Shown here: positions 1-64,000 of the stretch, one piece after another | Position numbering within the stretch: position 1 is the stretch's first letter | Layout: each line of letters starts with the position of its first letter | NCBI GenBank assembly: GCA_017438745.1 | Contig: JAFRUS010000088.1 | Location: 1-64,000, forward strand | DNA: 64,000 nt | Source of the DNA: Oscillospiraceae bacterium | GTDB lineage: Bacteria; Bacillota; Clostridia; Oscillospirales; Ruminococcaceae | Direction: 5' to 3' | The notes under the pieces: model-generated | What the model was told of the DNA's origin: nothing | Seen by the model: the letters and a program-made list of their open reading frames with translations, nothing else | The model's database searches: none | Translations under genes and position numbers: made by a program

Positions 1-144
1 AAGAAAATCGCAGAACTCACTGAGCAGAAAAATAAGAATTCAAACAACAGCTCCAAGCCCCCTTCAAGTGATGGCTTAAAGAAGAAAACCAAAAGTCTCA
101 GAGAAAAAACAGATAAAAAACAAGGCGGTCAGGAAGGTCATTGA
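1..144 (+). pseudogene. IS66-family transposase N-terminal fragment
   Basis: The frame open from base 1 encodes 47 residues and stops at a TGA at 142-144. It contains NSNNSSKPPSSDG, followed by a Lys-rich stretch and KKQGGQEGH, which matches the leucine-zipper/linker region near the N-terminus of IS66 transposases (TnpC type). The zinc-finger and DDE catalytic parts that should follow are absent, and unrelated sequence begins right after the stop. The 5' end lies outside the window. This is seen directly in the translation; the family call rests on the very characteristic SSKPPSSDG and GGQxGH motifs. Confidence 0.8.
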
Positions 145-208
145 AGATTGAGGTCCTGAACAGTTACTTTCTATATTATAAATCAGCAAATGTTGAAAGG
201 GGATTTTT

Positions 209-883
209 ATGAACATATTATTTTGCAATATTGCATGGATGAAGTTTTATAATGGCAATCCTAATGGTACAGATCAGCCGCATGGCGGTGGCGAATATGT
301 TGAACGTACTGGGGATGCTCATGAAAAATTCAATTTTACTCCAACGAAAGTAAAATTTAATGAAATTGATCCTGCTGAAGAATACTGTGTCGGCTTTGTA
401 GAAACCAAATCCACAAACGGCGCAGAGTCTAATCAGTTGAACATTGAAAAAATAACAGGAAATAAAAAAGATAAAGCTGTGAATGTGGTTGATGACGTAC
501 TTGTAATTTACTGTGCTTTATATCCTTTTTCTAGTACTAATGAAACATACATCGTTGGCTGGTACAATAACGCAGAAGTATATCGCAAATATCAAAAATT
601 AGAATTTACTGATGACAACGGTGAAATAGTTTATGAACAGTACTATAATGCTATTTCGAAAATTGAAAATTGCGTTCTTCTTCCGGAAAGTGCAAGAAGA
701 AACCAGATGTGGCGAGTCCCACGTAAAAGAAAAGGAATGTCATTTGGCTTCGGTCAGGCTAATGTATGGTTTGCTCAGGGTGCTGACGAAAATCCTAAGC
801 TTCAGGAATTCCTTGATCGTATTGTAAAACAGATTGAAGAATATGATGGCGAAAACATGGTCGTGAATAATAAGAATACATAA
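209..883 (+). CDS. Conserved-looking hypothetical protein, first gene of helicase/GHKL module
   Basis: This 224-residue soluble protein starts at an ATG preceded by GAAAGGGG. The N-terminus MNILFCNIAWMKFYNG is followed by a GGGEYV segment, a YCVGFVETK strand and, centrally, YIVGWYNNAEVYRKY. The alternating beta strands with aromatic residues resemble PUA/EVE-like folds that read modified bases, but this is a structural impression and no catalytic motif is visible. It sits 61 bp upstream of an SNF2-like helicase and is probably co-transcribed with it and the GHKL ATPase. By position it could be the target-recognition or sensor subunit of that module. Function is not established. Confidence 0.6.
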   Translation: MNILFCNIAWMKFYNGNPNGTDQPHGGGEYVERTGDAHEKFNFTPTKVKFNEIDPAEEYCVGFVETKSTNGAESNQLNIEKITGNKKDKAVNVVDDVLVIYCALYPFSSTNETYIVGWYNNAEVYRKYQKLEFTDDNGEIVYEQYYNAISKIENCVLLPESARRNQMWRVPRKRKGMSFGFGQANVWFAQGADENPKLQEFLDRIVKQIEEYDGENMVVNNKNT

Positions 884-944
884 TTTTAATTTAGATGATA
901 TTAACGTTAAATTGATATCAATTTACAGAAAGTGAATTAAAGCC

Positions 945-3485
945 ATGAAATTTGAGAATCTTAAAACAATTACATTTTCAGAACTTAAACCAGCTTCTGA
1001 AAGAAGAACAACAGAAGAAGTTTCCCAGTATTTAAAAAACTTCGAAGATTGTATCGAAAACTACAGTACGGATTTCCCATTTTCTTTGCTCCACTATGCA
1101 TTTATTTTCAGACGATTTGATGCTGTATCTATGATTAAAGAAACTCTTTCTTATGAAGAATGGGAAGAAGCATTACATTTAGATGGAGCGGAAGGCTATG
1201 AATGGATCACGCCTCTTGTCTGTGCAAAGTGGAACTTATTTTATTTGTATGGATATGATTCCAAGAATAATAAAGGTTTTGCCGAAGAGCTTGAAAACAT
1301 GATGGACAATAAACTTGATCATATTGATGAAGTTATTGAATATACTGACATAGTTATAGATGATAAGACTAGAAAAGAAAACGTTTTTGATATATTCTGG
1401 GGTGCTCGTCAGCCTCTTCTCGATATTGTTTATTATGATAAGCAGGAACTCGCTTCAAAACAAGTCGAAAAAAATGGAGTATCGCTTGTAATGGATGAAG
1501 TAGGTACAGGTAAAACTGTATCAGCAATCTATGCTATCAGGAATGTTATTGAAAACTGTAATGAGAATGGCAGCAAAGCTCATATACTGATTGTATGCCC
1601 TCATAACAAGAGAGAAGACTGGCAGAATGATATCCGCAGACAGCTTGGACGTTATGCGCATATCGTTGAACAGGGTGATAATGGTGACATGTATCGTAAT
1701 GAGCTGAAAGATGCATTTTTTAAAGGTTCAGAAGAAGTGATAATGATTTCCGGCCAGAAAGGCGGCGGTGACGGTAAAAGTTCCTATACAGAACTAAAAG
1801 ACAGTGTAAAAAGCTATTCTTATGATCGGAAATGGGATCTTGTAATCATTGACGAAGGACATATTGCATTCGATAATTACTGGGCTTTAGCTGCTCATAA
1901 GGCTATGATTCTTACAGCTACACCTATAGTAATAAATGCATCCGGAAGACGTGTTTTTTCAGATTACCTGTCATTACTAAGCAATATTACAGGAAGAAGT
2001 GTTATGCACTATACTATCAGCCCTATTGAAAAATATGTTCCGGATGAAAATGATATCTATGTAAACTGGTTCAAGGAAGACATGAATGTTAAATCTGCTG
2101 AAAGAAATATTCAGTTTGTATCCTGTGAACGTGCTGAAGAAAGACATGAACTATTTAGAGATATCTATAGAGAAAAAAACGCATTGACTGCACTTCAGTA
2201 TGATCAGGACGATGATTACCTTTTCGATAATTACAACAAATTATTTGAAGGTGAAAACAAGATCCTTTTAAGAAATTATAAACTTGACAAACTTGTTGAA
2301 CTGCTTAGAGAAAACGAAAAGTCATATATAATATTCTGCGAACATGAGTTTGTAGCACTCCGGATATATGAACGCATCAAAGAAGAATTTTCAAATCCAA
2401 ATATTGTAATAGCTGAGAAGAACGGTAACAATGAAAATCAATATGGACTTGGAAATGTTCAGGACGGTCAGCTTATCAACACTCTTATACATGCTCTTCG
2501 TAATGAAAATAGGGTACTATTTGTTACTACAGGCAAGACAGGGGGTACCGGACTCAATCTTGGGGAGTTTGACGGTGTTATTCATTATGAGCTTCCATTT
2601 ACCAGCATTGAACTTGAACAACGATTTGGAAGAGTAGACCGTATAGATACTGGTCATGATTCAAAGAAACGCGACATGATTTTTATGCTTAATGAGTGCG
2701 GTGAAAACGACAATGACAATGAAATGAACCGTATGCTGTATTACTGCGTAAACAAGATTGATATAACATGTAAGTATATGCCGGTTCGAAATACAGTTTT
2801 GTATTATCCTGAGTTTATAAAACGAAACAGAGATGCTCTTATAAAGTCTCTTGAAGCTAAAACAACAAATATAGTCCTTTCAGAGCAAAATGAAGACGAA
2901 GTAAAAAAACATAAAGCTGAGCTGCGCAGGTATGAAAATAAGATTAAATCTGTTCCTGATCTGAGAATCATAATCCGCGAAGGGAAAAGTATACATGATT
3001 GTGCTGACGAAGCTTTAAATTCTGAAAAAAACTGTAATATTTCTGATACATCATATACTTTGCTGTCTGAATATATTAATAACTGGAGTGAGTATAGAGA
3101 CAGTATAAACACGTACAACAGAGAATATCGAGAATTCTATAGACTAAGAAGACAAGTAAGAAACTGGCTTGCAATAATCGGTTTAATGAAAGTGGAACAT
3201 GAAGAAGATATTCTTACGGGATATGAAGAGACCAATGACTATTTTGATCAACATCAGCAGAAATTTATACCGCTTTCAGAAGCAGACGATGAAACTAATT
3301 CAGATGATTCAAATTCTGTTCAGAAACAAATATTCGAATTGATCAACCAAATTAATGAATATGATTTCGATAATCTTAAGTTAAAAGGATTTTCATCGGA
3401 TGGAGTATTCTGCTTAATTGATGGTAACATTCATAGATCAGATGTTCAGTCGTACAGAAACGGAACCGGATTGCAAGTGAGGTGA
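945..3485 (+). CDS. SNF2/DEAD-type superfamily 2 helicase of putative defence module
   Basis: This 846-residue ATPase has both RecA-like lobes of a superfamily 2 helicase/translocase. Lobe one has Walker A DEVGTGKT (about residues 184-191), motif II DEGH (303-306, a variant of DEAH) and motif III TATP (324-327). Lobe two has GKTGGTGLNL and QRFGRVDRID (about 530-566), the typical SNF2 motifs V and VI. The N-terminal 150 residues match nothing I recognise. The C-terminal 280 residues are charged and helical, with no nuclease motif seen. The stop lies 6 bp before the GHKL ATPase gene, so coupled translation is likely. Such ATPases drive DNA translocation in restriction and phage-defence complexes; that role here is inferred from context. 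Confidence 0.85.
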   Translation: MKFENLKTITFSELKPASERRTTEEVSQYLKNFEDCIENYSTDFPFSLLHYAFIFRRFDAVSMIKETLSYEEWEEALHLDGAEGYEWITPLVCAKWNLFYLYGYDSKNNKGFAEELENMMDNKLDHIDEVIEYTDIVIDDKTRKENVFDIFWGARQPLLDIVYYDKQELASKQVEKNGVSLVMDEVGTGKTVSAIYAIRNVIENCNENGSKAHILIVCPHNKREDWQNDIRRQLGRYAHIVEQGDNGDMYRNELKDAFFKGSEEVIMISGQKGGGDGKSSYTELKDSVKSYSYDRKWDLVIIDEGHIAFDNYWALAAHKAMILTATPIVINASGRRVFSDYLSLLSNITGRSVMHYTISPIEKYVPDENDIYVNWFKEDMNVKSAERNIQFVSCERAEERHELFRDIYREKNALTALQYDQDDDYLFDNYNKLFEGENKILLRNYKLDKLVELLRENEKSYIIFCEHEFVALRIYERIKEEFSNPNIVIAEKNGNNENQYGLGNVQDGQLINTLIHALRNENRVLFVTTGKTGGTGLNLGEFDGVIHYELPFTSIELEQRFGRVDRIDTGHDSKKRDMIFMLNECGENDNDNEMNRMLYYCVNKIDITCKYMPVRNTVLYYPEFIKRNRDALIKSLEAKTTNIVLSEQNEDEVKKHKAELRRYENKIKSVPDLRIIIREGKSIHDCADEALNSEKNCNISDTSYTLLSEYINNWSEYRDSINTYNREYREFYRLRRQVRNWLAIIGLMKVEHEEDILTGYEETNDYFDQHQQKFIPLSEADDETNSDDSNSVQKQIFELINQINEYDFDNLKLKGFSSDGVFCLIDGNIHRSDVQSYRNGTGLQVR

Positions 3486-3491
3486 AAGAAT

Positions 3492-6400
3492 ATGGCGGCA
3501 ACATATCAGGAAATAAATGAAATACTGGCTAGCTTAAAGGATACTACTGAAACAAAAAAAGCTGATCGATTTCTTACAGAAGGCGTTGGTGACAAACCTG
3601 AATGGCTCGATGCTTTTTTTGACCCCAATAAAAGAAAGCTTAATGAAACTATCATTAGAGCTATTTCATCAAGGGCTGGTATGACATCTTTGAGTGGTTA
3701 TAGCGAAGGATATTTCAATGAGATAATACAGAACGCTAATGATCTTCATGCTGGAGATTGTATTGATATAGAATTAGGTAAAAACGGTACAGTATATTCA
3801 GTAAAGTGTGTGTATCAGGATAAAGGGTTTATACTTTCAAATATTTATGCTCTTCTTAACAGAGAGATGTCTGATAAATCTTCTGAAAAAGGACAGACTG
3901 GAAAATTTGGAGTCGGAATTAAATCTTTTTTTAAGTTTGTAAATAGATTCAGGATAGAAAGTAATGTTATATTTGATTTTAAAATTGACCGTACCACTAA
4001 TCAAGTGACCGATAGTACAGTATCAGTAAATGATAGCTGGAACAAAGAAAACACTGTTCTGTATTTTGAATACACGCGCGATGAAAATACAGGATTTAAT
4101 TTCAATACTCGTAAACTCAGCGATTTAATTGAATATTTTGACGGAAACGGAGACGGAGAAATTTTAGAATTTTTCTTTGATGGTGAAGACAAGAAGATGG
4201 TATTTGATATTCGTTCACTTATTTTTATGAATCTAAATCCATTGGAAAAAAATATATCAAAGATTAATTTTTCCGGACGCTGCCATAATGTATCAGTTAT
4301 ATGCGAAAACAACTATGAACTTCAGTCTTTTGAATATGAAAAGCAAAAATGGGAAATAACCAATATTTTTCTTAGTATTCTTCTTGATGACAGCACTTAC
4401 AAAAGACATAAATACATCACTTTCACACATTCCGGTACTTCGCTTAGTTTTCCTGTATCCATTGAATTAGGTGGCTATAACAGAATCTACTCTACCTATT
4501 ATATCAAAAGTGATGATCAGTGTAACATTTTTCATATCGGGATGCTGGTTAATACGTCATCGGCTAATCTTCACAGAAACGATCTTGCAGATAATGAAAA
4601 ATCGATAAAAAAAGCGTATAAAAAGATAAAAGATGTTTTTATTGATATGCTTTGGTTCATGTGTTCGCCTGAAATAAAGAATTCAAATTGTATTGATGAC
4701 ATCAGTGATATTTTCCATTCAATTTTATTAATATATCTGGATGAAGATAAAGACCAGTATGATGAAAGTCCTTTTAATCAGAACGGACTCGACAACCGGT
4801 ATCTTCCTAAAATATCTGATAACCCGAAAATGGATATTGTTTTCCATAGAAGTGAGGAAAATTATCAGAAATACTCATTTCGTGATCAGAGTTCTGTATC
4901 TGAATTGACAGAGACATATTTTAGGGCTATTGAAAAAGATAATGTTATTGATTATAATGAAGTTGTTGATTCTGGTATCTATGGTGTAAGTAAACTCTAC
5001 GAAAAAATAAAGGATTACTATGGAAATAATGAAAACTATGCGCTGGCAGTTAGTTCGCTTCATTATTATTCAAGCGTCGCCGTTTACATAGCATACGTTA
5101 TTTCAGGAGAACACCGTGCTGAACCGTTCCTGTATGATAATGAAATTGATGAGTGGCTGTACAAATTAAAAAACGACCTGAAAGAAAATTATAATCAGGA
5201 AATATTACTTAAACTTATAGGTCGATACGGATTAAATTCCGCAATTGCTTTTGATGGTGCATTACGTAAAGAAAAACTAAGCTTTAGTGATTATCTGTTC
5301 AATGGTTTGCCGGAACTGAAAGACGGAACTCTGTCTAACTGGCAAAATGAAATGTATGACCACAAGTATAGGGAAATGAAACGCCAGGTTACTGGAAACA
5401 GAGTCATTGATCCCGGAAATCAATCTAACACCTTTAAAATCAGATATATTGAGCCACAAGGTCCTTCAAGACGAAGATGGGATGAAATATATGATTATTA
5501 CGGACATAATATAATACATTGCGATGTTTCCGAGGAAAACAAATTGGTCTTACTCGATAAAATTGCGGCTGATTATAATCTTATAAGAAAGATAAATCCC
5601 AATAATATGTGGCTGTTTGAGAAAAATGTCATTTCAATGAGGTGTAGAGCTAAGTATTTTGAGCATTGTTATCCTGAACGTGAGCAGCAAATTCTATGTA
5701 TTGATTATTTAAGAAAAATCAATCTGACAGATTTTGGAGATTTCTTGCACGCTGTTAATTGCCGAAAAACCATAAAAGCATATAAACCTTCTATAGGTAT
5801 CAGTATTAAATGCGACCAGTCTTTTGTAACAACTTATAATATCGTTAGTGACTTTTTACCGTACCTTGTCGGAATGCATGATGAAACTAGTCAAACCGCC
5901 TGTCTTAGGAATGAATATAATGAAAAAGATGTTATTATTCATAAAATAGGAGCTAATACAACGAATGAATTGCCTGAAGAAAACCAAAGATTCATTTTTA
6001 AGCTTTCCGGGTTTAATGTACACCTTAATCATTTTAATTCCGGAAGTAAGAATTACATGATTTCTTACTTTGGAAACAATACTGCTGCTATAAAAACATC
6101 TGCTAAAGATTCTTTTAAACCGATAGCCACATACAATTCATCAGATAAGAATGCTTATATTTTCTATGATAACGTTCCCGAGCCGCAGAAAGTAGTTGCT
6201 GAAGTTTTAAAAAACATGAACATATCTAAGAACCTTATGGAGCTTCTTGTAGGATATATTCATAATGGTAATGAAACAAAAACCGTGAATTATCTAGCCA
6301 GACGAAGAACTTTCGCTAAGATCAAGAAAAGTCTAGAATGGGACTGGTCTGATGTTTCTACTGACAATGTTCATGTTTCTGAGAATACAGAAGTTATGTA

Positions 6401-6764
6401 CAGACTTCTTACTGCCAGGGGAAGCTACGATATTTACTGTCCAATATGTTCTGATATTTCCCTTGAAACTTTTAATTACGGAGAAGACACCAAAAACAAA
6501 CACAGCAGAAGAATCATAGTAATGGAAAATGAAAATAAAGCTACAAACGCTGAGTTTCCGTATATAATAACTGTTAGCTGTTCCTATTGCTTTGAAAAAC
6601 TTCGAAATACTCTTAGCAAATCAGAATTTGACGGCACAAGTTTAACTCTGACCACTCAAATATCACAGGGTCAGCACGAAAGAATGCGAAGCCGTCATCA
6701 GATAAAAATTTCTCCGATAAATATACAGATAATGAAAAGCTTTAAGTTTGGGAAAAATAGTTAA
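3492..6764 (+). CDS. Large GHKL (Hsp90/sacsin/MORC-like) ATPase of putative defence module
   Basis: This 1090-residue protein starts at an ATG preceded by GAGGTGAAAG. The N-terminus carries a GHKL ATP-binding fold: N-box EIIQNANDL (E77, N81, D84), G1-type DKGF (110-113) and ATP-lid/G2 GQTGKFGVGIKS (134-145). Near the C-terminus CPIC and CSYC about 60 residues apart suggest a zinc ribbon. No nuclease motif is visible in between. GHKL ATPases of the MutL/MORC and sacsin types are known beside SNF2 helicases in bacterial restriction-like systems, where ATP-driven dimer closure clamps DNA. Here it follows the helicase gene by 6 bp. The exact role is inferred. Confidence 0.8.
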   Translation: MAATYQEINEILASLKDTTETKKADRFLTEGVGDKPEWLDAFFDPNKRKLNETIIRAISSRAGMTSLSGYSEGYFNEIIQNANDLHAGDCIDIELGKNGTVYSVKCVYQDKGFILSNIYALLNREMSDKSSEKGQTGKFGVGIKSFFKFVNRFRIESNVIFDFKIDRTTNQVTDSTVSVNDSWNKENTVLYFEYTRDENTGFNFNTRKLSDLIEYFDGNGDGEILEFFFDGEDKKMVFDIRSLIFMNLNPLEKNISKINFSGRCHNVSVICENNYELQSFEYEKQKWEITNIFLSILLDDSTYKRHKYITFTHSGTSLSFPVSIELGGYNRIYSTYYIKSDDQCNIFHIGMLVNTSSANLHRNDLADNEKSIKKAYKKIKDVFIDMLWFMCSPEIKNSNCIDDISDIFHSILLIYLDEDKDQYDESPFNQNGLDNRYLPKISDNPKMDIVFHRSEENYQKYSFRDQSSVSELTETYFRAIEKDNVIDYNEVVDSGIYGVSKLYEKIKDYYGNNENYALAVSSLHYYSSVAVYIAYVISGEHRAEPFLYDNEIDEWLYKLKNDLKENYNQEILLKLIGRYGLNSAIAFDGALRKEKLSFSDYLFNGLPELKDGTLSNWQNEMYDHKYREMKRQVTGNRVIDPGNQSNTFKIRYIEPQGPSRRRWDEIYDYYGHNIIHCDVSEENKLVLLDKIAADYNLIRKINPNNMWLFEKNVISMRCRAKYFEHCYPEREQQILCIDYLRKINLTDFGDFLHAVNCRKTIKAYKPSIGISIKCDQSFVTTYNIVSDFLPYLVGMHDETSQTACLRNEYNEKDVIIHKIGANTTNELPEENQRFIFKLSGFNVHLNHFNSGSKNYMISYFGNNTAAIKTSAKDSFKPIATYNSSDKNAYIFYDNVPEPQKVVAEVLKNMNISKNLMELLVGYIHNGNETKTVNYLARRRTFAKIKKSLEWDWSDVSTDNVHVSENTEVMYRLLTARGSYDIYCPICSDISLETFNYGEDTKNKHSRRIIVMENENKATNAEFPYIITVSCSYCFEKLRNTLSKSEFDGTSLTLTTQISQGQHERMRSRHQIKISPINIQIMKSFKFGKNS

Positions 6765-6876
6765 GGTCGTGATAGATAAAAGTTTCAATTGCAAAAAAAT
6801 TGTTGTTGTTATGATTAACAGTACGGCAAAGTAATGATCGAACACGATGAGCTTGTTTTTGAAAAGGGGTGGCTAC

Positions 6877-7656
6877 ATGAAAAGAACTCGTTACTTATTT
6901 GTTGTATTCATATTATTTATTTTTTGCGGATGCTCAATTCCAGGATTAAATAATGTAGAACAACTTACAGGTTGGTCGTTTCAGCATGATGAAGAGATAA
7001 AATCATACAGTGTGTTTTTCGGGTTACTTGACAGCGCTGGAAAAGCAACATCTTCAGATGCGGAAGTTGATATAAGAATTGAAGATGAGAATGGTAATAT
7101 TCTTTATGAAGATTCTAAATCTGTGAGTACAAATGACTTTGGTTATTATTCAAGTCAGGTTCGCGGGGAAGAATACCTGGCAGAAATACGAATTCCTGAA
7201 TCAGAAATAAAGGAAGGTACATCAGAAGACGGTAAAGTCTATTTAAGAGTATACGGTGATTCATTTGAATTTGATGAAGTAAACTGTGAAGCTTTTTATT
7301 GCCTTCCTGTTAAAGATATTGAACTGACAGGAAAAGATTTACCGAACGAAATCAGTATATACGGATACGACGGAGAACTGACTTCAAAAATCACAGTTGA
7401 AGATATTTCAGTAGATTTTGATAAAAGCATATCGTGGGCGAAAATCACCATATCAGGCAAAAAGACTTTTGGAGGTTCTTCAGATTTCTATGATAGTTTT
7501 GATTATCAAATATTAGACTCAAATGGTTTTGTAGTTCATACAGGAAGCGTAATGCTGAGCAGGCTAAGAGAAGGGGATAAGTTTAAAGATGATTCTATAA
7601 CTTTTATGGATGCTGTACCAGGAGAGAGTTATACCATATCATTTTATAGTGACTGA
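6877..7656 (+). CDS. Putative lipoprotein, function unknown
   Basis: The 259-residue product begins MKRTRYLFVVFILFIFCGCS, a short basic stretch and hydrophobic core ending in a cysteine cluster that could serve as a loose lipobox (CGC). An upstream in-frame ATG at 6847 exists, but AAGGGGTGG lies just before 6877, so this start is preferred. The mature part is acidic and beta-rich with two similar halves, each with a DIRIEDENG or KITISGKK type strand, suggesting immunoglobulin-like modules exported to the cell surface. It follows the GHKL gene by about 110 bp and may not belong to that module. No family recognised. Confidence 0.65.
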   Translation: MKRTRYLFVVFILFIFCGCSIPGLNNVEQLTGWSFQHDEEIKSYSVFFGLLDSAGKATSSDAEVDIRIEDENGNILYEDSKSVSTNDFGYYSSQVRGEEYLAEIRIPESEIKEGTSEDGKVYLRVYGDSFEFDEVNCEAFYCLPVKDIELTGKDLPNEISIYGYDGELTSKITVEDISVDFDKSISWAKITISGKKTFGGSSDFYDSFDYQILDSNGFVVHTGSVMLSRLREGDKFKDDSITFMDAVPGESYTISFYSD

Positions 7657-7687
7657 GTATATTGTGAAGGGGAAAGCAGGGGTAAGT

Positions 7688-8203
7688 ATGAATGATAAAT
7701 CAAAAAATGAATTTATAGAAGTAAAACTACTTACCGGCGAAACATGGATTGTGTCAAATAAAAATGTGATTGGATACTGTCATAAGTATAATGGCTACGT
7801 CACAAGGAATTTATTAAGAAGCCATAAATGCTATTCGAAAGAATGTCGTCACTTAGAGAAAATTGAAGATAATCCATATTGGGCAGTTATTGACCAGATC
7901 AAGGCAGCTGAACGTCGGAAGAGAGAGACTGCTCGCCGGTTACGTCAGGAAAAAGAGAAATTACAAAAAGAATGGGCAGACACAGCACAGAACATAGCAA
8001 ATGATTACGGATATAAAGTGAAAGTAATCGAAATTCGTAAAGTACCAAAGAAAAAGAAGTATATACTTTTCTATATATCGAAGATCTCTGACAATGATTG
8101 CTATAGATATGTCAATCTCGCAAAAGATTTTGGAGCTTCGCTTAATGGAAAAGTGGAGTTAAGGCATATTATTGATATTAAGGGGAACTACGCTGTTTAT
8201 TGA
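7688..8203 (+). CDS. Small protein with Cys/His cluster and charged helix
   Basis: This 171-residue protein starts at ATG 7688, 31 bp after the lipoprotein stop, behind AGCAGGGGTAAGT; an earlier in-frame ATG at 7610 overlaps the upstream gene and is disfavoured. An N-terminal segment has GYCHKY, then SHKCYSKECRHL, spacing consistent with one zinc site (C/H plus C-x4-C-x-H). A highly charged helix rich in Arg, Lys and Glu follows (about residues 75-105), then a beta-alpha-beta C-terminal domain. The family is not recognised. DNA or RNA binding would fit the basic zinc-like region but is unproven. Confidence 0.6.
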   Translation: MNDKSKNEFIEVKLLTGETWIVSNKNVIGYCHKYNGYVTRNLLRSHKCYSKECRHLEKIEDNPYWAVIDQIKAAERRKRETARRLRQEKEKLQKEWADTAQNIANDYGYKVKVIEIRKVPKKKKYILFYISKISDNDCYRYVNLAKDFGASLNGKVELRHIIDIKGNYAVY

Positions 8204-8316
8204 ATCAATGGCAGAACGTGACCATCGCATCATGCCTTGTTGTTTGTTTTTCCATAAGCATAATCTTCACAACTACGTAAATGTCCTGATTTTAATCATA
8301 AGGAGGACTGCAAAGC

Positions 8317-8856
8317 ATGCGTGATCTGAACATCAATTTTATGGATCTGTATAAACGAGTGGATCGGTTTATCAAAGACGCTTATCATTCGTCGGAGGGT
8401 GTATCTGAATACATCAGGATAATGGAAAGCAAAGATTCCAAAGGAAGAAGATACGTATCCGGCTGGAACAGTGATTATGATTCCTTAAAGCACTTACGAT
8501 GGATAAGAAATCAGCTGGCACATGAAGTTGACTATGATTCAGATATCTGTTCTGAAGAAGAATACGAATGGCTCGAAGAGTTTCACAGTAGATTGTTTTC
8601 TGCTGATGATCCTCTGGGAAAGCTGCGTAAAGCTGAAAACGCAATGGAACTTGAACAAAAGAAGAAACGTGAAATTGCGAACAGACAGAAAAAAGCTGAG
8701 TCATCAAATGATAATATAGAAATCAATTATTCAGAAAATATACAGAATAATTCTGAAGATAATCAGTCTTCGGCTATACTTGCAGGATGTCTCAGAATTA
8801 TTGTATTAATATTCTTAGTGTTACTACTGATCATCTTTTTTCTTATATTCAGATAA
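8317..8856 (+). CDS. HEPN-motif protein with C-terminal membrane anchor
   Basis: The 179-residue protein is alpha-helical at the N-terminus and contains LRWIRNQLAHE, in which R64 and H69 form the RX4H pair typical of HEPN domains (RNA-cleaving or nucleotidylated toxins). The middle is a charged helix, and residues about 155-178 are a single strongly hydrophobic segment ending in IFR, so the protein is probably tail-anchored with the HEPN part in the cytoplasm. AAGGAGG precedes the ATG. It resembles a clostridial family I associate with the DUF6548 label (low certainty). The next gene carries the same motif. Confidence 0.6.
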   Translation: MRDLNINFMDLYKRVDRFIKDAYHSSEGVSEYIRIMESKDSKGRRYVSGWNSDYDSLKHLRWIRNQLAHEVDYDSDICSEEEYEWLEEFHSRLFSADDPLGKLRKAENAMELEQKKKREIANRQKKAESSNDNIEINYSENIQNNSEDNQSSAILAGCLRIIVLIFLVLLLIIFFLIFR

Positions 8857-8966
8857 TGATAGTTTATAATGAATTTCTGAAAAGCAATGATTCATGATAC
8901 TTTAAAAGCTGCAATGAATAATCCATAATAAAAGCATTGTAATTTTCATTAAACGGGGGCTTACTA

Positions 8967-9911
8967 ATGATTAATGTCTACATAAAAGATATTAAGAATT
9001 CTCTGAAAAACAAGAGCTATTTTTCTGCACTTGCCCTTGCACTGGCACTGCCGGATATGTGCGGTGCGGCAGAATATCCTAAAGAAACATCAGTTACCAG
9101 ACGCTATATAGACTGGGTTGATAAATACATGGGAGAATATCTGAAAACAGAACCACCTGTTACTGATTTAAACGGTGAATTATTATATAATCTGAGAAAT
9201 CAGTTTCTGCATTCCGGTTCGACCAATATAGATGATTCAAAAGTAAAGAATGAAAGTAATGCTCTTAATAAATTTATTCTGGTATTTGGTGACGGAACAG
9301 AGATAAGTGTCGCATCAGCCTGTATTCAGTCAAAATTGGTTACTTATCGTGCTATGATTATTGATGTTACATATCTTTGCGAGACTATCTGTGATTTTGC
9401 ATCCTGGTATTATAATAACAATAAAGAGCGGTTTGAATTCAAGATATCTGCTGTGACTCAGGATCAGTATGTTAATCCGGATCCACAAATAATGGATTCT
9501 AATGTGATTGTTAATGTTTTAAATGAGAAACTGAAGAAATCAGGCAGTGACTGGCGGATTATAGATGAACCTGATAATAATCCGGTAAAGTTAATTACAG
9601 AAGCAATTGATGTAATTTCTACTGATGATAAACTAAAGAGTAAACTTCTCGAAGGTGAAACAATAACGATGTATAAAAGTGGCTCAACGAAACTCAGCAA
9701 AAGGGAATCACAGGTAAGATCATTTTTCGGGCAGAATTTTAAAGAGCCAGAGTACATACAATATAAAGAACACATAATACAGGCCGTGCTTAAGTCTGAA
9801 AGTAAACTTCAGGTTAATAACAGTATTATGAAAGTTTTTTCAAGTGAAGATACCAGTATAATCTATAAGCGATTAATGCCGCTTTTAAAAAAAATGCCGG
9901 GAAATTTATAA
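8967..9911 (+). CDS. HEPN-motif protein with distinct C-terminal domain
   Basis: This 314-residue protein has an N-terminal helical region with YNLRNQFLHSG; R77 and H82 give a second RX4H motif. The remainder has a central beta-rich part and a C-terminal domain (about 235-314) beginning with KRESQVRSFFGQNF and ending KRLMPLLKKMPGNL, which I recognise as a recurrent clostridial tail without a function I can name. ACGGGGGCTTACTA precedes the ATG. It lies 110 bp after the other HEPN-motif gene on the same strand. The HEPN assignment is a motif call and would need profile support. Confidence 0.55.
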   Translation: MINVYIKDIKNSLKNKSYFSALALALALPDMCGAAEYPKETSVTRRYIDWVDKYMGEYLKTEPPVTDLNGELLYNLRNQFLHSGSTNIDDSKVKNESNALNKFILVFGDGTEISVASACIQSKLVTYRAMIIDVTYLCETICDFASWYYNNNKERFEFKISAVTQDQYVNPDPQIMDSNVIVNVLNEKLKKSGSDWRIIDEPDNNPVKLITEAIDVISTDDKLKSKLLEGETITMYKSGSTKLSKRESQVRSFFGQNFKEPEYIQYKEHIIQAVLKSESKLQVNNSIMKVFSSEDTSIIYKRLMPLLKKMPGNL

Positions 9912-9952
9912 TATTCATGAGAAATAAGAACATAGAAATGAAAGGAAACATC

Positions 9953-10399
9953 ATGCCAGTAAAATACACAGAAGAACTCAGACCAACACTGCAGTGCAGG
10001 ACGTTTCCGCTGGGTTCGTTTGATAAATATAAATACGTTGTAATCTGCTCTTATTATGAAGGCAGGTATATGCTCAGCCGTCACAGCAGGAGAACAACAT
10101 GGGAAACACAGGGTGGACATATTGAAGCCGGTGAAACACCTTTGGAAGCGGCAAAGAGAGAACTGTATGAGGAGAGCGGTGTAACAGATGCTGAAATAAT
10201 ACCGGTATGCGACTACAACGCATGGTGCGACGCAGGTGATGCTAATGGGGTAGTGTTTGCTGCTGTTATTAAAACTCCGGGTCAACTGCCTGAAAGTGAA
10301 ATGGCAGAGGTTAAGTTTTTTGATCAGCTTCCGGATGAGCTTACATATCCGCTGGTTACTCCGGTTCTGTTTGAAGAAACAGGGAAGGCAGTGACCTGA
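9953..10399 (+). CDS. Nudix (MutT-like) hydrolase
   Basis: The 148-residue protein carries a full Nudix box, G55-x5-E61-x7-R69-E70-L-x-E73-E74-x-G76, which binds the metal that hydrolyses a nucleoside diphosphate linked to another moiety. The start at 9953 follows AAAGGAAACATC, better than the in-frame ATG at 9917. The surrounding residues (W before the box, DYNAWCDAGDANGVVF after it) suggest a house-cleaning or nucleotide-sugar type enzyme; the substrate cannot be told from sequence alone. It stands alone between accessory genes. Confidence 0.85.
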   Translation: MPVKYTEELRPTLQCRTFPLGSFDKYKYVVICSYYEGRYMLSRHSRRTTWETQGGHIEAGETPLEAAKRELYEESGVTDAEIIPVCDYNAWCDAGDANGVVFAAVIKTPGQLPESEMAEVKFFDQLPDELTYPLVTPVLFEETGKAVT

Positions 10400-10447
10400 C
10401 TTTGATATTCAGATACTGTTTTATAGTCACTTTGTGGAGGGATTATT

Positions 10448-10890
10448 ATGGAAAAAGGACTTTTACTAAAGGCAGCTGAACATAACTGGGGAATGATAGG
10501 TCCGGGAGATTGGCGTTTAATTACATGGTTTATATACAATGATGGTTCCTATGATATCATATCTGAATTTATCCAACAAGAGAACTCATGGATGAACTTT
10601 TAAAAAGTTCCGAATCGAAAGAGTGGCCGATAACAGTTGAGAATAAAATATCTGGATTTATGAAATCAGAAGATTTTTCAAAACTATGCGATGCTATAAA
10701 GTGTGATCCCTGGAGAGATCCTGATCGGGATTCCGGAGGCTGTGATGGAGTTGCGTGGGAAATAACATCATATCAGGATGGAGTTCTTTATAAAACAAGC
10801 GGGAAACTCGGCTATATTTATGGACATCAAAACCTTGAAACGCTGGTTAGTTTGCTTCCGCGAGATAGAAAAGTATATGAGTTGAATTAA
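10448..10890 (+). pseudogene. Frameshifted small hypothetical gene
   Basis: ATG 10448 (RBS GTGGAGGG) opens a frame coding MEKGLLLKAAEHNWGMIGPG and on to a stop at 10601-10603. The downstream frame that includes ATG 10588 continues MDELLKSSESKEWP to a stop at 10888-10890. The two parts join sensibly near 10565-10585, where the second frame reads PTRELMDELL just where the first loses sense, so a single gene of about 147 codons has suffered a one-base-type frameshift. No function is recognised. Sequencing error and genuine decay cannot be separated here. Confidence 0.6.
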
Positions 10891-10914
10891 TGATATTAGA
10901 GAGGCGAACTTTAA

Positions 10915-11286
10915 TTGAATCTTGAAATAGAAAACGGCGTGCTGAAAAAATTAGATATGCTATACTTCGGGGACATCGACGTTAATGAAATCGTTATTCC
11001 ACATGGTGTGACAAAAATCGGTTACAGGGCATTTGAGAACTATGGGTGTCGGATTGAAAGATTAACTATACCTGACACCGTGACTGAGATAGGTGAAAGC
11101 GCATTTGATTATTGCCCTGCTCTTACAGATCTGACCATCGGTAAGGGCGTGAAGGTGTTCGGAGAATATGTATTTGGTGAGTGTGATAACCTGAAAACTG
11201 TAACGCTCCCAGACAGAGATTTCAAGCTCGATAGAAAATTATTCAGTGAATTCAGTAACTTTACTATTAACTACAAAGAAAACTAA
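10915..11286 (+). CDS. Short LRR_5 (BspA-like) protein
   Basis: The 123-residue protein is made of leucine-rich repeats of the BspA/LRR_5 kind: IPHGVTKIGYRAFEN, IPDTVTEIGESAFDYC, LTIGKGVKVFGEYVFGEC. It begins with a TTG codon behind GAGAGGCG and has no signal peptide, so it is probably cytoplasmic, unlike the large secreted LRR proteins in this window. LRR_5 repeats are protein-binding scaffolds. It may be a stand-alone immunity or adaptor protein; nothing in the sequence decides this. Confidence 0.65.
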   Translation: MNLEIENGVLKKLDMLYFGDIDVNEIVIPHGVTKIGYRAFENYGCRIERLTIPDTVTEIGESAFDYCPALTDLTIGKGVKVFGEYVFGECDNLKTVTLPDRDFKLDRKLFSEFSNFTINYKEN

Positions 11287-11446
11287 AATTAACAGGCTCA
11301 CACAAATGACATCTGATACCGTTTATGGAAATAGAGTTTGGAAACGCTGCCGCAAAACTCTCTGGATGTGCAGAACCAATTCAAAGTTAATACTTCAAAT
11401 TGATACATGATGGAATTTTATAAGCATAAAACCTGAATACCGTTAA

Positions 11447-11482
11447 GCCGTCTGCGGTCAGTTCGCAGGCGGTTTTCTGTTT
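11447..11482 (+). terminator. Intrinsic terminator-like hairpin
   Basis: CCGTCTGCG pairs with CGCAGGCGG across a short loop, followed by TTTTCTGTTT. It lies between the LRR gene and the sigma-factor gene and probably ends the upstream transcript. Confidence 0.6.
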
Positions 11483-11591
11483 GAGAGACTAATCTGAAAT
11501 TTTTTTCAGAAAAATGTCCTTATTTGAATTGTATGTACGAGTATATATTATGAAAGCGATCGCTGAAACTGAATATGAAGGAGGAATGCGT

Positions 11592-12158
11592 ATGACAGAT
11601 CAGGAGTTCGTTGAACACATGAAAAGATCTCCGGAAGAGTGCATGAAAGCGGTTTTTGATGAATACTGCAATTATGTGTATATCATAGCAGCGACTAAAC
11701 TCAGAAACTGTGGAACTACGGAAGATATAGAAGAATGTGTGAGTGACGTTTTTACAGAGGTGTTCAGAAAGAAAGATGATCTTGGTGACCGCGAAGGTGA
11801 TCTGAAAGGATTCATCGGAGTGATAGCCAGATGCAGAGCGATAGATATGTACAGAAAGCTCAGTGCGAAAGCATATAAAACGATATCTTCTGATGATGAA
11901 GGTATTATCGAATTATCGTCCGGAGAGAACGTAGCCGAATCTGTCGAGATGTCAGAGCGTAATTCCATCATATTTAATAAGATAAAAGAATTAGGCGAAC
12001 CTGACACGTCGATAATTGTAAAACAGTACTACTACAATATGACGGTATCTGAAATAGGAAGAGTGCTCTCAATGACCGCGGCTGCAGTACAGAAACGAAG
12101 TATCAGAGCAAGAGAGAAGCTTAAAAAGATGCTTTCTGAAGCCGGCATAAATTACTAA
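11592..12158 (+). CDS. ECF-type RNA polymerase sigma factor
   Basis: The 188-residue protein has region 2 (EECVSDVFTEVFRKKDDL, then LKGFIGVIARCRAIDMYRK) and region 4 (MTVSEIGRVLSMTAAAVQKR, a helix-turn-helix binding the -35 element). AAGGAGG at about 11578-11584 sits seven bases before ATG 11592, so this start is chosen over the in-frame ATG at 11514. It directs core polymerase to a small regulon, and is followed 12 bp later by a membrane protein that is its likely anti-sigma partner. Such pairs are usually autoregulated; no matching promoter could be assigned. Confidence 0.85.
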   Translation: MTDQEFVEHMKRSPEECMKAVFDEYCNYVYIIAATKLRNCGTTEDIEECVSDVFTEVFRKKDDLGDREGDLKGFIGVIARCRAIDMYRKLSAKAYKTISSDDEGIIELSSGENVAESVEMSERNSIIFNKIKELGEPDTSIIVKQYYYNMTVSEIGRVLSMTAAAVQKRSIRAREKLKKMLSEAGINY

Positions 12159-12170
12159 GGAGGGATAAGT

Positions 12171-13775
12171 ATGAATATGAAAGATGAAAAGTTCGGTGAA
12201 TTCGACATTGATCCTGAAACCGCAGACAGAATTGCGAAAGAGTACCCGTCCCTGTCAGATTCGGCCAGAGAAAGAATGTTTAATATGATAGAGAACAAAA
12301 TGAATATATCAAATAAAGATGAGGCTGATACCAGCTGCAGCGTTCCCGTTGTAGAAAAAAAGAATCGTCCGGGATGGATCATGTTCGCAGGCATGGCAGC
12401 GGCAGTTGCTGTTATTGCCGGCAGTATAGGCGGAGGAAACTATCTGCACCAGAAGCTGAATGATCCGGATCCGGTTGTAAGTACGGTAACAGAATCAGAA
12501 CCTGCAGCAAGCCAGACTTCAGTAACAGAACCTGCAGCAAGTCAGTCATCAGTGACAAAACAGACTTCTGTAAGCCCGGTAATAGTAAAGGAAACCGTTA
12601 TCGGTTCGTCATTTGCGACAGGAACTGCTTCTGAATCTTCTGTAACAACAAGCACAACTGAAACTTCTGCAGCTCCTGCAACTCCTGAAACTCCTGAAAC
12701 TTCTTCAGCGCCTCAGCCGGAAGGTATTCGCTGTGACCAGATAAAGCTGCCTGGTGATTTTTATAACTATATAAAAGCAAGACGTACCGCAGACGGATTC
12801 GGCTACATTGGCTATAATCAGAATCATCAGCTGGCATATCTGCACATCAGCGAAGATATGCAGACATCAGAATCATTTGTACTTACACCGCCTGATCACG
12901 GAGATTACGATGTTCTTCGTTATCAATGCTATGCATTTGATAATGACGGTGTCTGGGTGATTGTCAACAGGGAAAGTCACGACGGACCTGAACCTGAAGG
13001 CGGACGATCATATCTTAATCATGACGAGTATGAGATCTGGGATAACAGCAGACAGGACCACTATCTTCTCTGCCACTATGCCGGAGACGGAACACTTATC
13101 TCAAGTGCATCTTTAGAAGGCCTTCAGGACAGCACTCTAAGCTATGCCTCTGCTGAAAGTTTTGAATGTGTGGGTGAGATTCTGTATCTGAAATCGCGTT
13201 ATGATGACAAGATTTTCAGGATCAACAAAGAAACAGCAGAAGTCTCTGTGACACGGGAAACTGAAAGGGAGAAAAAAATCTATAAATACCTCTGCATTGA
13301 CCGTGATGACAAGCCTTTGATGCTTCAGGAAAATGTGGATGTTGTTCCTGACTGTGCCTATATTTCTAATGTTTCTGTCTTTGAATTCGACCCTGCATCC
13401 GGCAGCCTCGGACAGACACTCTACTCTACCGCTGACGGCTGGCAGTTAGAAAGCTACAGTATCGTGGGACCTGAGTTCAGAGTCGTGAAAGGCTGTGGTC
13501 AGTACCGGCTCTTCGTAAGCACGGGCAGCGAATTTATAGGCATACGTGACAACGGCGAACAGGAACTGATCTTCGACTTTGATTCTGACTTCGTTAATAA
13601 CAGCACAATAATTGACTGCCTTAAGACAAAGAATTACGAAGAATTTATAAGGAATATTGAGATCATACCTGTTGATGATACTCATTTTCTGGGGCTTATT
13701 GATCTTCCGGCCGGAATTATTGATCGTCCTGACAACGCTCCGCTTACATACGCATTCCGTCTGACTCCACGTTAA
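12171..13775 (+). CDS. Membrane-anchored putative anti-sigma factor with extracellular domain
   Basis: The 534-residue protein has a roughly 65-residue cytoplasmic head, one membrane segment (about residues 64-85, IMFAGMAAAVAVIAG), a long Ser/Thr/Pro/Glu-rich linker with imperfect repeats of TESEPAASQTSVTEPAASQS type (about 100-185), and a large extracellular domain rich in beta strands that resembles a beta-propeller sensor. AAGGAGGG precedes the start. It is translated right after the ECF sigma gene. The head is presumed to hold the sigma factor until a surface signal is sensed. That role is inferred from topology and neighbourhood. Confidence 0.65.
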   Translation: MNMKDEKFGEFDIDPETADRIAKEYPSLSDSARERMFNMIENKMNISNKDEADTSCSVPVVEKKNRPGWIMFAGMAAAVAVIAGSIGGGNYLHQKLNDPDPVVSTVTESEPAASQTSVTEPAASQSSVTKQTSVSPVIVKETVIGSSFATGTASESSVTTSTTETSAAPATPETPETSSAPQPEGIRCDQIKLPGDFYNYIKARRTADGFGYIGYNQNHQLAYLHISEDMQTSESFVLTPPDHGDYDVLRYQCYAFDNDGVWVIVNRESHDGPEPEGGRSYLNHDEYEIWDNSRQDHYLLCHYAGDGTLISSASLEGLQDSTLSYASAESFECVGEILYLKSRYDDKIFRINKETAEVSVTRETEREKKIYKYLCIDRDDKPLMLQENVDVVPDCAYISNVSVFEFDPASGSLGQTLYSTADGWQLESYSIVGPEFRVVKGCGQYRLFVSTGSEFIGIRDNGEQELIFDFDSDFVNNSTIIDCLKTKNYEEFIRNIEIIPVDDTHFLGLIDLPAGIIDRPDNAPLTYAFRLTPR

Positions 13776-13821
13776 GGATCTGCGAGTGAATCAGAGTTTT
13801 CATAAGTAAATGTATTATAGT

Positions 13822-13854
13822 ACCGGTCATGCAAGGTGACCGGTATTTTTTTTA
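13822..13854 (+). terminator. Intrinsic terminator after sigma/anti-sigma operon
   Basis: ACCGGTCA and TGACCGGT form a perfect 8-bp stem around a 7-base loop, followed by a run of eight T. It sits about 45 bp after the anti-sigma stop codon. Confidence 0.9.
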
Positions 13855-13863
13855 TACATTCAA

Positions 13864-13938
13864 CAAAGTCAAGAATAACAATATTCATCCTTGACTTACA
13901 TAATAATAAATGTTATGATTTCATAGATGAATAATAAC
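13864..13938 (+). promoter_or_regulatory. Promoter block, copy 1 of 3
   Basis: TTGACT (13891-13896), a 17-bp spacer and TATGAT (13914-13919) form a sigma-A promoter for the LRR-dockerin gene at 13984. The surrounding 75 bp, including an upstream CAAAGTCAAGAATAACAA and a downstream ATAGATGAATAATAAC, recurs almost unchanged at 34647-34721 and, from the -35 region on, at 36665-36720. Confidence 0.85.
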
Positions 13939-13983
13939 TTTGGAATACAGTTGTAAAGAGAAGTACGAAATGAGGAAAGAAAA

Positions 13984-15741
13984 ATGAAAAGAATAATCTC
14001 AGTCCTGACGGGACTATGTATGTTCACGGCATTCCTGTGCGTACCCGCGGCAATTACCGCATATGCACTTGACACGCGAGAGGGTGGGGTGCGTGTCACA
14101 GAAAAGTCAGGAACCTGCGGAGATAATATAACATGGGTACTCGACACAAACGGGACACTGACCATCAGCGGATCAGGAAAAATGTATGACTATGACAAAG
14201 ATAACCCGACTCCCTTTTTAGGTGACTATTATCCGTACATTAAGAAGATTATCGTTCAGGGTAAGGTGACTCATATCGGGGACAGAGCATTTGATAGCTG
14301 CTCTGATGCAGTAACTGTGACACTTCCGGACAGTGTTACGAGTATCGGATATCGTGCATTTGCTGGCTGCTGCGAAATGACCAGTTTCAAGATTCCCTCC
14401 AAAGTGACTGTCATCAATAACGAGGCTTTCCGTGGCTGTGATGGTCTGACTTCGCTGACGATCCCTAAGGGTGTGACAAGCATTGGAGAATGGACTTTCT
14501 CTGGCTGTGGTGGTCTGACTTCGCTGACAATCCCCGAGGGTGTGACAAGCATCGGAGAATTTGCTTTCGATTCTTGTGAATCCCTGACTTCTGTGAGCAT
14601 ACCGAACAGTGTAAAAGGGATTGAAACTCAGTGTTTCGGTTACTGCTCAAATCTAAAATCCGTGACACTTCCGGACAATTTAGAATTCATAGCGGACCGC
14701 GCATTCACGGACTGTACGAACCTGAAATCTATAAAAATTCCGGATAGTGTAAAATGGATAGAAGGTTCGGCTTTCCGAAAATGTTCCAGCCTGACATCTG
14801 TGAACATTCCAGCTAACGTGTATCTGATCGGAAACTGGGCGTTTGCTCAATGTCCTGGTCTTACAGCAATTAATGTTTCTGCAAAGAATGCGAAATATAC
14901 CAGCATTGACGGTGTTGTCTATACAAAAGATAAAAAAGAACTGGAAATCTATCCTGGAGGCAAAAAAGGCGCATTTACTGTTCCGTCAACTGTGACGCAT
15001 ATTAACAAGTATTCTTTCTATGGCTGTATGGGTGTGACATCTGTTAAAATTCCGGATAGTGTGTGGAGAATCGAGGAATGTGCTTTCTGGGAATGCGAAA
15101 ACCTGACCTCTGTGTTCATTCCGGATTCTGTGTCAGCAATCGATAATGGTGCGTTTGCGCACTGCACTAGTCTGCAGACAGTGAATATTCCGAAAGGCGA
15201 AACCGCCATCAGCGACTTTGTTTTTGAAGGCTGTACAAGTCTGGCTTCCGTGAACTTACCGGACACATTGATAGGTATTTGCAAGGGTGCTTTTTCAGGC
15301 TGCACGAGTCTGAAATCAGTGACGATTCCGGAAAGTGTGATAATGATCCAGGAACGTGCTTTCGAGAATTGTAAGAAACTGTCCTCCGTTACGATCCTGA
15401 ACCCGGAGTGCCAAATAGCTGAGGGAAAAAATACGTTCACTTCCCAGGGCGATTTTTTCATTGGAGTTTTTCACGGATACGAGGGCAGTACCACCCAGGA
15501 TTATGCGAAGAACAACGGGCGCGGATTTGTAGCTCTCAGTAACCCCATCCCCGGCGACCTGAACAGCGATGGAAAAATCGACGTAACAGACCTTACAATT
15601 CTTTCTGTTCATCTTCTTGACAAGAACGAATTAACAGCAGCAGCGCGTAAGGCAGCCGACGTTGACAGCAACAGAAACGTAGATCTTGCAGACCTTGCAG
15701 GACTCAGACAATTTATTGCAAAGAAGATAGAGGAGTTTTGA
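13984..15741 (+). CDS. Secreted LRR_5 (BspA-like) protein with C-terminal dockerin
   Basis: This 585-residue protein has a signal peptide (MKRIISVLTGLCMFTAFLCV, cleaved near ITAYA), a short N-terminal domain with GTCGDNITWVLDTNGTLTIS, about 17 LRR_5 repeats of the IPxxVTxIGxxAFxGC pattern, and a dockerin from about residue 520. The first calcium loop is D-L-N-S-D-G-K-I-D-V-T-D; the second (D-V-D-S-N-R-N-V-D) has lost the usual D-G at loop positions 5-6. The dockerin should attach it to a cohesin on a scaffoldin; LRR_5 domains bind proteins or polysaccharide-associated ligands. It is a paralogue of the protein at 34911. Confidence 0.9.
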   Translation: MKRIISVLTGLCMFTAFLCVPAAITAYALDTREGGVRVTEKSGTCGDNITWVLDTNGTLTISGSGKMYDYDKDNPTPFLGDYYPYIKKIIVQGKVTHIGDRAFDSCSDAVTVTLPDSVTSIGYRAFAGCCEMTSFKIPSKVTVINNEAFRGCDGLTSLTIPKGVTSIGEWTFSGCGGLTSLTIPEGVTSIGEFAFDSCESLTSVSIPNSVKGIETQCFGYCSNLKSVTLPDNLEFIADRAFTDCTNLKSIKIPDSVKWIEGSAFRKCSSLTSVNIPANVYLIGNWAFAQCPGLTAINVSAKNAKYTSIDGVVYTKDKKELEIYPGGKKGAFTVPSTVTHINKYSFYGCMGVTSVKIPDSVWRIEECAFWECENLTSVFIPDSVSAIDNGAFAHCTSLQTVNIPKGETAISDFVFEGCTSLASVNLPDTLIGICKGAFSGCTSLKSVTIPESVIMIQERAFENCKKLSSVTILNPECQIAEGKNTFTSQGDFFIGVFHGYEGSTTQDYAKNNGRGFVALSNPIPGDLNSDGKIDVTDLTILSVHLLDKNELTAAARKAADVDSNRNVDLADLAGLRQFIAKKIEEF

Positions 15742-15784
15742 TCCTGTTTATTTGCAGTACGTCTTCTACAGGAGGGAATATTTT

Positions 15785-17065
15785 ATGAGAAAGCATCATA
15801 TTATAACTGTACTTCTTTGTACACTTGCTGTGTCACTGACAGGCTGTTCAGAGAAGACTGAACCGGAAAACAATTCCGGACTGACTGAAGTGGTACAGGA
15901 TACATCTGATGTTACGGAAAGTGTAACAGATCAAAATACAGAAAATACACCTTTGCAGACAAGTTCGGTTTCGTCATTATCTGAAGATCCATCTGTAACA
16001 GAGGATCTAAAATTAGCAAAACTAACTCTTGGTCCCACTAATGCCGGAGCCATTACAGAAGACGGCACCCTTTATATGTGGGGAGACGGTGACAAATATA
16101 AGCTTGGAAACGGCGATTTTAGTATGGCTCGAACTCCACTGAAAATTATGGATAATGTTGATGAATTATACTGCGGAGAAAATAGCGGTGCGGCTATAAC
16201 CAGAGACGGAAGTTTGTATATGTGGGGATCAATTACGCCTTTTCCCAAACAAGAAAATGCTCTGTATAAGAATCTAAGATTTCCTGAAAAAATCATGGAC
16301 AATGTGAAATATGCAAGTCTTGGGATCAGTCATGCGGCAGTAATCAAAAATGACAACAGTCTGTATATGTGGGGTCCCTCTTCTGACGGGCAGCTCGGCA
16401 ACGGTATAAATGATATTTATGAATACCCTGATACTCCGGTAAAGATAATGGATGATGTCAGATGTGTAAGTCTTGGCAGGCTATTCAGTACAGCAGTAAC
16501 CCTTGACGGAAGCCTTTATACATGGGGATCGAACAAATGGGCTCAGCTTGGCAACGGAAAAAGCGGTGAGGATGAATTTGAAGCCGAACCAGTGAAAATC
16601 ATGGATAATGTTAAGTATGCCTGTACTTTCGATACTCACAGTGCAGCTATCACAGAGGACGGCAGCCTTTATATGTGGGGAAGTAACGACTTTGGACAGA
16701 TTGGCAACGGAAAAAGCGGTGAGGATGAATTTGAAGCTGAACCAGTGAAAATCATGGACAACGTTAAGTATGTCAGTACCGGCCATGGTCACAGTGCAGC
16801 TATCACAGAAGACGGCAGTATTTATATGTGGGGCTGGAACGACTCTGGTCAGCTTGGAAACGGAGAACATGGAGTCGGCGTACTGTCTGATGTTCCTGTA
16901 AAAATAATGGATAACGTTAAGAGTGTAAGTCTTGGAAACGGGCACAGCGGTGCTCTGACAGAAGACGGTGAACTGTATATGTGGGGCAATAACGCATTTA
17001 ACAATATCATAGGTTTCAAAGACGATGTTTATGTTCCGACAAGGGTATATATACCCGGTAAGTAA
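15785..17065 (+). CDS. RCC1-repeat surface lipoprotein
   Basis: The 426-residue protein starts at 15785 behind AGGAGGGAAT. Its signal peptide ends in a clear lipobox (LTGC, Cys at about residue 22). A Ser/Thr/Glu linker is followed by about seven RCC1-type beta-propeller blades, each with AAITEDGSLYMWGSND and a VKIMDNVKYV strand. Two neighbouring blades (bases about 16550-16620 and 16700-16770) are almost identical in DNA, which points to recent internal duplication. In bacteria such propellers are extracellular binding modules. It follows the LRR-dockerin gene by 43 bp, so co-transcription is possible. Confidence 0.85.
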   Translation: MRKHHIITVLLCTLAVSLTGCSEKTEPENNSGLTEVVQDTSDVTESVTDQNTENTPLQTSSVSSLSEDPSVTEDLKLAKLTLGPTNAGAITEDGTLYMWGDGDKYKLGNGDFSMARTPLKIMDNVDELYCGENSGAAITRDGSLYMWGSITPFPKQENALYKNLRFPEKIMDNVKYASLGISHAAVIKNDNSLYMWGPSSDGQLGNGINDIYEYPDTPVKIMDDVRCVSLGRLFSTAVTLDGSLYTWGSNKWAQLGNGKSGEDEFEAEPVKIMDNVKYACTFDTHSAAITEDGSLYMWGSNDFGQIGNGKSGEDEFEAEPVKIMDNVKYVSTGHGHSAAITEDGSIYMWGWNDSGQLGNGEHGVGVLSDVPVKIMDNVKSVSLGNGHSGALTEDGELYMWGNNAFNNIIGFKDDVYVPTRVYIPGK

Positions 17066-17070
17066 ATGAT

Positions 17071-17160
17071 ATGGTATTTTCCATCATGCTGATGGAAAAT
17101 GCTATTGTAATATTCTGCCGACGGCAGCACCATTAATATGGCAGCGGCCAGGCCGCTGCC
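17071..17160. repeat. Two-hairpin intergenic element (family A), copy 1
   Basis: Hairpin A is ATTTTCCATCA-TGC-TGATGGAAAAT (17076-17100), then a GCTATT linker and hairpin CTGCCGACGGCAG (17115-17127), followed by a third palindrome GGCAGCGGCCAGGCCGCTGCC-type stem (17140-17160). Confidence 0.8.
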
Positions 17161-17164
17161 TGTA

Positions 17165-17235
17165 AAAAGGTATTTTCCATCACTCGTGATGAAAAATATA
17201 TAATAGCAATGGCCGCCGCGGAGGCGGCCATTACA
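17165..17235. repeat. Two-hairpin intergenic element (family A), copy 2
   Basis: AAGGTATTTTCCATCAC, TCG and GTGATGAAAAA form hairpin A; the linker reads TATATAATAGC; hairpin B is ATGGCCGCC/GGCGGCCAT (17209-17231). It lies in tandem with copy 1 and is nearly identical to the copy at 21774. Confidence 0.85.
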
Positions 17236-17467
17236 TTTCAGGAAGCAAGAGCATCACAGCTGTGTTATCGAAAAAGCATGATTGAATTGGTGAATATTGC
17301 TATGCGGTTTATGAAGATATTTTCATCATAAACCGCTTGACAATCAAAGATATGTTTGATACAATATAGTTGTAGCAAATATAAATTGTTGTGTACTAAT
17401 AAAGTAATGGTCTGTTAGCAGTTATGGTACATGATATCACAAAGAATCAAGAACCGGAGGTATATTT
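17236..17467. other. Gap upstream of flavodoxin gene
   Basis: Besides the two family A elements before it, this stretch holds a 32-bp segment (GCATCACAGCTGTGTTATCG and following bases, 17249-17281) that recurs at 21690-21721, and the hairpin and promoter listed separately. No gene is seen. Confidence 0.6.
17304..17365 (+). promoter_or_regulatory. Flavodoxin promoter preceded by a perfect hairpin
   Basis: TTGACA (17337-17342), 17 bp, TACAAT (17360-17365). Directly abutting the -35 box is an 11-bp perfect inverted repeat, GCGGTTTATGA (17304-17314) and TCATAAACCGC (17326-17336), which could be an operator or an upstream terminator without a T-tract. Confidence 0.7.
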
Positions 17468-17911
17468 ATGAAATCTATAGTTATTTACTTCAGCACAGAA
17501 ACAGGCAAAACAAGAAAGGTAGCAGAGGAGTTCTCAAAGTCGAAAGGTGCTGATCTTTTCGAGATCGTACCGGAAATTCCGTACAGTGCAGCTGATATAA
17601 AGTGGACCAATCCGCTTGCAAGATGCAATAAAGAGAAGATAGGCAAAAAGGATGTTCCTGTTAAGGGAAAGATCGAAAACTGGGATGAATACGACACTGT
17701 ATATCTCGGATTCCCGATATGGTATGCCGGTGCACCGAATGTAGTCAACACTTTCTGCAAAGGTTACAGCTGGGCAGGAAAGAATCTTCACATTTTTGCA
17801 ACATCAGGCGGCAGCGGAATAGGAAAAACCGCAGAAAAACTCGAACCGTATGTAAGCGGTGCAAAAATAGCCGGAGCAGTCAGAGTTACATCTGCATCTG
17901 AGATCGTCTGA
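17468..17911 (+). CDS. Flavodoxin
   Basis: The 147-residue protein starts behind CCGGAGG and has the flavodoxin phosphate loop STETGKTRKVAEEF at residues 9-22, the aromatic-containing segment GFPIWYAGAPNVV that stacks on the FMN ring, and the ATSGGSGIGKTAEKL loop. It is an FMN-binding electron carrier or a small NAD(P)H-dependent reductase of flavodoxin_4 type. It is a single-gene unit with its own promoter. The partner reductase is not in the neighbourhood; the radical SAM enzymes further on need such low-potential electrons, but the link is speculative. Confidence 0.85.
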   Translation: MKSIVIYFSTETGKTRKVAEEFSKSKGADLFEIVPEIPYSAADIKWTNPLARCNKEKIGKKDVPVKGKIENWDEYDTVYLGFPIWYAGAPNVVNTFCKGYSWAGKNLHIFATSGGSGIGKTAEKLEPYVSGAKIAGAVRVTSASEIV

Positions 17912-18003
17912 GTACGAATTCTATGTGACATTGGTGCTGTTAAAATGATTTTCAGTCATATTAATCAGATTTTAGTATGAACTTTTCCTCTCATATATAA
18001 ATC

Positions 18004-18046
18004 AGGCATAACCCACGTAAAACTGCGGGTTATGCCTTTGCTTTTT
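18004..18046 (+). terminator. Intrinsic terminator after flavodoxin gene
   Basis: AGGCATAACCC pairs with GGGTTATGCCT, followed by TTGCTTTTTATT. Lies about 95 bp after the flavodoxin stop. Confidence 0.85.
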
Positions 18047-18103
18047 ATTCTGATATTTACCGGCCGGAAAGTAAATAAAAAATATATTTTATATGATTTA
18101 CTG

Positions 18104-18131
18104 TTGACTAAACTAAAAATTGTGATATAAT
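18104..18131 (+). promoter_or_regulatory. Sigma-A promoter
   Basis: TTGACT (18104-18109), 16-bp spacer, TATAAT (18126-18131), about 50 bp before the membrane-protein gene at 18181. Confidence 0.8.
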
Positions 18132-18180
18132 TTAGTCATAAATATTAAATTCGCTATTAATAAAACAGGATGGTGAGAAA

Positions 18181-18630
18181 ATGCTTGGATTAATCGTGGT
18201 TGTAATCGGAGTGTATATTCTTATTAAGATAATGGATATAATGAGCGGCGATATAAACCGACGCAGCTTACATAGGAGATTTTATAAAAAACGTTATTAT
18301 GAAGTGTGCGGGAAAGTTGTATCCTTTAAAGATCTTTCAGAGGGAATGGGAATACATAAAGAAGTAAACTACGTTATTGATGTTGAAACATCGGAAGGGC
18401 AGTTATTTCATGTGACTACGCAGAATAAAAAAGCAAGTAAATACAGGAAAAAAACTTCTATCACTTTGCTTGTGCCAAGACAGGATGATTATCAGATCAA
18501 AGATGATGAAAATGCAGTTGTGATCAAAGAAGAATCCGGCTCAGTGTTTAGAATAATCCTTGCTATAATCTTAGCATGTCTGGTTTACTTATTATATTTA
18601 TTTATCTTCGGTCAAGTATTTATTGCTTAG
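18181..18630 (+). CDS. Small membrane protein, function unknown
   Basis: The 149-residue protein has an N-terminal hydrophobic segment (MLGLIVVVIGVYILIKIMDI), a soluble beta-rich middle (about residues 40-118, with VSFKDLSEGMG and TLLVPRQDDY) and a C-terminal hydrophobic segment (IILAIILACLVYLLYLFIFG). The middle resembles the OB-like DUF3592 type domain of small bacterial membrane proteins, a weak impression only. GATGGTGAG precedes the ATG. It overlaps nothing and has its own promoter. Confidence 0.65.
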   Translation: MLGLIVVVIGVYILIKIMDIMSGDINRRSLHRRFYKKRYYEVCGKVVSFKDLSEGMGIHKEVNYVIDVETSEGQLFHVTTQNKKASKYRKKTSITLLVPRQDDYQIKDDENAVVIKEESGSVFRIILAIILACLVYLLYLFIFGQVFIA

Positions 18631-18694
18631 CGTCCGGTGTATTAAAGAAAATACGATGATATTAAGAGAAAATAATACAGGAGACAGAATAAAC

Positions 18695-18949
18695 ATGATA
18701 AGAGATGAAATCACAGAAAACCTTTTTAAAATGCAGGACATAAAATACAGGGATTTTCAGAGTAAACTTATTCCGTCCAAAACTGCCGATGACATGATCG
18801 GTGTACGGACTCCTGAACTGCGTAAGTATGCAAAGGATCTTCTCAAAAGAGAGGACATCGATGAATTCCTGTCGAGTCTTCCTCATAAGTATTTTGATGA
18901 AAACCAGCTTCATGCATTTATTATTTCAGGCATTAAAGAGTTTGAATAA
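18695..18949 (+). pseudogene. AlkD-like DNA alkylation repair protein, N-terminal fragment
   Basis: The 84 residues MIRDEITENLFKMQDIKYRD to IISGIKEFE match the first third of the AlkD-type DNA-7-methylguanine glycosylase family (DNA alkylation repair, HEAT-like): note KLIPS, IGVRTPELRKYAK and HKYFDENQLHAFII. Family members run to about 220-240 residues; here the frame ends with TAA at 18947-18949 and the catalytic part is missing. CAGGAGA lies before ATG 18695. A second, smaller remnant of the same N-terminus is at 32793-32852. Confidence 0.75.
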
Positions 18950-19000
18950 TTATTACAGCTTTGGAGTTCGATGAGGCGGCCATTACATAAATAAAAATAT

Positions 19001-19045
19001 AAAGGCAGAAGTTTTTTTCTTAATAAACTTCTGCCTTTGTTCTTT
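19001..19045 (+). terminator. Strong intrinsic terminator
   Basis: AAAGGCAGAAGTTT and AAACTTCTGCCTTT pair perfectly, followed by GTTCTTTT. Follows the truncated AlkD gene. Confidence 0.85.
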
Positions 19046-19077
19046 TATATTGTTTTGCGGTATCCGTCCCGCCTCAG

Positions 19078-19140
19078 AAAAGGTATTTTTCATCACGAGT
19101 GATGAAAAATGCTATTTATAATGCTGCCGAAGGCAGCAAC
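19078..19140. repeat. Two-hairpin intergenic element (family A), copy 3
   Basis: AAAGGTATTTTTCATCAC/GTGATGAAAAA is hairpin A, the linker is GCTATTTATAAT and hairpin B is GCTGCCGAAGGCAGC. Confidence 0.85.
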
Positions 19141-19307
19141 ATTTTTGGAAGCGGGATGGTGGAAAATGAAAATTCACAGTTAATAATAACGATAATCGGT
19201 CGCAAAACAATTGATTAATTGGATAATTAATGGTATAATAAATTAAATAATATCTCGCGATAATCGGAGAAAAACTCAGAAAGTACTTATTGAAAAAGGC
19301 GTTTTCT

Positions 19308-19420
19308 AAGGAAACGCTGATTTATTCATAAATCAGCATGGAGCTCCGGGGCGAAGCCCCGCAAATCCTACCCCCGGAAATCCGGCGAAGCCGGATTTCC
19401 GATTTGATCAGTGCTTCCCT
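19308..19420. mobile_element. MITE-like element, copy 1 (113 bp)
   Basis: Imperfect terminal inverted repeats AAGGAAACGCTGA and TCAGTGCTTCCCT bound three internal hairpins: GCTGATTTATTCATAAATCAGC-type (near the left end), CGGGGCGAAGCCCCG, and CGGAAATCCGGCGAAGCCGG with its extension. No ORF inside. The same layout and length recur at 59104-59216, so this is a non-autonomous mobile repeat. No transposase of a matching family lies in the window. Confidence 0.7.
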
Positions 19421-19475
19421 AATTAAAGAGTAATAAATAACGTTATGTTCTATCATTACAGAGAGGATGTTAAGC

Positions 19476-19694
19476 ATGGCAGAGATAATGGAAAAGAATG
19501 AACTGGATTATACCTGTGGACTTTCAGACGATGAATTAACTGAAAGATTCATAGCGTCAATTCGTATTGATGAAGAAATCAGAAAAATCAAAGGTTTACC
19601 AAGCGCAAGATACGATGATGAAACTAAACGTGCTTATCTTGAATACCCTGATGGGAGAATAGAATATGTTGGAAAACAAAATAAAACTACCTGA
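19476..19694 (+). CDS. Putative antitoxin of zeta-type kinase pair
   Basis: The 72-residue acidic protein starts at ATG 19476; GAGAGG sits too close to the earlier ATG 19467. It has DDELTERFIASIRIDEEIRK and a C-terminal SARYDDETKRAYLEYPDGRI, predicted as a helix followed by a beta hairpin. It overlaps the zeta-like toxin gene by 29 bp, the typical arrangement of a toxin-antitoxin pair. It does not look like the classical epsilon antitoxin; the assignment rests on gene order and size. Confidence 0.6.
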   Translation: MAEIMEKNELDYTCGLSDDELTERFIASIRIDEEIRKIKGLPSARYDDETKRAYLEYPDGRIEYVGKQNKTT

Positions 19695-20262
19695 AGTAAT
19701 TGTATTTGCGGGGCCTAATGGCAGCGGTAAATCTACTATTACCAAAATGGCTAAAACTGTTGGTAAATATATAAACGCAGATGATATTAAAAGTGCTATT
19801 CACTGTACTGACCTCGAAGCAGCTCAAAAGGCAGAAAGATTAAGAAATCTGGCGATTGATGAACATGAAGATTTTACTTTTGAAACAGTTCTTTCTACTG
19901 ACAGAAATCTTGAATTACTGAGGCGTGCAAAAAATGCCGGATACTTTATACGAGGAATATATGTTCTTACAGCAGATCCAGAGATCAATGTGGCTAGAGT
20001 TAATGCAAGAGTTGCTTTAGGAGGCCATGACGTACCTGAAGAAAAGATCATCAGTCGTTATGAACGGGCATTAAATCTTATACCTCAGCTTGTTGAAGTA
20101 TGCGATATTTTACATATTTATGATAATACTAAATTACCGTTCAGAATTTTCAAGAAAAGAAAGACAGTTTACTATCATTGGAGCAATAAATACTGGGATA
20201 AACAAGCTGTTTCCAAACTGACCGGAATACCACTGGAAAGTTTTGAAGAAATCAATAATTAA
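19666..20262 (+). CDS. Zeta-toxin-like P-loop kinase
   Basis: This 198-residue protein has Walker A GPNGSGKS at residues 16-23, NADDI (38-42, the catalytic Asp region of zeta toxins), FETVLST at about 66-72 and RVALGGHDVPEEKIISRYER, all features of the zeta/UNG1-kinase family. These enzymes phosphorylate UDP-N-acetylamino sugars and block peptidoglycan synthesis. The start at 19666 overlaps the upstream antitoxin-like gene, implying translational coupling. A housekeeping kinase of the same family cannot be excluded. Confidence 0.8.
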   Translation: MLENKIKLPEVIVFAGPNGSGKSTITKMAKTVGKYINADDIKSAIHCTDLEAAQKAERLRNLAIDEHEDFTFETVLSTDRNLELLRRAKNAGYFIRGIYVLTADPEINVARVNARVALGGHDVPEEKIISRYERALNLIPQLVEVCDILHIYDNTKLPFRIFKKRKTVYYHWSNKYWDKQAVSKLTGIPLESFEEINN

Positions 20263-20310
20263 TCACTTCGCCATATCTGATATTGCAGTCAACAGGTGAT
20301 TGTGAACGAT

Positions 20311-20339
20311 AAATGGTCGCCTCAGTGAGGCGACCATTA
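20311..20339. repeat. Isolated hairpin B of family A
   Basis: ATGGTCGCC and GGCGACCAT (20313-20337) around TCAGTGA, followed by ATTATATTTCAGA. Same hairpin and flanks as the right half of copies 2, 4 and 5. Confidence 0.7.
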
Positions 20340-20370
20340 TATTTCAGACAGCAAGAACTTAGTATCCGCC

Positions 20371-20399
20371 TTGTACTGATAATCAAATTATGGTATAAT
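20371..20399 (+). promoter_or_regulatory. Promoter shared with other repeat-associated genes
   Basis: TTGTAC (20371-20376), 17 bp, TATAAT (20394-20399). The whole stretch TTGTACTGATAATC to TATAAT is nearly repeated at 45848-45876 and, degenerate, at about 43908-43930, each time downstream of, or near, hairpin B sequence. Confidence 0.75.
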
Positions 20400-20429
20400 A
20401 ATAGAAAACACAAGGAAAGGACAGAAATC

Positions 20430-21677
20430 ATGGGAACATATTTAAATCCTGGAAAAAAAGCTTTTGAAAAAGCTGTTAATTCTGATATTTATGTTGATAA
20501 AACTGAACTGATCCGATATCTGAATTCTATTATAAATACAAAACAGCAATATGTAAGTATTTCGCGTCCTCGCCGTTTTGGAAAAACAATAACAGTAGAT
20601 ATGATATGTGCATATTATGACAGAGATGCGGACAGCAGACAGTTGTTTTCTGAGAAAAAGCTTGCAAAGACGAAAGTTGTTCATGCTGGGACAAAGGAAA
20701 TGTTATGGGATACGTATCTCGGCAGTTTTGACGTTATTCGTCTTACAATGACAAAGTTTTTTAAAAGAAAGAAAACGGTTTCCAATGCTCTGGACGATAT
20801 GCAGCGCCTTGTTATCAGGGATTTAAAGAAAGCATATCCTGATGTTGATTATTTCGATGATGAAGATCTTATTCAGACAATAGATGATGTTTACTCTGAA
20901 ACAGACAGACAGATAATTATAGTGATCGATGAATGGGATGCCGTTTTCAGGGAACGTCAGAATGATAAGGACGGACAGAAAGAGTATCTTGATTTTCTGC
21001 GTGATCTGCTGAAGGATAATGAGCACATAGCACTTGCATATATGACCGGTATCCTTCCGATAAAAAAATATGGCAAGCATTCAGCGCTTAATATGTTTAC
21101 TGAGTACTCGATGACTTCACCGAAGGGACTCGCAGAATATGTTGGTTTTACAAAAGAAGATGTACTGGAGATATGCAGACAGAAGAATCTTAATTATGAT
21201 TTACTGAAAGAATGGTATGACGGATACAGGATCTCTAATAAACCATCTGACGAACTGATTGATGATAAAACGATATGTGACGATTTATCAGAAAGTCAGA
21301 TATACGAGATATATTGTCCGCTTTCAGTAGTAAGTGCTGCATTATATAAAAAGCTGGAAAGTTACTGGAATAAAACTGAAACTTATGAAGCTCTTGCAGA
21401 ATACATCCGTAAAGATTATGACGGTCTTAAAGAATCCGTAGCACTTCTCATGGACGGCGGAAAACTGAAAATCGATACATCCTCATATCAGAACGACATG
21501 ACTTCATTTACATGCAGAGATGACGTGCTATCGCTGCTGATCCATCTTGGTTATCTTGGATATGACGATGAGACCAGCGAAGTATTTATTCCGAATAAGG
21601 AGATAATGGATGAATTCCACACGTCGACAAAGTCAGATGAGTGGATACAGTTTCGAAAGGAATCTTCCGAACACTGA
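20430..21677 (+). CDS. AAA-ATPase-like/PD-(D/E)XK family protein, C-terminally truncated
   Basis: The 415-residue protein begins MGTYLNPGKKAFEKAVNSDI behind AAGGAAAGG and belongs to the family with an AAA-ATPase-like N-terminal domain (RPRRFGKT at 46-53, IVIDEWDAVF as Walker B). Family members normally continue for another 120-150 residues with a PD-(D/E)XK nuclease-like domain. Here the frame ends at ...KSDEWIQFRKESSEH, just where that domain should begin, so the nuclease part is lost. The family is abundant in gut anaerobes and poorly characterised; phage defence or regulation have been suggested. Probably a non-functional or altered product. Confidence 0.8.
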   Translation: MGTYLNPGKKAFEKAVNSDIYVDKTELIRYLNSIINTKQQYVSISRPRRFGKTITVDMICAYYDRDADSRQLFSEKKLAKTKVVHAGTKEMLWDTYLGSFDVIRLTMTKFFKRKKTVSNALDDMQRLVIRDLKKAYPDVDYFDDEDLIQTIDDVYSETDRQIIIVIDEWDAVFRERQNDKDGQKEYLDFLRDLLKDNEHIALAYMTGILPIKKYGKHSALNMFTEYSMTSPKGLAEYVGFTKEDVLEICRQKNLNYDLLKEWYDGYRISNKPSDELIDDKTICDDLSESQIYEIYCPLSVVSAALYKKLESYWNKTETYEALAEYIRKDYDGLKESVALLMDGGKLKIDTSSYQNDMTSFTCRDDVLSLLIHLGYLGYDDETSEVFIPNKEIMDEFHTSTKSDEWIQFRKESSEH

Positions 21678-21773
21678 TCCGGAATTCAAGCATCACAGCT
21701 GTGTTATCGAAAAAGCATGATGTTTCCTTAACAATATAAAGACGGAAGTATTTTGAATAAACGTATGCCTTTT
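21678..21773. other. Intergenic stretch before family A copy 4
   Basis: The first bases (21690-21721) repeat the GCATCACAGCTGTGTTATCG segment found at 17249. The rest up to 22012 holds family A copy 4 and the terminator at 21971. No gene is seen. Confidence 0.5.
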
Positions 21774-21845
21774 AAAAGGTATTTTTCATCACTCGTGATG
21801 AAAAATATATAATAGCAATGGCCGCCGTGGAGGCGGCCATTACAT
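21774..21845. repeat. Two-hairpin intergenic element (family A), copy 4
   Basis: Nearly identical to the copy at 17165: hairpin A TTTTTCATCAC/GTGATGAAAAA, linker TATATAATAGC, hairpin B ATGGCCGCC/GGCGGCCAT. Confidence 0.85.
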
Positions 21846-21970
21846 TCACTCGATTCTGAACTGGCTATCGACGATCTTATTGAGATACATGATCAGAGAC
21901 TGAAGAAATAAACGGTACAGAAGGCAGGATTCGATAAGCGCTCAGAAATGTGATGCCTTCGTCACAGCAG

Positions 21971-22010
21971 AAAAAACACGCATCCGTTTGATTACGGCTG
22001 CGTGTTTTTT
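21971..22010. terminator. Terminator of the radical SAM operon (bidirectional)
   Basis: AAAAAACACGCA and TGCGTGTTTTTT flank an inner CCGT/ACGG stem. On the minus strand it gives a stem followed by six T, 3 bp beyond the end of the last operon gene. Confidence 0.9.
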
Positions 22011-22012
22011 AA

Positions 22013-23332
22013 TCAGATAATATTCGGAACGATCCCGTGTTTGATGTGATTACGGTAGAAAACATTCACTCCGAAATAGAACATGGATGTAAACGGACGG
22101 ATGAGGAAATTTCTTGTAAATATCGTCCGCTTCAGTATGCACCTGTAGGAGTAGACTTCGTTGTACAGATCCCAGTAGGCTTTTGTAAGCTGTTCAGGGG
22201 TCATGTTTTTCGGGTAGTGTACCGCTTCACATGAATTGTACGAGTACATATCAGTGTTATAGATGCGGTCCTGCTTTTTCATTTCATCGTAATACTGGGT
22301 TCCCGGAATCGGAGTTAAAATGTAGAAGCGCGGAACGGTTATATGGTTCCGTTCAACAAATCCGGCAGTTGCTTTGATCGATTCGAGTGTGTCGCCTTCC
22401 GCACCTACCACCATTTCCGTTGAAATGTCAATGCCGTGCTTTCGTATTGTTTCAAGCTGGCGGCTGTATCTGTCCGGATGTGCCCATGCTTTCTGCATGC
22501 CGACAAGACTTTCACGGCTTATGCTTTCAAGTCCGAAGCTCAGTACGTAGCATCCGCTGTCATGAACAGCATTAAGCAGTTCTTCGTCTTCAGCGATGTC
22601 GATGGAACACTGCGTCATCCATTTCATTTTCAGTTTCCTTATTTCATTACAGAGCTCCAAAGCGTAGTCGCGGTTTGAAAAGAGGTTGTCATCGAGAAGG
22701 AGAAACTGTCTGAAACCAAGTTCCTTTACCCGTTTTATATCCCTGATCACGTCAGGAATGCTTCTTTTGAGATACTGACCGTGGTAGAGACAGTAGATGG
22801 AGCAGAAACTGCATGTCTTCGGGCAGCCTCTTCCGGCCTGAACGGGGAGAAAGTTTCCTATTTTTTTGTTTAACAGGAGTTCATAGCGCGGAAGAGGCGT
22901 TACCAGTTCGGTGAGTTTCTTCCGGTATGTTTTTTTCAGCGTACCGTTCAGATAATCATTTATCATTTCGCCCCAGGTTTCCTCGGCATCGCCTATCATA
23001 ACCGCATCACAGTATTTCTGAGCTTCCTCCGGCATGAGAGAGACCATATATCCGCCGAGGATAACAGTCTTTCCGAGTTCACGGAATTTTTTTGCGATGT
23101 CGATTGTTCTCATAACAGCATGACCCATGCTGCTGATGCCGATGAGTTCAGCATCGGTGTCGAACGGAACGTTTTCGATGGTTTCATAGCACAGATCCAC
23201 TTCAAAATCATCAGGAGTGAGTGCGGCAAGAAGAGGGAGGGCCAGACCGACAAAGTAGAGCCTTTTCTTTTTTACAAGGTTGCCGTACTGATCGTATGGT
23301 GTAGGCTGTATGAGCAATATTTTCTTTTTCAT
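22013..23332 (-). CDS. B12-binding-type radical SAM enzyme, cluster member 5
   Basis: The 439-residue protein has an N-terminal cobalamin-binding-like Rossmann domain (MKKKILLIQPTPYDQYG, LIGISSMGHAVM, VILGGYMVSLMPEEA) without the DxHxxG histidine, and a radical SAM core with C170-x3-C174-x2-C177 (GRGCPKTCSFC). Downstream segments STEMVVGAEGDT and LTPIPGTQYYDEM are typical of the family. It is the last gene of the operon, 17 bp after the previous stop, and is more distant from the other four copies, resembling HpnJ-like proteins. Reactions in this family include C-methylation, ring contraction and C-C bond formation; the substrate is unknown. Confidence 0.85.
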   Translation of the reverse strand: MKKKILLIQPTPYDQYGNLVKKKRLYFVGLALPLLAALTPDDFEVDLCYETIENVPFDTDAELIGISSMGHAVMRTIDIAKKFRELGKTVILGGYMVSLMPEEAQKYCDAVMIGDAEETWGEMINDYLNGTLKKTYRKKLTELVTPLPRYELLLNKKIGNFLPVQAGRGCPKTCSFCSIYCLYHGQYLKRSIPDVIRDIKRVKELGFRQFLLLDDNLFSNRDYALELCNEIRKLKMKWMTQCSIDIAEDEELLNAVHDSGCYVLSFGLESISRESLVGMQKAWAHPDRYSRQLETIRKHGIDISTEMVVGAEGDTLESIKATAGFVERNHITVPRFYILTPIPGTQYYDEMKKQDRIYNTDMYSYNSCEAVHYPKNMTPEQLTKAYWDLYNEVYSYRCILKRTIFTRNFLIRPFTSMFYFGVNVFYRNHIKHGIVPNII

Positions 23333-23349
23333 TTTTCCCCCTTGTTTTA

Positions 23350-24702
23350 TCAGAAACTGAAGAGGCGTTTCAGCCTGATCAGAAGTACCTTTAAAATAAA
23401 CAGTGTGCTTTGAAAATAATTATTCTCACTGTAGAGCGGAGAGTTTCTGTTCTTCCACGCAAGCTTCAGTGACAGCCTGTAGTACTGGAATGTGAAAGCT
23501 GCGGTACTCATGTGTTCGGGTTTCAGAAGGCAGTGGAACAGATCCTGTTTTGTAACGTCGTCTGTAATGAGTTTTCCTTCGTATTGTTTGTAGACAGCTG
23601 ATCCCTGCATCGGAGTGAATACTGAAACAGTCGGAATAATATCCTTCTCGGCTATCCATTTATAAAGCCGGTCGAAATCTGCTTTTTTCATACCCTGATG
23701 AACGATGAAAAGTCCCGCACAAAGGATATTGTTTTCACTGAGTATACGTATGCATTCAAGGTTTTCATCTGCAGTTGTGTGCTTGTTGTAGGATTCGAGT
23801 TCTCCGTCATCAGCTGATTCAAGGCCTACCATGACAAGAGCAAGACCGATACCGGCAAGTTCCTTCATGATGTCAGCGTTCTTTGCTATAAAGTCTGCTC
23901 TGCCGTAGATGAGATATTTTTTATGAATATCCTTTTCCTTTATGAGCCGGATAAATTCCGTGAGGTATTCACGGCTTACGAGAAAGTTGTCATCGGTAAT
24001 ATGTACGTTCGGCACGTCAAGTGATGCAATCTCGTTTACAAGGCTTTCAGCGCTTCTGCATGCGTAGTGTCCGCCGTTACGATTGGTACAGAAACAGAAA
24101 CTGCATTTCATCGGGCAGCTGAAGGAGTTCTTGACAAGTGCAAGAGGTCTGAAGCAGAGGTAACGGAAATGTTTCCGGTTACTGTAGAAAAAGCTTCTGT
24201 CCGGAACGGGAAGGGATTCAGGGCTCTCATTCACTTTAGGATTTGCTTTCCATGAGCCATCCCTGCGGAAACATATTCCCGGAATATCATCCGGTGAGCC
24301 TTTTTCCTCAATGCATTTTAATAGCTTTACAAGATTGTCAAGTCCGCTGAGATGATATAGATAATCGGCTTCCGATCCGAAGTAGTTTTCGTAATTGATC
24401 TCCACATTGGAGCCGCCGAGTATCACTTTTATATGCGGGTCGTATTTCTTTATTTCACTGCAGAAACGTATCATGAGTTTCTGCTGGGTGATGTATCCGG
24501 TTATGCATACAACATCGGGTCTCTCTATTTTCAGTTTCTTTCTGAGCGATGTGATGTCGTATCGTCTGTCCCAGATAACAGCTTCATGACCGTTGTTTCT
24601 GAAAGCGGTGAAGAGATATTCCATTTCAAGAGGTTCGTGATCAACCAGATTGGTGAAACTGAAAATCCCGACAGTCTCAGGTTTGATAAGAAGTATTTTC
24701 AT
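23350..24702 (-). CDS. B12-binding-type radical SAM enzyme, cluster member 4
   Basis: The 450-residue protein has the same two-domain plan: Rossmann-like N-terminus (MKILLIKPETVG, CITGYITQQKL, VILGGSNVEINYENYF) and radical SAM motif C196-x3-C200-x2-C203 (FSCPMKCSFCFC), with LVMVGLESADDGELESYNKH later. It is paralogous to the products at 24707, 26031 and 27365, sharing the YNKxT-xxEN and GLFV blocks. The gene starts 4 bp after the preceding stop. No cobalamin-ligating His motif is visible, as in many relatives that bind the cofactor base-off. Substrate unknown. Confidence 0.85.
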   Translation of the reverse strand: MKILLIKPETVGIFSFTNLVDHEPLEMEYLFTAFRNNGHEAVIWDRRYDITSLRKKLKIERPDVVCITGYITQQKLMIRFCSEIKKYDPHIKVILGGSNVEINYENYFGSEADYLYHLSGLDNLVKLLKCIEEKGSPDDIPGICFRRDGSWKANPKVNESPESLPVPDRSFFYSNRKHFRYLCFRPLALVKNSFSCPMKCSFCFCTNRNGGHYACRSAESLVNEIASLDVPNVHITDDNFLVSREYLTEFIRLIKEKDIHKKYLIYGRADFIAKNADIMKELAGIGLALVMVGLESADDGELESYNKHTTADENLECIRILSENNILCAGLFIVHQGMKKADFDRLYKWIAEKDIIPTVSVFTPMQGSAVYKQYEGKLITDDVTKQDLFHCLLKPEHMSTAAFTFQYYRLSLKLAWKNRNSPLYSENNYFQSTLFILKVLLIRLKRLFSF

Positions 24703-24706
24703 GGCA

Positions 24707-26029
24707 CTATTTTTCTTCAGAGCCGTTGCGGTATTTCCTGTTGAACAGGTCAGTGATACCGGCCCAGTAGATACGCGGATAGTTTACGTAGTAGAGAAAA
24801 TCAAATTCCATTTTGAAAAGGAGCATCGGCAGTTTTGAAGGCTTTATTAAAATGCTCGTTCCGCCGGTGCGTTTGTATTTGTACTTGTACAGTCTGTCCT
24901 TGTTTTCCTCGTACATTGCAGTTCCTTTGAAAGGAATGAGAATGCTGAACAGCACCCAGATAAGTTTTTCATCGCGTATGAACCTGTTTATCGCCATGAA
25001 ATCTTTATGTGTAAAATCGTAGTTTATAACGAAGAGTCCGACACAGACCATATTGTGCCTGCGCAGGATACTGATCGCCTGTCTGTTGAGATGAACGCTT
25101 GAATTCTTGTTGTATTTTTCGAGAGTAGTATCCTCGACGGCTTCCAGTCCGACAAGCATGTCACGGAAGCCTGCTTTGTAGATAAGCGGCATGATATCGC
25201 GGCAGCGAACTATACTGTCGGCTCTTGCAAATATCATAAACGTCTTTTTGCATCCGAGTTCCAGAAGCTTTCTGCATATCCGGATGACACGTTCACGGTT
25301 TACAAGAAAATCATCGTCTATAATGAATATTTTATCGTTTTTTATACTCATTATCTCTTCAATGATCTCTCCGTCCTCACGTTCCCTGTATGTGCAGCTG
25401 TTGAACTGACGGGAAATGCAGAAATTACACTGCTGCGGACATGAGAAAGAAGTTTTCATTACTGAAAAACATCCCTTGGCAAGAACGCGGAACTTGTCTT
25501 GGTTGTCATAGAAATGGCTTCTGTCCGGAAAAATTCCGTAGCTGTTTACCGGTTCACCTTTCGGATTAGCCACCCATTTTCCGTTCAGACGAAATGCGTG
25601 ACCGGTGCATTTTTTCATAACCTCAGGCCTGAAATCGCCGCGTACAGCTTTGCGGAAAGAATCAAGACCGTTGTCGTATGAGAGAAAGTCTATACCTTTT
25701 TTCATGAAATCACGGTAGTTGATTATAACTTCGGGACCTCCGACCATGATCTTTACCTTCGGGCGGGCGGCACGCAGCTTTGCTATAAGTTCAAGTACGT
25801 ACCATGCAGTATTGGAAATAACGGAAAACCCGACGAATGTAATTTTATAACGGTCTATCTTTTCAAGAAGACGGCGGAAACGTCCGAACGGACCCTCGAT
25901 GCCCTCGTCATGTATCCAGCATTCTCTTCCTTCAGCTTTGACACATGCCATGAGATATTCGAGACCGAGAGGCTCAAGACTGGCTACACGGGTGTCATAG
26001 TGGACACGGACAAATAAATATCTTTCCAT
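24707..26029 (-). CDS. B12-binding-type radical SAM enzyme, cluster member 3
   Basis: The 440-residue paralogue has MERYLFVRVHYDTRVASLEP at the N-terminus, IMVGGPEVIINYRDF in the Rossmann-like domain and C197-x3-C201-x2-C204 (FSCPQQCNFC) for the 4Fe-4S cluster; DMLVGLEAVEDTTLEKYNKN follows. The gap to the upstream gene is one base, so translation is coupled. It is closest to the product of 26031-27368, with which it shares the SLEPLGLEYL and VNGF/VNSY-PDR blocks, suggesting a tandem duplication. Confidence 0.85.
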   Translation of the reverse strand: MERYLFVRVHYDTRVASLEPLGLEYLMACVKAEGRECWIHDEGIEGPFGRFRRLLEKIDRYKITFVGFSVISNTAWYVLELIAKLRAARPKVKIMVGGPEVIINYRDFMKKGIDFLSYDNGLDSFRKAVRGDFRPEVMKKCTGHAFRLNGKWVANPKGEPVNSYGIFPDRSHFYDNQDKFRVLAKGCFSVMKTSFSCPQQCNFCISRQFNSCTYREREDGEIIEEIMSIKNDKIFIIDDDFLVNRERVIRICRKLLELGCKKTFMIFARADSIVRCRDIMPLIYKAGFRDMLVGLEAVEDTTLEKYNKNSSVHLNRQAISILRRHNMVCVGLFVINYDFTHKDFMAINRFIRDEKLIWVLFSILIPFKGTAMYEENKDRLYKYKYKRTGGTSILIKPSKLPMLLFKMEFDFLYYVNYPRIYWAGITDLFNRKYRNGSEEK

Positions 26030-26030
26030 A

Positions 26031-27368
26031 TCAGAACCAGCCTTTCTTCATTGTGTCATAACCGGTACCGGTGAGTGTACGTGTCATGATCTTCGGGTAG
26101 GTGATGAGGTGGAGCGCATAGTAGCGGAGCATGAATTCGACGGATGACATGTTCTCGGGTTTTATTGTTATATGGGTTCCGTCAAGCCTCCATGACCTGA
26201 AGTTTATGAGCTGATCCCTGTACTCATCATATGCGTCAGTACCTTTGTACGGAGTGAAAATTCCGAAAACTACCCACAGAAGATTGTTCTCCTTTATAAA
26301 CTTCAGAAGATTGCTGAAATCTTTGCGTGTTGCAGTATGGCTGATAACGAAAAGTCCGTTGCACGCAATGTGGTTTTTATGAAGATTGCGTATGGCTGCG
26401 ATGTTTTCTTCTCTGGTAGTCTGCTTGTTGTAGTCGGTGAGCTGGTCATCTGTAATAGCTTCAAGACCGACAAGAATATCACGGAATCCTGCCCGGTAGG
26501 CGAGGGGAAGAACCTCCGGATGTTCAGCAAGGAAGTCGGCACGGGAATATGCCATAAAGTTCTTTTTTATTCCGCGTCTGATGACCTCGCGGCAGAAAGC
26601 TGTAACACGGTCTGTGTCGAAGAAGAAGGTGTCGTCTACAAACCAGATCCTGTCGTGTCTGATTTCCTGTATTTCATCGACAACTTCCATGATGTTTCGT
26701 TCAGTGTATTTTCCGCTGTTCATTTTTGTGCAGTAGCAGAAGCTGCAGCGGAACGGACATGAGAAGGAAGCTTTGCTGAGCGCGTACTTTCCTTTCATGA
26801 AGATGAAGTTCTTTTTAAGACCCTTGTAGAATGCAGTCCTGTCAGGCTTTACGATGAATCCGTTCACCGGAGCCCCTTTTTTCTTTACGATCCAGCCTTT
26901 GTCACCGCGGTAGCATATGCCGGTCTGACGGGAAAAAACTTCTTTGGTAAGCCCTTCGGTCCAGATATTTTTAAGTGTGGCAAGTCCGTTGTCGTGGTAA
27001 ACAAGATCAGTATACTTTGTACAGAAATCACGGTAGTTAAGTTCTGCTTCCGGACCGCCTACCATGATAAATATTCCGGGAAATCTCTGCTTGAGCTGAT
27101 ACGCGCGGAGTTTTATATAATCCACTGTGTTTGCATTTGAATTGAATCCGATGAAATTATATCCGCCTTCCTCAATGATCCGGCACATTCTTTCAAAACG
27201 GAATGTCCACGGATACTGGAATTCATCATGAATGCGGCATTCTATGTTAAGTTCATTCGCAAGTCCTGCGAGGTATTCGAGTCCAAGCGGTTCAAGATTT
27301 GCAACTATGGAAGAATATTTCGGCCTTATAAGAAGGACTTTAAGCTTTTTTTCTGCCTTTTTCATCAT
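26031..27368 (-). CDS. B12-binding-type radical SAM enzyme, cluster member 2
   Basis: The start is placed at 27368 because GGAGGC lies just before an ATGATG there and the ATG overlaps the TGA of the upstream gene; the frame is open to 27470 but that part lies inside the neighbour. The 445-residue product has MVGGPEAELNYRDF in the N-terminal domain and C204-x3-C208-x2-C211 (FSCPFRCSFCYC). It carries DILVGLEAITDDQLTDYNKQ and a C-terminal ITIKPENMSSVEF segment shared by its paralogues. Presumed 4Fe-4S/SAM enzyme with cobalamin-type domain; substrate unknown. Confidence 0.85.
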   Translation of the reverse strand: MMKKAEKKLKVLLIRPKYSSIVANLEPLGLEYLAGLANELNIECRIHDEFQYPWTFRFERMCRIIEEGGYNFIGFNSNANTVDYIKLRAYQLKQRFPGIFIMVGGPEAELNYRDFCTKYTDLVYHDNGLATLKNIWTEGLTKEVFSRQTGICYRGDKGWIVKKKGAPVNGFIVKPDRTAFYKGLKKNFIFMKGKYALSKASFSCPFRCSFCYCTKMNSGKYTERNIMEVVDEIQEIRHDRIWFVDDTFFFDTDRVTAFCREVIRRGIKKNFMAYSRADFLAEHPEVLPLAYRAGFRDILVGLEAITDDQLTDYNKQTTREENIAAIRNLHKNHIACNGLFVISHTATRKDFSNLLKFIKENNLLWVVFGIFTPYKGTDAYDEYRDQLINFRSWRLDGTHITIKPENMSSVEFMLRYYALHLITYPKIMTRTLTGTGYDTMKKGWF

Positions 27369-28729
27369 CTGCCTCCAATCAGTTTTTTCCAGTACTGAGT
27401 GTTCACTTTTGCTGCGCCCCAGGTAAGTTTGAGCGTGTCGTGAAGTCCGTACTTCTTTATCATATACCATGCGCTTACAGGATTTGCAGTGATTTTATAG
27501 TAGAGCACCATGGTGTACCAGTAATAGCGTCGTACGGAGATCTTATCAGGTTTTACAACAAGATGCGCAAGATCCCATTTTTCGTATTCATCTTCCCGGA
27601 CAATAAAGCGCGGACGGTATTTATCATAGAGTTCCGTGCCGCGCAGAGGTGTCAGCGGCTGCAGATTTACAAAAACAAGACCGAGTTTTTTTATCCAGCG
27701 ATAAAGTGCATTAAAGTCTTCCTTTGTCCAGTCCAGACCGAGAATGAAGGTGCCGTAGCATTCAACACCGTACTTTGACAGTATGCTAACTGCTTTTTCG
27801 TTTATATTAACATTGGTGCGCTTGTTGTAGTCATCGAGCTGACGTGAGTCGCATGATTCGAGTCCGACGATGACTGCGCGCAGACCGACCTGCTTGAAGC
27901 GACTGATCACATCTTCGTTGGCTGCAATAAAGTCAGCTCTTCCGTAGATGAGATATTTTTTCTCTATGCCGTTTTTTTCGAGCATATCGCAGAACTGAAG
28001 TATACGTTCACGTCCCACGAGAAAGTCATCGTCAACGATGTAGATCTCGGTTTCCTTTATCTGAGACAGTTCATTTACTATATCGTCAAGAGACCGTGCA
28101 AAATACTTGTCGTCCATGATCTGACGGCAGAAACAGAATTTACAGTTGTAAGGACAGCCGAATGAAGTCTTGATAAGGCTGCAGTTACGGTGAAACATGT
28201 AGTAGTAATGTTTACGGTATTTACTGACCTTGTTTCTGTCCGGATAGAGGTAGGGGAATGTAGTTTCCTTTTCCGGAGCCGGTTTGTCCCTGTGATAAAT
28301 GCAGTCTATATCACCAGCCGGGGTCTTTCCTTCGAGACTGTCAAGTATTTCGGTAAATGTACGTATACCGTTTGCACGTATGATGAAGTCAACGTATTCT
28401 GATTCAAAATCCTGCGGGTTTACTTCTGCGTGAACACCGCCGATTATCGTTTTGATACGGCTGTCGCAGAGTTTGACTTCGCGGGCGTACGATTTCATTA
28501 TATTAACATGCGAGATATATCCGGTTATACCCACAACGTCAGGATGAAATTCCTCCACGAAGTACCGGACACTTTTCTTTTCTATTATCATGTCAATGAT
28601 TCGGCATTCGTGTCCGGCAGCTTCAATGTTTGCAGATATGTATTCGAGTTCAAGCGGCTCACATATCATGACGTTCTGAAGTCCGATCGTTTCCTTGTCC
28701 GGTCTTGGCCTGAAAAGCAGTACTTTCAT
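27365..28729 (-). CDS. B12-binding-type radical SAM enzyme, cluster member 1
   Basis: The 454-residue protein has MKVLLFRPRPDKETIG, VVGITGYISHVNIM and TIIGGVHAEVNPQDFES in the N-terminal Rossmann-like domain and C192-x3-C196-x2-C199 (FGCPYNCKFCFC) in the SAM barrel. It is the first of the five radical SAM genes, 50 bp after the FemAB-like gene; the upstream AATGAGGTAATT is a plausible ribosome site. The C-terminal 120 residues (AHLVVKPDKISVRRYYWYTM) are shared with members 2-4 and may shape the substrate or carrier site. Confidence 0.85.
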   Translation of the reverse strand: MKVLLFRPRPDKETIGLQNVMICEPLELEYISANIEAAGHECRIIDMIIEKKSVRYFVEEFHPDVVGITGYISHVNIMKSYAREVKLCDSRIKTIIGGVHAEVNPQDFESEYVDFIIRANGIRTFTEILDSLEGKTPAGDIDCIYHRDKPAPEKETTFPYLYPDRNKVSKYRKHYYYMFHRNCSLIKTSFGCPYNCKFCFCRQIMDDKYFARSLDDIVNELSQIKETEIYIVDDDFLVGRERILQFCDMLEKNGIEKKYLIYGRADFIAANEDVISRFKQVGLRAVIVGLESCDSRQLDDYNKRTNVNINEKAVSILSKYGVECYGTFILGLDWTKEDFNALYRWIKKLGLVFVNLQPLTPLRGTELYDKYRPRFIVREDEYEKWDLAHLVVKPDKISVRRYYWYTMVLYYKITANPVSAWYMIKKYGLHDTLKLTWGAAKVNTQYWKKLIGGR

Positions 28730-28779
28730 AATTACCTCATTGATTTCTCCGTCGTTCAGAAAAGCTGACCGTGCGGAAG

Positions 28780-29784
28780 TTATTTGCTGAAAACCTTGTG
28801 ATCAGGAAAGCTGTATCTGTATTCGAGAATGCGTTTTCCTGCCATGGCAAAAAGATTGAGAAAAATATTTGTGTGATGAGCGCAGAAATAGCGTCTGTTA
28901 AGCAGGGCGCCGAACCTCAGCTTTGTTGTTTCCGAAGTCTGACCGAAATCAACGGTACGGCATCCGTTCTGTATTGCGTATTCCACGATCTTGAAGAGCA
29001 TAAGGAAGTAGAGATCAGCTGTTTCATAACGGTAGTCCATGCCGCAGAGCATGAATACCAGCTCGCAGCCGTTCCTTTTCAGAAGAACGAATCCCGTCGG
29101 TTCGCCGTTTCGTAAAAACAGGATCCTGTCGCCCTGCACACGGTCAAAGAATGCTTTTTCAAGACATTCGAGTTTATAGTCAGAACGTTCAAATGTCTGA
29201 AGATAGAGCGGATGAACGTCTGTGCTTCCGTCGTGGATCAGTTTTACAGTTATATCACTGCATCTTTTCAGTGCCAGATTTATACGCCTTCTGTATGCGC
29301 TCCTCATGGAAGCAAGATAGTCGTCAGTGCTTTTAATATTTTCCGGTATTGTCAGGACACATGACGGAAGAGTTTCGCCGTTTGCCATGCCTCTGACTTT
29401 TACCTGTTCGGGAATATTGAGCACCAGCTTGCATCCGCGTATGGTCTTTATGTATTCAAGCATCATTATAATGTCGTTTGTTATGTATCCGCCTGTGCTG
29501 AGTGAACAGGGAAATGCTATCGTCTGGATGTTCATGAAAAATTTAGCTTTTCCAAACGTGAAAAGATCCATGCGGTTAAGATACATGGTGAAGAAAGCAT
29601 ATTTTTCACCGCATTCCAGAAAATAATATTTCTGCGGCAGAGGATTGGCTGTTCTTAGAAGAGTAAGCATTTCCTGCGTGAAAGGCCACGGAAGCTCCGA
29701 TTCCGGAAAGTCTTTTCTGATGGCAGAGCTTTTTCGCATTATTCCGAATATTTCTTCCGGAGACTCACTGATGCTCACTTTCAT
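28780..29784 (-). CDS. FemAB/GNAT-like acyltransferase
   Basis: The frame is open to 29877 but overlaps the upstream gene by 89 bp; ATG 29784, 4 bp after that stop, is the most economical start (29808 is an alternative; neither has a strong ribosome site). The roughly 334-residue protein has two GNAT-like halves; the second has FLRNGEPTGFVLLKRNGCEL and TADLYFLMLFKIVEYAIQNG, then VDFGQTSETTKLRFGA, characteristic of the Acetyltransf_6/FemAB-like families that transfer acyl or aminoacyl groups. In context it may transfer the acyl chain from the ACP to an amine or sugar acceptor. Confidence 0.7.
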   Translation of the reverse strand: MKVSISESPEEIFGIMRKSSAIRKDFPESELPWPFTQEMLTLLRTANPLPQKYYFLECGEKYAFFTMYLNRMDLFTFGKAKFFMNIQTIAFPCSLSTGGYITNDIIMMLEYIKTIRGCKLVLNIPEQVKVRGMANGETLPSCVLTIPENIKSTDDYLASMRSAYRRRINLALKRCSDITVKLIHDGSTDVHPLYLQTFERSDYKLECLEKAFFDRVQGDRILFLRNGEPTGFVLLKRNGCELVFMLCGMDYRYETADLYFLMLFKIVEYAIQNGCRTVDFGQTSETTKLRFGALLNRRYFCAHHTNIFLNLFAMAGKRILEYRYSFPDHKVFSK

Positions 29785-29788
29785 GTCA

Positions 29789-30877
29789 TTATTTAATGTC
29801 TTTTTCATATACAGTATATTTTTTATACGTTTCATCGCAGAGAGCCTTGCAGAAACTGTTTGAGTCCGTGTTTTCATCGAGGATCCAGGAAGTTTCCATC
29901 TGTACGCATCCCTGTTTTTTCATTGAGTCGTAAACGTGCTTTATAAGTGCCATCGGAAGTCCGGAAGACCGGTATTCTTTAAGTACTCCGTATTCCATTA
30001 CCTTGCCTGTTCTGATGCTCTTTCCTTTAAGAAGGTTAAGGAAAAAATGTTTCGTTCCGAATGCTTCTCCCGGGGCGGCTAGTTCGTTCCAGTCGGGATA
30101 CCACATGATAAAACCGACCGGTTTGCCGTTGTGATAAGCGAAAACAAGAGAATTCTCCTTCATGAACAGGAAAAGAGTTTTCAGCATTTCGCAGTCATCT
30201 TCATAGCAGCGTTTATAGTAGTAGCGGTGTTCCGTAAAGCATGAGTTGTTAAGATCAGTATAGATCTTTGCATATTCGGTGAACCTGCTTTTGTCGAAAC
30301 AGCGGAATTCGTATGAACGTTCCAGTTTTGCGATGAGTCTGTCAAAACGTTTAAGGCGGTCATCGAGCTTTGAAGTGAAGTATGAACTGAGTCCGGTCTC
30401 GCTGCAGCCAAGACTGCGGAAGTAGTCGTTGTAGTAAGCAGGATTGCCCGGGGATGAGAAGGAATTCTTCTTTTCAAAATGGGAATCAAGAAGGCCGAGT
30501 CCGTAGTTGACATGGCCGTAAAGACCGATGACGACCTTGCTGCATCCGTGTTCCTTTCCGATTTTCTCAGTTTCACGGACAAGCATTTCTGCTGCGTCAG
30601 CTCTGTCAGGCAGAGATTCGAAAAAACAGAGCTGTATGTATTCCGGAAGCTCCTTTGTATAAGCTGTGATCCCGCAGCAGATTATCTCCCCGTTTTCAGT
30701 TACCATGAGGGGACAGACGGACATGTTTTTGATGAAATTCAGTTTCCCCGAGAAGATCTCCTTAAGCATATAGTAGTTGTTGTCAACATAAATACCCTGA
30801 CCGGAATACAGCTTTTTCCTGAAGTCAAGAAGCCTTTTCTGAAGAGCTCTGCTGTCTGCTCTGATAACTTCTGTCAT
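29789..30877 (-). CDS. GNAT-family acyltransferase
   Basis: The 362-residue protein has a C-terminal GNAT fold: SLVFAYHNGKPVGFIMWYPD (beta 4), KVMEYGVLKEYRSSGLPMAL (the acyl-CoA/ACP pyrophosphate loop R-x-x-G-x-A variant) and MKKQGCVQMETSWILDENTD. The N-terminal half resembles a second, degenerate GNAT lobe. The start overlaps the ACP gene's stop by four bases (ATGA), showing translational coupling. With its neighbour it provides two acyl-transfer steps for the ACP-bound product; the acceptor is unknown. Confidence 0.75.
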   Translation of the reverse strand: MTEVIRADSRALQKRLLDFRKKLYSGQGIYVDNNYYMLKEIFSGKLNFIKNMSVCPLMVTENGEIICCGITAYTKELPEYIQLCFFESLPDRADAAEMLVRETEKIGKEHGCSKVVIGLYGHVNYGLGLLDSHFEKKNSFSSPGNPAYYNDYFRSLGCSETGLSSYFTSKLDDRLKRFDRLIAKLERSYEFRCFDKSRFTEYAKIYTDLNNSCFTEHRYYYKRCYEDDCEMLKTLFLFMKENSLVFAYHNGKPVGFIMWYPDWNELAAPGEAFGTKHFFLNLLKGKSIRTGKVMEYGVLKEYRSSGLPMALIKHVYDSMKKQGCVQMETSWILDENTDSNSFCKALCDETYKKYTVYEKDIK

Positions 30878-31104
30878 CTTTTCTGTCCTGTCAGTTTTTC
30901 AAGAAGAGCACTCATTTCTCCGACTGTATTCAGATGACGGTATTCTTCTTCTTCGATCTCAATCCCGAATTCCTCTTCGGCAATACACAGAAGGTTCATA
31001 AGGTCGAAGGAATTCAGTCCGAGATCTGTCTTGAAGTTCATTTCCGGTGACAGATTATTTATTCCGTACTCTTTTGAGAGCAGTTTTTTTATTTCATCAA
31101 ACAT
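30874..31104 (-). CDS. Acyl carrier protein
   Basis: The 76-residue acidic helical protein has DLGLNSFDLMNLL, in which the Ser is the expected attachment point for 4'-phosphopantetheine, followed by the acidic helix III region EEEFGIEIEEEEY. Size and pattern fit a free-standing ACP. It overlaps the ligase stop by 8 bp and the GNAT start by 4 bp, so it is made together with them. It is not beside fab genes, which argues for a dedicated secondary-metabolism or modified-lipid carrier. Confidence 0.9.
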   Translation of the reverse strand: MFDEIKKLLSKEYGINNLSPEMNFKTDLGLNSFDLMNLLCIAEEEFGIEIEEEEYRHLNTVGEMSALLEKLTGQKR

Positions 31105-32662
31105 ACAGGTTTCTCCTTATCTTTTTTGAGCTGTTTTTTTCAAATCCTGTTTTCATTATTTCATGTTCGTCGATATGCATGTAATCAGGAAGCTCAGCGT
31201 TTATACGTTTTATGTCTTCAGAAAGCGTCTTTCCGTCCTCGTTTTCCTTTAAGACGATAAGAGCCTTGATAACTGCCGTTTTACCGGAACGAGAGGGGAT
31301 CACCAGTGATTCCGAAACGTAAGGCAGCTTTGCGAGTTTTGCTTCAAGATATTCAGGCGGGACGTTTTTACCGTTTTCAGTTATAATTAGATTTTTTTTG
31401 CGTCCCGTTACGAAAATTACCCTGCCTTCTGTATAGCCGATATCGCCTGTGGCAAAATACCCGTCATGCATACAGGCATCAGTCGCTTCTTTGTTTTTGT
31501 AGTATCCGAGCATGACGTTCGGACCTTTTACAAGTATTTCACCGTCATCTGCGATTTTTACATCTATGTTTTTCATTATGGTTCCGGCACTTCCGGTTAC
31601 GTTGTTTCCGGTTCTGCTGACGGCGATGGTAGGGGAGCACTCGGTGAGTCCGTAACCGTTGAGTATGGTAATTCCCAGATCTCCGAATTTGTCAACCAGA
31701 TCGCTGTTAAGTGCGGCACCGCCGTTTACGACAAGCCGCAGCCGTTTGTTTATGAAGTTACCGAAGAAGATATGCCTTAAGTCTATTTTAAATTTCAGAA
31801 AGAATCTGCTTACTGCGACCATGCGGGCAAAAGCTTTTTCCTTTCCGCGGCGTTTTATCTCACGCATAATACCGTCGTACATTCCTTCTATGACCATAGG
31901 AACAGCCCCGAAGAAGAAAGGGTCGAAGGTTTTGATGTCACGCATAAGGTACTTAAGCTGAGTGCACAGACAGAGTGTTGTCCCGTTATAGAGTGTTGCG
32001 AGCATACACGGGTTGAATCCGTATGTGTGGTTCATCGGAAGAAACGCCAGTGTCGGATTTTCAAGAACATTGTTTTCAAGTGTGCCGCGGACGTTTACAA
32101 TAACGTTATACTGGCTGAGCATGACACCTTTTATGTTTCCGTCAGTTCCGGAAGTTGAGGCAAGCACTGCAAACCTGTCCTTGTCAGTGCATGAGGCGCT
32201 TTTAAAAAATTCCGTAACAGAAGATTCTTTTTCGAGAACTGAACGCAGTTCAGTGTCGGTATTTACTTTTGTTACGGATGTATCATGTATTTTATCTGCT
32301 GTTTTGTCAGTACAGAAGACAAGATCTGTATCAAAGTCGTCAAGGCATTTTAAAAGTGTTCCTGAGTCAAGCTCGCGGTCGAGCGGAATAATGACATTGT
32401 CAAGAACTGCAGCAAGATAAATAACAATGTATTCATAGCGGTTTTCGGAGACGACCGCTATGTGTTTGCCTGAATAATCATTTTCACGAAACCAGCTGTA
32501 CAGCGAAGCGACGTGTCCGGTAAGCTCCCGGTATGTTATATCAGTAATTCTGCTGCCTGACATAAAGCGGACGGCGACATTGTCAGAACTTGTTTCGTAC
32601 CGTCCTTTCAGCATTTCATAAAAGCTGTCATAAATGACTGTATCAAGATATGGATAGTCCAA
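31097..32662 (-). CDS. Acyl-AMP ligase (AMP-binding enzyme, FadD-like)
   Basis: The 521-residue enzyme has the adenylation motifs STSGTDGNIKG (A3, a variant of TSGTTGxPKG), NGYGLTECSP (A5), YFATGDIGY (A7), GRKKNLIITENGKNV (A8) and a C-terminal KNSSKKIRRN whose Lys fits A10. It should activate a carboxylic acid as acyl-AMP and pass it to the adjacent ACP. The start codon is TTG, nine bases after GGAGGA; no ATG fits. It is the first gene of the nine-gene operon. Fatty acid is the likeliest substrate, by motif resemblance only. Confidence 0.85.
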   Translation of the reverse strand: MDYPYLDTVIYDSFYEMLKGRYETSSDNVAVRFMSGSRITDITYRELTGHVASLYSWFRENDYSGKHIAVVSENRYEYIVIYLAAVLDNVIIPLDRELDSGTLLKCLDDFDTDLVFCTDKTADKIHDTSVTKVNTDTELRSVLEKESSVTEFFKSASCTDKDRFAVLASTSGTDGNIKGVMLSQYNVIVNVRGTLENNVLENPTLAFLPMNHTYGFNPCMLATLYNGTTLCLCTQLKYLMRDIKTFDPFFFGAVPMVIEGMYDGIMREIKRRGKEKAFARMVAVSRFFLKFKIDLRHIFFGNFINKRLRLVVNGGAALNSDLVDKFGDLGITILNGYGLTECSPTIAVSRTGNNVTGSAGTIMKNIDVKIADDGEILVKGPNVMLGYYKNKEATDACMHDGYFATGDIGYTEGRVIFVTGRKKNLIITENGKNVPPEYLEAKLAKLPYVSESLVIPSRSGKTAVIKALIVLKENEDGKTLSEDIKRINAELPDYMHIDEHEIMKTGFEKNSSKKIRRNLYV

Positions 32663-32716
32663 TAAAGTATCCTCCGTGGTTTCGTAAAAGAAATCATTTG
32701 CTTTCTCTGTTATTCT

Positions 32717-32745
32717 ATTATATAATAATATTAAAAATAAGTCTA
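32717..32745 (-). promoter_or_regulatory. Promoter of the nine-gene radical SAM operon
   Basis: On the minus strand TAGACT (32745-32740), 17 bp, TATAAT (32722-32717). The -35 box is weak (TAGACT against TTGACA), which allows activator control or low basal expression. It lies about 55 bp before the TTG start. Confidence 0.65.
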
Positions 32746-32792
32746 TCTTTTTTGTACAGAAAATAATATGACTTATGAAATGAGGTATGAGT

Positions 32793-32852
32793 ATGATAAG
32801 AGATGAAATTACACGGGAGTTTTACAGTTCAACAATAAAATATTCGTCATAA
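32793..32852 (+). pseudogene. Tiny AlkD-like N-terminal remnant
   Basis: ATG 32793 opens MIRDEITREFYSSTIKYSS and stops at 32850-32852. The first seven residues equal those of the truncated AlkD gene at 18695 (MIRDEITENLF), and the upstream ATGAGG layout is similar. It is a stub left by deletion. Confidence 0.5.
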
Positions 32853-33036
32853 ATCCCGTAAATAGGGCGATTTTTTTGTCAAGAAAATATTCTTGATTAC
32901 TACCTTTCAAGAAAAATATCAACAGCCTCTAACAGACGTATTTACGTCGATTAGAGGCTGCTTTTGCTTTTAAAACTGTAAAACTCGGGATTTTACATTG
33001 CTTTTATTAATTTGTCAATGAAAATTGTTGCACAGC
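32853..33036. other. Intergenic stretch between radical SAM operon and TA pair
   Basis: Contains a plus-strand terminator (AGCCTCTAA/TTAGAGGCT around an ACGT-rich loop, then CTTTTGCTTTT, about 32927-32972). Nothing else is recognised. Confidence 0.6.
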
Positions 33037-33073
33037 AACTATAATAGCACGCCGAAGGCGTACCGAGTAAATG
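33037..33073. repeat. 37-bp direct repeat, left copy
   Basis: Begins AACTATAATAGCACGCCGAA and ends GAGTAAATG, with an ACGCC/GGCGT hairpin. Identical to 33970-34006, on the other side of the toxin-antitoxin pair. The TATAATAGC-hairpin part resembles the right half of family A elements. Confidence 0.85.
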
Positions 33074-33104
33074 ATTCAACTGGCGCAGTTTAATTTTTCG
33101 TATG

Positions 33105-33133
33105 TTTACTTTTTCATCGTGATATGATATAAT
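33105..33133 (+). promoter_or_regulatory. Promoter of VapBC-like pair
   Basis: TTTACT (33105-33110), 17 bp, TATAAT (33128-33133), about 80 bp before the antitoxin start. Confidence 0.7.
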
Positions 33134-33214
33134 TTAAGCAAGAAAGCAAGACTATGATATTATATAAGCTATCAATGATGTATAGTTATACGAAATATTT
33201 GGGAGGGATGATTT

Positions 33215-33451
33215 ATGTCAGCATTACAGTTACAGGCTTATGAATTAATGGGAAAACTGAGTGAAAGTAAGCTTCAGCTTATCATTGAAATTATGAATGG
33301 TTTTATAAATACCGCAGATGAGGGAAACAATGAAGTGGTAAAAGAAAGAAGACCTATAGGTATGTTTGAAGGCGAGAAATTCCTTGCTGATAATTATGAT
33401 ATTGACGATGATAATGATGAAATAGCTGCTATGTTTGGAGTAAGTGAATGA
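33215..33451 (+). CDS. Antitoxin of PIN-domain toxin pair
   Basis: The 78-residue acidic protein starts behind GGGAGGGATG. The N-terminal half (LQAYELMGKLSESKLQLIIE) is the helical segment found in many small clostridial antitoxins that precede PIN toxins; the C-terminal half has RRPIGMFEGEKFLADN and a run of Asp/Asn residues, a flexible acidic tail suited to wrapping a toxin. Its stop overlaps the toxin start by four bases (ATGA). It probably also represses the promoter upstream. Confidence 0.75.
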   Translation: MSALQLQAYELMGKLSESKLQLIIEIMNGFINTADEGNNEVVKERRPIGMFEGEKFLADNYDIDDDNDEIAAMFGVSE

Positions 33452-33852
33452 GAATTCTACTGGATACACATATAATATTATGGGCAATGAACGGAAATAA
33501 TGAACTGTCCGGAAATGCAAGAGAATTAATATCTGATCCTTCTAATGATGTTTTTTACAGTATAGCATCTGTATGGGAAGTAACAATTAAACATATAGCA
33601 CATCCCGATAAAATGATGATAACAGGTGTGCAGTTCAGTGAAAACTGTAAGAAGATGGGCTTTGCAAAGCTATCAATCAGAGAAGAGCATATTGTATTGC
33701 TTGAAAACCTTAGAAGAGCGGAGAATTCCAAACCTCATAACGATCCTTTTGACAGATTACTTATATGTCAGGCTAAAGCAGAAGGATTAAGATTTATGAA
33801 GCATGACAGTCTAATACCTGATTATAATGAAGAATGTGTGCTTTCTGTTTAG
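33448..33852 (+). CDS. VapC-type PIN-domain ribonuclease toxin
   Basis: The 134-residue protein has the PIN-domain acidic set: LLDTHIILWAM (D6), ASVWEVTIK (Glu near 43), NDPFDRLLICQAK (two Asp near 98-101) and a C-terminal MKHDSLIPDY. PIN toxins cleave tRNA or rRNA when free of antitoxin. It overlaps the antitoxin gene by four bases. The two-gene unit with its promoter lies between two identical 37-bp repeats. Confidence 0.85.
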   Translation: MRILLDTHIILWAMNGNNELSGNARELISDPSNDVFYSIASVWEVTIKHIAHPDKMMITGVQFSENCKKMGFAKLSIREEHIVLLENLRRAENSKPHNDPFDRLLICQAKAEGLRFMKHDSLIPDYNEECVLSV

Positions 33853-33894
33853 ATTAGTGTATTCAAATCTAATCATAAATGTAAACAGAAGAAA

Positions 33895-33941
33895 GCCTCG
33901 TATCAGCGGTGTTTTTACACTGATTGGTACGGGGTTTTTTC
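33895..33941 (+). terminator. Intrinsic terminator after toxin gene
   Basis: CCTCGTATCAGCGGTGT pairs imperfectly with ACACTGATTGGTACGGGG, followed by six T and CGTT. Confidence 0.75.
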
Positions 33942-33969
33942 GTTAAAAGGTTGCTGCTGTCGCTGCAGA

Positions 33970-34006
33970 AACTATAATAGCACGCCGAAGGCGTACCGAG
34001 TAAATG
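33970..34006. repeat. 37-bp direct repeat, right copy
   Basis: Identical to 33037-33073. It is followed at once by a further small palindrome GGCGCCTGCGGCGC. The rest of the gap to 34155 shows no gene. Confidence 0.85.
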
Positions 34007-34155
34007 GTGGCGCCTGCGGCGCAATAGAAACAGCGTCTGTTAAAAAAATATATCAGAACTTGTTTTTAATTTAAAGAATACAATGATTATAATAAAACAG
34101 CGCTGGTTCAGATAAATAGCTTAGCTACGTCCGAGTCAGCGCTGCTTTTGTTCAA

Positions 34156-34449
34156 TCATTTTTTTGCACGTGCAAATATATCTCGTACAATGAAGTATTC
34201 ATATGCATCAGGATACTCTTCGACACACTGTTTTTCCTGCAAAACCTTAAAATCGGTTTTATTAGAAGCGATAATAGCTTTCAATAAATCTTTCTGTTCT
34301 GCAGTGCAATTGTGTGGATTAATCCCTGTATTCCTAAGCCTGCGTTCCAATGAAACAGCTCTCATTTTTTTGGCAAATTCAATTGCATCTTCACGTCTTA
34401 CTGGTCCGCAGATAACTTGATATCTGAAAATAACGTAGTAATTTTCTAT
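34156..34449 (-). CDS. Small basic protein with non-standard or lost start codon
   Basis: The frame is open up to ATG 34533, but that ATG and the next codons lie in a remnant of another gene (34509-34535). A perfect AGGAGG (plus-strand CCTCCT, 34457-34462) sits seven bases before an ATA codon at 34449, giving ENYYVIFRYQVICGPVRRED after it. So the natural start is probably here and is ATA, or a mutated ATG. The roughly 97-residue product is helical and basic (KKMRAVSLERRLRNTG) with no recognised family. Confidence 0.5.
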   Translation of the reverse strand: MENYYVIFRYQVICGPVRREDAIEFAKKMRAVSLERRLRNTGINPHNCTAEQKDLLKAIIASNKTDFKVLQEKQCVEEYPDAYEYFIVRDIFARAKK

Positions 34450-34508
34450 GGTAATTCCTCCTAAAAAATAAAATATGATTAGAACCGTGGCAGTTAAGTA
34501 ATATGAAA

Positions 34509-34535
34509 TCAGACAAAACCGTAACTTTTCCATCC
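34509..34535 (-). pseudogene. C-terminal nine codons of a homologue of the gene at 48275
   Basis: The minus strand reads GWKSYGFV and TGA; the intact gene at 48275 ends GWTSYGFV and TGA. The promoter/operator region that lies upstream of that gene follows at 34548-34590, so nearly the entire gene has been deleted between. Confidence 0.6.
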
Positions 34536-34556
34536 GCAGTTCTTTACCTTGATATG

Positions 34557-34584
34557 ATTATAGCACAAACCGGTGTGTCAAAAT
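34557..34584 (-). promoter_or_regulatory. Decayed promoter/operator matching 48879-48903
   Basis: ATTATA, then GCACAAACCGGTGTGTCAAA, parallels the region before the 48275 gene. The ACA..TGTGT inverted repeat is partly kept. Confidence 0.5.
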
Positions 34585-34646
34585 CAGTACAACGGGAAAC
34601 GGATATTCAGAAAAATCTATACGCTAATTATACATCTGTCTATTAA

Positions 34647-34721
34647 CAAAGTCAAGAATAACAATATTCATCCTTGACGCACACAATAATAAATGTTATG
34701 ATTTCATAGATGAATAATAAC
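34647..34721 (+). promoter_or_regulatory. Promoter block, copy 2 of 3
   Basis: TTGACG (34674-34679), 17 bp, TATGAT (34697-34702), embedded in the same 75 bp as copy 1. Here it precedes a truncated WYL-regulator gene and, further on, the LRR-dockerin gene. Confidence 0.85.
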
Positions 34722-34734
34722 GGAGGATTACAAG

Positions 34735-34893
34735 ATGCCCGGCACAGAAAAGAATTCAATACAGAGATTAAAGATTCTCTACCTATATAAGATAATGCTC
34801 GAACAGACTGATGAACTGCATCCGATCACAGTGAGAACTTTTGAATTTTCCAAACGGTGTTTGGAAAATTGCAGACTTTACAATAAATATTAA
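34735..34893 (+). pseudogene. WYL-family regulator, N-terminal fragment
   Basis: ATG 34735, behind CGGAGGATTACAAG, encodes MPGTEKNSIQRLKILYLYKI, then MLEQTDELHPITV, matching the first 33 residues of the WYL regulator at 49068 (MSENTSMQRLKILYLYKIFL and so on). After ITV the sequence diverges into a 12-bp perfect palindrome and stops at 34891. The DNA-binding helix and WYL domain are missing. Confidence 0.75.
34844..34870. promoter_or_regulatory. Perfect 12-bp inverted repeat in the leader of the LRR-dockerin gene
   Basis: AATTTTCCAAAC, GGT, GTTTGGAAAATT. It sits 40 bp before ATG 34911, without a T-tract on the plus strand. It could be an operator or an RNA stem affecting translation. Confidence 0.6.
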
Positions 34894-34910
34894 AAAATGA
34901 GGAATCAAAT

Positions 34911-36611
34911 ATGAAAAGAATAATCTCAGTTCTGACGGGACTGTGTATGCTTACAGCATCCCTGTGCGGACCTGCGGCGAACATCGCATATGCTGTAGAT
35001 TTTGACGTGCCTGAAGGGTGGGTGCTTATAACAGAAAAGTCAGGTACCTGCGGCGATAATATTACATGGCTGCTCGAAACAAACGGGACACTGACCATCA
35101 GCGGATCAGGAAAAATGTACGACTATGACTTTGATAACCGGCCTCCATATTTAGATCGCTATTCTCCTAACGTTAGGAATATCATCGTTCAGGGAAAGGT
35201 GACACATATCGGAAACTATGCATTCTATGGATGCGAGAGCGTAGAAACTGCGACCATTCCGGACAGTGTTACAAGTATCGGCGATCATGCATTCGATCGC
35301 TGCAGCCGCATGACCACGTTCAATATCCCGTCCAAAGTGACAAGTATCGGTGAGAGTGCTTTTCGTGGTTGCAAGGTTCTGCCCGCTGTGACGATTCCGA
35401 AGGGTGTGACGGTCATCAATGACCATTCTTTCTGTAGTTGCGAGCGTCTGACCTCCTTGAAGATCCCTGATGGTGTTACAAGCATCGGTGAAAGTGCTTT
35501 CTTTGGCTGCAAGAGCCTGACTTCCGTAGCCATACCGGAAAGTGTTACAGTTGTCAAGGGTGGTTGTTTCCTTGAGTGTACAAACCTAAAAACCGTGAAT
35601 CTCCCGAAAAGTATAGCATACATTGGAAATTCGACTTTCAAAGGATGCACGAATCTGACTTCTGTGACCATTCCGGACAATGTGGGATGGATCGGAAGCT
35701 ATGCTTTCAATAAATGTACTAGCCTAAAGTCTATGAGTATTTCTGAAAATATTTATATGATCGGGAATTCGGCATTCTCACAATGTCCGAACCTTACTGC
35801 GATAAATGTTTCTGCCAATAATGAGAAATATACCAGCGTTGACGGAGTCGTCTATTCCAAAGATAAAAAAGATCTTGAGTATTATCCCGGTGGTAAAAAA
35901 GGCGCATTTACCGTTCCGTCAACTGTGAAGACCATTAAGCGTGAGTCTTTTTATGGCTGTATGGGTGTGACTTCAGTGACCATTCCTGAGAATGTGCGAT
36001 TCATCGAGGAATATGCTTTCCGTGAATGTGGAAACATGACTTCTGTGTTTATGTCGGATTCTTTTAATTGGATACAGGAGGGAACGTTCGCGGACTGCAC
36101 GAGTCTGACATCCGTGACCTTACCGGATGAAATGAAATATATTGATAAACTTGCTTTTTCAGGTTGCTCTAGTCTGACCTCTGTGACGATCCCGGAAAGT
36201 GTGACAAACATCGGAAAAAGTGCTTTCGAGAACTGCCGGAAACTGAGCTCTGTCAGAATTCTGAATCCTGATTGCAAAATATATGACGACGCAAGCACTT
36301 TCACTACCGCTAAAGATATTTTCATTGGCGTTTTCCGCGGCTACGAGGGCAGTACCGTACAGGAATATGCCAAGAACTATGAGCGTAGATTTGCAGTTCT
36401 TGAAGAGGAGAAATTCGCACTCGGTGATCTGAACGGCGACGAACATATCGACGTAACAGACATTACAATTCTTTCTACGCATCTTCTCTGCGATAAAAAA
36501 ATGAAAAGAGCAGGACTTAAGGCAGCCGACGTTGACAGCGACGGAGAAGTTGCGCTTACAGACCTTGCAAGACTCAGACAGTATGTTTCAAAGATAATTA
36601 CTGAGTTCTGA
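34911..36611 (+). CDS. Secreted LRR_5 protein with C-terminal dockerin, second copy
   Basis: The 566-residue paralogue of the 13984 protein has the same signal peptide start (MKRIISVLTGLCMLTASLCG), the GTCGDNITWLLETNGTLTIS domain and about 17 LRR_5 repeats, and a dockerin from about residue 505. The first loop D-L-N-G-D-E-H-I-D-V-T-D has Glu in place of Gly, the second D-V-D-S-D-G-E-V-A-L-T-D is regular, the reverse of the deviation in the paralogue. Exported and presumably cohesin-bound. It is served by the same promoter block but has a longer leader containing the WYL fragment. Confidence 0.9.
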   Translation: MKRIISVLTGLCMLTASLCGPAANIAYAVDFDVPEGWVLITEKSGTCGDNITWLLETNGTLTISGSGKMYDYDFDNRPPYLDRYSPNVRNIIVQGKVTHIGNYAFYGCESVETATIPDSVTSIGDHAFDRCSRMTTFNIPSKVTSIGESAFRGCKVLPAVTIPKGVTVINDHSFCSCERLTSLKIPDGVTSIGESAFFGCKSLTSVAIPESVTVVKGGCFLECTNLKTVNLPKSIAYIGNSTFKGCTNLTSVTIPDNVGWIGSYAFNKCTSLKSMSISENIYMIGNSAFSQCPNLTAINVSANNEKYTSVDGVVYSKDKKDLEYYPGGKKGAFTVPSTVKTIKRESFYGCMGVTSVTIPENVRFIEEYAFRECGNMTSVFMSDSFNWIQEGTFADCTSLTSVTLPDEMKYIDKLAFSGCSSLTSVTIPESVTNIGKSAFENCRKLSSVRILNPDCKIYDDASTFTTAKDIFIGVFRGYEGSTVQEYAKNYERRFAVLEEEKFALGDLNGDEHIDVTDITILSTHLLCDKKMKRAGLKAADVDSDGEVALTDLARLRQYVSKIITEF

Positions 36612-36722
36612 TAAAGTAAAAGGGAAGTCATAACCAGTTGTTGATTTCATTCTGATTTACAGCAATTCATCCTTGACGTACACAATAATAAATGTTATGA
36701 TTTCATAGATGAATAATAACGA
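36612..36722 (+). promoter_or_regulatory. Promoter block, copy 3 of 3
   Basis: TTGACG (36673-36678), 17 bp, TATGAT (36696-36701), then the shared ATAGATGAATAATAAC. Identical in core to copies at 13864 and 34647 but lacking the upstream part. It now reads into a short gene fragment. Confidence 0.75.
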
Positions 36723-36851
36723 ATGATTACAAATCCCATAGTTCCTGACGATTTTACTGAAGGCGAGCTTGAACGGAATTCAACTGTTGCAAAATCCGCA
36801 ACAGTTCAAACTGAAGGTAATTGTAAGGTGGCAAGCGATAAGCTATCCTAA
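36723..36851 (+). pseudogene. RhuM-like gene fragment
   Basis: A 42-codon frame from ATG 36723 encodes FTEGELERNSTVAKSATVQT, then EGN. This pattern (EGEL-x-x-NSTVAKxATVQTEG) is characteristic of the N-terminal half of RhuM/virulence-associated proteins found on mobile islands. The rest of the roughly 330-residue protein is absent, with a stop at 36849. A palindrome AACTGTTGC/GCAACAGTT lies within it. Confidence 0.5.
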
Positions 36852-36889
36852 CGCAACTTAAATTAACGAACTCTGTACACTCCGGTTGG

Positions 36890-36918
36890 TTGAAATCGAC
36901 GCAACTGCATGTTACAAT
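36890..36918 (+). promoter_or_regulatory. Promoter of ABC exporter operon
   Basis: TTGAAA (36890-36895), 17 bp, TACAAT (36913-36918), 60 bp before the ATP-binding subunit gene. Confidence 0.65.
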
Positions 36919-36977
36919 ATTCATAGAAATCAGATAAGTCACATTGTTCACACTTATCGTACAAAGGAGAGGATTCT

Positions 36978-37697
36978 ATGAAAATTGCGGAACTGAAAAA
37001 TGTGTGCAAGACCTATCCGGCTTTTAAGCTGAATAACGTATCTTTCTCACTTGAAAGCGGAAAGATAACCGGATTTATAGGCCGTAACGGTGCAGGAAAA
37101 ACTACAGTCATCAAATCGATGCTGAATCTTGTTCATACTGACAGCGGTGAGATATGCTATTTCGGAAAGCCGCTTTCCGGAAATGAAACTGAGATAAAGC
37201 AGCGTATCGGTTACTCGACGGGTACTGTAAGCTGGTATCCGAGAAAGACTATTCGTCAGATAATCGATACCGCAAAGCGGTTCTATAAAAACTGGGACGA
37301 AGATGCCTGCCGTAAATATATGCAGCTTTTCGCACTGGATGAAAACAAGAAGCCGATGGAACTTTCAGAGGGCATGAAGGTGAAATGCAACCTGCTTATC
37401 GCTCTGTCACACGGTGCTGAAGTGCTGATCCTTGATGAACCGACAAGCGGTCTCGATCCGTTTTCACGCGACGAGCTTATGGAACTGTTTACGACGCTGA
37501 AGGAAAACGGCGTAACAATTCTGTTCTCGACTCACATCACATCTGATCTTGAAAGATGCGCTGACAACATCGTATATATCAGCCACGGCGAGATCAAAGC
37601 TGAATGTGCAAAAACCGATTTCATCAAGAACTTCGGCAAAGAAGACGAAACACTGGAAGAAATATTCTTAAGACTGGAAAGGAAGATGAGATCATGA
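36978..37697 (+). CDS. ABC transporter ATP-binding protein
   Basis: The 239-residue ATPase has Walker A GRNGAGKTT (about 35-43), a Q-loop region (GYSTGTVSWYPRKT), a signature LSEGMKVKCNLLIAL in place of LSGGQ, and Walker B VLILDEPTSGLD. The altered signature is common in YtrB/BcrA-like exporters of GntR-linked or bacitracin-type families. AAAGGAGAGG precedes it. The stop overlaps the permease start (ATGA). It likely powers export of, or resistance to, a small molecule or peptide. Confidence 0.9.
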   Translation: MKIAELKNVCKTYPAFKLNNVSFSLESGKITGFIGRNGAGKTTVIKSMLNLVHTDSGEICYFGKPLSGNETEIKQRIGYSTGTVSWYPRKTIRQIIDTAKRFYKNWDEDACRKYMQLFALDENKKPMELSEGMKVKCNLLIALSHGAEVLILDEPTSGLDPFSRDELMELFTTLKENGVTILFSTHITSDLERCADNIVYISHGEIKAECAKTDFIKNFGKEDETLEEIFLRLERKMRS

Positions 37698-38344
37698 ATG
37701 CAATGTTAAGAAAAGAGATGTGTTTAAGTGCATCAGTTTTATCGTACATTTTTCTCGCAGCAGCAGTAATGACACTGATTCCGGGATATCCGGTCCTATG
37801 CGGAGCGTTCTTCATCACACTCGGTATTTTCCACAGTTTTCAGAGTGCCCGTGAGGCAAATGACATCGTTTATTCCGCACTTCTTCCGGTTGCCAAGAGC
37901 GATGTGGTAAAAGGAAAATTCATGTTTTCGGTAATGATTGAACTTGCAGGATTCCTTCTGATGACGGTGTTTACGCTTATCCGTATGACGGTTCTTTCCG
38001 GTTCGGAGGTTTATCATAAGAACGCCCTTATGAACGCAAATCCGTTCTTCCTTGGAATGACTCTTGTGATCTTCGGCTTGTTCAACATGGTGTTCATAGG
38101 CGGATTTTTCAAAACAGCCTATAAGTTTTCTCCGTTCGTGACATATATTATCGTGGCATTTCTGACGATAGGAGTCGCTGAGGCTTTTCATCATATTCCG
38201 GGATGCGCAGACGTAAACGCCTTCGGATTTGATCATATCGGTCTTCAGGCAGCTCTTCTTTGCGGCGGTGCTGTTATGTTTACGATACTTACGTTTTTAT
38301 CATATAAAAAATCATGCAGAACATTTGAAAAAATAGATTTATAA
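37694..38344 (+). CDS. ABC-2-type permease subunit
   Basis: The start at 37694 overlaps the ATPase stop; the frame is open further upstream inside the ATPase gene. The 216-residue protein has about six hydrophobic segments (SYIFLAAAVMTLIPGYPVL, VMIELAGFLLMTVFTLIRM, PFFLGMTLVIFGLFNMVFIG, FVTYIIVAFLTIGVA, AALLCGGAVMFTILTFL) and an ABC-2-like SALLPVAKSDVVKGK loop that would contact the ATPase. It forms the membrane half of the exporter. Substrate unknown. Confidence 0.8.
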   Translation: MNAMLRKEMCLSASVLSYIFLAAAVMTLIPGYPVLCGAFFITLGIFHSFQSAREANDIVYSALLPVAKSDVVKGKFMFSVMIELAGFLLMTVFTLIRMTVLSGSEVYHKNALMNANPFFLGMTLVIFGLFNMVFIGGFFKTAYKFSPFVTYIIVAFLTIGVAEAFHHIPGCADVNAFGFDHIGLQAALLCGGAVMFTILTFLSYKKSCRTFEKIDL

Positions 38345-38357
38345 TGAGGTGTGCTTA

Positions 38358-38789
38358 ATGCTTAAGGATAATCTGATCATGCTCAGAAAAATGAACGGAT
38401 ACTCACAGGAACAGATCGCAGAAAAGATAGGTATTTCCCGTCAGGCCTATGCAAAATGGGAGAGCGGTGCGACTGTGCCGGATATTGAAAAGGCGTCACA
38501 GCTTGCTGAGGTTTACGGTGTTACAATAGACGGCCTTATGAAAACCGAATCGTTAAACGGTATCGGTACATTACCGCCGGCACCGCAGGGAAAGAATCTG
38601 TGGGGAACCGTCACATTAGGAGACCGTGGTCAGATAGTTATCCCGAAGCCGGCACGTGACAAATTCGGTCTGAAAGGCGGCGACCGTCTTATCGTTGCTA
38701 CAGACGAGGTAGGAATAGCTCTTTTTCCAGCGGAATTTTTTGAAAACAAAATGCAGGAGTTTATGAAGGAGTTATCCAAAGAACACTGA
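38358..38789 (+). CDS. XRE-family HTH regulator fused to AbrB-type swapped-hairpin domain
   Basis: ATG 38358, eight bases after GAGGT, is preferred to GTG 38349. The 143-residue protein has an N-terminal HTH_3 domain (YSQEQIAEKIGISRQAYAKW at about 17-36) and a C-terminal AbrB/MazE-like domain (LGDRGQIVIPKPARDKFGLK at about 87-106). Both halves bind DNA in other proteins, so the fusion may recognise a composite operator. The gene is 13 bp after the exporter permease and is the likely regulator of that operon. Confidence 0.85.
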   Translation: MLKDNLIMLRKMNGYSQEQIAEKIGISRQAYAKWESGATVPDIEKASQLAEVYGVTIDGLMKTESLNGIGTLPPAPQGKNLWGTVTLGDRGQIVIPKPARDKFGLKGGDRLIVATDEVGIALFPAEFFENKMQEFMKELSKEH

Positions 38790-38833
38790 TCATCTGTAGA
38801 TAGAATTCTGAATCTTGGAAAGGAAGTTTAACG

Positions 38834-39712
38834 ATGCACTTTGTGGATGCCAAAGGTATACTGACAGCAAACAAGGGTTCCTGCGGAATGAATATTTGCC
38901 GCGGATGCACTCACGGATGTATATACTGCGACAGCAGAAGCACTTGCTATCAGTTTACTCATCCTTTTGAGGATATAGAAGTTAAACAGAATGCACCGGA
39001 ACTTCTGGAAAAGGCGCTGAAGTCGAAAAGAAAAAAGTGCATGATCGGAACAGGTGCGATGTCTGATCCGTATATGCACTGCGAAAAAGATCTTAAGCTG
39101 ACAAGAAAGTGTCTGGAAATCATACAGAAGCACGGATTCGGTGCAGCAGTTCAGACAAAATCTGATCTTATTCTCCGTGATATTGATCTGCTCGATGAGA
39201 TAAATCAGTCTGCAAAATGCGTTGTTCAGATGACACTCACCACATTTGATGAATCACTGTGCCGGATAATCGAGCCGAATGTCTGTAGCACGAAGCGGCG
39301 TATTGAAGTTCTTGAGAAAATGCAGGAAAAGGGTATCCCGACGGTAGTGTGGCTTACTCCAGTTCTGCCGTTTATAAATGATACGGTCGAAAATATCACA
39401 GCGATACTTAATGAATGTGTCAGAACAGGGGTGAAAGGAGTTATTGATTTCGGTATGGGACTGACACTCAGGGAAGGTGACAGGGAGTACTATTATGCGG
39501 CGCTTGACAGAAATTTTCCGGGGATGAAGGAACAGTACATCAGGCGGTACGGTAATGCATATGAGCTTCCGAGTCCGAATGGCAGAGAACTGTTAAAAGT
39601 GTTCCGGAAAATCTGCAGTGATAATGGTATCATGTCAGATCCTAATGAGTGCTTCAGATATCTGAATGAGCTGCCGGAAAAGTATGAGCAGATGAGCTTG
39701 TTTGATATGTAG
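38834..39712 (+). CDS. SPL-family radical SAM protein
   Basis: The 292-residue protein has C25-x3-C29-x2-C32 (CRGCTHGCIYCDSRS), GTGAMSDPYMHCEKDLKLTR and QTKSDLILRDIDLLDEI, the pattern of the radical SAM group related to spore photoproduct lyase (Rv2578c-like). No B12 domain is present, unlike the 22-29 kb enzymes. AAGGAAG precedes the ATG. Family members are widespread and mostly uncharacterised; a nucleic-acid or nucleotide target is assumed by relation. It is a separate unit 45 bp after the regulator gene. Confidence 0.8.
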   Translation: MHFVDAKGILTANKGSCGMNICRGCTHGCIYCDSRSTCYQFTHPFEDIEVKQNAPELLEKALKSKRKKCMIGTGAMSDPYMHCEKDLKLTRKCLEIIQKHGFGAAVQTKSDLILRDIDLLDEINQSAKCVVQMTLTTFDESLCRIIEPNVCSTKRRIEVLEKMQEKGIPTVVWLTPVLPFINDTVENITAILNECVRTGVKGVIDFGMGLTLREGDREYYYAALDRNFPGMKEQYIRRYGNAYELPSPNGRELLKVFRKICSDNGIMSDPNECFRYLNELPEKYEQMSLFDM

Positions 39713-39776
39713 CAAACAAATTGATAAGTTTTAACGGGTGTCTCAGGTAATTATAAAAAAGGCGAATGGGTAATCG

Positions 39777-39805
39777 TTGAATAACCACCGGAATTGTGGT
39801 ATACT
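39777..39805 (+). promoter_or_regulatory. Sigma-A promoter
   Basis: TTGAAT (39777-39782), 17 bp, TATACT (39800-39805). The spacer is palindromic (CCACCGGAATTGTGG), a possible operator. Confidence 0.65.
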
Positions 39806-39852
39806 GAATAACATAGCTACACTGAAATATGACTTGAATTGCAGGTGGTTCT

Positions 39853-40242
39853 ATGAACATCGAAGAACTTAAGAATAATACAGAATATGCTGATACATAT
39901 GACGGCATGGATATAGAAATGACCTATGCAGAAAAACCTGAATTTAGACTGCTTTTTGATAAGTGTTATTTCAGTAATATCTTCGGAGAACCTGATTTAT
40001 CCGGTAAAGGGTGGAACGGATTTACCCGTGACTGGCAGCAGATGGAGCGTGCTTTTTCCATTGAAAATCAGCATCCTGTGCCGATAGATGATATTGATGA
40101 ATATCTAACTGATCTGTATAGCTACAAAAGCAGAATGGAAAATTACAAAAACCCGGATTCGTTAAAAGTGTATCTGCTGATCTGTAATTTTCTTGAATAT
40201 GCAAAGACAAACGGATTTACCGTAATGGTAGAAGAGCAGTGA
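39853..40242 (+). CDS. Hypothetical protein
   Basis: The 129-residue acidic protein starts behind GCAGGTGG and has no recognised family. It is mixed alpha/beta with tryptophans (GKGWNGFTRDWQQMERAF) and a C-terminal helix YLLICNFLEYAKTNG. No signal peptide or membrane segment, so cytoplasmic. It has its own promoter. Its style recalls small immunity proteins, an impression only. Confidence 0.55.
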   Translation: MNIEELKNNTEYADTYDGMDIEMTYAEKPEFRLLFDKCYFSNIFGEPDLSGKGWNGFTRDWQQMERAFSIENQHPVPIDDIDEYLTDLYSYKSRMENYKNPDSLKVYLLICNFLEYAKTNGFTVMVEEQ

Positions 40243-40282
40243 AATAATAATACATATAAATATAACTGGAGGAAAAATCACT

Positions 40283-40846
40283 ATGAAAAAATCAATTGAA
40301 AAACCATTCTTCACACCGCATCCGGTACTTATCATCGGAACATATGATGCAAATGGAGTTCCGAATGCCATGAACGCTGCATGGGGCGGACAGATCGGCG
40401 GAAGTCAGATATCTGTAAGTCTTGGTGCATCACATCTTACAACTGCAAACATAAAACTCAATAAGGAATTCACAGTTGCATATGCTACAGCAGATCAGAT
40501 CGAAGCCTGCGACTATGTTGGCGTTGCATCCGGAAACAACGTTCCTAATAAACTTGAAAAGTGCGGATTTACCGTTACAAAGTCAGATAAGGTAAATGCA
40601 CCTGTTATAGATCAGCTTCCTGTAACTATTGAATGTAAGGTTTTTAAAATCACAGAGGAATTCAATGAGTGTATAGTTACGGCTGAAATTGTCGGTATCC
40701 AGGTCGATGAAGATGTTATGACAGATGACGGCAAGGTGGATGTAACAAAGGCTGGATTTGTTGTTTACGATACAGTAAGCAAGTGCTACAGAGCAGTCGG
40801 TGACAGCCTTGGCCCAGTAAGAAGTATCGGAAGAAAGTTTGAATAA
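40283..40846 (+). CDS. Flavin reductase-like FMN-binding protein
   Basis: The 187-residue protein has the flavin-reductase-like split-barrel pattern: HPVLIIGTYDANGVPNAMNA, ISVSLGASHLTTANI, EFTVAYATADQIEACDYVGV and AGFVVYDTVSKCYRAVGDSL. Such proteins bind FMN and act as NAD(P)H:flavin oxidoreductases or flavoredoxins. TGGAGG precedes the ATG. It is 40 bp after the hypothetical gene and could be co-transcribed. Confidence 0.8.
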   Translation: MKKSIEKPFFTPHPVLIIGTYDANGVPNAMNAAWGGQIGGSQISVSLGASHLTTANIKLNKEFTVAYATADQIEACDYVGVASGNNVPNKLEKCGFTVTKSDKVNAPVIDQLPVTIECKVFKITEEFNECIVTAEIVGIQVDEDVMTDDGKVDVTKAGFVVYDTVSKCYRAVGDSLGPVRSIGRKFE

Positions 40847-40862
40847 ATGCCAGAGTGAATCA

Positions 40863-40931
40863 GCCCTTCTCGCAGCAGCTCTTGCAGGTTCAGCAGGAAC
40901 GGTTTATTTCACTAGGAAGAGGAGAAAATAA
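40863..40931 (+). pseudogene. Fragment resembling the C-terminal anchor of a surface protein
   Basis: The frame reads ALLAAALAGSAGTVYFTRKR, then RK and TAA: a hydrophobic helix followed by a basic tail, as at the end of LPXTG-type or tail-anchored surface proteins. No LPXTG and no upstream gene in frame, so it is probably a leftover. Confidence 0.35.
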
Positions 40932-40982
40932 GAAGCGTTTAATTAACAATTGAATCAGTCGGACACACAAAACATAAATAGT

Positions 40983-41028
40983 AACGCTCAGCATATGGCT
41001 TAAGATTAGGTCATATGCTGAGCGTTTT
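40983..41028. terminator. Bidirectional terminator
   Basis: AACGCTCAGCATATG and CATATGCTGAGCGTT are perfect complements (15 bp) around a 14-base loop, followed by TT on the plus strand. It separates the convergent flavin reductase and dockerin genes. Confidence 0.9.
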
Positions 41029-41073
41029 TATATGAAATTATTTACTTCGAGAGATTTTTGAATTCGTAATATT

Positions 41074-43716
41074 TTAATCTACAAGATTCTCTATGACTTT
41101 TGAAATATACTGCCTTAACCTTGCAAGGTCGGTAAGACCGGCTACACCGTCCTTATCAAAGTCAGCAACTTTAGTCTGCAGGCTTGTGAATTCACATTTG
41201 TCCACAAGAAGAATCGCAAACTTGGAAAGGTCAGTAAGATCAACTATTCCGTCATTGTTGATATCACCGTAAAGAATATCTGTTATCGGATCCGGTTCGA
41301 CTATTGGTACATCTTTTCCTGGTTTATCCGTTGGATCATCTTTCGGATCACTCGTCGGATCAGATTTCGGGTCATCTGTCGGATCGTCAGTTGTTTCTAT
41401 CACAGGTTTGTCCTTGAACGGATCATCGATTTCGTCTGATTTCAGTGACTTCCAGCATTCATCGGGTTCAAATGTATAATTTGAACGGTCTTTAGTTAAT
41501 ACGAGATTCTGGAATGTGCTGCCTGTGTTCATCTTGACTTTCTGCTTGTCTTTTCCGGCAAGAACGGTTTTATGACTGCCTTCGCAGACCAGTCTGCCGT
41601 CCCATATGATATCTCCGCCTATAGTCATTACACCGTTTGAAAATTCGCTGTTGTAGTATGGCTTGTAAGCTTCAAGATTTCCGCTTACTGAGAATTTATC
41701 ATAAGGATCTTTCATTGTCATTGTAGCAAAACAATTCTGAGTCTTATCTTCATTCTTTAAAACATAGTTTCCCCATACTTTCATTTCACCATTGTTGAAA
41801 GCAACTTTTCCGTTTCTGTGTTCGACGTTTCCGATAATATTGAGAGTGCCGGAGCTGAGATCAACAGATGCATCTTTTTCGAGACCTATTCCGATATCAC
41901 CTTCTATTGTCATTGTTTTGCTGTTAAGATTAAGTGAGTATATAGAAGCGTTATCAGAAACAGCATATATATCACCTGCAAGTTTACCAATGCGTATATC
42001 ATCGGTAAATTTGATCTTATGTTTATCCGGATCTTTTACCTCGAGTACACCGAGAGTTTCGCCTTTAAGGGTAACAGTCTGCGTTTTTGTTCCGTTCAGT
42101 ACGATTTTAGTCACACCGTTAAGCTTGGCAGTACCGTCAGCATAGATATTGCCGGCTATTGATAACACACCGTTTTCAAAAGCGTTGGAATAATAAAGTT
42201 TGTTTACTTCAAAATTACCGCCTATGTTTATCTTATCATACGGATCGGTCATTGAAATGGTAGCATAACAGTTCTGGTAATCGGTTTTACCACTTTCGAC
42301 GTTCTGCATTACATAATTGCCTGAAACGTTCATTGTGCCGTTACCGGCTTTTAAATTGCCATCTTTATGTTCGACGTTTCCGTTAATATTCAAAGTACCG
42401 CTGCTGAGATCGATTTTTGCGGTTTTATCTTTGCCGATAGTTACATCACCGTCAATGGTAAGTGTCATGCTTGTAAGATCAAGCTCATATATGACTGCAT
42501 TATCAGAAACAGCGTGCATATCGCTTTTCAGACTCTGGATTCTGATATCCTTGTCAAAATGGATTTCGTGGTCCGGATCACCTGTAACTTTGAGATTTGC
42601 AAATGTGGTAGAATCCGCACTGATGGTCTGTTTGTCTTTGCCGCACAGATTGATGACCGTGCCTTCATAGAGTTTGATGGTGTGATCGGATGTGATATTG
42701 CCGCTTACTGCTAATTCTCCGTTTGAAAAATCGGATGAATAGTAGAGGCTATGTACTTCAAAGTCACCGTCTATTGTAAGCTTATCATATGGCTTGTCCA
42801 TGCAGAGAATAGCATAACAATTCGAATATTCATCTTTTTCGGTATCTTTATTCTGCATCATATAACTGCCTGAAATATTGAAACTGCCGTTGTTCAGGGT
42901 AACTTTTCCGTTTTTGTGTTCTACGTTACCTTTAACAGAAAGTGTGCTGCTGGTCAGATCAACCTGAGCATCTTTTTCCCAGCCGATTTTAACATCACCG
43001 TCAATGGCCAGCGTTTTGCCGGAAAGATCAAGTTCATATATTACTGCATTATCTGAGACGGCATTGATATCACTCTTTGGTTTGATGATATTCATTTCAT
43101 TAGTGAATGTAAGCACATGACCGGAAGATTCGCTCTGTCTTACCTTTGCAAACGTAGTTTTACTAGCGTTGATTTTCTGAACGTCTTTTCCGTTAAAACT
43201 GATCACAGTATCATCGCTTAAGTTAAGGGTGCCGTCAACTGTAACGTCCCCGTTTAAAATCATTTCACCGTTTGAAAGCTCGCTCTTATAATACAGGCTG
43301 TGTGCCTCGAAGTTTTTTTCGACTGTCAGTTTGTCATACGGATCTGTCATCATAAGGTGAGCCAGGCAGTTAGAGTACGCTGTTTTTCCGGAAGAATCAG
43401 TTTCGGCTTTCTGCATTAAATAGTTGCCTGTGATGATCATTTCGCCGTTGCCGAAGCTTATCTTTCCTGAAGTATGCAGTAAATTACCTTTGACCGTCAG
43501 AGTATGACCGTTGAGATCTATATCAGCATCGATAACAGCGTCTCCTTCGAGCGTCATATCCTTTTCAAGCTTTGTTATCTTGCTGAAAGTGTTTTCTTCT
43601 GATGCTGCATATGCAGTGTTCTGAATAATCACATTGTTAAACGGAACGCTGCATCCAGCGATAAGTACAGCAGAAGCCGCAGTGACAAAAAGTTTTCTGT
43701 TGATTTCTGATTTCAT
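41074..43716 (-). CDS. Large secreted repeat protein with C-terminal dockerin
   Basis: The 880-residue protein has a signal peptide (cleaved near NTAYAAS), four tandem repeats of about 170 residues (about 45-745), an acidic Thr/Asp/Pro/Lys linker (TDDPTDDPKSDPTSDPKDDP) and a dockerin with loops D-I-N-N-D-G-I-V-D and D-F-D-K-D-G-V-A-G. Each repeat has LTIDGDVxIG, SGTLNIxGNVEH, NGxMxVxGNYxMQN, NCYA, DPYDK and SNGxLxIxGN strands, which read like a beta-solenoid or parallel fibre. It should be an exported cellulosome-linked structural or adhesive protein. I know no described family for the repeat. Confidence 0.85.
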   Translation of the reverse strand: MKSEINRKLFVTAASAVLIAGCSVPFNNVIIQNTAYAASEENTFSKITKLEKDMTLEGDAVIDADIDLNGHTLTVKGNLLHTSGKISFGNGEMIITGNYLMQKAETDSSGKTAYSNCLAHLMMTDPYDKLTVEKNFEAHSLYYKSELSNGEMILNGDVTVDGTLNLSDDTVISFNGKDVQKINASKTTFAKVRQSESSGHVLTFTNEMNIIKPKSDINAVSDNAVIYELDLSGKTLAIDGDVKIGWEKDAQVDLTSSTLSVKGNVEHKNGKVTLNNGSFNISGSYMMQNKDTEKDEYSNCYAILCMDKPYDKLTIDGDFEVHSLYYSSDFSNGELAVSGNITSDHTIKLYEGTVINLCGKDKQTISADSTTFANLKVTGDPDHEIHFDKDIRIQSLKSDMHAVSDNAVIYELDLTSMTLTIDGDVTIGKDKTAKIDLSSGTLNINGNVEHKDGNLKAGNGTMNVSGNYVMQNVESGKTDYQNCYATISMTDPYDKINIGGNFEVNKLYYSNAFENGVLSIAGNIYADGTAKLNGVTKIVLNGTKTQTVTLKGETLGVLEVKDPDKHKIKFTDDIRIGKLAGDIYAVSDNASIYSLNLNSKTMTIEGDIGIGLEKDASVDLSSGTLNIIGNVEHRNGKVAFNNGEMKVWGNYVLKNEDKTQNCFATMTMKDPYDKFSVSGNLEAYKPYYNSEFSNGVMTIGGDIIWDGRLVCEGSHKTVLAGKDKQKVKMNTGSTFQNLVLTKDRSNYTFEPDECWKSLKSDEIDDPFKDKPVIETTDDPTDDPKSDPTSDPKDDPTDKPGKDVPIVEPDPITDILYGDINNDGIVDLTDLSKFAILLVDKCEFTSLQTKVADFDKDGVAGLTDLARLRQYISKVIENLVD

Positions 43717-43760
43717 AATTAATCCCCCTGTAAATCTTATTATTCAAGATGTATCCCTGT

Positions 43761-43788
43761 CAAAGACAGTTGCTTTATATTGTCTTTG
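43761..43788. promoter_or_regulatory. Hairpin in the leader of the repeat-protein gene
   Basis: CAAAGACA and TGTCTTTG (8 bp) around GTTGCTTTATAT, between the promoter and start of the minus-strand gene. Confidence 0.55.
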
Positions 43789-43796
43789 ATGTATAT

Positions 43797-43825
43797 ATTA
43801 TATACTATCGCAAATAAATACTCAA
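43797..43825 (-). promoter_or_regulatory. Promoter of the repeat-protein gene
   Basis: Minus strand TTGAGT (43825-43820), 17 bp, TATAAT (43802-43797), about 80 bp before the ATG. The rest of the gap to 44175 shows only a degenerate TTGTACTGATAATC promoter block near 43908 and an unconvincing ORF. Confidence 0.7.
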
Positions 43826-44175
43826 CACAATAATTGATTATTGTAGTATTAACCAACGATGATGTTATAGTTTTGGTGAAATAGCATAGACGTATCATAT
43901 GTTTACTTGTACTGATAATCGGATTATGGTCTGGCTGCTATGTGTCTTAGTAAGCAGGCATTGATTTTAAATCAGGACGGTAAAAGTTATTCCGATGAGA
44001 ATATCAACGGACTGCTCGAATTCAGGGCGGTTTCTGCGAAGATCCGCCGCAGCGGAGGTCGTACCAAAGGACCTTCGAAACGTACTCCTCAGCAGAATGC
44101 GGATTTCACCTTGTCACAAATGGTTTCTTTACTATGTAACCTCCATCGGTTATAATTAAATCAAAGGAAGAGGTG

Positions 44176-44628
44176 ATGACAGATATGCTGACCGGTCAGA
44201 AAATTGCAGAATTAAGGATGAAAGCAGGATTAACGCAGGAACAGCTTGCTGATAAACTGTATGTTACCAGAACGATGGTATCCAAATGGGAGCGGGATAT
44301 CTGCCAGCCGGATCGTAATACCGTTGTGAAAATGGCTGATATCTTTTCGGTATCGCCGGATGATATCATGAGTGTCAAAGATGCTGTGATAAATGAACTT
44401 TATAGCTTCATTTCAGATGCAGACAGTGACGATCTTCTGAAAGATCTGAATGAATTTCTGTCAACACTTAACAGCCGCGACAGAAGCGTATTTATCAGGC
44501 GATATTACTATTTCGAGGATATCAGCGTTATTGCTGAAAACTACGGCATAAAAGAAGGAAATGTCAGGACTGTTCTTATGCGTACACGAAAGAAATTCAG
44601 AAAATACCTTGAGGGGATGATCAGATGA
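44176..44628 (+). CDS. HTH_3 domain fused to sigma-70 region 4-like domain
   Basis: The roughly 150-residue protein (ATG 44176 or 44185; GGAAGAGG precedes both) has an XRE-type HTH (LTQEQLADKLYVTRTMVSKW at about 20-39) and a C-terminal segment NSRDRSVFIRRYYYFEDISV, then AENYGIKEGNVRTVLMRTRKK, which is ECF sigma region 4. Region 2, needed for -10 melting, is missing, so it is probably not a complete sigma factor. The stop overlaps the membrane-protein gene (ATGA). It may act as a regulator that contacts polymerase or a promoter -35. Confidence 0.8.
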   Translation: MTDMLTGQKIAELRMKAGLTQEQLADKLYVTRTMVSKWERDICQPDRNTVVKMADIFSVSPDDIMSVKDAVINELYSFISDADSDDLLKDLNEFLSTLNSRDRSVFIRRYYYFEDISVIAENYGIKEGNVRTVLMRTRKKFRKYLEGMIR

Positions 44629-45764
44629 AAAAGAATGATTTACGTGATGCATTGTCTGGTATCGACCGTGATTACATAGCAGAGTCTGATGATTTCAAAG
44701 CAGTTTCGGCAGATTTCAGAAAAGCGAAAAACAGAAAAATACGTGTTGTTTCGTCGGTCCTGTGCCTTGTTATAGTTGGTGCAGGGTTGTTCGGAGCGGA
44801 TAAAGCGGGATTATTCAGAAAAGATCCTCATTCAGAGCAGATATACGTTTATCCGGATATCACAACTGAAATATCTTCGGAGAGTACCATGACTAATACT
44901 GACTCTGCTCAGAGTTCCGAAACAGATGGAGTAATATCAGATACAGCAGGAACACAGAATATTACCGGTTCAGACGGCGAAATATCATCTGTCACAGCTA
45001 TAAATGAAGGGGATAATACTGCGGTCGCAGACGGATCACAGATTTCATCAGACAAACAGGATGTTACAGTTGCAGAAACATCTGTAACAGAAGAAGATCG
45101 CTCCGGTGCACCGTGCGTTTACAGCAAACTGGTTAAGAATACTGGATTGCCGGACATTGAGGGATATGATTCGACTGCTCAGCCGAGTCTTGTCGCTTTT
45201 GATATTGATATGTTCCATGAGGATATCACCCGTAATGATTCTTCCGTGGTCGAGGGTGAAATTCTCGATATGTGGGTGAATAACTACGAGTATTCCTATG
45301 CTTTTGATAAATTTGAACCGGACGGCGTAATGAATTATAAGCAGTCAACTGTGGCTTATAAGATAAAAGTGAACAGAGTTTTAAGCGGAGATTTTTCTGC
45401 CGGTGACGAGATAACCGTAGAAGACGTGAATTACCCGATTGACAGAATAGTATCAGTGAAAAAAGGCAGTACCTACGTTATCCCTATAATCAAAGGTGAC
45501 GGAGTATTGTATATTAGTGGCACACTAAAGAGCGGCAGCAACGTCCTTGAAAGTGCATACTACACATACTATCCGTTCCATCCGCAGATCGAGAAGGTTG
45601 ACGGCGGATACGTAGTTCCGGACGACTGGAAAACACTTATCACAGATGAGTGTACGAAAATATTCATGGATATTCCGGAAGAAGAGATATCCTATCCCGC
45701 ATCGCTTTACTTTGTACCGGACAGCGTTTTCAATGAACGGATGAGTATTTTGCTGAATACGTAA
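44625..45764 (+). CDS. Membrane protein, likely partner of the HTH-sigma fusion
   Basis: The 379-residue protein starts with a short cytoplasmic head (MKKNDLRDALSGIDRDYIAE), a membrane segment at about 43-62 (VVSSVLCLVIVGAGLFGA), a Ser/Thr/Glu-rich linker (about 80-160) and an extracellular domain (about 165-379) with VVEGEILDMWVNNYEYSYAF and VAYKIKVNRVLSG strands. Architecture parallels the anti-sigma-like protein at 12171, and the gene overlaps its regulator by four bases. The extracellular domain family is not recognised. Confidence 0.7.
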   Translation: MKKNDLRDALSGIDRDYIAESDDFKAVSADFRKAKNRKIRVVSSVLCLVIVGAGLFGADKAGLFRKDPHSEQIYVYPDITTEISSESTMTNTDSAQSSETDGVISDTAGTQNITGSDGEISSVTAINEGDNTAVADGSQISSDKQDVTVAETSVTEEDRSGAPCVYSKLVKNTGLPDIEGYDSTAQPSLVAFDIDMFHEDITRNDSSVVEGEILDMWVNNYEYSYAFDKFEPDGVMNYKQSTVAYKIKVNRVLSGDFSAGDEITVEDVNYPIDRIVSVKKGSTYVIPIIKGDGVLYISGTLKSGSNVLESAYYTYYPFHPQIEKVDGGYVVPDDWKTLITDECTKIFMDIPEEEISYPASLYFVPDSVFNERMSILLNT

Positions 45765-45836
45765 AAGGTGTTTATCATCATGAGTGATGATAAATATATA
45801 AATAGCAATGGTCGTCTATAGAGGCGGCCATTACCT
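45763..45836. repeat. Two-hairpin intergenic element (family A), copy 5
   Basis: It starts at the stop codon of the preceding gene: AAAGGTGTTTATCATCA/TGATGATAAA is hairpin A, ATATATAAATAGC the linker, GGTCGTC/GAGGCGGCC an imperfect hairpin B. Confidence 0.75.
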
Positions 45837-45847
45837 TTGTTTTAGCC

Positions 45848-45876
45848 TTGTACTGATAACTTGATTATGTTATAAT
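45848..45876 (+). promoter_or_regulatory. Promoter associated with family A element
   Basis: TTGTAC (45848-45853), 17 bp, TATAAT (45871-45876), nearly the same as 20371-20399. It drives the ICMT-like gene. Confidence 0.75.
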
Positions 45877-45944
45877 TATTACATGAGTTCGCTTTATGAT
45901 CTGATTATTCAGGAACTTAAATAACATTTAAACTGGTGAGAAAA

Positions 45945-46457
45945 ATGGCGAATAAACTTAAAAACTTTACGAAAGAAGGACAGAAACTTCCGTTATTCGG
46001 AATAGGTCCGTATCTTATATATGGAACAGTACTGCTGAATGCACTGGTGATATTCCTTGCATCGTACATATTCAAAACCGGAATACTGGGCGGCAGTTTT
46101 AGATGGATTTTTCGTGTAATTGGTGCAGTTTTCATCGCAGCTGGATGCATCATATGGTTTCTCGGAGCAATGCGTTCCGGAATGGATGAGTGTATCACGG
46201 AGAACAAGCTCAAGACCGATGGTATCTACTCTTTAGTCCGTAATCCTATGTACACAGGATGCTGGTTTACGATTATCGGTGTGTCATTCATGTGGCATAA
46301 TATATGGTCGGTTCCGATGATTATTGTTGACTGGGTGATACTGACGGTAGTACTTATAAATACCGAAGAGAAATGGCTTCTTGATCTTTACGGTGACGAG
46401 TATGCAGAGTACAAAAAGCGTGTAAACAGATGTATTCCGTGGAAACGGAGCAGGTAA
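45945..46457 (+). CDS. ICMT-family membrane methyltransferase
   Basis: ATG 45945 follows TGGTGAG; an upstream GTG at 45936 is possible. The 170-residue protein has four to five membrane segments and the signature LKTDGIYSLVRNPMYTGCWF, then LINTEEKWLLDLYGDEYAEY, typical of isoprenylcysteine carboxyl methyltransferase/phospholipid methyltransferase-like proteins, where the RHPxY-type motif (here RNPMY) and EE bind SAM. Bacterial members methylate unknown lipid or small substrates. Confidence 0.85.
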   Translation: MANKLKNFTKEGQKLPLFGIGPYLIYGTVLLNALVIFLASYIFKTGILGGSFRWIFRVIGAVFIAAGCIIWFLGAMRSGMDECITENKLKTDGIYSLVRNPMYTGCWFTIIGVSFMWHNIWSVPMIIVDWVILTVVLINTEEKWLLDLYGDEYAEYKKRVNRCIPWKRSR

Positions 46458-46464
46458 TATCTGA

Positions 46465-46550
46465 TGGCATCCTTCGGGATGCCGTTTGCTTTAGCAGGAA
46501 AAAAATATAACCTTCCGTCATCAGAGGTTTCGTCTGACGGAAGGTTATTT
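46465..46550 (+). terminator. Two successive terminator-like hairpins
   Basis: GGCATCC-TTCG-GGATGCC (46465-46482), then AACCTTCCGTCA/TGACGGAAGGTT (about 46510-46548) followed by ATTT. Confidence 0.7.
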
Positions 46551-46561
46551 GCGTCTTCTTG

Positions 46562-46624
46562 AAAAGGTATTATTTCATCACGAGTGATGAAATAATGCTA
46601 TTTATAAGCTGCCGCTGGCAGCAA
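46562..46624. repeat. Two-hairpin intergenic element (family A), copy 6
   Basis: AAAAGGTATTATTTCATCAC/GTGATGAAATAAT, linker GCTATTTATAA, hairpin GCTGCCGCTGGCAGC. Confidence 0.85.
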
Positions 46625-46640
46625 TTTTATTTTTTCAGAT

Positions 46641-47204
46641 TTATTGTTTATGCAATATCTGTTTTAAATAAACCATAACTCTGAATTCACAATGATCATT
46701 GTAGTCGATAATTTTTATTATTTTATATTCTTCCAGATCTTCTATTGCTTCAATAACACGTTCCTCAGGATATCCAAGAGCAGCCTTGATTTCGTCAAGA
46801 GAGATCACACCTTTTTTTCCTTTAAATCCGTAAAAGTACTTATATACACTGATAGCTGCTTCTTTGTCTAAGAAACATGGTAAATCATCTCTACCACATA
46901 TAGGACCTAATTCTTCCTGTAATTTGAGTTCATCATCTTCAATGTCACTACTTTCTCGCTTCGCAATAGTGTTTAACATATTAACGATTTGGTCTTCAGC
47001 ATCGTCATCGTTCATCCATGGAAAATTGTCGATGTAATCCCAGTACAGCATATCAATTATATCAGCAGGATAGCGTTCGTTATTTTTCAGACCTTCACAC
47101 TGAACGATAATATCAGATAAGTTGTAACACTTAAATATTTTTTCCCAGTTGTAATTTCCCTTAGGTATCATGGTTTCTGAACTTCTGATCTTATCCCAAA
47201 GCAT
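46641..47204 (-). CDS. Hypothetical protein with C-terminal winged-helix-like region
   Basis: The 187-residue acidic protein starts behind AGGAGGGATTTTAT. The C-terminal half (GKKGVISLDEIKAALGYPEE, then RVIEAIEDLEEYKIIKIIDY) has a helix-turn-helix and wing pattern. The N-terminal half is unknown. It lies 27 bp downstream of the PD-(D/E)XK nuclease gene on the same strand and resembles in size and plan the product of 48275, so the three form a likely operon. Confidence 0.6.
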   Translation of the reverse strand: MLWDKIRSSETMIPKGNYNWEKIFKCYNLSDIIVQCEGLKNNERYPADIIDMLYWDYIDNFPWMNDDDAEDQIVNMLNTIAKRESSDIEDDELKLQEELGPICGRDDLPCFLDKEAAISVYKYFYGFKGKKGVISLDEIKAALGYPEERVIEAIEDLEEYKIIKIIDYNDHCEFRVMVYLKQILHKQ

Positions 47205-47231
47205 ATAAAATCCCTCCTGGATTTATTGACA

Positions 47232-48233
47232 TCACTTAAGTAAGTGGTATGTATTGTTTTGGCTTAAAGGTTCCATAACAATGCTGTTTTCAGCTATTGC
47301 CATAAGTTTTATATTGTTGTTTACACAGAATGTAGTGATTGGTTTACTATTAAAGATTGCGTCTATTTCATCACTAAGATTATCAAAGATAGTCTTGAGG
47401 TGTCTATTATAAGCCGAGAGAACATCATCTTCAAGCACGGATCTGCTTTTTGATGCAGCCTTATCAGCATCCGGTTTGAAGAACAGATAAACAAGTTTTT
47501 TATTATCACCATCCTGATTGGCGATACCAAGAAGATGACATATCAGTTGCTTGATATCGAACATTGTTGAAGTTTTATCTTCTATTCCGAATTCTTTAAG
47601 CGGAATTTCGAATGTATCACGGTTTCGATCAGATTTTTCTAAAGGTTTTAAGCCGAAAAGATTTCCTTCATCATAAACCAAATCCCAGTATTTTTGTTTC
47701 AGCACGACTTTATGAGAGTCAAATATTTCGTGGCATTTGACTTCAAAGTAACAGTTACTATCTTTTATGTACGCATCAAGATGTGGCGGAGTAGAGTATT
47801 GGTTATCTGACTCGATTGGTTTCTTGAACTTTATTTCACATTTCTTTTCAAATTCTGCAGAACCAGAGATGTGTTCATCACCAATAGTAATATCTATTCC
47901 GTTACGCAAAGCAAGATAACAGAAACGAGATGAAGATGCTACAGATGCCATCTTAGGCGGATATGTATGTTTAGTGCCGTTTATGGTTGTTGTTTTAGGT
48001 ATGAGTTCTCCTCTGGCTCCTTCATTATATTTTATATTTGCATCGGGATAATTTTTAGTCATATCATCTACGAACATTTTAAAAACTGCTTCCGAGTAAT
48101 ACTTATCATAGCATTTTGGGGTACCGTCATAATTTTGGACTATGTATCCGAAAAGATCGTCCTTTTCTTTCATCTCAACAAGATGTCTGATGATATGATC
48201 AAATTCTTCTTTTTTCATAATTGCTTTGCCCAT
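47232..48233 (-). CDS. PD-(D/E)XK nuclease, putative restriction endonuclease
   Basis: The 333-residue protein has TPPHLDAYIKDSNCYFEVKC (about 146-165), a D-x(10-12)-E-x-K core of PD-(D/E)XK nucleases, preceded by EKKCEIKFKKPIE; the layout recalls the PGN_0703-type putative restriction enzymes. AGGAGGGATTTATTT precedes the ATG. No methyltransferase is adjacent, so it is either self-limited or controlled by the neighbouring winged-helix proteins or the divergent WYL regulator. DNA cleavage is inferred from the motif. Confidence 0.7.
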   Translation of the reverse strand: MGKAIMKKEEFDHIIRHLVEMKEKDDLFGYIVQNYDGTPKCYDKYYSEAVFKMFVDDMTKNYPDANIKYNEGARGELIPKTTTINGTKHTYPPKMASVASSSRFCYLALRNGIDITIGDEHISGSAEFEKKCEIKFKKPIESDNQYSTPPHLDAYIKDSNCYFEVKCHEIFDSHKVVLKQKYWDLVYDEGNLFGLKPLEKSDRNRDTFEIPLKEFGIEDKTSTMFDIKQLICHLLGIANQDGDNKKLVYLFFKPDADKAASKSRSVLEDDVLSAYNRHLKTIFDNLSDEIDAIFNSKPITTFCVNNNIKLMAIAENSIVMEPLSQNNTYHLLK

Positions 48234-48274
48234 AAATAAATCCCTCCTGTAGTTAAAACCTTTGATGTGTGGTA

Positions 48275-48838
48275 TCAGACAAAACCATAACTTGTCCAGC
48301 CCTGGTCTTTATATCTGATAAGTACGTGTGCAGCCTGAATGATACGAATGTAGCGACCGATTATTTTCTCCGGAAGTTTCAGTGCAGATGAAAGTTTACA
48401 GGTTGTTATTCCGGGTTCCAGCTCAATAATGTTGTAAACACTTAAAGCTTCCGAAACTCCTTTGTAGAAATCCTCAACATTTTCATCAATATCAAGAATT
48501 TCTTTTTCTTCATCGCTGAAATCCAGATCTTCCATCAGAATAGTCCTGTACTTTCTGAAATTCTCAAAGAAATCCGGTATAAGTTTGACCATGAAGATAT
48601 CACTGAAAAGAGGATCTTCCTTAACTAGTATTACTCTGTCATTGCAGATCTCGACTTCGCGGTAGTAATCAGCAAGTTCCGTTTTTTCTTCATGAGAAAG
48701 GTTTTCAGGATCAAGAACGGTTATTTTTGTACATTCCGATTTGAGTTCTTCCACATCAGCAGCGTTGCGGAATGTACACACGCTGTCGATCATTTCTGCT
48801 TCATATTCATTAAGACCGTATATCATAACACTTTTCAT
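48275..48838 (-). CDS. Hypothetical protein with C-terminal winged-helix-like region, operon head
   Basis: The 187-residue protein begins MKSVMIYGLNEYEAEMIDSV; residues about 1-100 look like an alpha/beta receiver or Rossmann-like fold (VTVLDPENLS, DRVILVKEDP), and the C-terminal ITTCKLSSALKLPEKIIGRY, then IRIIQAAHVLIRY, is a winged-helix pattern. It is the first gene of a three-gene minus-strand operon with the nuclease, divergent from the WYL regulator. A remnant of a homologue's last nine codons is at 34509. Confidence 0.6.
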   Translation of the reverse strand: MKSVMIYGLNEYEAEMIDSVCTFRNAADVEELKSECTKITVLDPENLSHEEKTELADYYREVEICNDRVILVKEDPLFSDIFMVKLIPDFFENFRKYRTILMEDLDFSDEEKEILDIDENVEDFYKGVSEALSVYNIIELEPGITTCKLSSALKLPEKIIGRYIRIIQAAHVLIRYKDQGWTSYGFV

Positions 48839-48878
48839 TTTTCAGTCCTCCGATGCCTTAGTTTTCTTCCTTGATATG

Positions 48879-48903
48879 ATTATAACACAAACAGGTGTGT
48901 CAA
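48879..48903 (-). promoter_or_regulatory. Promoter/operator of the nuclease operon
   Basis: Minus-strand TATAAT (48884-48879) adjoins an inverted repeat ACACA-N6-TGTGT (48885-48900). A TTGACA lies only 13 bp upstream, too close for a standard promoter, so the repeat is more likely an operator. The same arrangement is preserved in the decayed copy near 34557. Confidence 0.55.
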
Positions 48904-48984
48904 AATAAGGACAATGGGAGAACTGATCATTTGAAAAATCTATACAGTAATTATACATCTGTTGATTTATCACGTCAAGGTGAA

Positions 48985-49018
48985 TTTACTATTGACTGCA
49001 TAATGAATATATGATAAT
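48985..49018 (+). promoter_or_regulatory. Promoter of WYL regulator gene
   Basis: TTGACT (about 48993), 17 bp, TAATAT (about 49016), followed by an AT-rich stretch and the AAGGGGAT ribosome site. Confidence 0.6.
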
Positions 49019-49067
49019 ATATAATAATTCAAAATGTACGTTATTTGTGAAAAAGGGGATAAATACT

Positions 49068-50045
49068 ATGAGTGAAAATACTTCAATGCAGAGACTGAAG
49101 ATCCTTTATCTTTATAAAATATTTCTTGAACGTACCGATGAACTGCATTCAATTTCGATGAGTGAGATGATAAATGCACTTGATCATTACGGAATATCTG
49201 CAGGCAGAAAAGCACTTTATGAAGATATTGAGGCATTACGCACATTCGGACTGGATATTAAACAGCTCAAAGGAAATAAGTTCGGATATTATCTTGCCAG
49301 CCGTGATTTTGAACTTCCGGAACTTAAACTTCTTGCTGATGCGGTCACATCTTCACGTTTTCTGACTGAAAAGAAATCCAATGAACTTCTTAAGAAAATC
49401 GAAAGTCTTTCAAGTGTACATGAAGCAAAGCAGATACACCGACAGGTATATATCGCTAACAGAGTGAAGGCGATGAATGAAAGAATTTATATCAATGTTG
49501 ATACTATTCATTCTGCGATAACTGAAGGAAAAAAGATTTCTTTTAAGTATTTTGATTATGATGTTCAGAAGAAGAAAAAATATCGTGACGGCATTCGAAT
49601 TTGTTCACCATATGCACTTAGCTGGAATGAAGAACGTTATTATCTGATTGGTTACTATAAGAAATATGACAGGATCACGAACTTCAGAATAGACCGTATG
49701 GAAGCGATAACTATTCTTGATGAACTTTCTGAACCTAAACCGGATGATTTTAATTTAGCGGAATACATGAATTCATCATTTTCAATGTTCAGCGGCGAAC
49801 CGGAAGAAGTAAAATTCCGTTTCCAGAATAAGCTCGTCAGCTCCGTTATCGATCGTTTCGGAAAAGATATAATGATCATTCCGGATGGTGATGAACACTT
49901 TACTGTCAGAGTAAAGGTAAAAGCTGAACCGCCGTTTTTCGCTTGGCTTTTTCAGTTCGGCAGCAAGGCGAAGATCATCGAACCTGAAACTCTCAAAACT
50001 AAGTATATAGCACAGTTGAATGAAGTGCTTGAAAATATGGATTAA
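49068..50045 (+). CDS. WYL-domain transcriptional regulator
   Basis: The start at 49068 follows AAAAAGGGGATAAATACT. The 325-residue protein has an N-terminal DeoR-like winged helix (LKILYLYKIFLERTDELHSI, then GISAGRKALYEDIEALRTFG) and a WYL domain with RICSPYALSWNEERYYLIGY (about 197-216) and FRIDRMEAI. WYL proteins bind ligands such as oligonucleotides and control DNA-damage and phage-defence operons. It is transcribed away from the nuclease operon, so it is the probable regulator of it. Confidence 0.85.
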   Translation: MSENTSMQRLKILYLYKIFLERTDELHSISMSEMINALDHYGISAGRKALYEDIEALRTFGLDIKQLKGNKFGYYLASRDFELPELKLLADAVTSSRFLTEKKSNELLKKIESLSSVHEAKQIHRQVYIANRVKAMNERIYINVDTIHSAITEGKKISFKYFDYDVQKKKKYRDGIRICSPYALSWNEERYYLIGYYKKYDRITNFRIDRMEAITILDELSEPKPDDFNLAEYMNSSFSMFSGEPEEVKFRFQNKLVSSVIDRFGKDIMIIPDGDEHFTVRVKVKAEPPFFAWLFQFGSKAKIIEPETLKTKYIAQLNEVLENMD

Positions 50046-50101
50046 AGGTATTTTTCATCACTCGTGATGAAAAATTATAATAGCTGCTGCTTGCAGCAAC
50101 C
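50044..50101. repeat. Two-hairpin intergenic element (family A), copy 7
   Basis: It begins within the stop codon of the WYL gene: AAAGGTATTTTTCATCAC/GTGATGAAAAA, linker TTATAATAGC, hairpin GCTGCTGCTTGCAGC. Confidence 0.85.
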
Positions 50102-50122
50102 ATGTTACGGAGGGGAGTATGA

Positions 50123-50785
50123 ATGAATAACTTATATAAAGAAATATCTCATTTCAAGAAATGGGCAAAAAAGCACTATCCTCAGTGTGACGAAGAACAT
50201 GATAACGGCGAATGGGAAATGGGTTACAATTCTCATTTTGATGAAATGTGCGAAGCAGCCATAAGTGTAATAGAAAATTATGATGCAAGCGAAGCCGATG
50301 AGAAATTGATAGATGCTTTGCTTTATGTTACCGCCAGAGATAACGAAATTGAAGGTATTGCTGATGAATTAACAAAACACGGAGAATGGTTCAGACTGCT
50401 TTCAAAGAAAAGCATAAATTCTGATTATACTAATGCCAAATGGCAGTTTGCCAAGAGACTTAGTGTGTGTGAATACAGTGATAAGGAACTTATCTTTGAG
50501 TTTTTAGACTCAGATAATGAATATACTTCAAGAATGTCACTTATGACACTGGCAGAAATTTATCCGGGAAAAGCTGAAGAATATGCATTAAAATTCTGGC
50601 ATCGTAATAAATATAAAACGGGTACATATGAAGATGAGTATCAGAAAATTATGGTTCTTCATGTGCTTGATAAAATAAAATCAGATAAACTTGAAGAATA
50701 TTTGAATCTGGCAGCGAATAGTGATTATGTATATTTAAAAGAAAATGCTGAAACAATAAGAAATCGGATGTGTGAGGAAATGTAA
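50123..50785 (+). CDS. Putative HEAT-repeat-like protein
   Basis: The 220-residue acidic protein is helical throughout, with repeated units of helix pairs such as EADEKLIDALLYVTARDNEI, DKELIFEFLDSDNEYTSRMS and DKLEEYLNLAANSDYVYLKE that suggest an ARM/HEAT solenoid. CGGAGGGG precedes the ATG at a suitable distance. The next gene begins 11 bp later, so the two form an operon. No enzymatic motif. Likely a protein-binding adaptor. Confidence 0.55.
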   Translation: MNNLYKEISHFKKWAKKHYPQCDEEHDNGEWEMGYNSHFDEMCEAAISVIENYDASEADEKLIDALLYVTARDNEIEGIADELTKHGEWFRLLSKKSINSDYTNAKWQFAKRLSVCEYSDKELIFEFLDSDNEYTSRMSLMTLAEIYPGKAEEYALKFWHRNKYKTGTYEDEYQKIMVLHVLDKIKSDKLEEYLNLAANSDYVYLKENAETIRNRMCEEM

Positions 50786-50796
50786 GGGGGATATCT

Positions 50797-52053
50797 ATGA
50801 GTGATAAATTAATTGGAGAAGTATTCGGTTGTTTAGAAATTCTTGACGAAGGAATGGATTACGAACAGTTTGTGGATGATAAAATTAAATGTATAGAAGA
50901 CGAGAAAAAAGAGTTTATAGATGCAATAAATAATAAAAAACTTAAACTCTCAAAAAAAATCGGATGGATGTCTGATGAGCCTGATTTATCATCTTTTTAT
51001 TCTTACATACCGATTAATTTTGATTCTTCTTATGAGTACGTGAATCTTAGCGATTTTGATATGGCTATTAATGACTTGAAGAAACAAAGAGGATTTATAC
51101 ATTATAAGTGCAGATGTAGAAAGTGTGGGAAAATAAGATATTATCGATACGCTACACTGGAACACAAACCTAGGTATTGCTTTAGACCTGAGTATTGCTC
51201 TGATAATTGTGGTTATGCTGTTAAAGCTCAAGATGGTAATTATAGAAAGTTGTCAAAATATTCAGATGATGAATCTGTTTGTTTGATCCATGACAGAGAT
51301 TTAGTAGTGCCTTCTGAAAAATATTGTGGTAAATGGAATGATAATCGGGGAAAAGTTCTGAAAAAGAAAGCTCAAAATGACGCTGAAATTATTAAAAATC
51401 TTCCGAGAGTATATGGAGAAAATTATGATTGTTCTTTTGAAGGAACCAAATATGAGTCATTAGAGATTATTGAATGTATTAATGATACTTTTGAAATTCT
51501 TCCTGATTTAGATTATGCGAGACGTCATCACCAACATTATGGAAATGTTATGGTGTTGAAGCAGTATAGGTGTCGATGCTATTTATGCGAAAAAGAAAAG
51601 ATAGTTACTTGTGATATGTTTGGCATTTTTCCGCCTACGAAATACGGAAGTAGAGCCTACGATGGATACTGGAGTAAAGTGTATTGTGATTGCCATATAA
51701 TTTCATCTTTTCAGTGGATTGTTAATGATATATTAATAAAAAATAATGTTGATTATTTAGTTGAAGTATCTGTTGACAACTTATGCGGAATAGATAACTG
51801 TACTCCATTAAGGTTTGACTTTGCAGTTTATAAGGAAGGTAAACTATTTGCATACATAGAATGTCAGGGTGAACAACATTATATGCCTGTTGAGAAGTTC
51901 GGAGGAGAACTACAATTAAAAATACAACAGAAAAACGATAATATAAAAAGGGAATACGTTAAAAATAATAATATCACTCTTATTGAGATTTCATATAAAC
52001 ACAAAAAATATGATAAAGTCGTATCAATTCTAAAAGAACATAACATAATTTAA
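50797..52053 (+). CDS. Cys-rich protein with C-terminal PD-(D/E)XK/Vsr-like nuclease region
   Basis: The 418-residue protein has CRCRKCGKIRYY with a later YCSDNCGYAVK (zinc ribbon-like), a second cluster CRCYLCEKEK with CDCH, and a C-terminal RFDFAVYKEGKLFAYIECQG, then EQHYMPVEKF and IEISYKH. The last block matches the D...ExxGxxHY pattern of a Vsr-like/DUF723-type nuclease seen in phages and homing elements. Strongly AT-rich coding suggests recent transfer. AAGGGGG precedes the ATG. Confidence 0.65.
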   Translation: MSDKLIGEVFGCLEILDEGMDYEQFVDDKIKCIEDEKKEFIDAINNKKLKLSKKIGWMSDEPDLSSFYSYIPINFDSSYEYVNLSDFDMAINDLKKQRGFIHYKCRCRKCGKIRYYRYATLEHKPRYCFRPEYCSDNCGYAVKAQDGNYRKLSKYSDDESVCLIHDRDLVVPSEKYCGKWNDNRGKVLKKKAQNDAEIIKNLPRVYGENYDCSFEGTKYESLEIIECINDTFEILPDLDYARRHHQHYGNVMVLKQYRCRCYLCEKEKIVTCDMFGIFPPTKYGSRAYDGYWSKVYCDCHIISSFQWIVNDILIKNNVDYLVEVSVDNLCGIDNCTPLRFDFAVYKEGKLFAYIECQGEQHYMPVEKFGGELQLKIQQKNDNIKREYVKNNNITLIEISYKHKKYDKVVSILKEHNII

Positions 52054-52200
52054 TAGAACATTTTTATTTTGCTGTGTGTATGAAAAAAAGATTAGGATTT
52101 TTATAGTGAAATTCTGAAATAAACTGAACCATTTCCCTCATGTAATGTATTTTAATATATAAAGGGCTTGACAAAGGTTCGTAAAAAAGGGGTGAGCAGG

Positions 52201-52692
52201 ATGCAGAATAATGATCACAGGGAAGCGATAGAAAAATATTCACAGATGATATACCGGCTTGCGTTTTCAGGAACCGGAAATGTACATGATGCCGAAGATA
52301 TCACCCAGAATGTTTTCTACAAGCTTTTGAAATACAGAAAACAGTTTAACAGTGAAGAACATCGTAAAGCCTGGCTTCTGAGAGTGGCTGTAAACGAAAT
52401 AAAGCTGTTCAAACGTTCCGGGTGGTTCAGAAAACGTGATAACAATGAACTTACCGAGATTACCGACGATACTGATCCTGCAATCCTTGCGGAAAACAGA
52501 ATGGTGCACGATGCGGTCATGAATCTTAAGCAGGAACAGAGAATGGTTATCATGCTTCATTACTACTATGGATATTCTACAAGCGAGATATCGGCGATGA
52601 CAGGTGTAAAGGAAGAAACTGTACGTACAAGGATAAAACGTGCGAGGACGAAACTGAAAAATATACTGAAGGAGGAATTTGACGATGAGTAA
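52201..52692 (+). CDS. ECF-type RNA polymerase sigma factor
   Basis: ATG 52201 follows GGGGTGAGCAGG. The 163-residue protein has region 2 (GNVHDAEDITQNVFYKLLKY, RKAWLLRVAVNEIKLF) and region 4 (YGYSTSEISAMTGVKEETVR, TRIKRARTKLK). Its gene overlaps the next by 8 bp. It is closer to the classical SigW-like ECF pattern than the sigma factor at 11592. Signal and regulon unknown. Confidence 0.9.
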   Translation: MQNNDHREAIEKYSQMIYRLAFSGTGNVHDAEDITQNVFYKLLKYRKQFNSEEHRKAWLLRVAVNEIKLFKRSGWFRKRDNNELTEITDDTDPAILAENRMVHDAVMNLKQEQRMVIMLHYYYGYSTSEISAMTGVKEETVRTRIKRARTKLKNILKEEFDDE

Positions 52693-53938
52693 CCGTGAAT
52701 TTACCGACAGAATAAAAGCTGCTTTTCCGGGCGGAGAACCTTCAGATGAATTTGTTTCAAAACTCGAAAAGGCGGTTAAACCACGCAGAAAAATAAGATC
52801 ATTTGTTCCTGCAACGGCGATAGTTATAGCTGTACTGTTGTTTGCTAATTTAGGTGTATATGCAGCTTCAGAAATCACCTTTAAGGATATTGTTACTGAC
52901 CGTGTTCATGTCGCCAACAGTGAACTTGCTGAATCTCTGATCGGTTCGGTAAGAAACTTCAGCTTTAAAGTGTCCGATGATGATTACGCAGTCAGGATCC
53001 TTGGCGTTACAGGCAGCGATAAAAATATTATCGGAAAAGCAGAGATATACAGAACTGATGGCGAACCAGTAATAGATCATTTTGTTAAAACTTCAGAAGA
53101 TGAAAAGCTGTATTCCAATCTTAGTATTAAAGATAATGCGTTGTTTTCCTCTTCATCATCGCACATGGCAGGATTTGAAATCAATGAGGATGGAAATATA
53201 ATTGTGGACTGGGATCTCAGTACAGACCACAATCTGAACGGCAAAATTATCACAATGAGAGGAACTAATTTATATTTTGCCTCTGATGTGATGAAATTTG
53301 AAGAAGAGAATCATATGTCCGCTTCTGATTATGATGGTGTTATCCGTTTTGTGAACGAAGGAGAAAAAACAGTAAATAATGTTTCAGCGGACGATCTGGC
53401 TGCTCTTAATTTAGAATGGTCATTCAGTTTTAAGTACGGTCAGTCGGCTTTTTCTATGAGCAGAAAGAGATGTACCAGATTTGATGAAGATTTCCGATTT
53501 ATTAAAGAGGTAAATGTCTGGAGACAGGATGATAACAGTAGTGAAGATCTTGAAAAATTCAATACCGAGATCACTTGTGTACCGAAATCGATGAAGTTTT
53601 CCAATACCGGCGGAACGATAAAATTTACATACACTGATGATTTTGATTACGAAGGCTACATTTCCGGAAAATATGACTCGCCGAATGTACATGCCACCAG
53701 GCATGAAATTCTGCTTTCACCGGAAAACGAGATGTATCTTTTAAAGTCAGATGGTACACGAATCAATATGATGATGGGACATGGACACGCAACTGGAGAT
53801 TCCGGAGGTGCGATGAAAATGACAGCTGACTTTTTCTATTATGATCCTGAAATTAAAGAAGGTTCAAACAGGATTTATACTGACATTTCAGACGTGGTTT
53901 CGGTACATATCAACGGAACAACTTATAACCTCAGATAA
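52685..53938 (+). CDS. Membrane anti-sigma-like protein
   Basis: ATG 52685 follows GAAGGAGGAATTTGACG. The 417-residue protein has a short head (MSNREFTDRIKAAFPGGEPS), one membrane segment at about 42-62 (FVPATAIVIAVLLFANLGVY) and a large extracellular domain rich in beta strands, resembling the DUF4179-type anti-sigma proteins. It overlaps the sigma gene by 8 bp, which ties their synthesis. Presumed to sequester the sigma factor at the membrane. Confidence 0.75.
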   Translation: MSNREFTDRIKAAFPGGEPSDEFVSKLEKAVKPRRKIRSFVPATAIVIAVLLFANLGVYAASEITFKDIVTDRVHVANSELAESLIGSVRNFSFKVSDDDYAVRILGVTGSDKNIIGKAEIYRTDGEPVIDHFVKTSEDEKLYSNLSIKDNALFSSSSSHMAGFEINEDGNIIVDWDLSTDHNLNGKIITMRGTNLYFASDVMKFEEENHMSASDYDGVIRFVNEGEKTVNNVSADDLAALNLEWSFSFKYGQSAFSMSRKRCTRFDEDFRFIKEVNVWRQDDNSSEDLEKFNTEITCVPKSMKFSNTGGTIKFTYTDDFDYEGYISGKYDSPNVHATRHEILLSPENEMYLLKSDGTRINMMMGHGHATGDSGGAMKMTADFFYYDPEIKEGSNRIYTDISDVVSVHINGTTYNLR

Positions 53939-53943
53939 AATGT

Positions 53944-53999
53944 TGTTGGCATCCTCAGGGATGCCAACAGCTATTATATGCTGCCGCTGGCAGCTGACA
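53944..53999. repeat. Two-hairpin intergenic element (family A variant), copy 8
   Basis: Hairpin TTGGCATCC/GGATGCCAA replaces hairpin A; then CAGCTATTATAT and hairpin CTGCCGCTGGCAG. Directly follows the anti-sigma gene and may also terminate transcription. Confidence 0.65.
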
Positions 54000-54088
54000 A
54001 TTATTATGTTTCATTGATTCTGTTGACTATTAAAAAAAAATGTAGTATAATATCTGTAGTATCAAATGATACCGCAAAGGAGATATGA

Positions 54089-54541
54089 ATGAATACAAGT
54101 TCAAGGATAGAAAGCAAAGAAGAAGTAAAAGCATATCTGGCAAAACTGAGGTATGCTTTGAATCAGGGGGCGAAAATCGAAGTTCAGCTTGACAGGATGG
54201 TTGATCAGAACAGAGATCCTAAATACACTAACAGAAATACTATAGCTAATTTATTCCCGAATGAAAATCCGGAAACTGTAATGCGAAGAGAACTGCAGCT
54301 GCTTACAGTTGAGGAATATCTGAGAACGATAAAAGATCTTCGTTTTCCGAAAAGAAGTGAAATGCGTGAGTTTGGAAAAGTATATAACGGCTCTGATGAA
54401 GTATACATTAAGATTCGAGTTGAATTGATAGCTGAAAGGGGATTTGGCGAACACACGACTTTTGTTATGTCGTTTCATTATGCTATAAAACCATTTAGTC
54501 AGGAAACATTTCCGTATAATAAAAAGGGTGGTGCAGTATGA
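54089..54541 (+). CDS. Putative toxin of Panacea-type toxin-antitoxin pair
   Basis: The 150-residue protein starts behind AAAGGAGATATGA. It has VKAYLAKLRYALNQGAKIEV, QLLTVEEYLRTIKDLRFPKR and a C-terminal TTFVMSFHYAIKPF; the EYLxTIKD and SFHYA pieces recall RNase-type toxins that partner DUF4065 antitoxins. No canonical catalytic set can be named. Its stop overlaps the antitoxin start by 4 bp. The toxin-first order is common for this group. Confidence 0.6.
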   Translation: MNTSSRIESKEEVKAYLAKLRYALNQGAKIEVQLDRMVDQNRDPKYTNRNTIANLFPNENPETVMRRELQLLTVEEYLRTIKDLRFPKRSEMREFGKVYNGSDEVYIKIRVELIAERGFGEHTTFVMSFHYAIKPFSQETFPYNKKGGAV

Positions 54542-55563
54542 ATATTATTCGAAAAGAAAAAAGACTGTGCACATGCTGCATGGAGGAACATGAAGTTTCT
54601 GTTGTAAAATATACAGATACAGCTGTATTTAAAGATGTTACTGTTGAGTTCGAAGCCGTTAGTAACTATTGTGATCTTGCGGATGAGTATTATGAATCTG
54701 CAGAGATGCTGGCAGAAAATGATATTGCAATGAAGAATGCCTATCGTAAAAAGATGGGATTGCTGACTACAGATGAAATAATATCAATTCGGGCAAAGTA
54801 CGGCATTAGTCAGTCTGATCTTTGCCTTTTACTTGGATGGGGTGGTAAAACTATTACCAGATATGAAGGCCATCAGGTTCAGGATAATGCACATGACAGT
54901 ATTCTTAAGAAACTTGACGCTGATCCGGAGTGGTTTTTGAACCTGCTTGAAAAATCAAGAGACCAGATCTGCCCTGAATCATTTTTGAAATATCAAAAGA
55001 CTGCTACTCAGCTTTATGAGGTATCCGGAGACAGTTATTTAAGAAAAGCTATTAGAGCGGCCTATGCAAAGTATATCGATAACAATAATTATAACGGAAA
55101 TATGAAACTGAATCTTGATAAAGTAATCGATGTAATACGATATTATGCTAATTCAGGGACGGTAACGGCTCTTTATAAAGTAAAACTTATGAAGCTGCTC
55201 TGGTATGCGGATGCTCTTTCGTTTAAAAGATTCGGACATGCTGTTACCGGTCTGGTTTACAGAGCTTTACCGATGGGAGCAGTTCCAGTGGCTTATGAAT
55301 CTATTATAGATCTAAACGGCATAGAGTATGAAGAAGTTGAGTTTGAAGAAAACACAGGATATCGTTTTGTCTCTTCTGATAATCATGATTATCCATCCTT
55401 GAATGCTGATGATATTTCAGTTCTTGAGACGGTTATCGCCAGATTCGGAAAATCAACAAAGGCAGAGATCGTAAAAGCTATGCATGATGAGAAAGCGTAT
55501 ATTTGTACAGCAAAGAATGATATTATAGATTTTAATTATTCGCTTGAGCTTTCGGTTAAATAG
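54538..55563 (+). CDS. Antitoxin with zinc-finger, HTH and Panacea (DUF4065) domains
   Basis: The 341-residue protein has an N-terminal CTCCMEEHEV segment (one C-x-x-C zinc-like knuckle, reduced relative to MqsA), an HTH (YGISQSDLCLLLGWGGKTIT, then RYEGHQVQD at about 81-110) and a C-terminal Panacea/SocA-like domain (about 190-320) with VTALYKVKLMKLLWYADALS and FGHAVTGLVYRALPMGAVP. Panacea-type antitoxins neutralise many unrelated toxins. The HTH implies autoregulation. Confidence 0.8.
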   Translation: MNIIRKEKRLCTCCMEEHEVSVVKYTDTAVFKDVTVEFEAVSNYCDLADEYYESAEMLAENDIAMKNAYRKKMGLLTTDEIISIRAKYGISQSDLCLLLGWGGKTITRYEGHQVQDNAHDSILKKLDADPEWFLNLLEKSRDQICPESFLKYQKTATQLYEVSGDSYLRKAIRAAYAKYIDNNNYNGNMKLNLDKVIDVIRYYANSGTVTALYKVKLMKLLWYADALSFKRFGHAVTGLVYRALPMGAVPVAYESIIDLNGIEYEEVEFEENTGYRFVSSDNHDYPSLNADDISVLETVIARFGKSTKAEIVKAMHDEKAYICTAKNDIIDFNYSLELSVK

Positions 55564-55712
55564 TTATTGGTAAAGAAAGAGCCATTTGTAAGAACCCCGT
55601 TTATTTTCTGCAGGCCACTGATCGTTTTTATATAGTAATTGTGACAGGTGGCATATTTCGTCGCTTTATCGACACCAGGTTAGTTAATATTTGCAGATTT
55701 AGCGGAACAGCG

Positions 55713-55741
55713 TTGACTGAAAAATTGTAATATGTTATAAT
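55713..55741 (+). promoter_or_regulatory. Promoter of pyrKD-ruvX operon
   Basis: TTGACT (55713-55718), 17 bp, TATAAT (55736-55741). Transcription should begin near 55748. Confidence 0.85.
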
Positions 55742-55751
55742 TTAATATGAT

Positions 55752-55836
55752 ACAGGCTGATGTTATTATGACTTTTTAACATTTTTATAAGATCAGCCTG
55801 TTTTTTACTGTAAGCCGGTATGCATATCCTGCCGGC
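55752..55836 (+). promoter_or_regulatory. Leader hairpin with T-tract (possible attenuator) and second hairpin
   Basis: ACAGGCTGAT (55752-55761) and ATCAGCCTGT (55792-55801) form a 10-bp stem followed by six T, only about 50 bases after the predicted transcript start. A second stem GCCGG/CCGGC with a TATGCATA loop follows (55814-55836). No PyrR-binding consensus seen. The rest of the gap 55564-55712 shows nothing. Confidence 0.6.
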
Positions 55837-55905
55837 AATATATCAAAATATTACAGGTGTACGTAAATTCAGCTTTGCGGCACTTGTAAAGAAGGAATGA
55901 TTAAT

Positions 55906-56670
55906 ATGAAATATACTCAGGGAAAATATCTTCTTCTTGAAAAGAAAACACTTGCGAAGCAGATATTTGATTTTACAATACTTTGTCCTGAAATAGCTGC
56001 GGCTGCCGAAATCGGTCAGTTCGTCAACATTCTTCCTGAGGGACATACTCTCAGAAGACCGATCTCACTTTGCGGGATCGACAAGGAAAAAGGGACAATC
56101 AGAATCGTTTTTATGGCTAAGGGTGAGGGCACACTCAAGCTTGCTGATACACCTAAGGGCGCTAACCTTGATATAGTTGGTCCGCTTGGTCATGGATTTA
56201 CCATGAACGAAGTTTCCGGAAAGACCATTATAACAGGCGGCGGCATCGGTGTTCCTCCTCTTCTTCCGCTTGCAAAGCACTACGGTAAAAATGCAGTGGT
56301 AATACTCGGTTTCAGAAGCGCTGACGCAGTCATCCTCAGACAGGATTTTGAAGCAACAGGTGCTGAGGTGATCATCTGTACCGATGACGGATCATGCGGT
56401 GTGCATGGCCTTGTCACTGTTCCGATGGCTGAAAAGATAGCCGGTGCATCACAGGTCCTTTCATGCGGCCCTATTCCGATGCTCAAAGGAGTAGCATCAA
56501 TAGCAGAGGAAAAAGGCGTACCGTGTCAGGTTTCTCTTGAAGAAAGAATGGGCTGCGGCGTAGGTGCCTGTCTTGTATGTGCCTGCAAGTTAAAGCAGAA
56601 CGGGGAAGAACGTTTCGGACATGTCTGCAAGGACGGTCCGGTATTTGACTCGAAGGAGGTGAACTGGTAA
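55906..56670 (+). CDS. pyrK: Dihydroorotate dehydrogenase electron-transfer subunit
   Basis: ATG 55906, nine bases after GAAGGA, is chosen over 55897. The 254-residue protein has an FAD-binding barrel (LRRPISLCGIDKEKGTIRIV), an NAD-binding region (GGGIGVPPLLPLAKHYG) and a C-terminal 2Fe-2S site (MGCGVGACLVCACK, then HVCKDGPVF). It passes electrons from PyrD to NAD+. It is followed by pyrD with a one-base TAATG overlap. This is a class 1B DHODH pair; the final oxidation step to orotate in pyrimidine synthesis. Confidence 0.95.
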   Translation: MKYTQGKYLLLEKKTLAKQIFDFTILCPEIAAAAEIGQFVNILPEGHTLRRPISLCGIDKEKGTIRIVFMAKGEGTLKLADTPKGANLDIVGPLGHGFTMNEVSGKTIITGGGIGVPPLLPLAKHYGKNAVVILGFRSADAVILRQDFEATGAEVIICTDDGSCGVHGLVTVPMAEKIAGASQVLSCGPIPMLKGVASIAEEKGVPCQVSLEERMGCGVGACLVCACKLKQNGEERFGHVCKDGPVFDSKEVNW

Positions 56671-57581
56671 TGGCTGATCTTTCAGTAAAAGTTGCAGGTG
56701 TGGATTTCAAGAATCCGGTTATCCCTGCATCAGGCGTATTCGGATACGGACGTGAGTACGAGGAATTCTATCCTCTTTCAAAACTCGGCGGTATTGCAAC
56801 AAAGGGTACTACAGGAACACTCAGAACAGGTAATCTTCCTCCGAGAATAGCTGAGACCCCGATGGGAATGCTCAATTCGGTAGGCCTTCAGAATCCGGGA
56901 ATAGATCACTTCATAAGCACTGAACTTCCTAACCTTATGAAGAAGGATACCGTAATTATTGCGAATATAGCAGGTTCAACACCTGAGGAATGTGCTGAGG
57001 TTGCAGCAAAGCTCGATGCTACAGACGTTCATATGATCGAACTCAACATTTCATGCCCTAACGTAAAGCACGGCGGAGCAGCATTCGGTGTAAGCTGTGA
57101 CGGAGCGGCTTCAGTTACAAAGGTAGTAAGAAATGCGACACGTAAACCGCTTATAGTTAAGCTTTCTCCTAATGTTACTGATATTGCTTCAATTGCTAAG
57201 GCAGTAGAGGCAGAGGGCGCTGATTCAGTGTCACTCATCAATACTCTTCTGGGTATGAGAATCGACATCAACACATGCAGACCTGTTCTCAGAAACAACT
57301 GCGGCGGTATGTCAGGTCCGGCTGTATTCCCGATAGCTGTACGTATGGTATGGCAGGTTGCGAATGCAGTTAAGATCCCTGTAATAGGCATGGGCGGTAT
57401 ATCATCAGGTCGTGATGCCATTGAGATGATGATGGCCGGAGCTTCTGCAGTTCAGGTAGGTGCTGCAGTTATCACAGATCCTTTTGCACCTGTAAAGATC
57501 ATCGACGAAATGAACCAGTTCCTCGACGAAAAGGGTATCAAGTCAGTAAGCGAGATCATTGGTGCAGTTAAACCATGGTAA
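56670..57581 (+). CDS. pyrD: Dihydroorotate dehydrogenase, class 1B catalytic subunit
   Basis: The 303-residue FMN enzyme has PASGVFGYGREYEEF, ELNISCPNVKHGG (the Cys is the active-site base of class 1 enzymes), VKLSPNVTDI and GMGGISSGRDAIEMMMAGAS, then AVQVGAA for FMN phosphate binding. The start overlaps pyrK by one base behind GAAGGAGGTG. Together they oxidise dihydroorotate using NAD+. Full family length; nothing odd. Confidence 0.95.
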   Translation: MADLSVKVAGVDFKNPVIPASGVFGYGREYEEFYPLSKLGGIATKGTTGTLRTGNLPPRIAETPMGMLNSVGLQNPGIDHFISTELPNLMKKDTVIIANIAGSTPEECAEVAAKLDATDVHMIELNISCPNVKHGGAAFGVSCDGAASVTKVVRNATRKPLIVKLSPNVTDIASIAKAVEAEGADSVSLINTLLGMRIDINTCRPVLRNNCGGMSGPAVFPIAVRMVWQVANAVKIPVIGMGGISSGRDAIEMMMAGASAVQVGAAVITDPFAPVKIIDEMNQFLDEKGIKSVSEIIGAVKPW

Positions 57582-57600
57582 GTGCGGGGATACAGATTAA

Positions 57601-58020
57601 ATGAAAATTATGGCAGTTGATTTCGGAGATTCAAGAACAGGACTTGCAGTATGTGACAAGTCTGAGTTTCTGGCTTCTCCGGCAGGGGTAATAGAAGAAA
57701 AGAATTTTGACAGATGTATTGAAAAGGTAGCTGCTGCGGCAAAAGAACATGGTGCCGAGGAAGTTGTTGTCGGACATCCGAAGAACATGAATGGTACCAT
57801 TGGCGAACGTGCGCAGAAGTGTGAGCTTTTTGCGGAGAAACTTTCTGAACTGGTTGGAGTTCCGGTAAAACTCTGGGATGAAAGAAGTACTACCGTATCT
57901 GCTCATTATTACCTTAACCAGACAAATACAAGAGGCAAAAAACGAAAAGCAGTTGTTGATGCAGTTGCAGCAACAATTATTCTGGAAAGTTATTTAGGGT
58001 TCAGAAAAAACTCGGTATAA
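57601..58020 (+). CDS. ruvX: RuvX/YqgF-family Holliday junction resolvase-like protein
   Basis: The 139-residue protein has MAVDFGDSRTGLAVCDKSEF (RNase H-like first strand with Asp), VVVGHPKNMNGTIGERAQKC and VKLWDERSTTVSAHYYLNQT with a late DAVAATIILESYL Asp. YqgF proteins process rRNA precursors and/or resolve Holliday junctions. It is 20 bp after pyrD and so in the same operon, although the functions are unrelated. Confidence 0.9.
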   Translation: MKIMAVDFGDSRTGLAVCDKSEFLASPAGVIEEKNFDRCIEKVAAAAKEHGAEEVVVGHPKNMNGTIGERAQKCELFAEKLSELVGVPVKLWDERSTTVSAHYYLNQTNTRGKKRKAVVDAVAATIILESYLGFRKNSV

Positions 58021-58058
58021 ACGGATTCCGGGTTTTAAGATTTAAGAGGACGATTATT

Positions 58059-59087
58059 ATGAAAAAAGCAGTTTCGTTTTTAACATCCCTGCTTATGCTC
58101 TCATCTCTGACAGTACCTTTTATCTATGCTGAAGATGAGGCAGTAAGCGAAGAAAATACATCAGCTGCAGAAGAAGCTGGTGAGGAAAGCAAGGATACAC
58201 CTGACGCAGAAGAAACTCCTGCAGCAGAAGAGACTCCGGAAACAGAAGAAACTACTGAAACCGAAGAACCTTCTGAAAAGGAGGAAAAGGATTTTACAGT
58301 ATGGCACGTAAATGCTACTGCTCCTGCAGAAGGTGAACTTATCGATGACAAAGAGAATAAGGAATATATCTTCAAAGTAGTCAATCCGGGCGGCGAAAAA
58401 CGCGGAGGCACAGACAAGTGGGATCTTCAGTTCAGGATCAGAGGATTCTCCATTGTAAAGGATCATGAATACTCTATCCGCTACACCATTTCATCAGATC
58501 ATATGGGAACCTACTACACAAAGATAGCTAACTATGATTCAAGTGACGTAGGTGATGCTGTTGCCGGTGAAGTATGGCACAACCAGTTCGGTACTTCTAC
58601 TATCAAGAGCTATATTGACGGTGTTGTATGGGAGAACGCTGAAACAACATACAGCAATGCATGGAACAATCAGAGCATTTCAAGCGGTGATACTCTCAAT
58701 GTAAGCTGTGATTTCACAGGTATTGCTGATATACCGGAAGCTGAATGGTGCTTCTTCCTCGGCGGTGCCGGTTCTACAACAACATATGACTGTTTTACTC
58801 CGGGTACAAAGCTTCGTTTCAGAAATCTTGTGCTTACAGACAACACAACAGGTGAGACACTTGTAAGTGCTTATCCGTTTACTGAAATAAAAGTTAAGGG
58901 CGATATTAACGGCGATGATGTGGTTGACACCACTGACCTTACACTTTTAAGCCTTTGTCTTCTCGGTGACGTAACTCTTGATGACGCACAGATAGATCAC
59001 GCTGATTTTGACGGTGACGGAGTATTCCATATAGCTGACGTTGCCGAACTTATGCGTTTTCTTTCAAAGAAGATCGACACACTCTGA
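58059..59087 (+). CDS. Secreted dockerin protein with carbohydrate-binding-like domain
   Basis: The 342-residue protein has a signal peptide (MKKAVSFLTSLLMLSSLTVP), a linker of Glu/Thr/Pro/Ala repeats (about 25-85, EETPAAEETPETEETTETEE), a beta-sandwich domain (about 90-270, with DLQFRIRGFSIVKDHEYSIR and PGTKLRFRNLVLTDNTTGET resembling CBM4/9-type modules) and a dockerin with loops D-I-N-G-D-D-V-V-D and D-F-D-G-D-G-V-F-H. No catalytic domain is present. AGAGGACG precedes the ATG. Likely a cellulosomal binding subunit. Confidence 0.85.
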   Translation: MKKAVSFLTSLLMLSSLTVPFIYAEDEAVSEENTSAAEEAGEESKDTPDAEETPAAEETPETEETTETEEPSEKEEKDFTVWHVNATAPAEGELIDDKENKEYIFKVVNPGGEKRGGTDKWDLQFRIRGFSIVKDHEYSIRYTISSDHMGTYYTKIANYDSSDVGDAVAGEVWHNQFGTSTIKSYIDGVVWENAETTYSNAWNNQSISSGDTLNVSCDFTGIADIPEAEWCFFLGGAGSTTTYDCFTPGTKLRFRNLVLTDNTTGETLVSAYPFTEIKVKGDINGDDVVDTTDLTLLSLCLLGDVTLDDAQIDHADFDGDGVFHIADVAELMRFLSKKIDTL

Positions 59088-59103
59088 TTTTTCTGCTTTA
59101 TCT

Positions 59104-59216
59104 GCGGGAAAGCTGATTTATTCATAAATCAGCGTGGGGTACGGGGCGAAGCCCAGCATTCTCCACCTCCGGAAATACGGCGAAGCCGTATTTCCGGTTT
59201 GATCAGTGTATCCCTT
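59104..59216. mobile_element. MITE-like element, copy 2
   Basis: Same layout as 19308-19420: GGGAAAGCTGATTTATTCAT, GGGGCGAAGCCC, CCGGAAATACGGCGAAGCCG with matching arm, then TTGATCAGTGTATCCCTTTA. About 75-80% identity by eye. Confidence 0.7.
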
Positions 59217-59237
59217 TAATCCTGTATGTTCATGGAC

Positions 59238-59266
59238 TTGACAAACTTTGACTGTTATTGTATAAT
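59238..59266 (+). promoter_or_regulatory. Promoter of SCIFF gene
   Basis: TTGACA (59238-59243), 17 bp, TATAAT (59261-59266): a consensus sigma-A promoter, 36 bp before the ATG, suggesting strong constitutive expression. Confidence 0.9.
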
Positions 59267-59302
59267 TGAATTATAAAAATTTCTAGGAAAAGGGTAATTA
59301 AC

Positions 59303-59566
59303 ATGAACAGAATACAGTCAATTGAAACAAGAGACCTCAGAAACGCAGAAGGCGGATGCGGCGAATGCCAGACATCATGTCAGTCAGCTTGTAAGACATC
59401 ATGCGGCGTAGCTAACCAGCCTTGCGAAAGCACAGGAAGAATCAGAACTATTACAACACGCGGCCTCAGAAATGCAGAAGGCGGATGCGGCGAATGCCAG
59501 ACATCATGCCAGTCAGCATGCAAGACATCATGCGGTGTTGCTAATCAGCCTTGTGAAAGAAACTGA
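59303..59566 (+). CDS. SCIFF ranthipeptide precursor with tandem leader-core duplication
   Basis: The 87-residue protein contains two copies of a 40-residue unit, residues 3-42 and 46-85, joined by STG. Each has a leader-like RIQSIETRDLRNAEGG or RIRTITTRGLRNAEGG, then the SCIFF core CGECQTSCQSACKTSC, with GVANQPCE; six cysteines each. Known SCIFF precursors (six cysteines in forty-five residues) carry one such unit of about 45 residues. The adjacent maturase should link Cys sulfurs to backbone or side-chain carbons. Strong promoter; terminator before the maturase gene. Confidence 0.9.
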   Translation: MNRIQSIETRDLRNAEGGCGECQTSCQSACKTSCGVANQPCESTGRIRTITTRGLRNAEGGCGECQTSCQSACKTSCGVANQPCERN

Positions 59567-59628
59567 TCGTTTCTGAAAAAACAAAGTAAATGACAGTTAT
59601 CTGTCGTTTGCACATTATCAAAATACAG

Positions 59629-59660
59629 TAAGCCGAAGCCCTCTGACTTCGGCTTTACTT
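59629..59660 (+). terminator. Terminator/attenuator between SCIFF and maturase genes
   Basis: AAGCCGAAG and CTTCGGCTT (9 bp) around CCCTCTGA, followed by TACTTAC, a weak T-tract. Partial read-through would keep maturase levels below precursor levels. Confidence 0.7.
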
Positions 59661-59678
59661 ACGTAATAAGGAGTATTA

Positions 59679-61067
59679 ATGGTTCATCAGTATAAACTTA
59701 ACGGATACAATATTGTTATTGACGTTTACAGTGGTTCGATCCACGTTGTGGATGACGTTGCCTATGATGTTATAGCAGAATATGAAGGAAATTCGAGAGA
59801 ACAGATAGTTGAGAAGCTTATGCCTGTACACGGCAAAAACGGCGTGACGGAAAATGATATTCTCATGTGCATTGACGATGTGGAAGCGCTGAAAAAGGAC
59901 GAGAGACTTTTTACTGAAGATATCTTTGCTGACAAAGCTTCAAAGCTTAAGAATAACTCAAATACTGTAAAGGCTCTTTGTCTTCACGTAGCACACACAT
60001 GTAACCTTAACTGTTCCTATTGTTTCGCAAGTCAGGGCAAATATCAGGGCGAACGCGGGCTCATGAGTTTTGAAGTGGGAAAGAGAGCACTTGATTTCCT
60101 CATCGAAAACTCAGGTACCAGAAGAAACCTTGAAGTTGACTTTTTCGGCGGCGAGCCTTTAATGAACTGGGATGTTGTAAAGCAGCTTGTTAAATACGCA
60201 AGGGAAGTAGAGAAGGATGCCGGCAAGAACTTCAGATTCACGCTGACAACAAACGGTGTTCTTGTTGACGATGAAGTTATCGACTTCTGCAATAAGGAAA
60301 TGCACAACGTGGTTCTAAGTCTTGACGGACGCAAGGAAGTTCATGACCGTTTCCGTGTTGACTATGCAGGAAACGGAAGTTACGACAAGATCGTTCCTAA
60401 GTTCCAGCATTTCGTGGAAAGACGCGGCGACAGGAACTACTACATGCGTGGTACATTCACTCACTTCAATCCTGACTTTACAAACGATATTTTCCATATG
60501 GCTGATCTCGGTTTCAAGGAACTTTCCATGGAACCTGTAGTCTGTGCTCCTGATGATCCTTCTGCACTTACTGAGGATGATATCACGAAGGTATTTGAAC
60601 AGTACGAGATACTTGCAAAGGAAATGATAAAAAGATACAAGAACGGAAACGGATTTACCTTCTATCATTACATGATTGATCTTCAGAACGGCCCTTGCAT
60701 TTACAAGAGACTTTCAGGATGCGGATCAGGTACGGAATATCTTGCGGTTACGCCGTGGGGAGATCTTTATCCATGTCATCAGTTTGTCGGCGACGAGGAA
60801 TATCTCATGGGCAACATTTATGACGGTGTTACCAATACGGAAATGCGCGAAAAATTCAGAAAGTGCAATATCTATTCACGTCCTGACTGTGCTGACTGCT
60901 GGGCAAAACTCTACTGCTCAGGCGGATGTGCTGCCAATGCTTATCATGCAACAGGAGATATAACCGGAATTTATGAACCGGGATGTCGTCTTTTCAGAAA
61001 GCGTATCGAATGTGCAATAATGATGCAGATAGCTAATGCAGATATAGATAATGAGCAAAATGCATAA
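59679..61067 (+). CDS. SCIFF radical SAM maturase (ranthipeptide synthase)
   Basis: The 462-residue protein has C108-x3-C112-x2-C115 (HTCNLNCSYCFASQG), a DFFGGEPLMNWDVV block, and a C-terminal SPASM region with CGSGTEYLAVTPWGDLYPCH and SRPDCADCWAKLYCSGGCAA, GCRLFRKRIEC for auxiliary 4Fe-4S clusters. N-terminal 90 residues form the RRE-like peptide-binding part (IDVYSGSIHVVDDVAYDVIA). It installs thioether links in SCIFF (CteB-type). AAGGAG precedes the ATG, 112 bp after the precursor. Confidence 0.95.
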   Translation: MVHQYKLNGYNIVIDVYSGSIHVVDDVAYDVIAEYEGNSREQIVEKLMPVHGKNGVTENDILMCIDDVEALKKDERLFTEDIFADKASKLKNNSNTVKALCLHVAHTCNLNCSYCFASQGKYQGERGLMSFEVGKRALDFLIENSGTRRNLEVDFFGGEPLMNWDVVKQLVKYAREVEKDAGKNFRFTLTTNGVLVDDEVIDFCNKEMHNVVLSLDGRKEVHDRFRVDYAGNGSYDKIVPKFQHFVERRGDRNYYMRGTFTHFNPDFTNDIFHMADLGFKELSMEPVVCAPDDPSALTEDDITKVFEQYEILAKEMIKRYKNGNGFTFYHYMIDLQNGPCIYKRLSGCGSGTEYLAVTPWGDLYPCHQFVGDEEYLMGNIYDGVTNTEMREKFRKCNIYSRPDCADCWAKLYCSGGCAANAYHATGDITGIYEPGCRLFRKRIECAIMMQIANADIDNEQNA

Positions 61068-61160
61068 AAAGAGCGATGCGCTTACTACCGTTTTTTTCTG
61101 TAGGTAATTGTGCATAGATTTAACAGGGAATTTTTTATGGTCAGTTTATATATGTTATTA

Positions 61161-61189
61161 TTGACATAATCATACTAATAATATATAAT
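61161..61189 (+). promoter_or_regulatory. Promoter of AbrB-like regulator gene
   Basis: TTGACA (61161-61166), 17 bp, TATAAT (61184-61189); AGGAGG follows at 61212. Confidence 0.9.
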
Positions 61190-61229
61190 AATAACAGATA
61201 TTAAATTATCTCAGGAGGAAATAATAAAG

Positions 61230-61469
61230 ATGAAATCAACAGGTATTGTAAGAAAAATCGACGAACTCGGCAGAATCGTATTACCAAAGGAACTCAGAAG
61301 AACTCTTGGTCTTAACGACAGAGAAAGCGTAGAAATCTACGTTGATCAGGACGCTATCATCCTCAAGAAGTTCAAGTCAACATGCGTTCTCTGCGGCGAT
61401 AACGAAGACCTTCTCGACTTCAAGGGCAAGAGTATCTGCCAGAAGTGCATGAACGAACTCAAGAAGTAA
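61230..61469 (+). CDS. AbrB-family transcriptional regulator with zinc ribbon
   Basis: The 79-residue protein has an AbrB/SpoVT swapped-hairpin domain (STGIVRKIDELGRIVLPKEL, then RRTLGL at 3-28) and a C-terminal CVLCGDNEDLL...CQKC zinc ribbon (C52, C55, C71, C74). It is the size of AbrB/Abh but with the zinc ribbon that clostridial paralogues carry. It probably binds AT-rich DNA as a tetramer and regulates transition-state or surface genes. Confidence 0.9.
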   Translation: MKSTGIVRKIDELGRIVLPKELRRTLGLNDRESVEIYVDQDAIILKKFKSTCVLCGDNEDLLDFKGKSICQKCMNELKK

Positions 61470-61497
61470 TTTAATTAAGTAAATAGTTCGCAGATCA

Positions 61498-61527
61498 GCA
61501 GGTATGGTTTTACTGTACCTGCTTTTT
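61498..61527 (+). terminator. Terminator of AbrB-like gene
   Basis: AGCAGGTA and TACCTGCT around TGGTTTTACTG, followed by six T. Confidence 0.9.
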
Positions 61528-61546
61528 TGTTTTACACAAAAAATAA

Positions 61547-61575
61547 CAGACAGTAAATGCTGTCTGTTATTTTTA
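61547..61575 (-). terminator. Terminator of EAL-protein gene
   Basis: AACAGACAG and CTGTCTGTT around TAAATG, with T-runs on both strands; adjoins the end of the minus-strand gene. Confidence 0.85.
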
Positions 61576-61583
61576 TGAAAGCT

Positions 61584-63557
61584 TTAACTTTTATCTTCTT
61601 TTTCAAGTACATAAACAGGGCTTACAAGGCGGCTTTCAAAGTCATCATGCGGCAGAGGCTTGTCGTAAAGATAACCCTGAGCCATAAAGCATTTGACACT
61701 CTTGAGGAACTGTGCCTGCTGTTCTGTTTCAACACCTTCACAGATAACATCGTGGTGAAGATCACGTATCATCTTGATGATGTTTTCGATCATCTGCTTC
61801 TGAAGATCGGTATTTGCACCGTTTAAGAATGACTTGTCGAGTTTAACAACATCGATGTCAAGATCCTTAAGAAGTGACAGTGATGAATAACCAGTACCGA
61901 AATCGTCTATGGCAGTGTGTATGCTTTCGACTTTCATCTTATTTACAAACTGAGTCATTGCCTCAAAATCATCATAACCGGATGATTCAGTAAGCTCGAT
62001 CTCGATATATTTTTTATCTACATTGTACTTGGCGATAGTCTCAAGTACGTCTTCTGCAAATCTTTTGTTTTTAAGGTGAAGCTTTGAGAAGTTGGAAGAG
62101 ATCCTTACCGGTTCAATGCCTTTGCTTACCCATACGGAAATATCTTCGCAAACCTTTTCGAAAACGTAGAAGTCAAGTTCGGTGATGTATCCTTCGTCTT
62201 CGAGAATAGGAATAAAGCTGAACGGAGGAATGAGTTTTCCATCATGCATCCATCGTACAAGAGCTTCACATCCGCAGAGCTTGTTCGTGGTCATATCCAC
62301 CTTAGGCTGGTAGAAAACAAGAAATTCCTTGTTTTTGATGGCCTCCGAGAATTTTGCGATAGTTTCTTTTGCGTTGTGCTCCTTTTCGCTCATTTTCGGT
62401 GTGTACCATACGCAGCTTGAGCTTGAAAGCTTTTTAGCCTCTTTAAGAGCAGTACGGGAATTCTCAACTGCATCCATTACACTCATGCCTTTTTCAAGCG
62501 GACATACACCGCATCGGGAATATACTGTAACTTTCTGAACGCTGTCTTTGAAACGAACGTTCATGTCTATTTGTCTTAAATAGTCGGTTATAACAGGTAT
62601 TCTGTCTATCTTATGAAGGGCGATGAATGAATCGCCGTTTACACGAGCAATGTATTCATGGTATCTTTTGCGAGATTTGTTTTTCTTCAGCTGGGAGGCA
62701 TATTCAATCAGGAGCGCATCTCCGAAGCTTGTTCCAAGCTGCTGATTAAAGTACTGGAAGCCTTTTATATCGATACTCATTATAGCGTAGTTCGATAAGT
62801 TTCTGCGCATAAACGGTTTATCACAGTAACCGAGGAAACAGTCAAAGTTTGGTATCTGTGTGAGCGGATCGATGTTGATGATCTCATGTGACAGCCTGAA
62901 GCTGATTATCAGGCTGAACACTGAACATGCTATGAGAACCATCAGAAGTATAATAGCATGCATATATATTGCTTTTGTGTTGGACTCAAGATCAACTCTT
63001 GCTTCTTGGATGTCCTCCTGAAGCAGATTTTTGAAACTGCTCACATTATCATTTACTGAGTTGATGTAGTCTACAAGTGTATCCTGCATGTATTCGTGCA
63101 TCTCGTCATACTGACCGTTATGGCTCATTGAAAAGACGGTTTCCGAATCCATAAGGTAGTTGATAACGTTGGATGCAAGACTCTTGTATCGTATATCGTA
63201 TTTTGTGTCCTTGAATTCCTTGCGGAGCTCCTGGACTTCGCTCATAAGTTCTTTTTTATCTTTCTGAGCCTTTGATTCCAGACCGTTTTTCTCGCTGTCA
63301 GTTGTTGAGAGAACATGCTCAAAAATATAAGTCTGGTGTTCTGCAAGGTGACTTTCGATAGAATTGATCGTGTCAGTTCGTTTGGTTTCCCTGATCATAA
63401 GATCTGAGTACTGTGCGGTAATAGATTTGATACTGCTGCAAAGATGAAGTATTGAGAATACTGTAAAGACCGACAGCAAAATAACGGAAAGCCTAATTGC
63501 GAAAGACATTCGTTTCTTTTTAATAATCCCCTTGGATCTTTCTTTTATACGCTTCAT
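61584..63557 (-). CDS. Membrane GGDEF-EAL protein, likely c-di-GMP phosphodiesterase
   Basis: The 657-residue protein has a membrane segment at about 19-45, a helical periplasmic-side sensor (about 46-190), a second membrane segment (about 195-220), a GGDEF domain with VNGDSF in place of GGDEF (so not a cyclase) and an EAL domain with EALVRW, EIELTESSG, AIDDFGTGYSS, VKLDKSF and CEGVET, all metal and catalytic residues intact. It should hydrolyse c-di-GMP to pGpG. Own promoter about 170 bp upstream; terminator downstream. Confidence 0.9.
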   Translation of the reverse strand: MKRIKERSKGIIKKKRMSFAIRLSVILLSVFTVFSILHLCSSIKSITAQYSDLMIRETKRTDTINSIESHLAEHQTYIFEHVLSTTDSEKNGLESKAQKDKKELMSEVQELRKEFKDTKYDIRYKSLASNVINYLMDSETVFSMSHNGQYDEMHEYMQDTLVDYINSVNDNVSSFKNLLQEDIQEARVDLESNTKAIYMHAIILLMVLIACSVFSLIISFRLSHEIINIDPLTQIPNFDCFLGYCDKPFMRRNLSNYAIMSIDIKGFQYFNQQLGTSFGDALLIEYASQLKKNKSRKRYHEYIARVNGDSFIALHKIDRIPVITDYLRQIDMNVRFKDSVQKVTVYSRCGVCPLEKGMSVMDAVENSRTALKEAKKLSSSSCVWYTPKMSEKEHNAKETIAKFSEAIKNKEFLVFYQPKVDMTTNKLCGCEALVRWMHDGKLIPPFSFIPILEDEGYITELDFYVFEKVCEDISVWVSKGIEPVRISSNFSKLHLKNKRFAEDVLETIAKYNVDKKYIEIELTESSGYDDFEAMTQFVNKMKVESIHTAIDDFGTGYSSLSLLKDLDIDVVKLDKSFLNGANTDLQKQMIENIIKMIRDLHHDVICEGVETEQQAQFLKSVKCFMAQGYLYDKPLPHDDFESRLVSPVYVLEKEDKS

Positions 63558-63723
63558 AATTTCAGATCCTCTTTATCATAATCATAATTATAATCCAAAA
63601 CAATTCCCCGTGATAGTAAATTGCCGAAATAGCCGGCATTTAAAGTCCGTGTAACAAAAGCAGTCATAAATATCCCCTGTGATTAAGATGCTTTTGTAAC
63701 AATCATATTATTATTTACGTTAA
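63558..63723 (-). promoter_or_regulatory. Structured 5' leader of the EAL-protein gene
   Basis: The predicted 165-base leader contains a stem GTTACAAAAGCA/TGCTTTTGTTAC (11 of 12 pairs) around a 26-base loop with ATCACAGGGGAT, then a small GCCGGCTATTTCGGC hairpin. No known riboswitch class was recognised. Confidence 0.45.
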
Positions 63724-63753
63724 TTATACATCATTTTATACGAATTTGTCAAG
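63724..63753 (-). promoter_or_regulatory. Promoter of EAL-protein gene
   Basis: Minus strand TTGACA (63753-63748), 18 bp, TATAAT (63729-63724). Confidence 0.8.
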
Positions 63754-63819
63754 ACAATATATTTCCAGTTTGTTTAAATATTAAAAAAATATTTGTATGT
63801 ATCTGAAGACGATAAAAAA

Positions 63820-63853
63820 GCAGGTCTGTATATATATTCTTTACAGACCTGCC
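63820..63853 (-). terminator. Terminator of the partial gene at the window end
   Basis: GCAGGTCTGTA and TACAGACCTGC form an 11-bp stem; on the minus strand it is followed by TTTTTT, about 100 bp after the stop codon at 63956. The remaining stretch to 63955 shows nothing else. Confidence 0.85.
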
Positions 63854-63955
63854 GTGAAATTTGTATGTATTATTCCTGATTAATTTTAACGAAGTTTGCA
63901 GCTTCATGTATCAGAAAAATTTATTAATGACTGAATATCATATAATAAAATGATA

Positions 63956-64000
63956 TTATTCTTCAGAAGCGTCGCTTTCTGTTGTTACCTCTTCTTCAGC
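63956..64000 (-). CDS. C-terminal end of an unidentified gene (partial)
   Basis: The minus strand reads AEEEVTTESDASEE and TAA. It is the acidic tail of a gene that begins outside the window. The matching terminator at 63820 supports a real coding end. Too short to name. Confidence 0.5.
   Translation of the reverse strand, partial: AEEEVTTESDASEE

Follow-up and report, generated by a model that had tools for sequence, protein, structure and literature searches.

A mobile gene pair encoding an SNF2-type helicase and an Hsp90/sacsin-type ATPase, probably an unnamed bacterial defence module

Conflict systems that combine a GHKL ATPase with a superfamily II (SF2) helicase are already known as a kind, and the gene pair described here falls in that kind. 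In Iyer, Abhiman and Aravind (2008, PMC2292703), prokaryotic MORC and paraMORC proteins are described in laterally mobile operons with SFII helicases, among them GHKL plus SWI2/SNF2 combinations that often include HNH. In SduA of V. cholerae a GHKL domain is combined with a PD-(D/E)xK nuclease (PMC12137116). CoCoNuT and other Hsp70-bearing conflict systems (PMC11090510, PMC7159879) unite Hsp70-like proteins and RNases in large superoperons. A keyword look-up of the openly accessible literature returned no description of the present pair.

The window, a stretch of 64,000 nucleotides from an Oscillospiraceae bacterium, contains three genes on the forward strand at 209-883, 945-3485 and 3492-6764, with gaps of 61 and 6 bp, as given in the preliminary description; a common transcript for all three is implied by this spacing alone. 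At this locus the promoter scan did no better than chance, no terminator was found, and the RNA fold predicted for the 61 bp between the first gene and the helicase gene is not significant (z -1.3). This gap, 5' of the helicase gene, contains a perfect 18-bp palindrome, TAAATTGATATCAATTTA (908-925), which is the longest perfect palindrome in the window and could be an operator separating the first gene from the helicase and ATPase genes; no copy of it was seen upstream at the other loci. Base 1 of the window is the end of contig C50, so that the sequence 5' of it is cut off. The IS66 remnant reported upstream of the genes is indeed present as a truncated IS66-type transposase piece (KPPSSDG..., positions 1-144, forward strand, frame-1 translation, stop at 142-144), and parts of it recur across the genome: bases 1-59 match G000:C7 at 98% identity, and bases 140-167 are repeated at other sites.

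The second gene (945-3485, forward strand), the first core gene of the pair, encodes an SNF2/SWI2-type SF2 helicase/translocase of 846 amino acids belonging to the RapA/DrmD/DpdE class. It matches the Pfam models SNF2-rel_dom (1.9e-14), ResIII and Helicase_C, and the motifs DEVGTGK, DE.H, TATP and LEQR.GR..R are kept across its relatives, confirming the complete SF2 motif set noticed earlier, which marks it as an SNF2/SWI2 SF2 helicase. Its nearest solved relative is RapA, and its best generic matches are DrmD of DISARM, DpdE of Dpd, BrxHII of BREX and RapA, all of the same SNF2 class. Its scores, however, lie far under the curated NCBIfam cut-offs (69.9 against 500 bits for DpdE, 55.7 against 610 for DrmD), and the partner genes of DISARM, Dpd and BREX were not seen.

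The third gene (3492-6764, forward strand), the second core gene, encodes a GHKL ATPase of 1090 amino acids. The GHKL motifs and the C-terminal cysteine site attributed to it hold throughout the family: E77-II-QNAND, D110xGF and G137xxGxG are invariant in 11 of 11 sequences, and so is the zinc-ribbon-like C983xxC986...C1030xxC1033 (residues 983-1033; 6438-6590, forward strand). Residues 45-450 (3624-4841, forward strand) comprise the GHKL domain and an Hsp90/GyrB-like middle (transducer) domain, as judged from fold and motif conservation. The predicted fold of this part gives Z 11.6 both to Hsp90 and to GyrB, and the best Foldseek match of the model is yeast Hsc82 (6.8e-8), the fold-search matches spanning residues 45-450 only. 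R362, the arginine of an NxxR motif, is invariant among the members, with NVSR, NPSR or NSSR in several of them (L022-L025), comparable to the NISR of seven HtpG proteins; because model residues 360-367 are of low confidence, its assignment as the catalytic arginine rests on sequence. The sacsin-type GHKL model NF047352 of NCBIfam matches at 5e-12, just under its curated cut-off, and Pfam SACS matches 6 of the 11 members (best 1.7e-8). Profile comparison gives E 7.6e-4 for HtpG and 0.11 for MutL, while by fold MORC3 and GyrB match too. With its Bergerat motifs (N-box E..N, DxG, GxxGxG) and an Hsp90-type middle domain bearing an NxSR-like arginine, recognised from the fold of residues 45-450 and from sequence, the protein looks Hsp90/sacsin-type rather than MORC/MutL-type. 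Of the "MORC/MutL/sacsin type" named in the preliminary description, the sacsin part is favoured by the SACS matches, the HtpG profile and the NxSR-like arginine, and the profile comparison points away from MutL. The ATPase motifs, middle domain and catalytic-arginine motif are shared with Hsp90, HtpG and sacsin; unlike these, the present ATPase has a long unannotated C-terminal part and is gene-paired with a DNA translocase.

No named system accounts for the two proteins, in keeping with the first reading of the locus as a GHKL and SNF2 conflict-type pairing of no recognised name: PADLOC and NCBIfam give matches only to the helicase core or the GHKL domain, and identity with a named system was rejected. 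A DISARM or Druantia variant was not found by PADLOC, NCBIfam, Pfam or the neighbourhoods inspected. The DISARM set of the DrmA helicase, DrmB (DUF1998), DrmC (PLD) and a methylase was not seen beside the window pair or the relatives inspected, and the DrmD and DrmA models match the helicase core only, far below cut-off. No Druantia model is among the matches listed, and the Pfam scans contain no DUF1998. As to the Hma set, the match of HmaA is confined to the helicase core, the window pair has no methylase beside it, and among PADLOC models the ATPase matches TmtA only. TmtA of PADLOC, which we take to denote Tiamat, has a similar sacsin-like GHKL domain (model against residues 76-221, 1e-8), but a full-length match was not found (80-214 of 1486 model positions); the TmtA models have 1486-1655 positions, whereas the present ATPase has 1090 amino acids and is always paired with an SNF2 helicase. 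The MORC and paraMORC operons (PMC2292703) resemble the pair in having a GHKL ATPase adjoining an SF2 helicase and in their lateral mobility. They differ in that the present GHKL domain is Hsp90/sacsin-type with an NxSR-like arginine, that the ATPase has a 630-residue C-terminal region with a Cys4 site, and that the conserved unit, in the loci inspected, lacks a methylase or nuclease of the restriction-operon type.

The helicase and ATPase genes are adjacent, on the same strand and in the same order, in 9 of 9 intact relatives and in a plasmid-borne copy from Lysinibacillus, with intergenic gaps of -56 to +21 nt and identities of 20-74%. Helicase and ATPase distances are strongly correlated (Mantel r 0.97, p 1e-4), and the two unrooted trees have the same branching order, at odds with host taxonomy: two Paenibacillus copies lie far apart, one of them sister to the Clostridia clade (100% support). 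The shared branching order and the conflict with taxonomy identify one horizontally moving two-gene module, a single evolutionary unit transferred between distantly related Firmicutes. The pair is rare, with at least 11 loci in 84,980 species; it is absent from three congeners and from nearly all of about 245 family genomes, and occurs in 1 of 341 genomes at class level. Both proteins retain intact ATPase motifs, and one decayed copy (L027) has a split ATPase and no helicase. No third gene is conserved across the loci inspected. Searches of viral contigs and phage records turned up no copy of the ATPase; an SNF2 profile run against viral contigs picked up 12 weak matches to helicases.

In the closest relative (L017), a Wadjet I operon stands on one side of the pair and a Wadjet II operon on the other, and other relatives adjoin AbiH, a TIR protein or a type IIG restriction enzyme; these are raw occurrences within 10 kb, not a rate against background, and no recognised defence neighbour was seen at L024-L026. 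Such neighbours, together with a GC content of 34% in the module against 40% in the rest of the window, support the island location suggested earlier. In two Lachnospiraceae (L018 and L020) the pair stands at the end of a long gene cluster; directly upstream of the pair are genes for several Hsp70-like proteins and a PIN-Hsp70 fusion and, in one of these genomes, an MBL-type (MBL-RMMBL) RNase-like gene. These clusters are comparable to CoCoNuT-type systems (PMC11090510, PMC7159879) in their Hsp70-like proteins and RNases, but no McrB/CnuC, vWA-MoxR or GTPase core was recognised in them, and elsewhere the pair occurs without Hsp70s.

Because the pair travels as a unit and often adjoins known anti-virus systems, it is probably an unnamed bacterial defence module, and the genomic context makes a role against viruses or mobile elements fairly probable. 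That the SNF2 dsDNA translocase and the Hsp90/sacsin-type ATPase act as one complex in a mobile two-gene module of this purpose is a reading for which the balance is about even. The SNF2 motor would track invading DNA, or strip proteins such as RNA polymerase or the replisome off DNA, and would load or trigger the Hsp90-like protein. Two copies of the latter, joined at their ATPase and middle domains, would form a clamp gated by ATP; this clamp would grip a DNA or protein target by its long C-terminal part and its Cys4 site, so that phage replication or transcription would be stalled or a nuclease recruited. The effector may be exchangeable: in the two Lachnospiraceae it would be the PIN-Hsp70 and MBL-type RNase-like genes, on the Lysinibacillus plasmid possibly AddAB-like genes, and at the window locus no effector is recognisable.

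An unlikely alternative is chaperone-type DNA/RNA quality control that is not primarily defensive, the Hsp90-like clamp and RapA-like remodeller clearing stalled RNA polymerase or protein-DNA complexes. RapA and Hsp90 are the nearest solved relatives of the two proteins, and the Hsp70-like neighbours at L018 and L020 point the same way. A housekeeping role fits at least one distant branch, three genomes of one related genus (L013, L067 and L068), since there the pair sits among core housekeeping genes and the helicase Walker A is degenerate. The very patchy, laterally transferred distribution, the plasmid carriage and the Wadjet, AbiH and restriction neighbours speak against it for the pair at large. 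A further unlikely proposal keeps immunity and makes the pair the core of a chaperone machine, composed of a dedicated Hsp90-like clamp, in some hosts several dedicated Hsp70-like ATPases, the SNF2 motor and PIN or MBL RNases, whose chaperone ATP cycle would serve to recognise and disable the nucleoprotein of invaders.

Neither the helicase nor the ATPase yielded a nuclease or killing domain, residues 461-1090 of the ATPase being barely covered; the last 630 or so residues of the ATPase are free of annotation apart from the invariant CxxC...CxxC. With a nuclease hidden there or at the helicase end, the pair would be a divergent restriction system related in kind to MORC/paraMORC, for which the helicase operons (PMC2292703) and SduA (PMC12137116) are precedents. 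This is improbable: none of the 11 ATPase members has a Pfam nuclease, the invariant C-terminal residues are mainly the four cysteines and include no catalytic set of D/E/K or H, the GHKL domain looks Hsp90/sacsin-like rather than MutL-like, and, with the exception of the separate IIG enzyme on the plasmid, no methylase adjoins the pair in the loci inspected.

The first gene (209-883, forward strand) encodes a protein of 224 amino acids that corresponds to the N-terminal domain alone of a modular family; the other members carry C-terminal HNH, NOV_C/DUF3883 or TPR domains. The window copy is without an HNH or NOV_C domain, and as only the N-terminal domain of an HNH/NOV_C-bearing family it is missing the nuclease half; its single-sequence structure model is uninformative (pLDDT 30), and no relatives were found in viral contigs. 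The preliminary description had counted it in a three-gene module, but the trio does not co-occur: genes 2 and 3 are adjacent in every intact copy, and gene 1 adjoins none of the other pair copies. A true three-gene defence system, in which the small protein would sense the target and the other two, SNF2 motor and GHKL ATPase, would be the effector, is thus most improbable and was rejected, for although gene 1 lies on the same strand at a 61-bp gap, has restriction-like relatives fused to HNH or NOV_C, and recalls the GHKL, SWI2/SNF2 and HNH operons of PMC2292703, its relatives sit on plasmids with other genes, the palindrome separates it from the pair, and it is absent even at L017, where the helicase is 73% identical. 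The small protein probably lies outside the conserved module; its gene, coding for a sensor domain, would have been acquired separately or would at most be an accessory of this one locus.

The small upstream protein is accordingly to be left out of the module definition. The locus between the two Wadjet operons is ready for cloning. If its role is defence, the always-paired Hsp90/sacsin-type ATPase and DNA motor would constitute a defined, testable two-gene example of bacterial immunity involving chaperone-like ATPases, and the pair could help to explain the role of bacterial sacsin-like proteins, relatives of a human ataxia protein.

The SNF2-type helicase gene (protein 2; 945-3485, + strand) and the GHKL ATPase gene (protein 3; 3492-6764, + strand) recur together in distant hosts. 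Screening 84,980 species genomes with a profile yielded 11 loci, a lower bound, as candidates had to carry either of two short peptides; a search among plasmids added one further copy of the pair in Lysinibacillus capsici. The nine intact genomic loci and the plasmid copy all have the SNF2 gene immediately 5' of the GHKL gene in the same orientation, with intergenic gaps of -56 to +21 nt. Locus L019 is truncated and keeps the end of the helicase gene where its contig stops; at L027 the copy has decayed, the ATPase being split and the helicase missing. Identity matrices of the two proteins are strongly correlated (r = 0.97, Mantel p = 1e-4; 10 loci, window included), and their maximum-likelihood trees have an identical unrooted branching order over shared loci. 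These trees nevertheless mix hosts: two Paenibacillus copies stand far apart, one having the Lachnospiraceae/Oscillospiraceae clade as its sister group (100% support). Gene order, matrix correlation and matching trees, set against the mixed hosts, thus identify the pair as a two-gene unit that is co-inherited and moves laterally. The unit is rare, with one carrier among 341 class genomes; the copy at L017 is 73% identical to that of the window in the helicase and 59% in the ATPase.

The preliminary description placed the three ORFs exactly (224, 846 and 1090 aa, separated by 61 and 6 bp), and the IS66 remnant it reported is a truncated IS66-type transposase piece 5' of them. Base 1 of the window is also base 1 of contig C50, where the 5' neighbourhood ends. 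GC content is 34% in the module region versus 40% across the remaining window, and no relatives of protein 3 were found in three congeners searched. The proposed three-gene module does not hold, since the small gene (209-883, + strand) is unlike any ORF near other copies of the pair, L017 included, and is not part of the conserved unit. Relatives of the small protein carry extra C-terminal domains: HNH in L014 and L015, TPR in L016, and HNH or NOV_C/DUF3883 in plasmid relatives. These additions, and the restriction-like HNH parts (McrA-like, with a weak likeness to the TagI restriction enzyme), indicate by sequence comparison that the window protein is a lone N-terminal domain of a modular restriction-like family, presumably with a sensing role. 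The nuclease half is missing from the window protein, and the 61-bp gap is too short for one. That gap contains a perfect 18-bp palindrome, which we guess to be a candidate operator ahead of the pair; it is not conserved at other loci carrying the pair.

Elsewhere in the window, a SCIFF ranthipeptide precursor (59303-59566, + strand; TIGR03973, two stretches) is a tandem double copy in a single 87-aa ORF, adjoined by its radical SAM maturase (59679-61067, + strand; TIGR03974). Tandem B12/radical-SAM-like proteins, a small acyl-carrier-like protein and an acyl-CoA-ligase-like protein (22013-32662, - strand) form what looks like an uncharacterised biosynthetic cluster. A zeta-toxin-like P-loop protein (19666-20262) and a small VapC/PIN-like protein (33448-33852) were recognised by eye; neither received a name from the NCBIfam scan.

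Protein 3 is a GHKL ATPase, as first described, and of sacsin type. All 11 sequences compared share its N-box, DxG and GxxGxG motifs without variation. An AlphaFold2 model built from this 11-sequence alignment (mean pLDDT 71) resembles, over residues 45-450, the joined ATPase and middle domains of Hsp90 and GyrB at Z 11.6 (rmsd 4.2-5.0 across 274-298 residues). R362, the arginine of an N-x-x-R motif, is invariant among the relatives; in four divergent members the motif reads NVSR, NPSR or NSSR, resembling the NISR of seven HtpG proteins. The arginine of this NISR-type motif is catalytic in Hsp90. HHalign gave E = 7.6e-4 for HtpG and 0.11 for MutL. On the fold match, the arginine and these scores, protein 3 is placed in the Hsp90/sacsin branch, with MORC a less likely alternative. 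Within residues 461-1090, an invariant CxxC...CxxC is the sole assigned feature. A second, distant sacsin-type GHKL protein (1062 aa) is encoded elsewhere in the same genome (contig C37, 744-3932), with no adjoining helicase.

Protein 2 is confirmed as an SNF2-type SF2 helicase. RapA provides its closest solved structures, and its nearest defence helicases are DrmD, DpdE and BrxHII, with scores far under curated cut-offs where such exist. In two Lachnospiraceae (L018 and L020) the N terminus of the helicase is extended by a Cys-containing region of ~160 residues, as if adapted to new partners. The pair in these genomes stands last, at the 3' end, in a long run of genes on one strand. The cluster directly upstream of it (L033 and L034) encodes Hsp70-like proteins of 487, 561 and 495/501 aa, another of 943 aa in one genome, and coiled-coil and unknown proteins. 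Both clusters also include a PIN-Hsp70 fusion, its PIN domain found by domain scan in one genome and recognised by sequence in the other. One cluster (L034) also encodes an MBL protein with an RMMBL RNA-specificity domain.

Several other copies neighbour defence genes. L017 is flanked upstream by the Wadjet I genes JetA1/JetC1 and downstream by a Wadjet II operon (JetA2/JetC2) in convergent orientation, a position between two Wadjet operons that is hard to call chance. AbiH follows the pair in L021 and a TIR protein in L022, a HerA-like gene precedes it in L023, and the plasmid copy is preceded by PD-(D/E)XK and UvrD genes and followed by a type IIG RM enzyme. This link to defence is suggestive, being judged without a background rate and not as a statistic. 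Distant helicase-GHKL pairs in a related genus (L013, L067 and L068) have a degenerate helicase P-loop/Walker A (DEYGSDKA in L013) and occupy differing chromosomal places among core/housekeeping genes, a warning that a defence role need not hold for all members.

A defence function for the SNF2-GHKL pair is the reading we favour, with some reserve. Both proteins keep intact ATPase motifs; the SNF2 motor might deliver the Hsp90-like ATP-gated clamp to invading nucleoprotein, which the clamp would block or to which it would recruit an exchangeable effector. As a whole, this detailed mechanism is tentative and rather doubtful. Its analogues are Hachiman, in which a sensor helicase is described as holding a nuclease in check and later setting it free (PMC12278908, PMC10925250), and VcSduA, where a GHKL clamp is proposed to control a nuclease (PMC12137116). 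The pair fits none of the named systems tested, in line with the initial failure to match the gene set. Iyer et al. 2008 (PMC2292703) described, on the basis of genome context, systems combining a GHKL ATPase with an SF2 helicase, so this kind is already known; the window pair differs in being of Hsp90/sacsin type, without a methylase or fixed nuclease.

Follow-up and report, generated by a model that had tools for sequence, protein, structure and literature searches.

Among cobalamin (Cbl)-dependent radical SAM enzymes, HpnR is a C-methylase and CysS, TokK and TsrM are methylases; BchE is a cyclase, OxsB is ring-contracting, and AprD4 and HpnJ are not methylases. FeeM enzymes condense acyl-ACP with an amino acid, bCerS-type ceramide synthesis combines an acyl-ACP synthetase, an ACP and a GNAT, and the GNAT-type and FemX-type folds mostly serve amide formation or aminoacyl transfer. 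Most known enzymes of the Cbl radical SAM class are methylases, with OxsB, BchE and HpnJ among the few non-methylating exceptions (PMC13142503; see also PMC13331322). In ladderane clusters, radical SAM enzymes occur beside an ACP and a class I SAM methyltransferase (PMC9821293). Tes and Mss are enzymes that link acyl or isoprenoid chains, and Tes uses radical SAM chemistry to do so. Mss is described as a membrane-spanning lipid synthase coupling fatty acids (PMC11868695).

The locus described here is built of known kinds of parts, whose combination is uncharacterised as far as the open-access literature goes. Within the window, by which we mean the whole 64,000-nucleotide stretch of DNA analysed, direct reading gave an operon of nine intact, uninterrupted ORFs, all on the minus strand at 22013–32662, in the order (5′ to 3′ of the operon) ligase, ACP, GNAT, Fem-like transferase and the radical SAM enzymes r1, r2, r3, r4 and r5 (Table 1). 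Several junctions overlap by a few bases and the widest gap is 50 bp. The gene order is seen again in tens of loci, and the cluster is therefore not a chance arrangement. An earlier note on this DNA had the close spacing and the gene identities right, including the GNAT and FemAB-like assignments, and knew of no characterised pathway with this combination; our search of open-access papers likewise returned no relevant paper.

That note also had the operon end at one terminator, and a hairpin does begin directly 3′ of the r5 stop codon; it is A-rich on its 5′ side and therefore possibly bidirectional. As to its claim of one promoter, a promoter-like site precedes lig, but promoter-type consensus matches in the region are no more numerous than in shuffled sequence, so that a single promoter is no more than plausible. 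Control by a riboswitch or other RNA was considered and dropped, there being no Rfam match in four relatives or, in the window, at 20–35 kb. A cobalamin riboswitch is present in the genome.

Table 1. Features of the operon and its borders, in window coordinates
Feature	Position	Strand	Basis
Promoter-like site, TAGACT-17-TATAAT	32717..32745	-	Consensus scan alone
RBS of lig, GGAGGA	32670..32675	-	Sequence reading
lig, acyl-AMP ligase, 521 aa, TTG start	31097..32662	-	Pfam AMP-binding, motifs
acp, acyl carrier protein, phosphopantetheine serine in GLNSFD	30874..31104	-	Pfam PP-binding
gnat, tandem GNAT acyltransferase	29789..30877	-	Pfam Acetyltransf_1, AF2 model
fem, FemX/MprF-fold transferase; ORF open to 29877	28780..29814	-	Acetyltransf_6, AF2 model
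r1, B12-binding radical SAM enzyme, invariant core paralogue	27365..28729	-	Pfam, relatives, tree
r2, B12-binding radical SAM enzyme, optional paralogue	26031..27368	-	Pfam, tree, locus counts
r3, B12-binding radical SAM enzyme, optional paralogue, r2 sister	24707..26029	-	Pfam, tree, counts
r4, B12-binding radical SAM enzyme, optional paralogue	23350..24702	-	Pfam, tree, locus counts
r5, B12-binding radical SAM enzyme, separate subfamily	22013..23332	-	Pfam, conservation, tree, counts
Intrinsic terminator hairpin	21971..22010	-	Fold -20.7 kcal/mol, z -5.1, 3′ arm ending UUUUUU

Related loci, defined by scanning genome contigs with r1, numbered 51, and gene counts were limited to those with enough flank (35 informative loci; 38 for r5). 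Their carriers are mostly rumen Lachnospiraceae MAGs, two of them labelled Butyrivibrio, together with Acetivibrio, Defluviitaleaceae, Epulonipiscium, Alkaliphilus, Sedimentibacter and others; named strains include Lachnospiraceae AB2028 and G41, Acetivibrio mesophilus N2K1 and A. alkalicellulosi DSM 17461. The GNAT is present at all 35 informative loci, Fem at 33 of the 35 and r5 at 36 of 38, the exceptions being one locus where r5 is split in two ORFs (L036) and one in a small MAG where it was not found (L046). The constant core is thus the GNAT, the FemX-like transferase, r1 and r5, and the operon belongs to a conserved, unstudied clostridial pathway. A class I methyltransferase occurs at 11 of the 35 loci; deeper clades have it instead of the ligase-ACP pair, and some of them also carry FeeM-type and phosphatidylserine-decarboxylase homologues. 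A survey of 398 genomes of the phylum added seven loci, all with GNAT, Fem, class I methyltransferase, r1 and r5 and with no orthologous ligase-ACP pair, a pattern repeated in Acetoanaerobium. No transporter or regulator is conserved in the flanks of the related loci.

Complete clusters hold three to five radical enzymes. In the paralogue tree (FastTree), r1 and r5 each form a well-supported clade of their own in every lineage, and r2 and r3 are sisters; other lineages carry r4-like and "r6" paralogues instead. Homologues of r5 are 59–92% identical to the window copy, and with a mean column identity of 80% (GNAT 54%, Fem 38%) r5 is the most conserved protein of the cluster. The earlier note had called r5 a more distant relative, which holds for its subfamily but not for its standing, as r5 is anything but peripheral. 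These patterns suggest that r1 and r5 may carry out the constant chemistry and that r2–r4 would be add-ons.

The ligase matches Pfam AMP-binding (E 5e-52, 177 bits) and retains, across 28 aligned sequences, the adenylation signature motifs and C-terminal catalytic-loop lysine of the ANL superfamily; it reached no NCBIfam equivalog cut-off. The ACP matches PP-binding (E 2e-10, 41 bits), with the phosphopantetheine serine expected of a carrier protein conserved in 29 aligned sequences. Both genes occur at 23 of the 35 informative loci, always as a pair, and are missing beside the core at the other 12. When the genomes of 15 ligase-less loci were searched at E<=1e-60, with MAG completeness as a caveat, 12 gave no ligase match, one held a true orthologue located at a contig edge, and two held ligases merely 36–37% identical. 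The earlier note had envisaged radical steps on a chain bound to the dedicated ACP, and had named loss of the ligase and ACP where the radical SAM genes persist as evidence against this. Such loss was indeed found, so that half of the note's own refutation test came out against the ligase and ACP as general parts; GNAT, Fem, r1 and r5 remain together. With the pair missing in so many relatives, radical chemistry on a dedicated-ACP-bound chain cannot be the general logic of the pathway, and stepwise chemistry on that ACP is lineage-specific at best.

Each of r1–r5 has a Pfam Radical_SAM domain (PF04055, 3e-10 to 2e-16) and a B12-binding domain (PF02310, 1e-7 to 5e-19; marginal in r2, 31.9 against a cut-off of 32.1), the domains that the earlier note had named for profile searches. 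All five have an intact CxxxCxxC motif that does not vary among homologues, and together with the predicted B12-type N-terminal domain it places them in the cobalamin-dependent radical SAM superfamily, as it does HpnR, BchE, OxsB and TokK/CysS, which share this architecture; in length, r1–r5 are similar to HpnR and BchE. The four clear paralogues recognised earlier are borne out, r2–r4 being 28–34% identical to r1. In a search of their own genome r2–r4 appear at E 2e-57 to 4e-80, and r5 at 9e-15.

Assignment of r1–r5 to orthologue groups by NCBIfam was rejected, as every radical SAM model scored far under its cut-off. The best family for r1–r4 is HpnR (TIGR04367, cut-off 650), at 178 bits for r1, 147 for r4, 120 for r3 and 112 for r2, with r5 at 60; the second is BchE (TIGR02026, cut-off 481), at 94–133 bits for r1–r4 and 77–133 over all five. 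Relative to the known enzymes, r1–r5 come near none of the equivalog cut-offs (178 of 650 bits for HpnR at most) and stand as five paralogues in a single operon. The nearest models to r5 are PhpK (86 bits), ApyD (89) and HpnJ (86), with cut-offs of 600, 750 and 578, and the ladderane radical SAM model TIGR04072 gave 45–72 bits against 360. Among solved structures, a profile of r1–r4 and their relatives matched OxsB best (7e-17, model 32–335) and also AprD4, CysS, TokK and TsrM, with corrinoid proteins matched more weakly by its N-terminal part. These matches support a genuine cobalamin-type domain in r1–r4 but mix methylases and non-methylases. For r5, there is a resemblance to AprD4 and HpnJ as well.

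What these enzymes do is the point at which readings diverge. HpnR as best family, even below its cut-off, and the matches to CysS, TokK and TsrM speak for C-methylation, which remains the likely outcome; BchE as second family, OxsB as best solved match and the nearness of r5 to AprD4 and HpnJ speak against it. The latter matches would fit a pathway in which rings or other carbon-skeleton changes, rather than methyl groups, are made on a carrier-bound acyl chain, as by BchE, OxsB, HpnJ and the proposed ladderane enzymes. The class I methyltransferase of the relatives has its closest, though weak, matches in BioC and BchM, which are O-methylators acting before carbon-chain or ring chemistry, and the gene set of ladderane clusters is comparable (PMC9821293). 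The anammox ladderane-type FASII clusters share the ACP and radical SAM enzymes with the window and the methyltransferase with its relatives, but the window cluster has the GNAT and Fem, and Pfam shows no ketosynthase, dehydratase or desaturase among its nine genes. Given also that all family scores are so low and that 12 of the 35 relatives lack the dedicated ACP, we consider such ring or skeleton chemistry unlikely, though it stays close behind methylation, since the nearest relatives include BchE and OxsB and ladderane clusters have a similar make-up.

Coupling of acyl chains through C–C bonds, like ring formation, is a candidate outcome, and could yield membrane-spanning (diabolic-acid-type) or cross-linked lipids as with Tes and Mss. 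Butyrivibrio is known for diabolic acids, and many carriers are rumen Lachnospiraceae, including the two loci labelled Butyrivibrio. A precedent exists in Mss, which is reported to couple fatty acids (PMC11868695). However, profile searches of the PDB, a target set that may not have included Tes, matched no Tes chain at E values up to 5 for r1–r4 and up to 0.01 for r5; chain coupling requires no dedicated GNAT and Fem pair, and the partner genes of Tes and Mss differ from those of the window. The analogy to membrane-spanning lipids drawn earlier thus finds no sequence support as far as Tes is concerned, and we regard such a product as very improbable.

The two transferases match Pfam Acetyltransf_1 (GNAT, E 5e-10) and Acetyltransf_6 (Fem, E 2e-7). 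Neither had a significant sequence match among solved structures, and folds were therefore compared instead. The AF2 models are confident (pLDDT 92.9 for the GNAT, 91.7 for Fem). That of the GNAT is closest to MAB_4324 (VIA Z 23.6, rmsd 3.4, 299 residues) and also near clostridial glucosamine N-acetyltransferase and mycothiol synthase (Z 22.1); overall, its predicted fold is shared with mycothiol synthase and other tandem GNATs (Z 21–24) at 11–15% identity. The Fem model best matches Sba18, an aminoacyl-tRNA-dependent peptide synthase (Z 18.6, rmsd 3.4, 257 residues), and shows the dual-GNAT fold of FemX (Z 17.8, rmsd 4.5, 279 residues), with MprF at Z about 16; identity to this group (Z 16–19) is 8–17%. 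Unlike FemX, MprF and the peptide synthases, the window Fem lies in no wall-precursor, phosphatidylglycerol or streptothricin context. A predicted fold held in common would by itself fix neither the donor nor the acceptor of either enzyme.

Some loci offer further hints. At three loci from three genomes in two families (L079–L081), the stretch between r5 and an r4-like enzyme holds two further genes, one for a small GNAT-fold protein and one for a phosphatidylserine-decarboxylase homologue. The small protein of L080 matches FeeM (PF21926, 43 bits against a cut-off of 27) and has apparent counterparts in the other two. A decarboxylase homologue is also found elsewhere in both genomes checked, and the cluster gene is therefore an extra copy. 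In Alkaliphilus (L060), a set of genes for an AMP-ligase, an ACP, a ketosynthase and an NRPS begins about 360 bp downstream of r5, a neighbourhood that may be coincidental. The FeeM and decarboxylase genes, present at few loci, could be local additions. Taken with the ligase-ACP pair, these genes, none of them universal, suggest acyl transfer onto an amine. FeeM-type N-acyl amino acid pathways likewise pair an acyl carrier with a GNAT-fold N-acyltransferase, but the window cluster has no FeeM domain, both its transferases matching other Pfam families, its GNAT is of a different, tandem type, and five radical enzymes are added. Ceramide synthesis of the bCerS type was set aside, as no gene of the serine palmitoyltransferase type is among the nine and no supporting paper was found in the open-access literature.

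It is also conceivable that the product is peptide-like and has no fatty chain, the ligase loading an amino or aryl acid, Fem adding units from aminoacyl-tRNA, the GNAT capping and the radical enzymes C-methylating. Fem indeed finds its best structural matches in the peptide synthases that act in streptothricin biosynthesis, pathways of this kind often employ B12 radical SAM methylases, and the Alkaliphilus relative adjoins NRPS/PKS genes. However, the FeeM-type and decarboxylase homologues point to acyl or lipid chemistry, and the flanks of related loci hold no conserved exporter or resistance gene, leaving a peptide-like product rather unlikely in our estimation.

We tentatively favour, at somewhat less than an even chance, a model in which the cluster builds either an acylated, amino-acid-like molecule or an aminolipid and the radical enzymes C-methylate it, the ligase and ACP being a lineage-specific means of loading. 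The horizontally acquired operon would be a derived version of a pathway of the Bacillota centred on the tandem GNAT, the FemX-fold transferase, r1 and r5. In the window lineage, the ligase would adenylate a carboxylic acid and load the dedicated ACP; in other lineages, acyl groups may come from general metabolism or, in some, from a FeeM-type N-acyl-amino-acid synthase. The GNAT would then transfer the acyl group to an amine, and the FemX-like enzyme would attach an aminoacyl unit, possibly from aminoacyl-tRNA. Two obligatory radical steps by r1 and r5 would follow, most probably C-methylations of unactivated carbons, with further modifications added by r2–r4 or, elsewhere, by r4′, r6 and the class I methyltransferase. 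What the analysis shows is the gene content, the intact motifs, the modelled folds of both transferases, the split into core and optional genes and the horizontal origin; we infer the amide chemistry, the methylation, the order of steps and the nature of the product, in which the number of modifications would vary with the number of paralogues.

Should this model be true, it would describe the serial action of several cobalamin radical SAM enzymes in a conserved anaerobic pathway, so that a single operon would allow comparisons of substrate order, of methylation with cyclisation, and of what cobalamin does in enzymes that are not methylases. It would also define a metabolite or lipid in rumen Lachnospiraceae and in gut bacteria related to them. 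Because the number of radical enzymes varies naturally from three to five, each step can be assigned by direct test, and the named strains put such work within reach. For specialists, five cobalamin radical SAM enzymes in a single conserved, horizontally moving clostridial operon are noteworthy in themselves. It is tempting to speculate further, if doubtfully, that these loci make aminolipids or acyl-amides of a new family, radical-modified several times over. A GNAT-FemX pair and three to five cobalamin radical SAM enzymes would produce them under anaerobic conditions, the number of paralogues would set the modification pattern, and the capacity would have spread by horizontal transfer among Clostridia of the rumen and gut.

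The host is a gut (Ruminococcus-like) bacterium that acquired the operon horizontally, because the cluster is near-absent from its own family and nested within rumen Lachnospiraceae. Only one of 298 sampled genomes of the family, the window's own, carries r5; of ten further congeners examined, one carries an r1 of 99% identity and one an r4-like gene that is only distantly related. In a quick tree of r1, r5 and the GNAT, with SH-aLRT support only, the window joins an "uncultured Ruminococcus" MAG within a Lachnospiraceae clade. Carriage of the true cluster on plasmids was dropped as a candidate, the single r5 orthologue in PLSDB lying on a record of 2.6 Mb, probably a chromosome. The cluster has a GC content of 0.44, against 0.385 for the remainder of the window, a weak supporting sign of horizontal origin.

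A plasmid of Citrobacter portucalensis carries what looks like a lipid-type counterpart, of independent origin, of the window's operon. Beside its r5-like proteins, which resemble the operon's separate B12-binding radical SAM subfamily, it encodes a GH3 acyl-adenylase, a GNAT-like protein, a PAP2 phosphatase and a fatty acid desaturase. The set is absent from every other plasmid in PLSDB, and homology between its acyltransferase and the window's is not detectable. A lipid context is also possible in the congener G006. Its r4-like gene is adjoined by an AMP ligase, a PlsC-type acyltransferase, a CDP-alcohol phosphatidyltransferase, a fusion of NTP-transferase and Fe-alcohol dehydrogenase, and a TPP enzyme similar to phosphonopyruvate decarboxylase; together these could form a phosphonolipid cluster.

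Coordinates of features at the compared loci and around the operon
Feature	Position	Source	Basis
Five r5-like B12 radical SAM proteins and lipid-type genes	L084:12432-23818 (NZ_CP134684.1 52126-63512)	Citrobacter portucalensis plasmid	
r4-like radical SAM gene and neighbours	L082:4126-12853	Congener G006	
Large PKS/NRPS genes	L060:13088-20952 and L093	Alkaliphilus MAG	
Insertion site	Flanked by r5 and the radical SAM gene(s) of r6 type	L039, L047, L049	
Fragmented locus	L058:3932-13367	Termite-gut Oscillospiraceae	
Two small gene pairs near operon	33215-33852 and 19467-20262	Window	Translations only
Leucine-rich-repeat protein, dockerin-like C-terminus	34911-36611	Window	Translation only

The core cluster (GNAT, FemX-like, r1 and r5 genes) is followed in the Alkaliphilus MAG, after about 360 bp, by the PKS/NRPS genes, a linkage that may be accidental. 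It is also present in Acetoanaerobium noterae, on a 2.6 Mb record filed as a plasmid (NZ_CP154629.1) that is probably the chromosome. At three further loci the cluster is interrupted by genes for an Fe-S protein (PF04060), an ABC-type ATPase and a GTPase resembling CobW/HypB, whose products might act in metallocentre or corrinoid activation. In the termite-gut genome, r1 and r4-like genes are both in pieces and two r5-type genes are adjacent; the breakage may reflect decay, sequencing errors or recoding.

Near the operon itself, the small gene pairs, as translated, resemble toxin-antitoxin modules (PIN/VapC-like; zeta-like P-loop protein). Leucine-rich-repeat proteins with a dockerin-like C-terminus, such as the one that the translation suggests here, are typical of cellulosomal Ruminococcus.

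Follow-up and report, generated by a model that had tools for sequence, protein, structure and literature searches.

To our knowledge, all SCIFF members that have been described biochemically consist of a single unit. In the 64,000-nucleotide stretch of an Oscillospiraceae bacterium genome (GCA_017438745.1, contig JAFRUS010000088.1, positions 1–64,000) that was analyzed here, hereafter referred to as the window, a SCIFF precursor gene carries both the leader and the core twice in one open reading frame (ORF). This locus raises the questions of whether the two-unit architecture is real, how widespread and how old it is, and what it might provide. As a natural substrate with two leader–core units, it also offers a way to ask if the maturase ScfB requires the adjacent leader and acts distributively, and at which point the chain is cleaved. 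SCIFF is described as present in nearly all Clostridia and has been linked to quorum sensing (Chen et al. 2020, in the account given in PMC8326336), and the role of the peptide is probably signaling. As judged from the sequences, the two-unit SCIFF is a real, rare, and old variant.

Structure of the Window Locus

The features of the precursor and maturase genes are as follows.

59303–59566, + strand: two-unit SCIFF precursor gene, 87 aa (PF13165, 131.3 bits, and TIGR03973, 127.9 bits, two stretches each)
59309–59350, + strand: leader 1, RIQSIETRDLRNAE (residues 3–16), defined by the unit alignment; purifying selection across 35 genes
59351–59428, + strand: core 1, GGCGECQTSCQSACKTSCGVANQPCE (residues 17–42), protein identical to core 2; dN/dS ∼0.02 across 35 genes
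59429–59437, + strand: linker STG (residues 43–45), 2–6 residues and variable across 35 genes
59438–59479, + strand: leader 2, RIRTITTRGLRNAE (residues 46–59), without a start codon; I, T, TR, and L positions as in leader 1
59480–59557, + strand: core 2, GGCGECQTSCQSACKTSCGVANQPCE (residues 60–85), same sequence as core 1
59679–61067, + strand: scfB, radical SAM/SPASM SCIFF maturase, 462 aa (TIGR03974, 770 bits, cut-off 425), with an N-terminal RRE region (about residues 1–95), CX3CX2C at residues 108–115, and Cys columns kept

The curated cut-offs for SCIFF are 50 bits for TIGR03973 and 27 bits for PF13165, and the window ORF, whose translation is MNRIQSIETRDLRNAEGGCGECQTSCQSACKTSCGVANQPCE-STG-RIRTITTRGLRNAEGGCGECQTSCQSACKTSCGVANQPCERN, scored above both. 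An earlier note on this DNA had described a SCIFF precursor with a duplicated leader and core, made of near-identical 40-residue, six-Cys units joined by STG. Both points were borne out: two full SCIFF domains lie in the one ORF, and the units (residues 3–42 and 46–85) are identical at 36 of 40 positions, with six Cys apiece, and are thus within the ∼45-residue definition of SCIFF. The 26-residue GGC...CE core segment shows no difference between the two units, and the DNA repeat within the gene is 110 nt long, with a spacing of 129 and 88% identity. The single-unit state is usual in SCIFF though absent from the definition of the family models, and the window gene departs from it.

No in-frame ATG, GTG, or TTG was found at the beginning of unit 2 in the window gene, so this unit could be produced only within the fusion; an internal start and a pair of separate genes were both ruled out. 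Among the 35 two-unit genes described below, a possible start near unit 2 was seen only in L036 (GTG) and L048 (ATG). An assembly artefact was also ruled out, because four other independently assembled genomes of the genus, one of them in 4 contigs, share the architecture.

An adjacent maturase with an RRE, a CX3CX2C motif, and SPASM cysteines marks a SCIFF locus, and the window has one. The window ScfB matched CteB (5wgg/5why) with an E value of 1e-168 over residues 1–450, and the match includes the RRE because the alignment starts at residue 1. By its sequence, ScfB is intact, complete, and CteB-like through the RRE; in CteA, the leader is a beta strand that lies on the RRE of CteB (Grove et al. 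2017, as presented in PMC8326336). The locus has two cores and one adjoining maturase, and it would be that of a multi-core RiPP if this one enzyme processed both cores. We found no maturase feature peculiar to two-unit substrates, and no protease gene was seen at the locus. At locus L042 (2767–3757), a gene with an HNH-like motif separates the two-unit SCIFF from its maturase.

Distribution of the Two-Unit Architecture

The earlier note had taken SCIFF to be normally single-unit, and three even samples of genomes agree with this. In the family sample, SCIFF was present in 198 of 248 genomes, and among the matches listed, only three members of the window genus had two units. In the order and phylum samples, 292 of 394 and 317 of 398 genomes matched, respectively, and among the matches listed, the window genome was the only one with a match spanning both halves (order) or with two units (phylum). 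The matches were ranked by score, and any two-unit gene would have come first. Within the genus (Ruminococcus), two-unit SCIFF was found in 5 of 11 genomes; the possibility raised earlier that it might be routine there therefore holds in part, for nearly half of the genomes surveyed.

A targeted scan of about 85,000 species detected 33 two-unit loci (L023–L055), and as the scan patterns were biased to the GVANQPC subtype, two-unit forms of other subtypes were possibly missed. Together with the window and genome G001, this gives two-unit genomes in about 35 species, belonging to Ruminococcus, other Oscillospiraceae, Lachnospiraceae, Parvimonas, and Filifactor; beyond the window genome, four of these are its congeners, and 30 lie outside the genus. 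No further SCIFF gene was found in 16 genomes that were searched whole (15 two-unit and one one-unit relative), and no three-unit gene was found among the loci read. Carriage by plasmids or phages was considered and rejected: only single-unit SCIFF occurs in such records, and the lone “plasmid” record is 2.6 Mb long. Eight unannotated fecal contigs filed as “Bacteriophage sp.” (MT836452, MT835472, MT839507, and five more) carry a single-unit SCIFF and are probably bacterial contigs filed under phage. In the open literature searched, we found no description of a tandem or duplicated SCIFF, although an earlier mention may exist elsewhere.

Age of the Architecture and Linked Evolution of the Units

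A maturase tree of 121 rows was built by a quick method with a single support value. On this tree, the two-unit state required 3 changes for 35 genes, in comparison with a mean of 30.5 when the states were shuffled. One clade (support 95) contained 30 two-unit rows and a one-unit row, L057; a second (98) contained five two-unit rows from Parvimonas, Filifactor, and their relatives; and both were nested in one 40-row clade (96). Since the two-unit maturases fall in one or two neighboring clades, the architecture is old by the evidence of this tree. The position of L057, sister to a two-unit row, indicates that one unit was probably lost there, and the tree as a whole is compatible with a single origin followed by losses and also with two or three origins.

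The two units of a gene resemble each other more than either resembles the unit at the same position in other genes. Synonymous codon identity was 0.82–0.83 for units 1 and 2 within genes and 0.47 between genes, and when codons were shuffled within each gene, the expected identity was 0.69 against the observed 0.83, a value reached in 0 of 2,000 shuffles. The last five leader residues were 80% identical within genes and 27–29% identical between genes, and 31 of the 35 two-unit genes had the same core in both units. Some changes are shared by both units of a gene, such as P to A in L042 and Cys32 and Cys36 to Ser in the Parvimonas-type genes L051 and L052. By these patterns, the units evolve together within each gene, either by concerted evolution or by repeated duplication.

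In L051 (2501–2770, Parvimonas parva) and its near relative L052 (1609–1878), the Ser at Cys32 means that neither core retains the mapped thioether donor. The maturase is intact despite the Ser residues, and a SCIFF match was absent in four of six genomes of the genus (Parvimonas).

How the clades came to share the architecture can be read in a different way, namely, as separate duplications in each clade instead of one old duplication homogenized by unit exchange. Units 1 and 2 were mutual nearest relatives in 32 of 64 cases strictly, with 11 tied, and one-unit maturases adjoin both two-unit clades, as separate duplications would predict. The small number of changes on the maturase tree (3 for 35 genes against 30.5) argues in the other direction. 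So does leader position 3, a positional mark common to the clades: every unit 2 has K, R, or V there, and unit 1 often has Q or N. The leaders of the Lachnospiraceae, moreover, show positional orthology within their clade. We therefore regard separate duplications as a somewhat doubtful history.

The earlier note had concluded from the close DNA repeats that the duplication was fairly recent in the window Ruminococcus. The 88% identity of the repeats suggests this at first sight; however, in the window gene, the unit-to-unit codon identity was 0.73, in comparison with 0.69 predicted by codon usage (p = 0.36). There is thus no excess codon identity, and the 88% match is no sign of recency; by this test, the similarity is what codon usage and a fixed protein would give. 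Four congeners of the window genome and 30 species outside the genus also have the architecture. The survey, the maturase tree, and the codon-identity test together rule out a recent duplication, which is hardly credible as a history of this gene.

Selection on Leaders and Cores

If leader 1 served both cores, drift would be predicted in leader 2. Across the 35 genes, leader 2 retained I in 35 of 35, T or S in 35, R at position 8 in 35, and L in 34. The dN/dS values were 0–0.34 for the leaders, with pN well below pS, and ∼0.02 for both cores, and all core Cys were kept in 32 of the 35 genes. Both leaders and both cores are, on these ratios, under purifying selection. The linkers vary in sequence as well as in length (2–6 residues). 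In L054 (2501–2755), decay is unequal: core 1 has KTSS, having lost Cys36, and core 2 has KTSC, so the two cores are not both needed everywhere.

Promoter and Intergenic Region

Two further features lie around the precursor gene.

59238–59266, + strand: sigma-70 consensus promoter TTGACA-N17-TATAAT (12/12 match), starting 65 nt before the start codon
59630–59655, + strand: G+C-rich stem-loop between the precursor and maturase genes (fold of 59560–59690: –33.9 kcal/mol, z = –4.2)

Of the two-unit loci, 23 of 33 had a perfect consensus site upstream, in comparison with 9 of 47 for the one-unit loci of this subtype and 0 of 32 for the family-type loci; because the rows are related, this difference is suggestive only. 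The promoters of one-unit genes in the subtype are good as well, matching on average at 10.8 of 12 positions, and high expression is therefore no special property of two-unit genes. The stem-loop, which a terminator scan places on the minus strand, is a possible attenuator that could reduce expression of the maturase relative to the precursor. A second perfect TTGACA-N17-TATAAT occurs in the window at 61161–61189, upstream of an AbrB/SpoVT-like gene at 61230.

Gain of the Cassette and Decay of the Native SCIFF in Ruminococcus

The native SCIFF of the family has the form MKHIKTINKANLKETAKKGGCGKCQASC..TVANQKCE and lies between yajC (seen in G007) and an nrdD–nrdG block (seen in G003, G004, and G005). 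The cassette of two-unit precursor and maturase is flanked by a dockerin gene and abrB in G000, G001, and G008 and lies in other places in G004 and G006, i.e., at three different sites within the genus. The window maturase shares 51–54% identity with the native-locus maturases of its congeners and 76% with that of the distant one-unit relative L057, and its group is apart from the native-locus group of the genus on the maturase tree. An Orn/Lys/Arg decarboxylase gene lies beside SCIFF at 61 of 80 loci of the subtype but not in the window genus, in which the nearest homologs (34%) are away from SCIFF. These comparisons are best read as a horizontal gain, at a site other than the native SCIFF locus, of a cassette whose maturase is foreign to the family. 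Between G000 and G004, the cassette maturases are 87% identical, as are the PyrD proteins, and this equal divergence fits a gain before these species split, followed by moves.

At the native locus, the SCIFF of G000, G001, G006, and G002 has lost cysteines of its core (27.9 and 45.1 bits against a cut-off of 50). That of G010, on a contig showing the nrdD side, has lost such cysteines likewise, and G008 has the same form; the maturases beside these degenerate genes keep their cluster cysteines. The native SCIFF is canonical in G004 and in the species of the genus without the cassette, apart from G002 and G010, two incomplete genomes in which the cassette was not detected. G004, the nearest relative by native maturase (99), has both an intact native SCIFF and the cassette. 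As native decay is limited to one lineage, it counts statistically as one event. Decay of the native gene after arrival of a foreign two-unit cassette, with one species retaining both, would amount to a natural replacement experiment. In the window genome, the native-position SCIFF lies on contig C3 at 8722–8844 (L020; L190, 6627–8370), scores 27.9 bits with TIGR03973, below the cut-off, and has lost cysteines of its core, and its maturase has kept the Fe-S cysteines while evolving fast; from these features, the system is decaying or re-purposed.

Position of the Thioether Cross-Link

Reviews give the SCIFF link as Cys32–Thr37 from in vitro work and Cys32–Thr34 from co-expression (as summarized in PMC8326336 and PMC8172795), the latter being credited in PMC8326336 to Hudson et al. 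2019. In our data, Thr34 was present in 151 of 151 units (118 distinct precursors), and position 37 was Gly in 110 of 110 GVANQ-type units, including those of the window at 59351–59428 and 59480–59557; the search pattern fixed neighboring residues, so rare variants may have escaped detection, and the proportion of GVANQ units depends on the way in which the loci were located. Both window cores have Cys32 and Thr34, and the Gly at position 37 makes a Cys32–Thr37 link impossible in them. A Cys32–Thr34 non-alpha thioether is possible in both. Thr37 is, by these alignments, dispensable in the large GVANQ subtype, which bears on the discrepancy between Thr34 and Thr37 in the literature.

Proposed Function and Alternatives

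We propose, with a probability of about 0.6, that the core of each unit is docked on one ScfB by its own leader and that two copies of the same thioether peptide are obtained per translation, i.e., that the architecture provides dosage. Each unit pairs a six-Cys core with a predicted RRE-binding leader of its own (R-I-x-T-[LI]-x-T-R-x-L). By analogy with CteB acting on a single CteA, one ScfB would dock each leader in turn and install a thioether in the adjacent core; the suggestion in the earlier note that both cores could be modified is retained as a possibility. Proteolysis in the variable linker or leader 2 region would then release two products, which would share one core sequence, and we infer that the product would be doubled per translation event. 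The consensus promoter precedes a gene whose design would double its product, and the units would be kept alike by purifying selection and unit exchange, either gene conversion or unequal crossing-over. In the Ruminococcus lineage, such a cassette would have been gained horizontally, and the native SCIFF would have lost cysteines of its core afterwards.

The narrow range of linker lengths and the lack of a protease gene at the locus would also suit a chain that is modified on both cores and left uncut, with leader 2 serving as an internal spacer in a two-headed ranthipeptide. Against this, leader 2 keeps leader-motif residues and not spacer residues, the linker sequence is unconserved, and the subtype contains many one-unit genes, so we consider an uncut product unlikely. 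It is quite unlikely that the mature product is a bivalent ranthipeptide, with two cores in one covalent chain, and serves as a ligand distinct from one-unit SCIFF; if it were so, this would explain the decay or new role of the native SCIFF after the cassette was gained. The unequal decay in L054 speaks for a further alternative, in which only one core is the product and the other unit, as a decoy or an internal chaperone, keeps ScfB bound to the substrate. This is very unlikely in view of the equally low dN/dS of the two cores, the retention of all Cys in all but three of the 35 genes, and the two Parvimonas-type genes in which both cores were altered alike. Release of two same-core peptides from one chain is the reading that we prefer.

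Comparison with Known Systems

The window locus resembles the single-unit SCIFF systems, i.e., the thermocellin precursor CteA with CteB and Tte1186a with Tte1186, in its leader, six-Cys core, and adjacent RRE/radical SAM/SPASM maturase, and in its ACKTSC motif with Cys32 and Thr34. It differs from CteA and Tte1186a in having two units in one chain and Gly at residue 37. In plant cyclotide precursors, an N-terminal repeat and the core are repeated together; the window precursor likewise repeats a recognition element with its product, whereas the proteins, enzymes, and chemistry are unrelated. In the multi-core precursors of microviridins and cyanobactins, one leader serves several cores. Microviridin AMdnA (PMC5934393) and the cyanobactins are similar to the window locus in that one enzyme modifies several cores of a precursor, provided that the window chain is processed as proposed; unlike theirs, the window cores each have their own leader and are identical rather than diversified. 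Thurincin H, with its three identical precursor genes thnA1–A3 (PMC8172795), offers a parallel for dosage through repeated identical precursors, but its copies are separate genes rather than a fused chain, and its thioethers are at the alpha-carbon.
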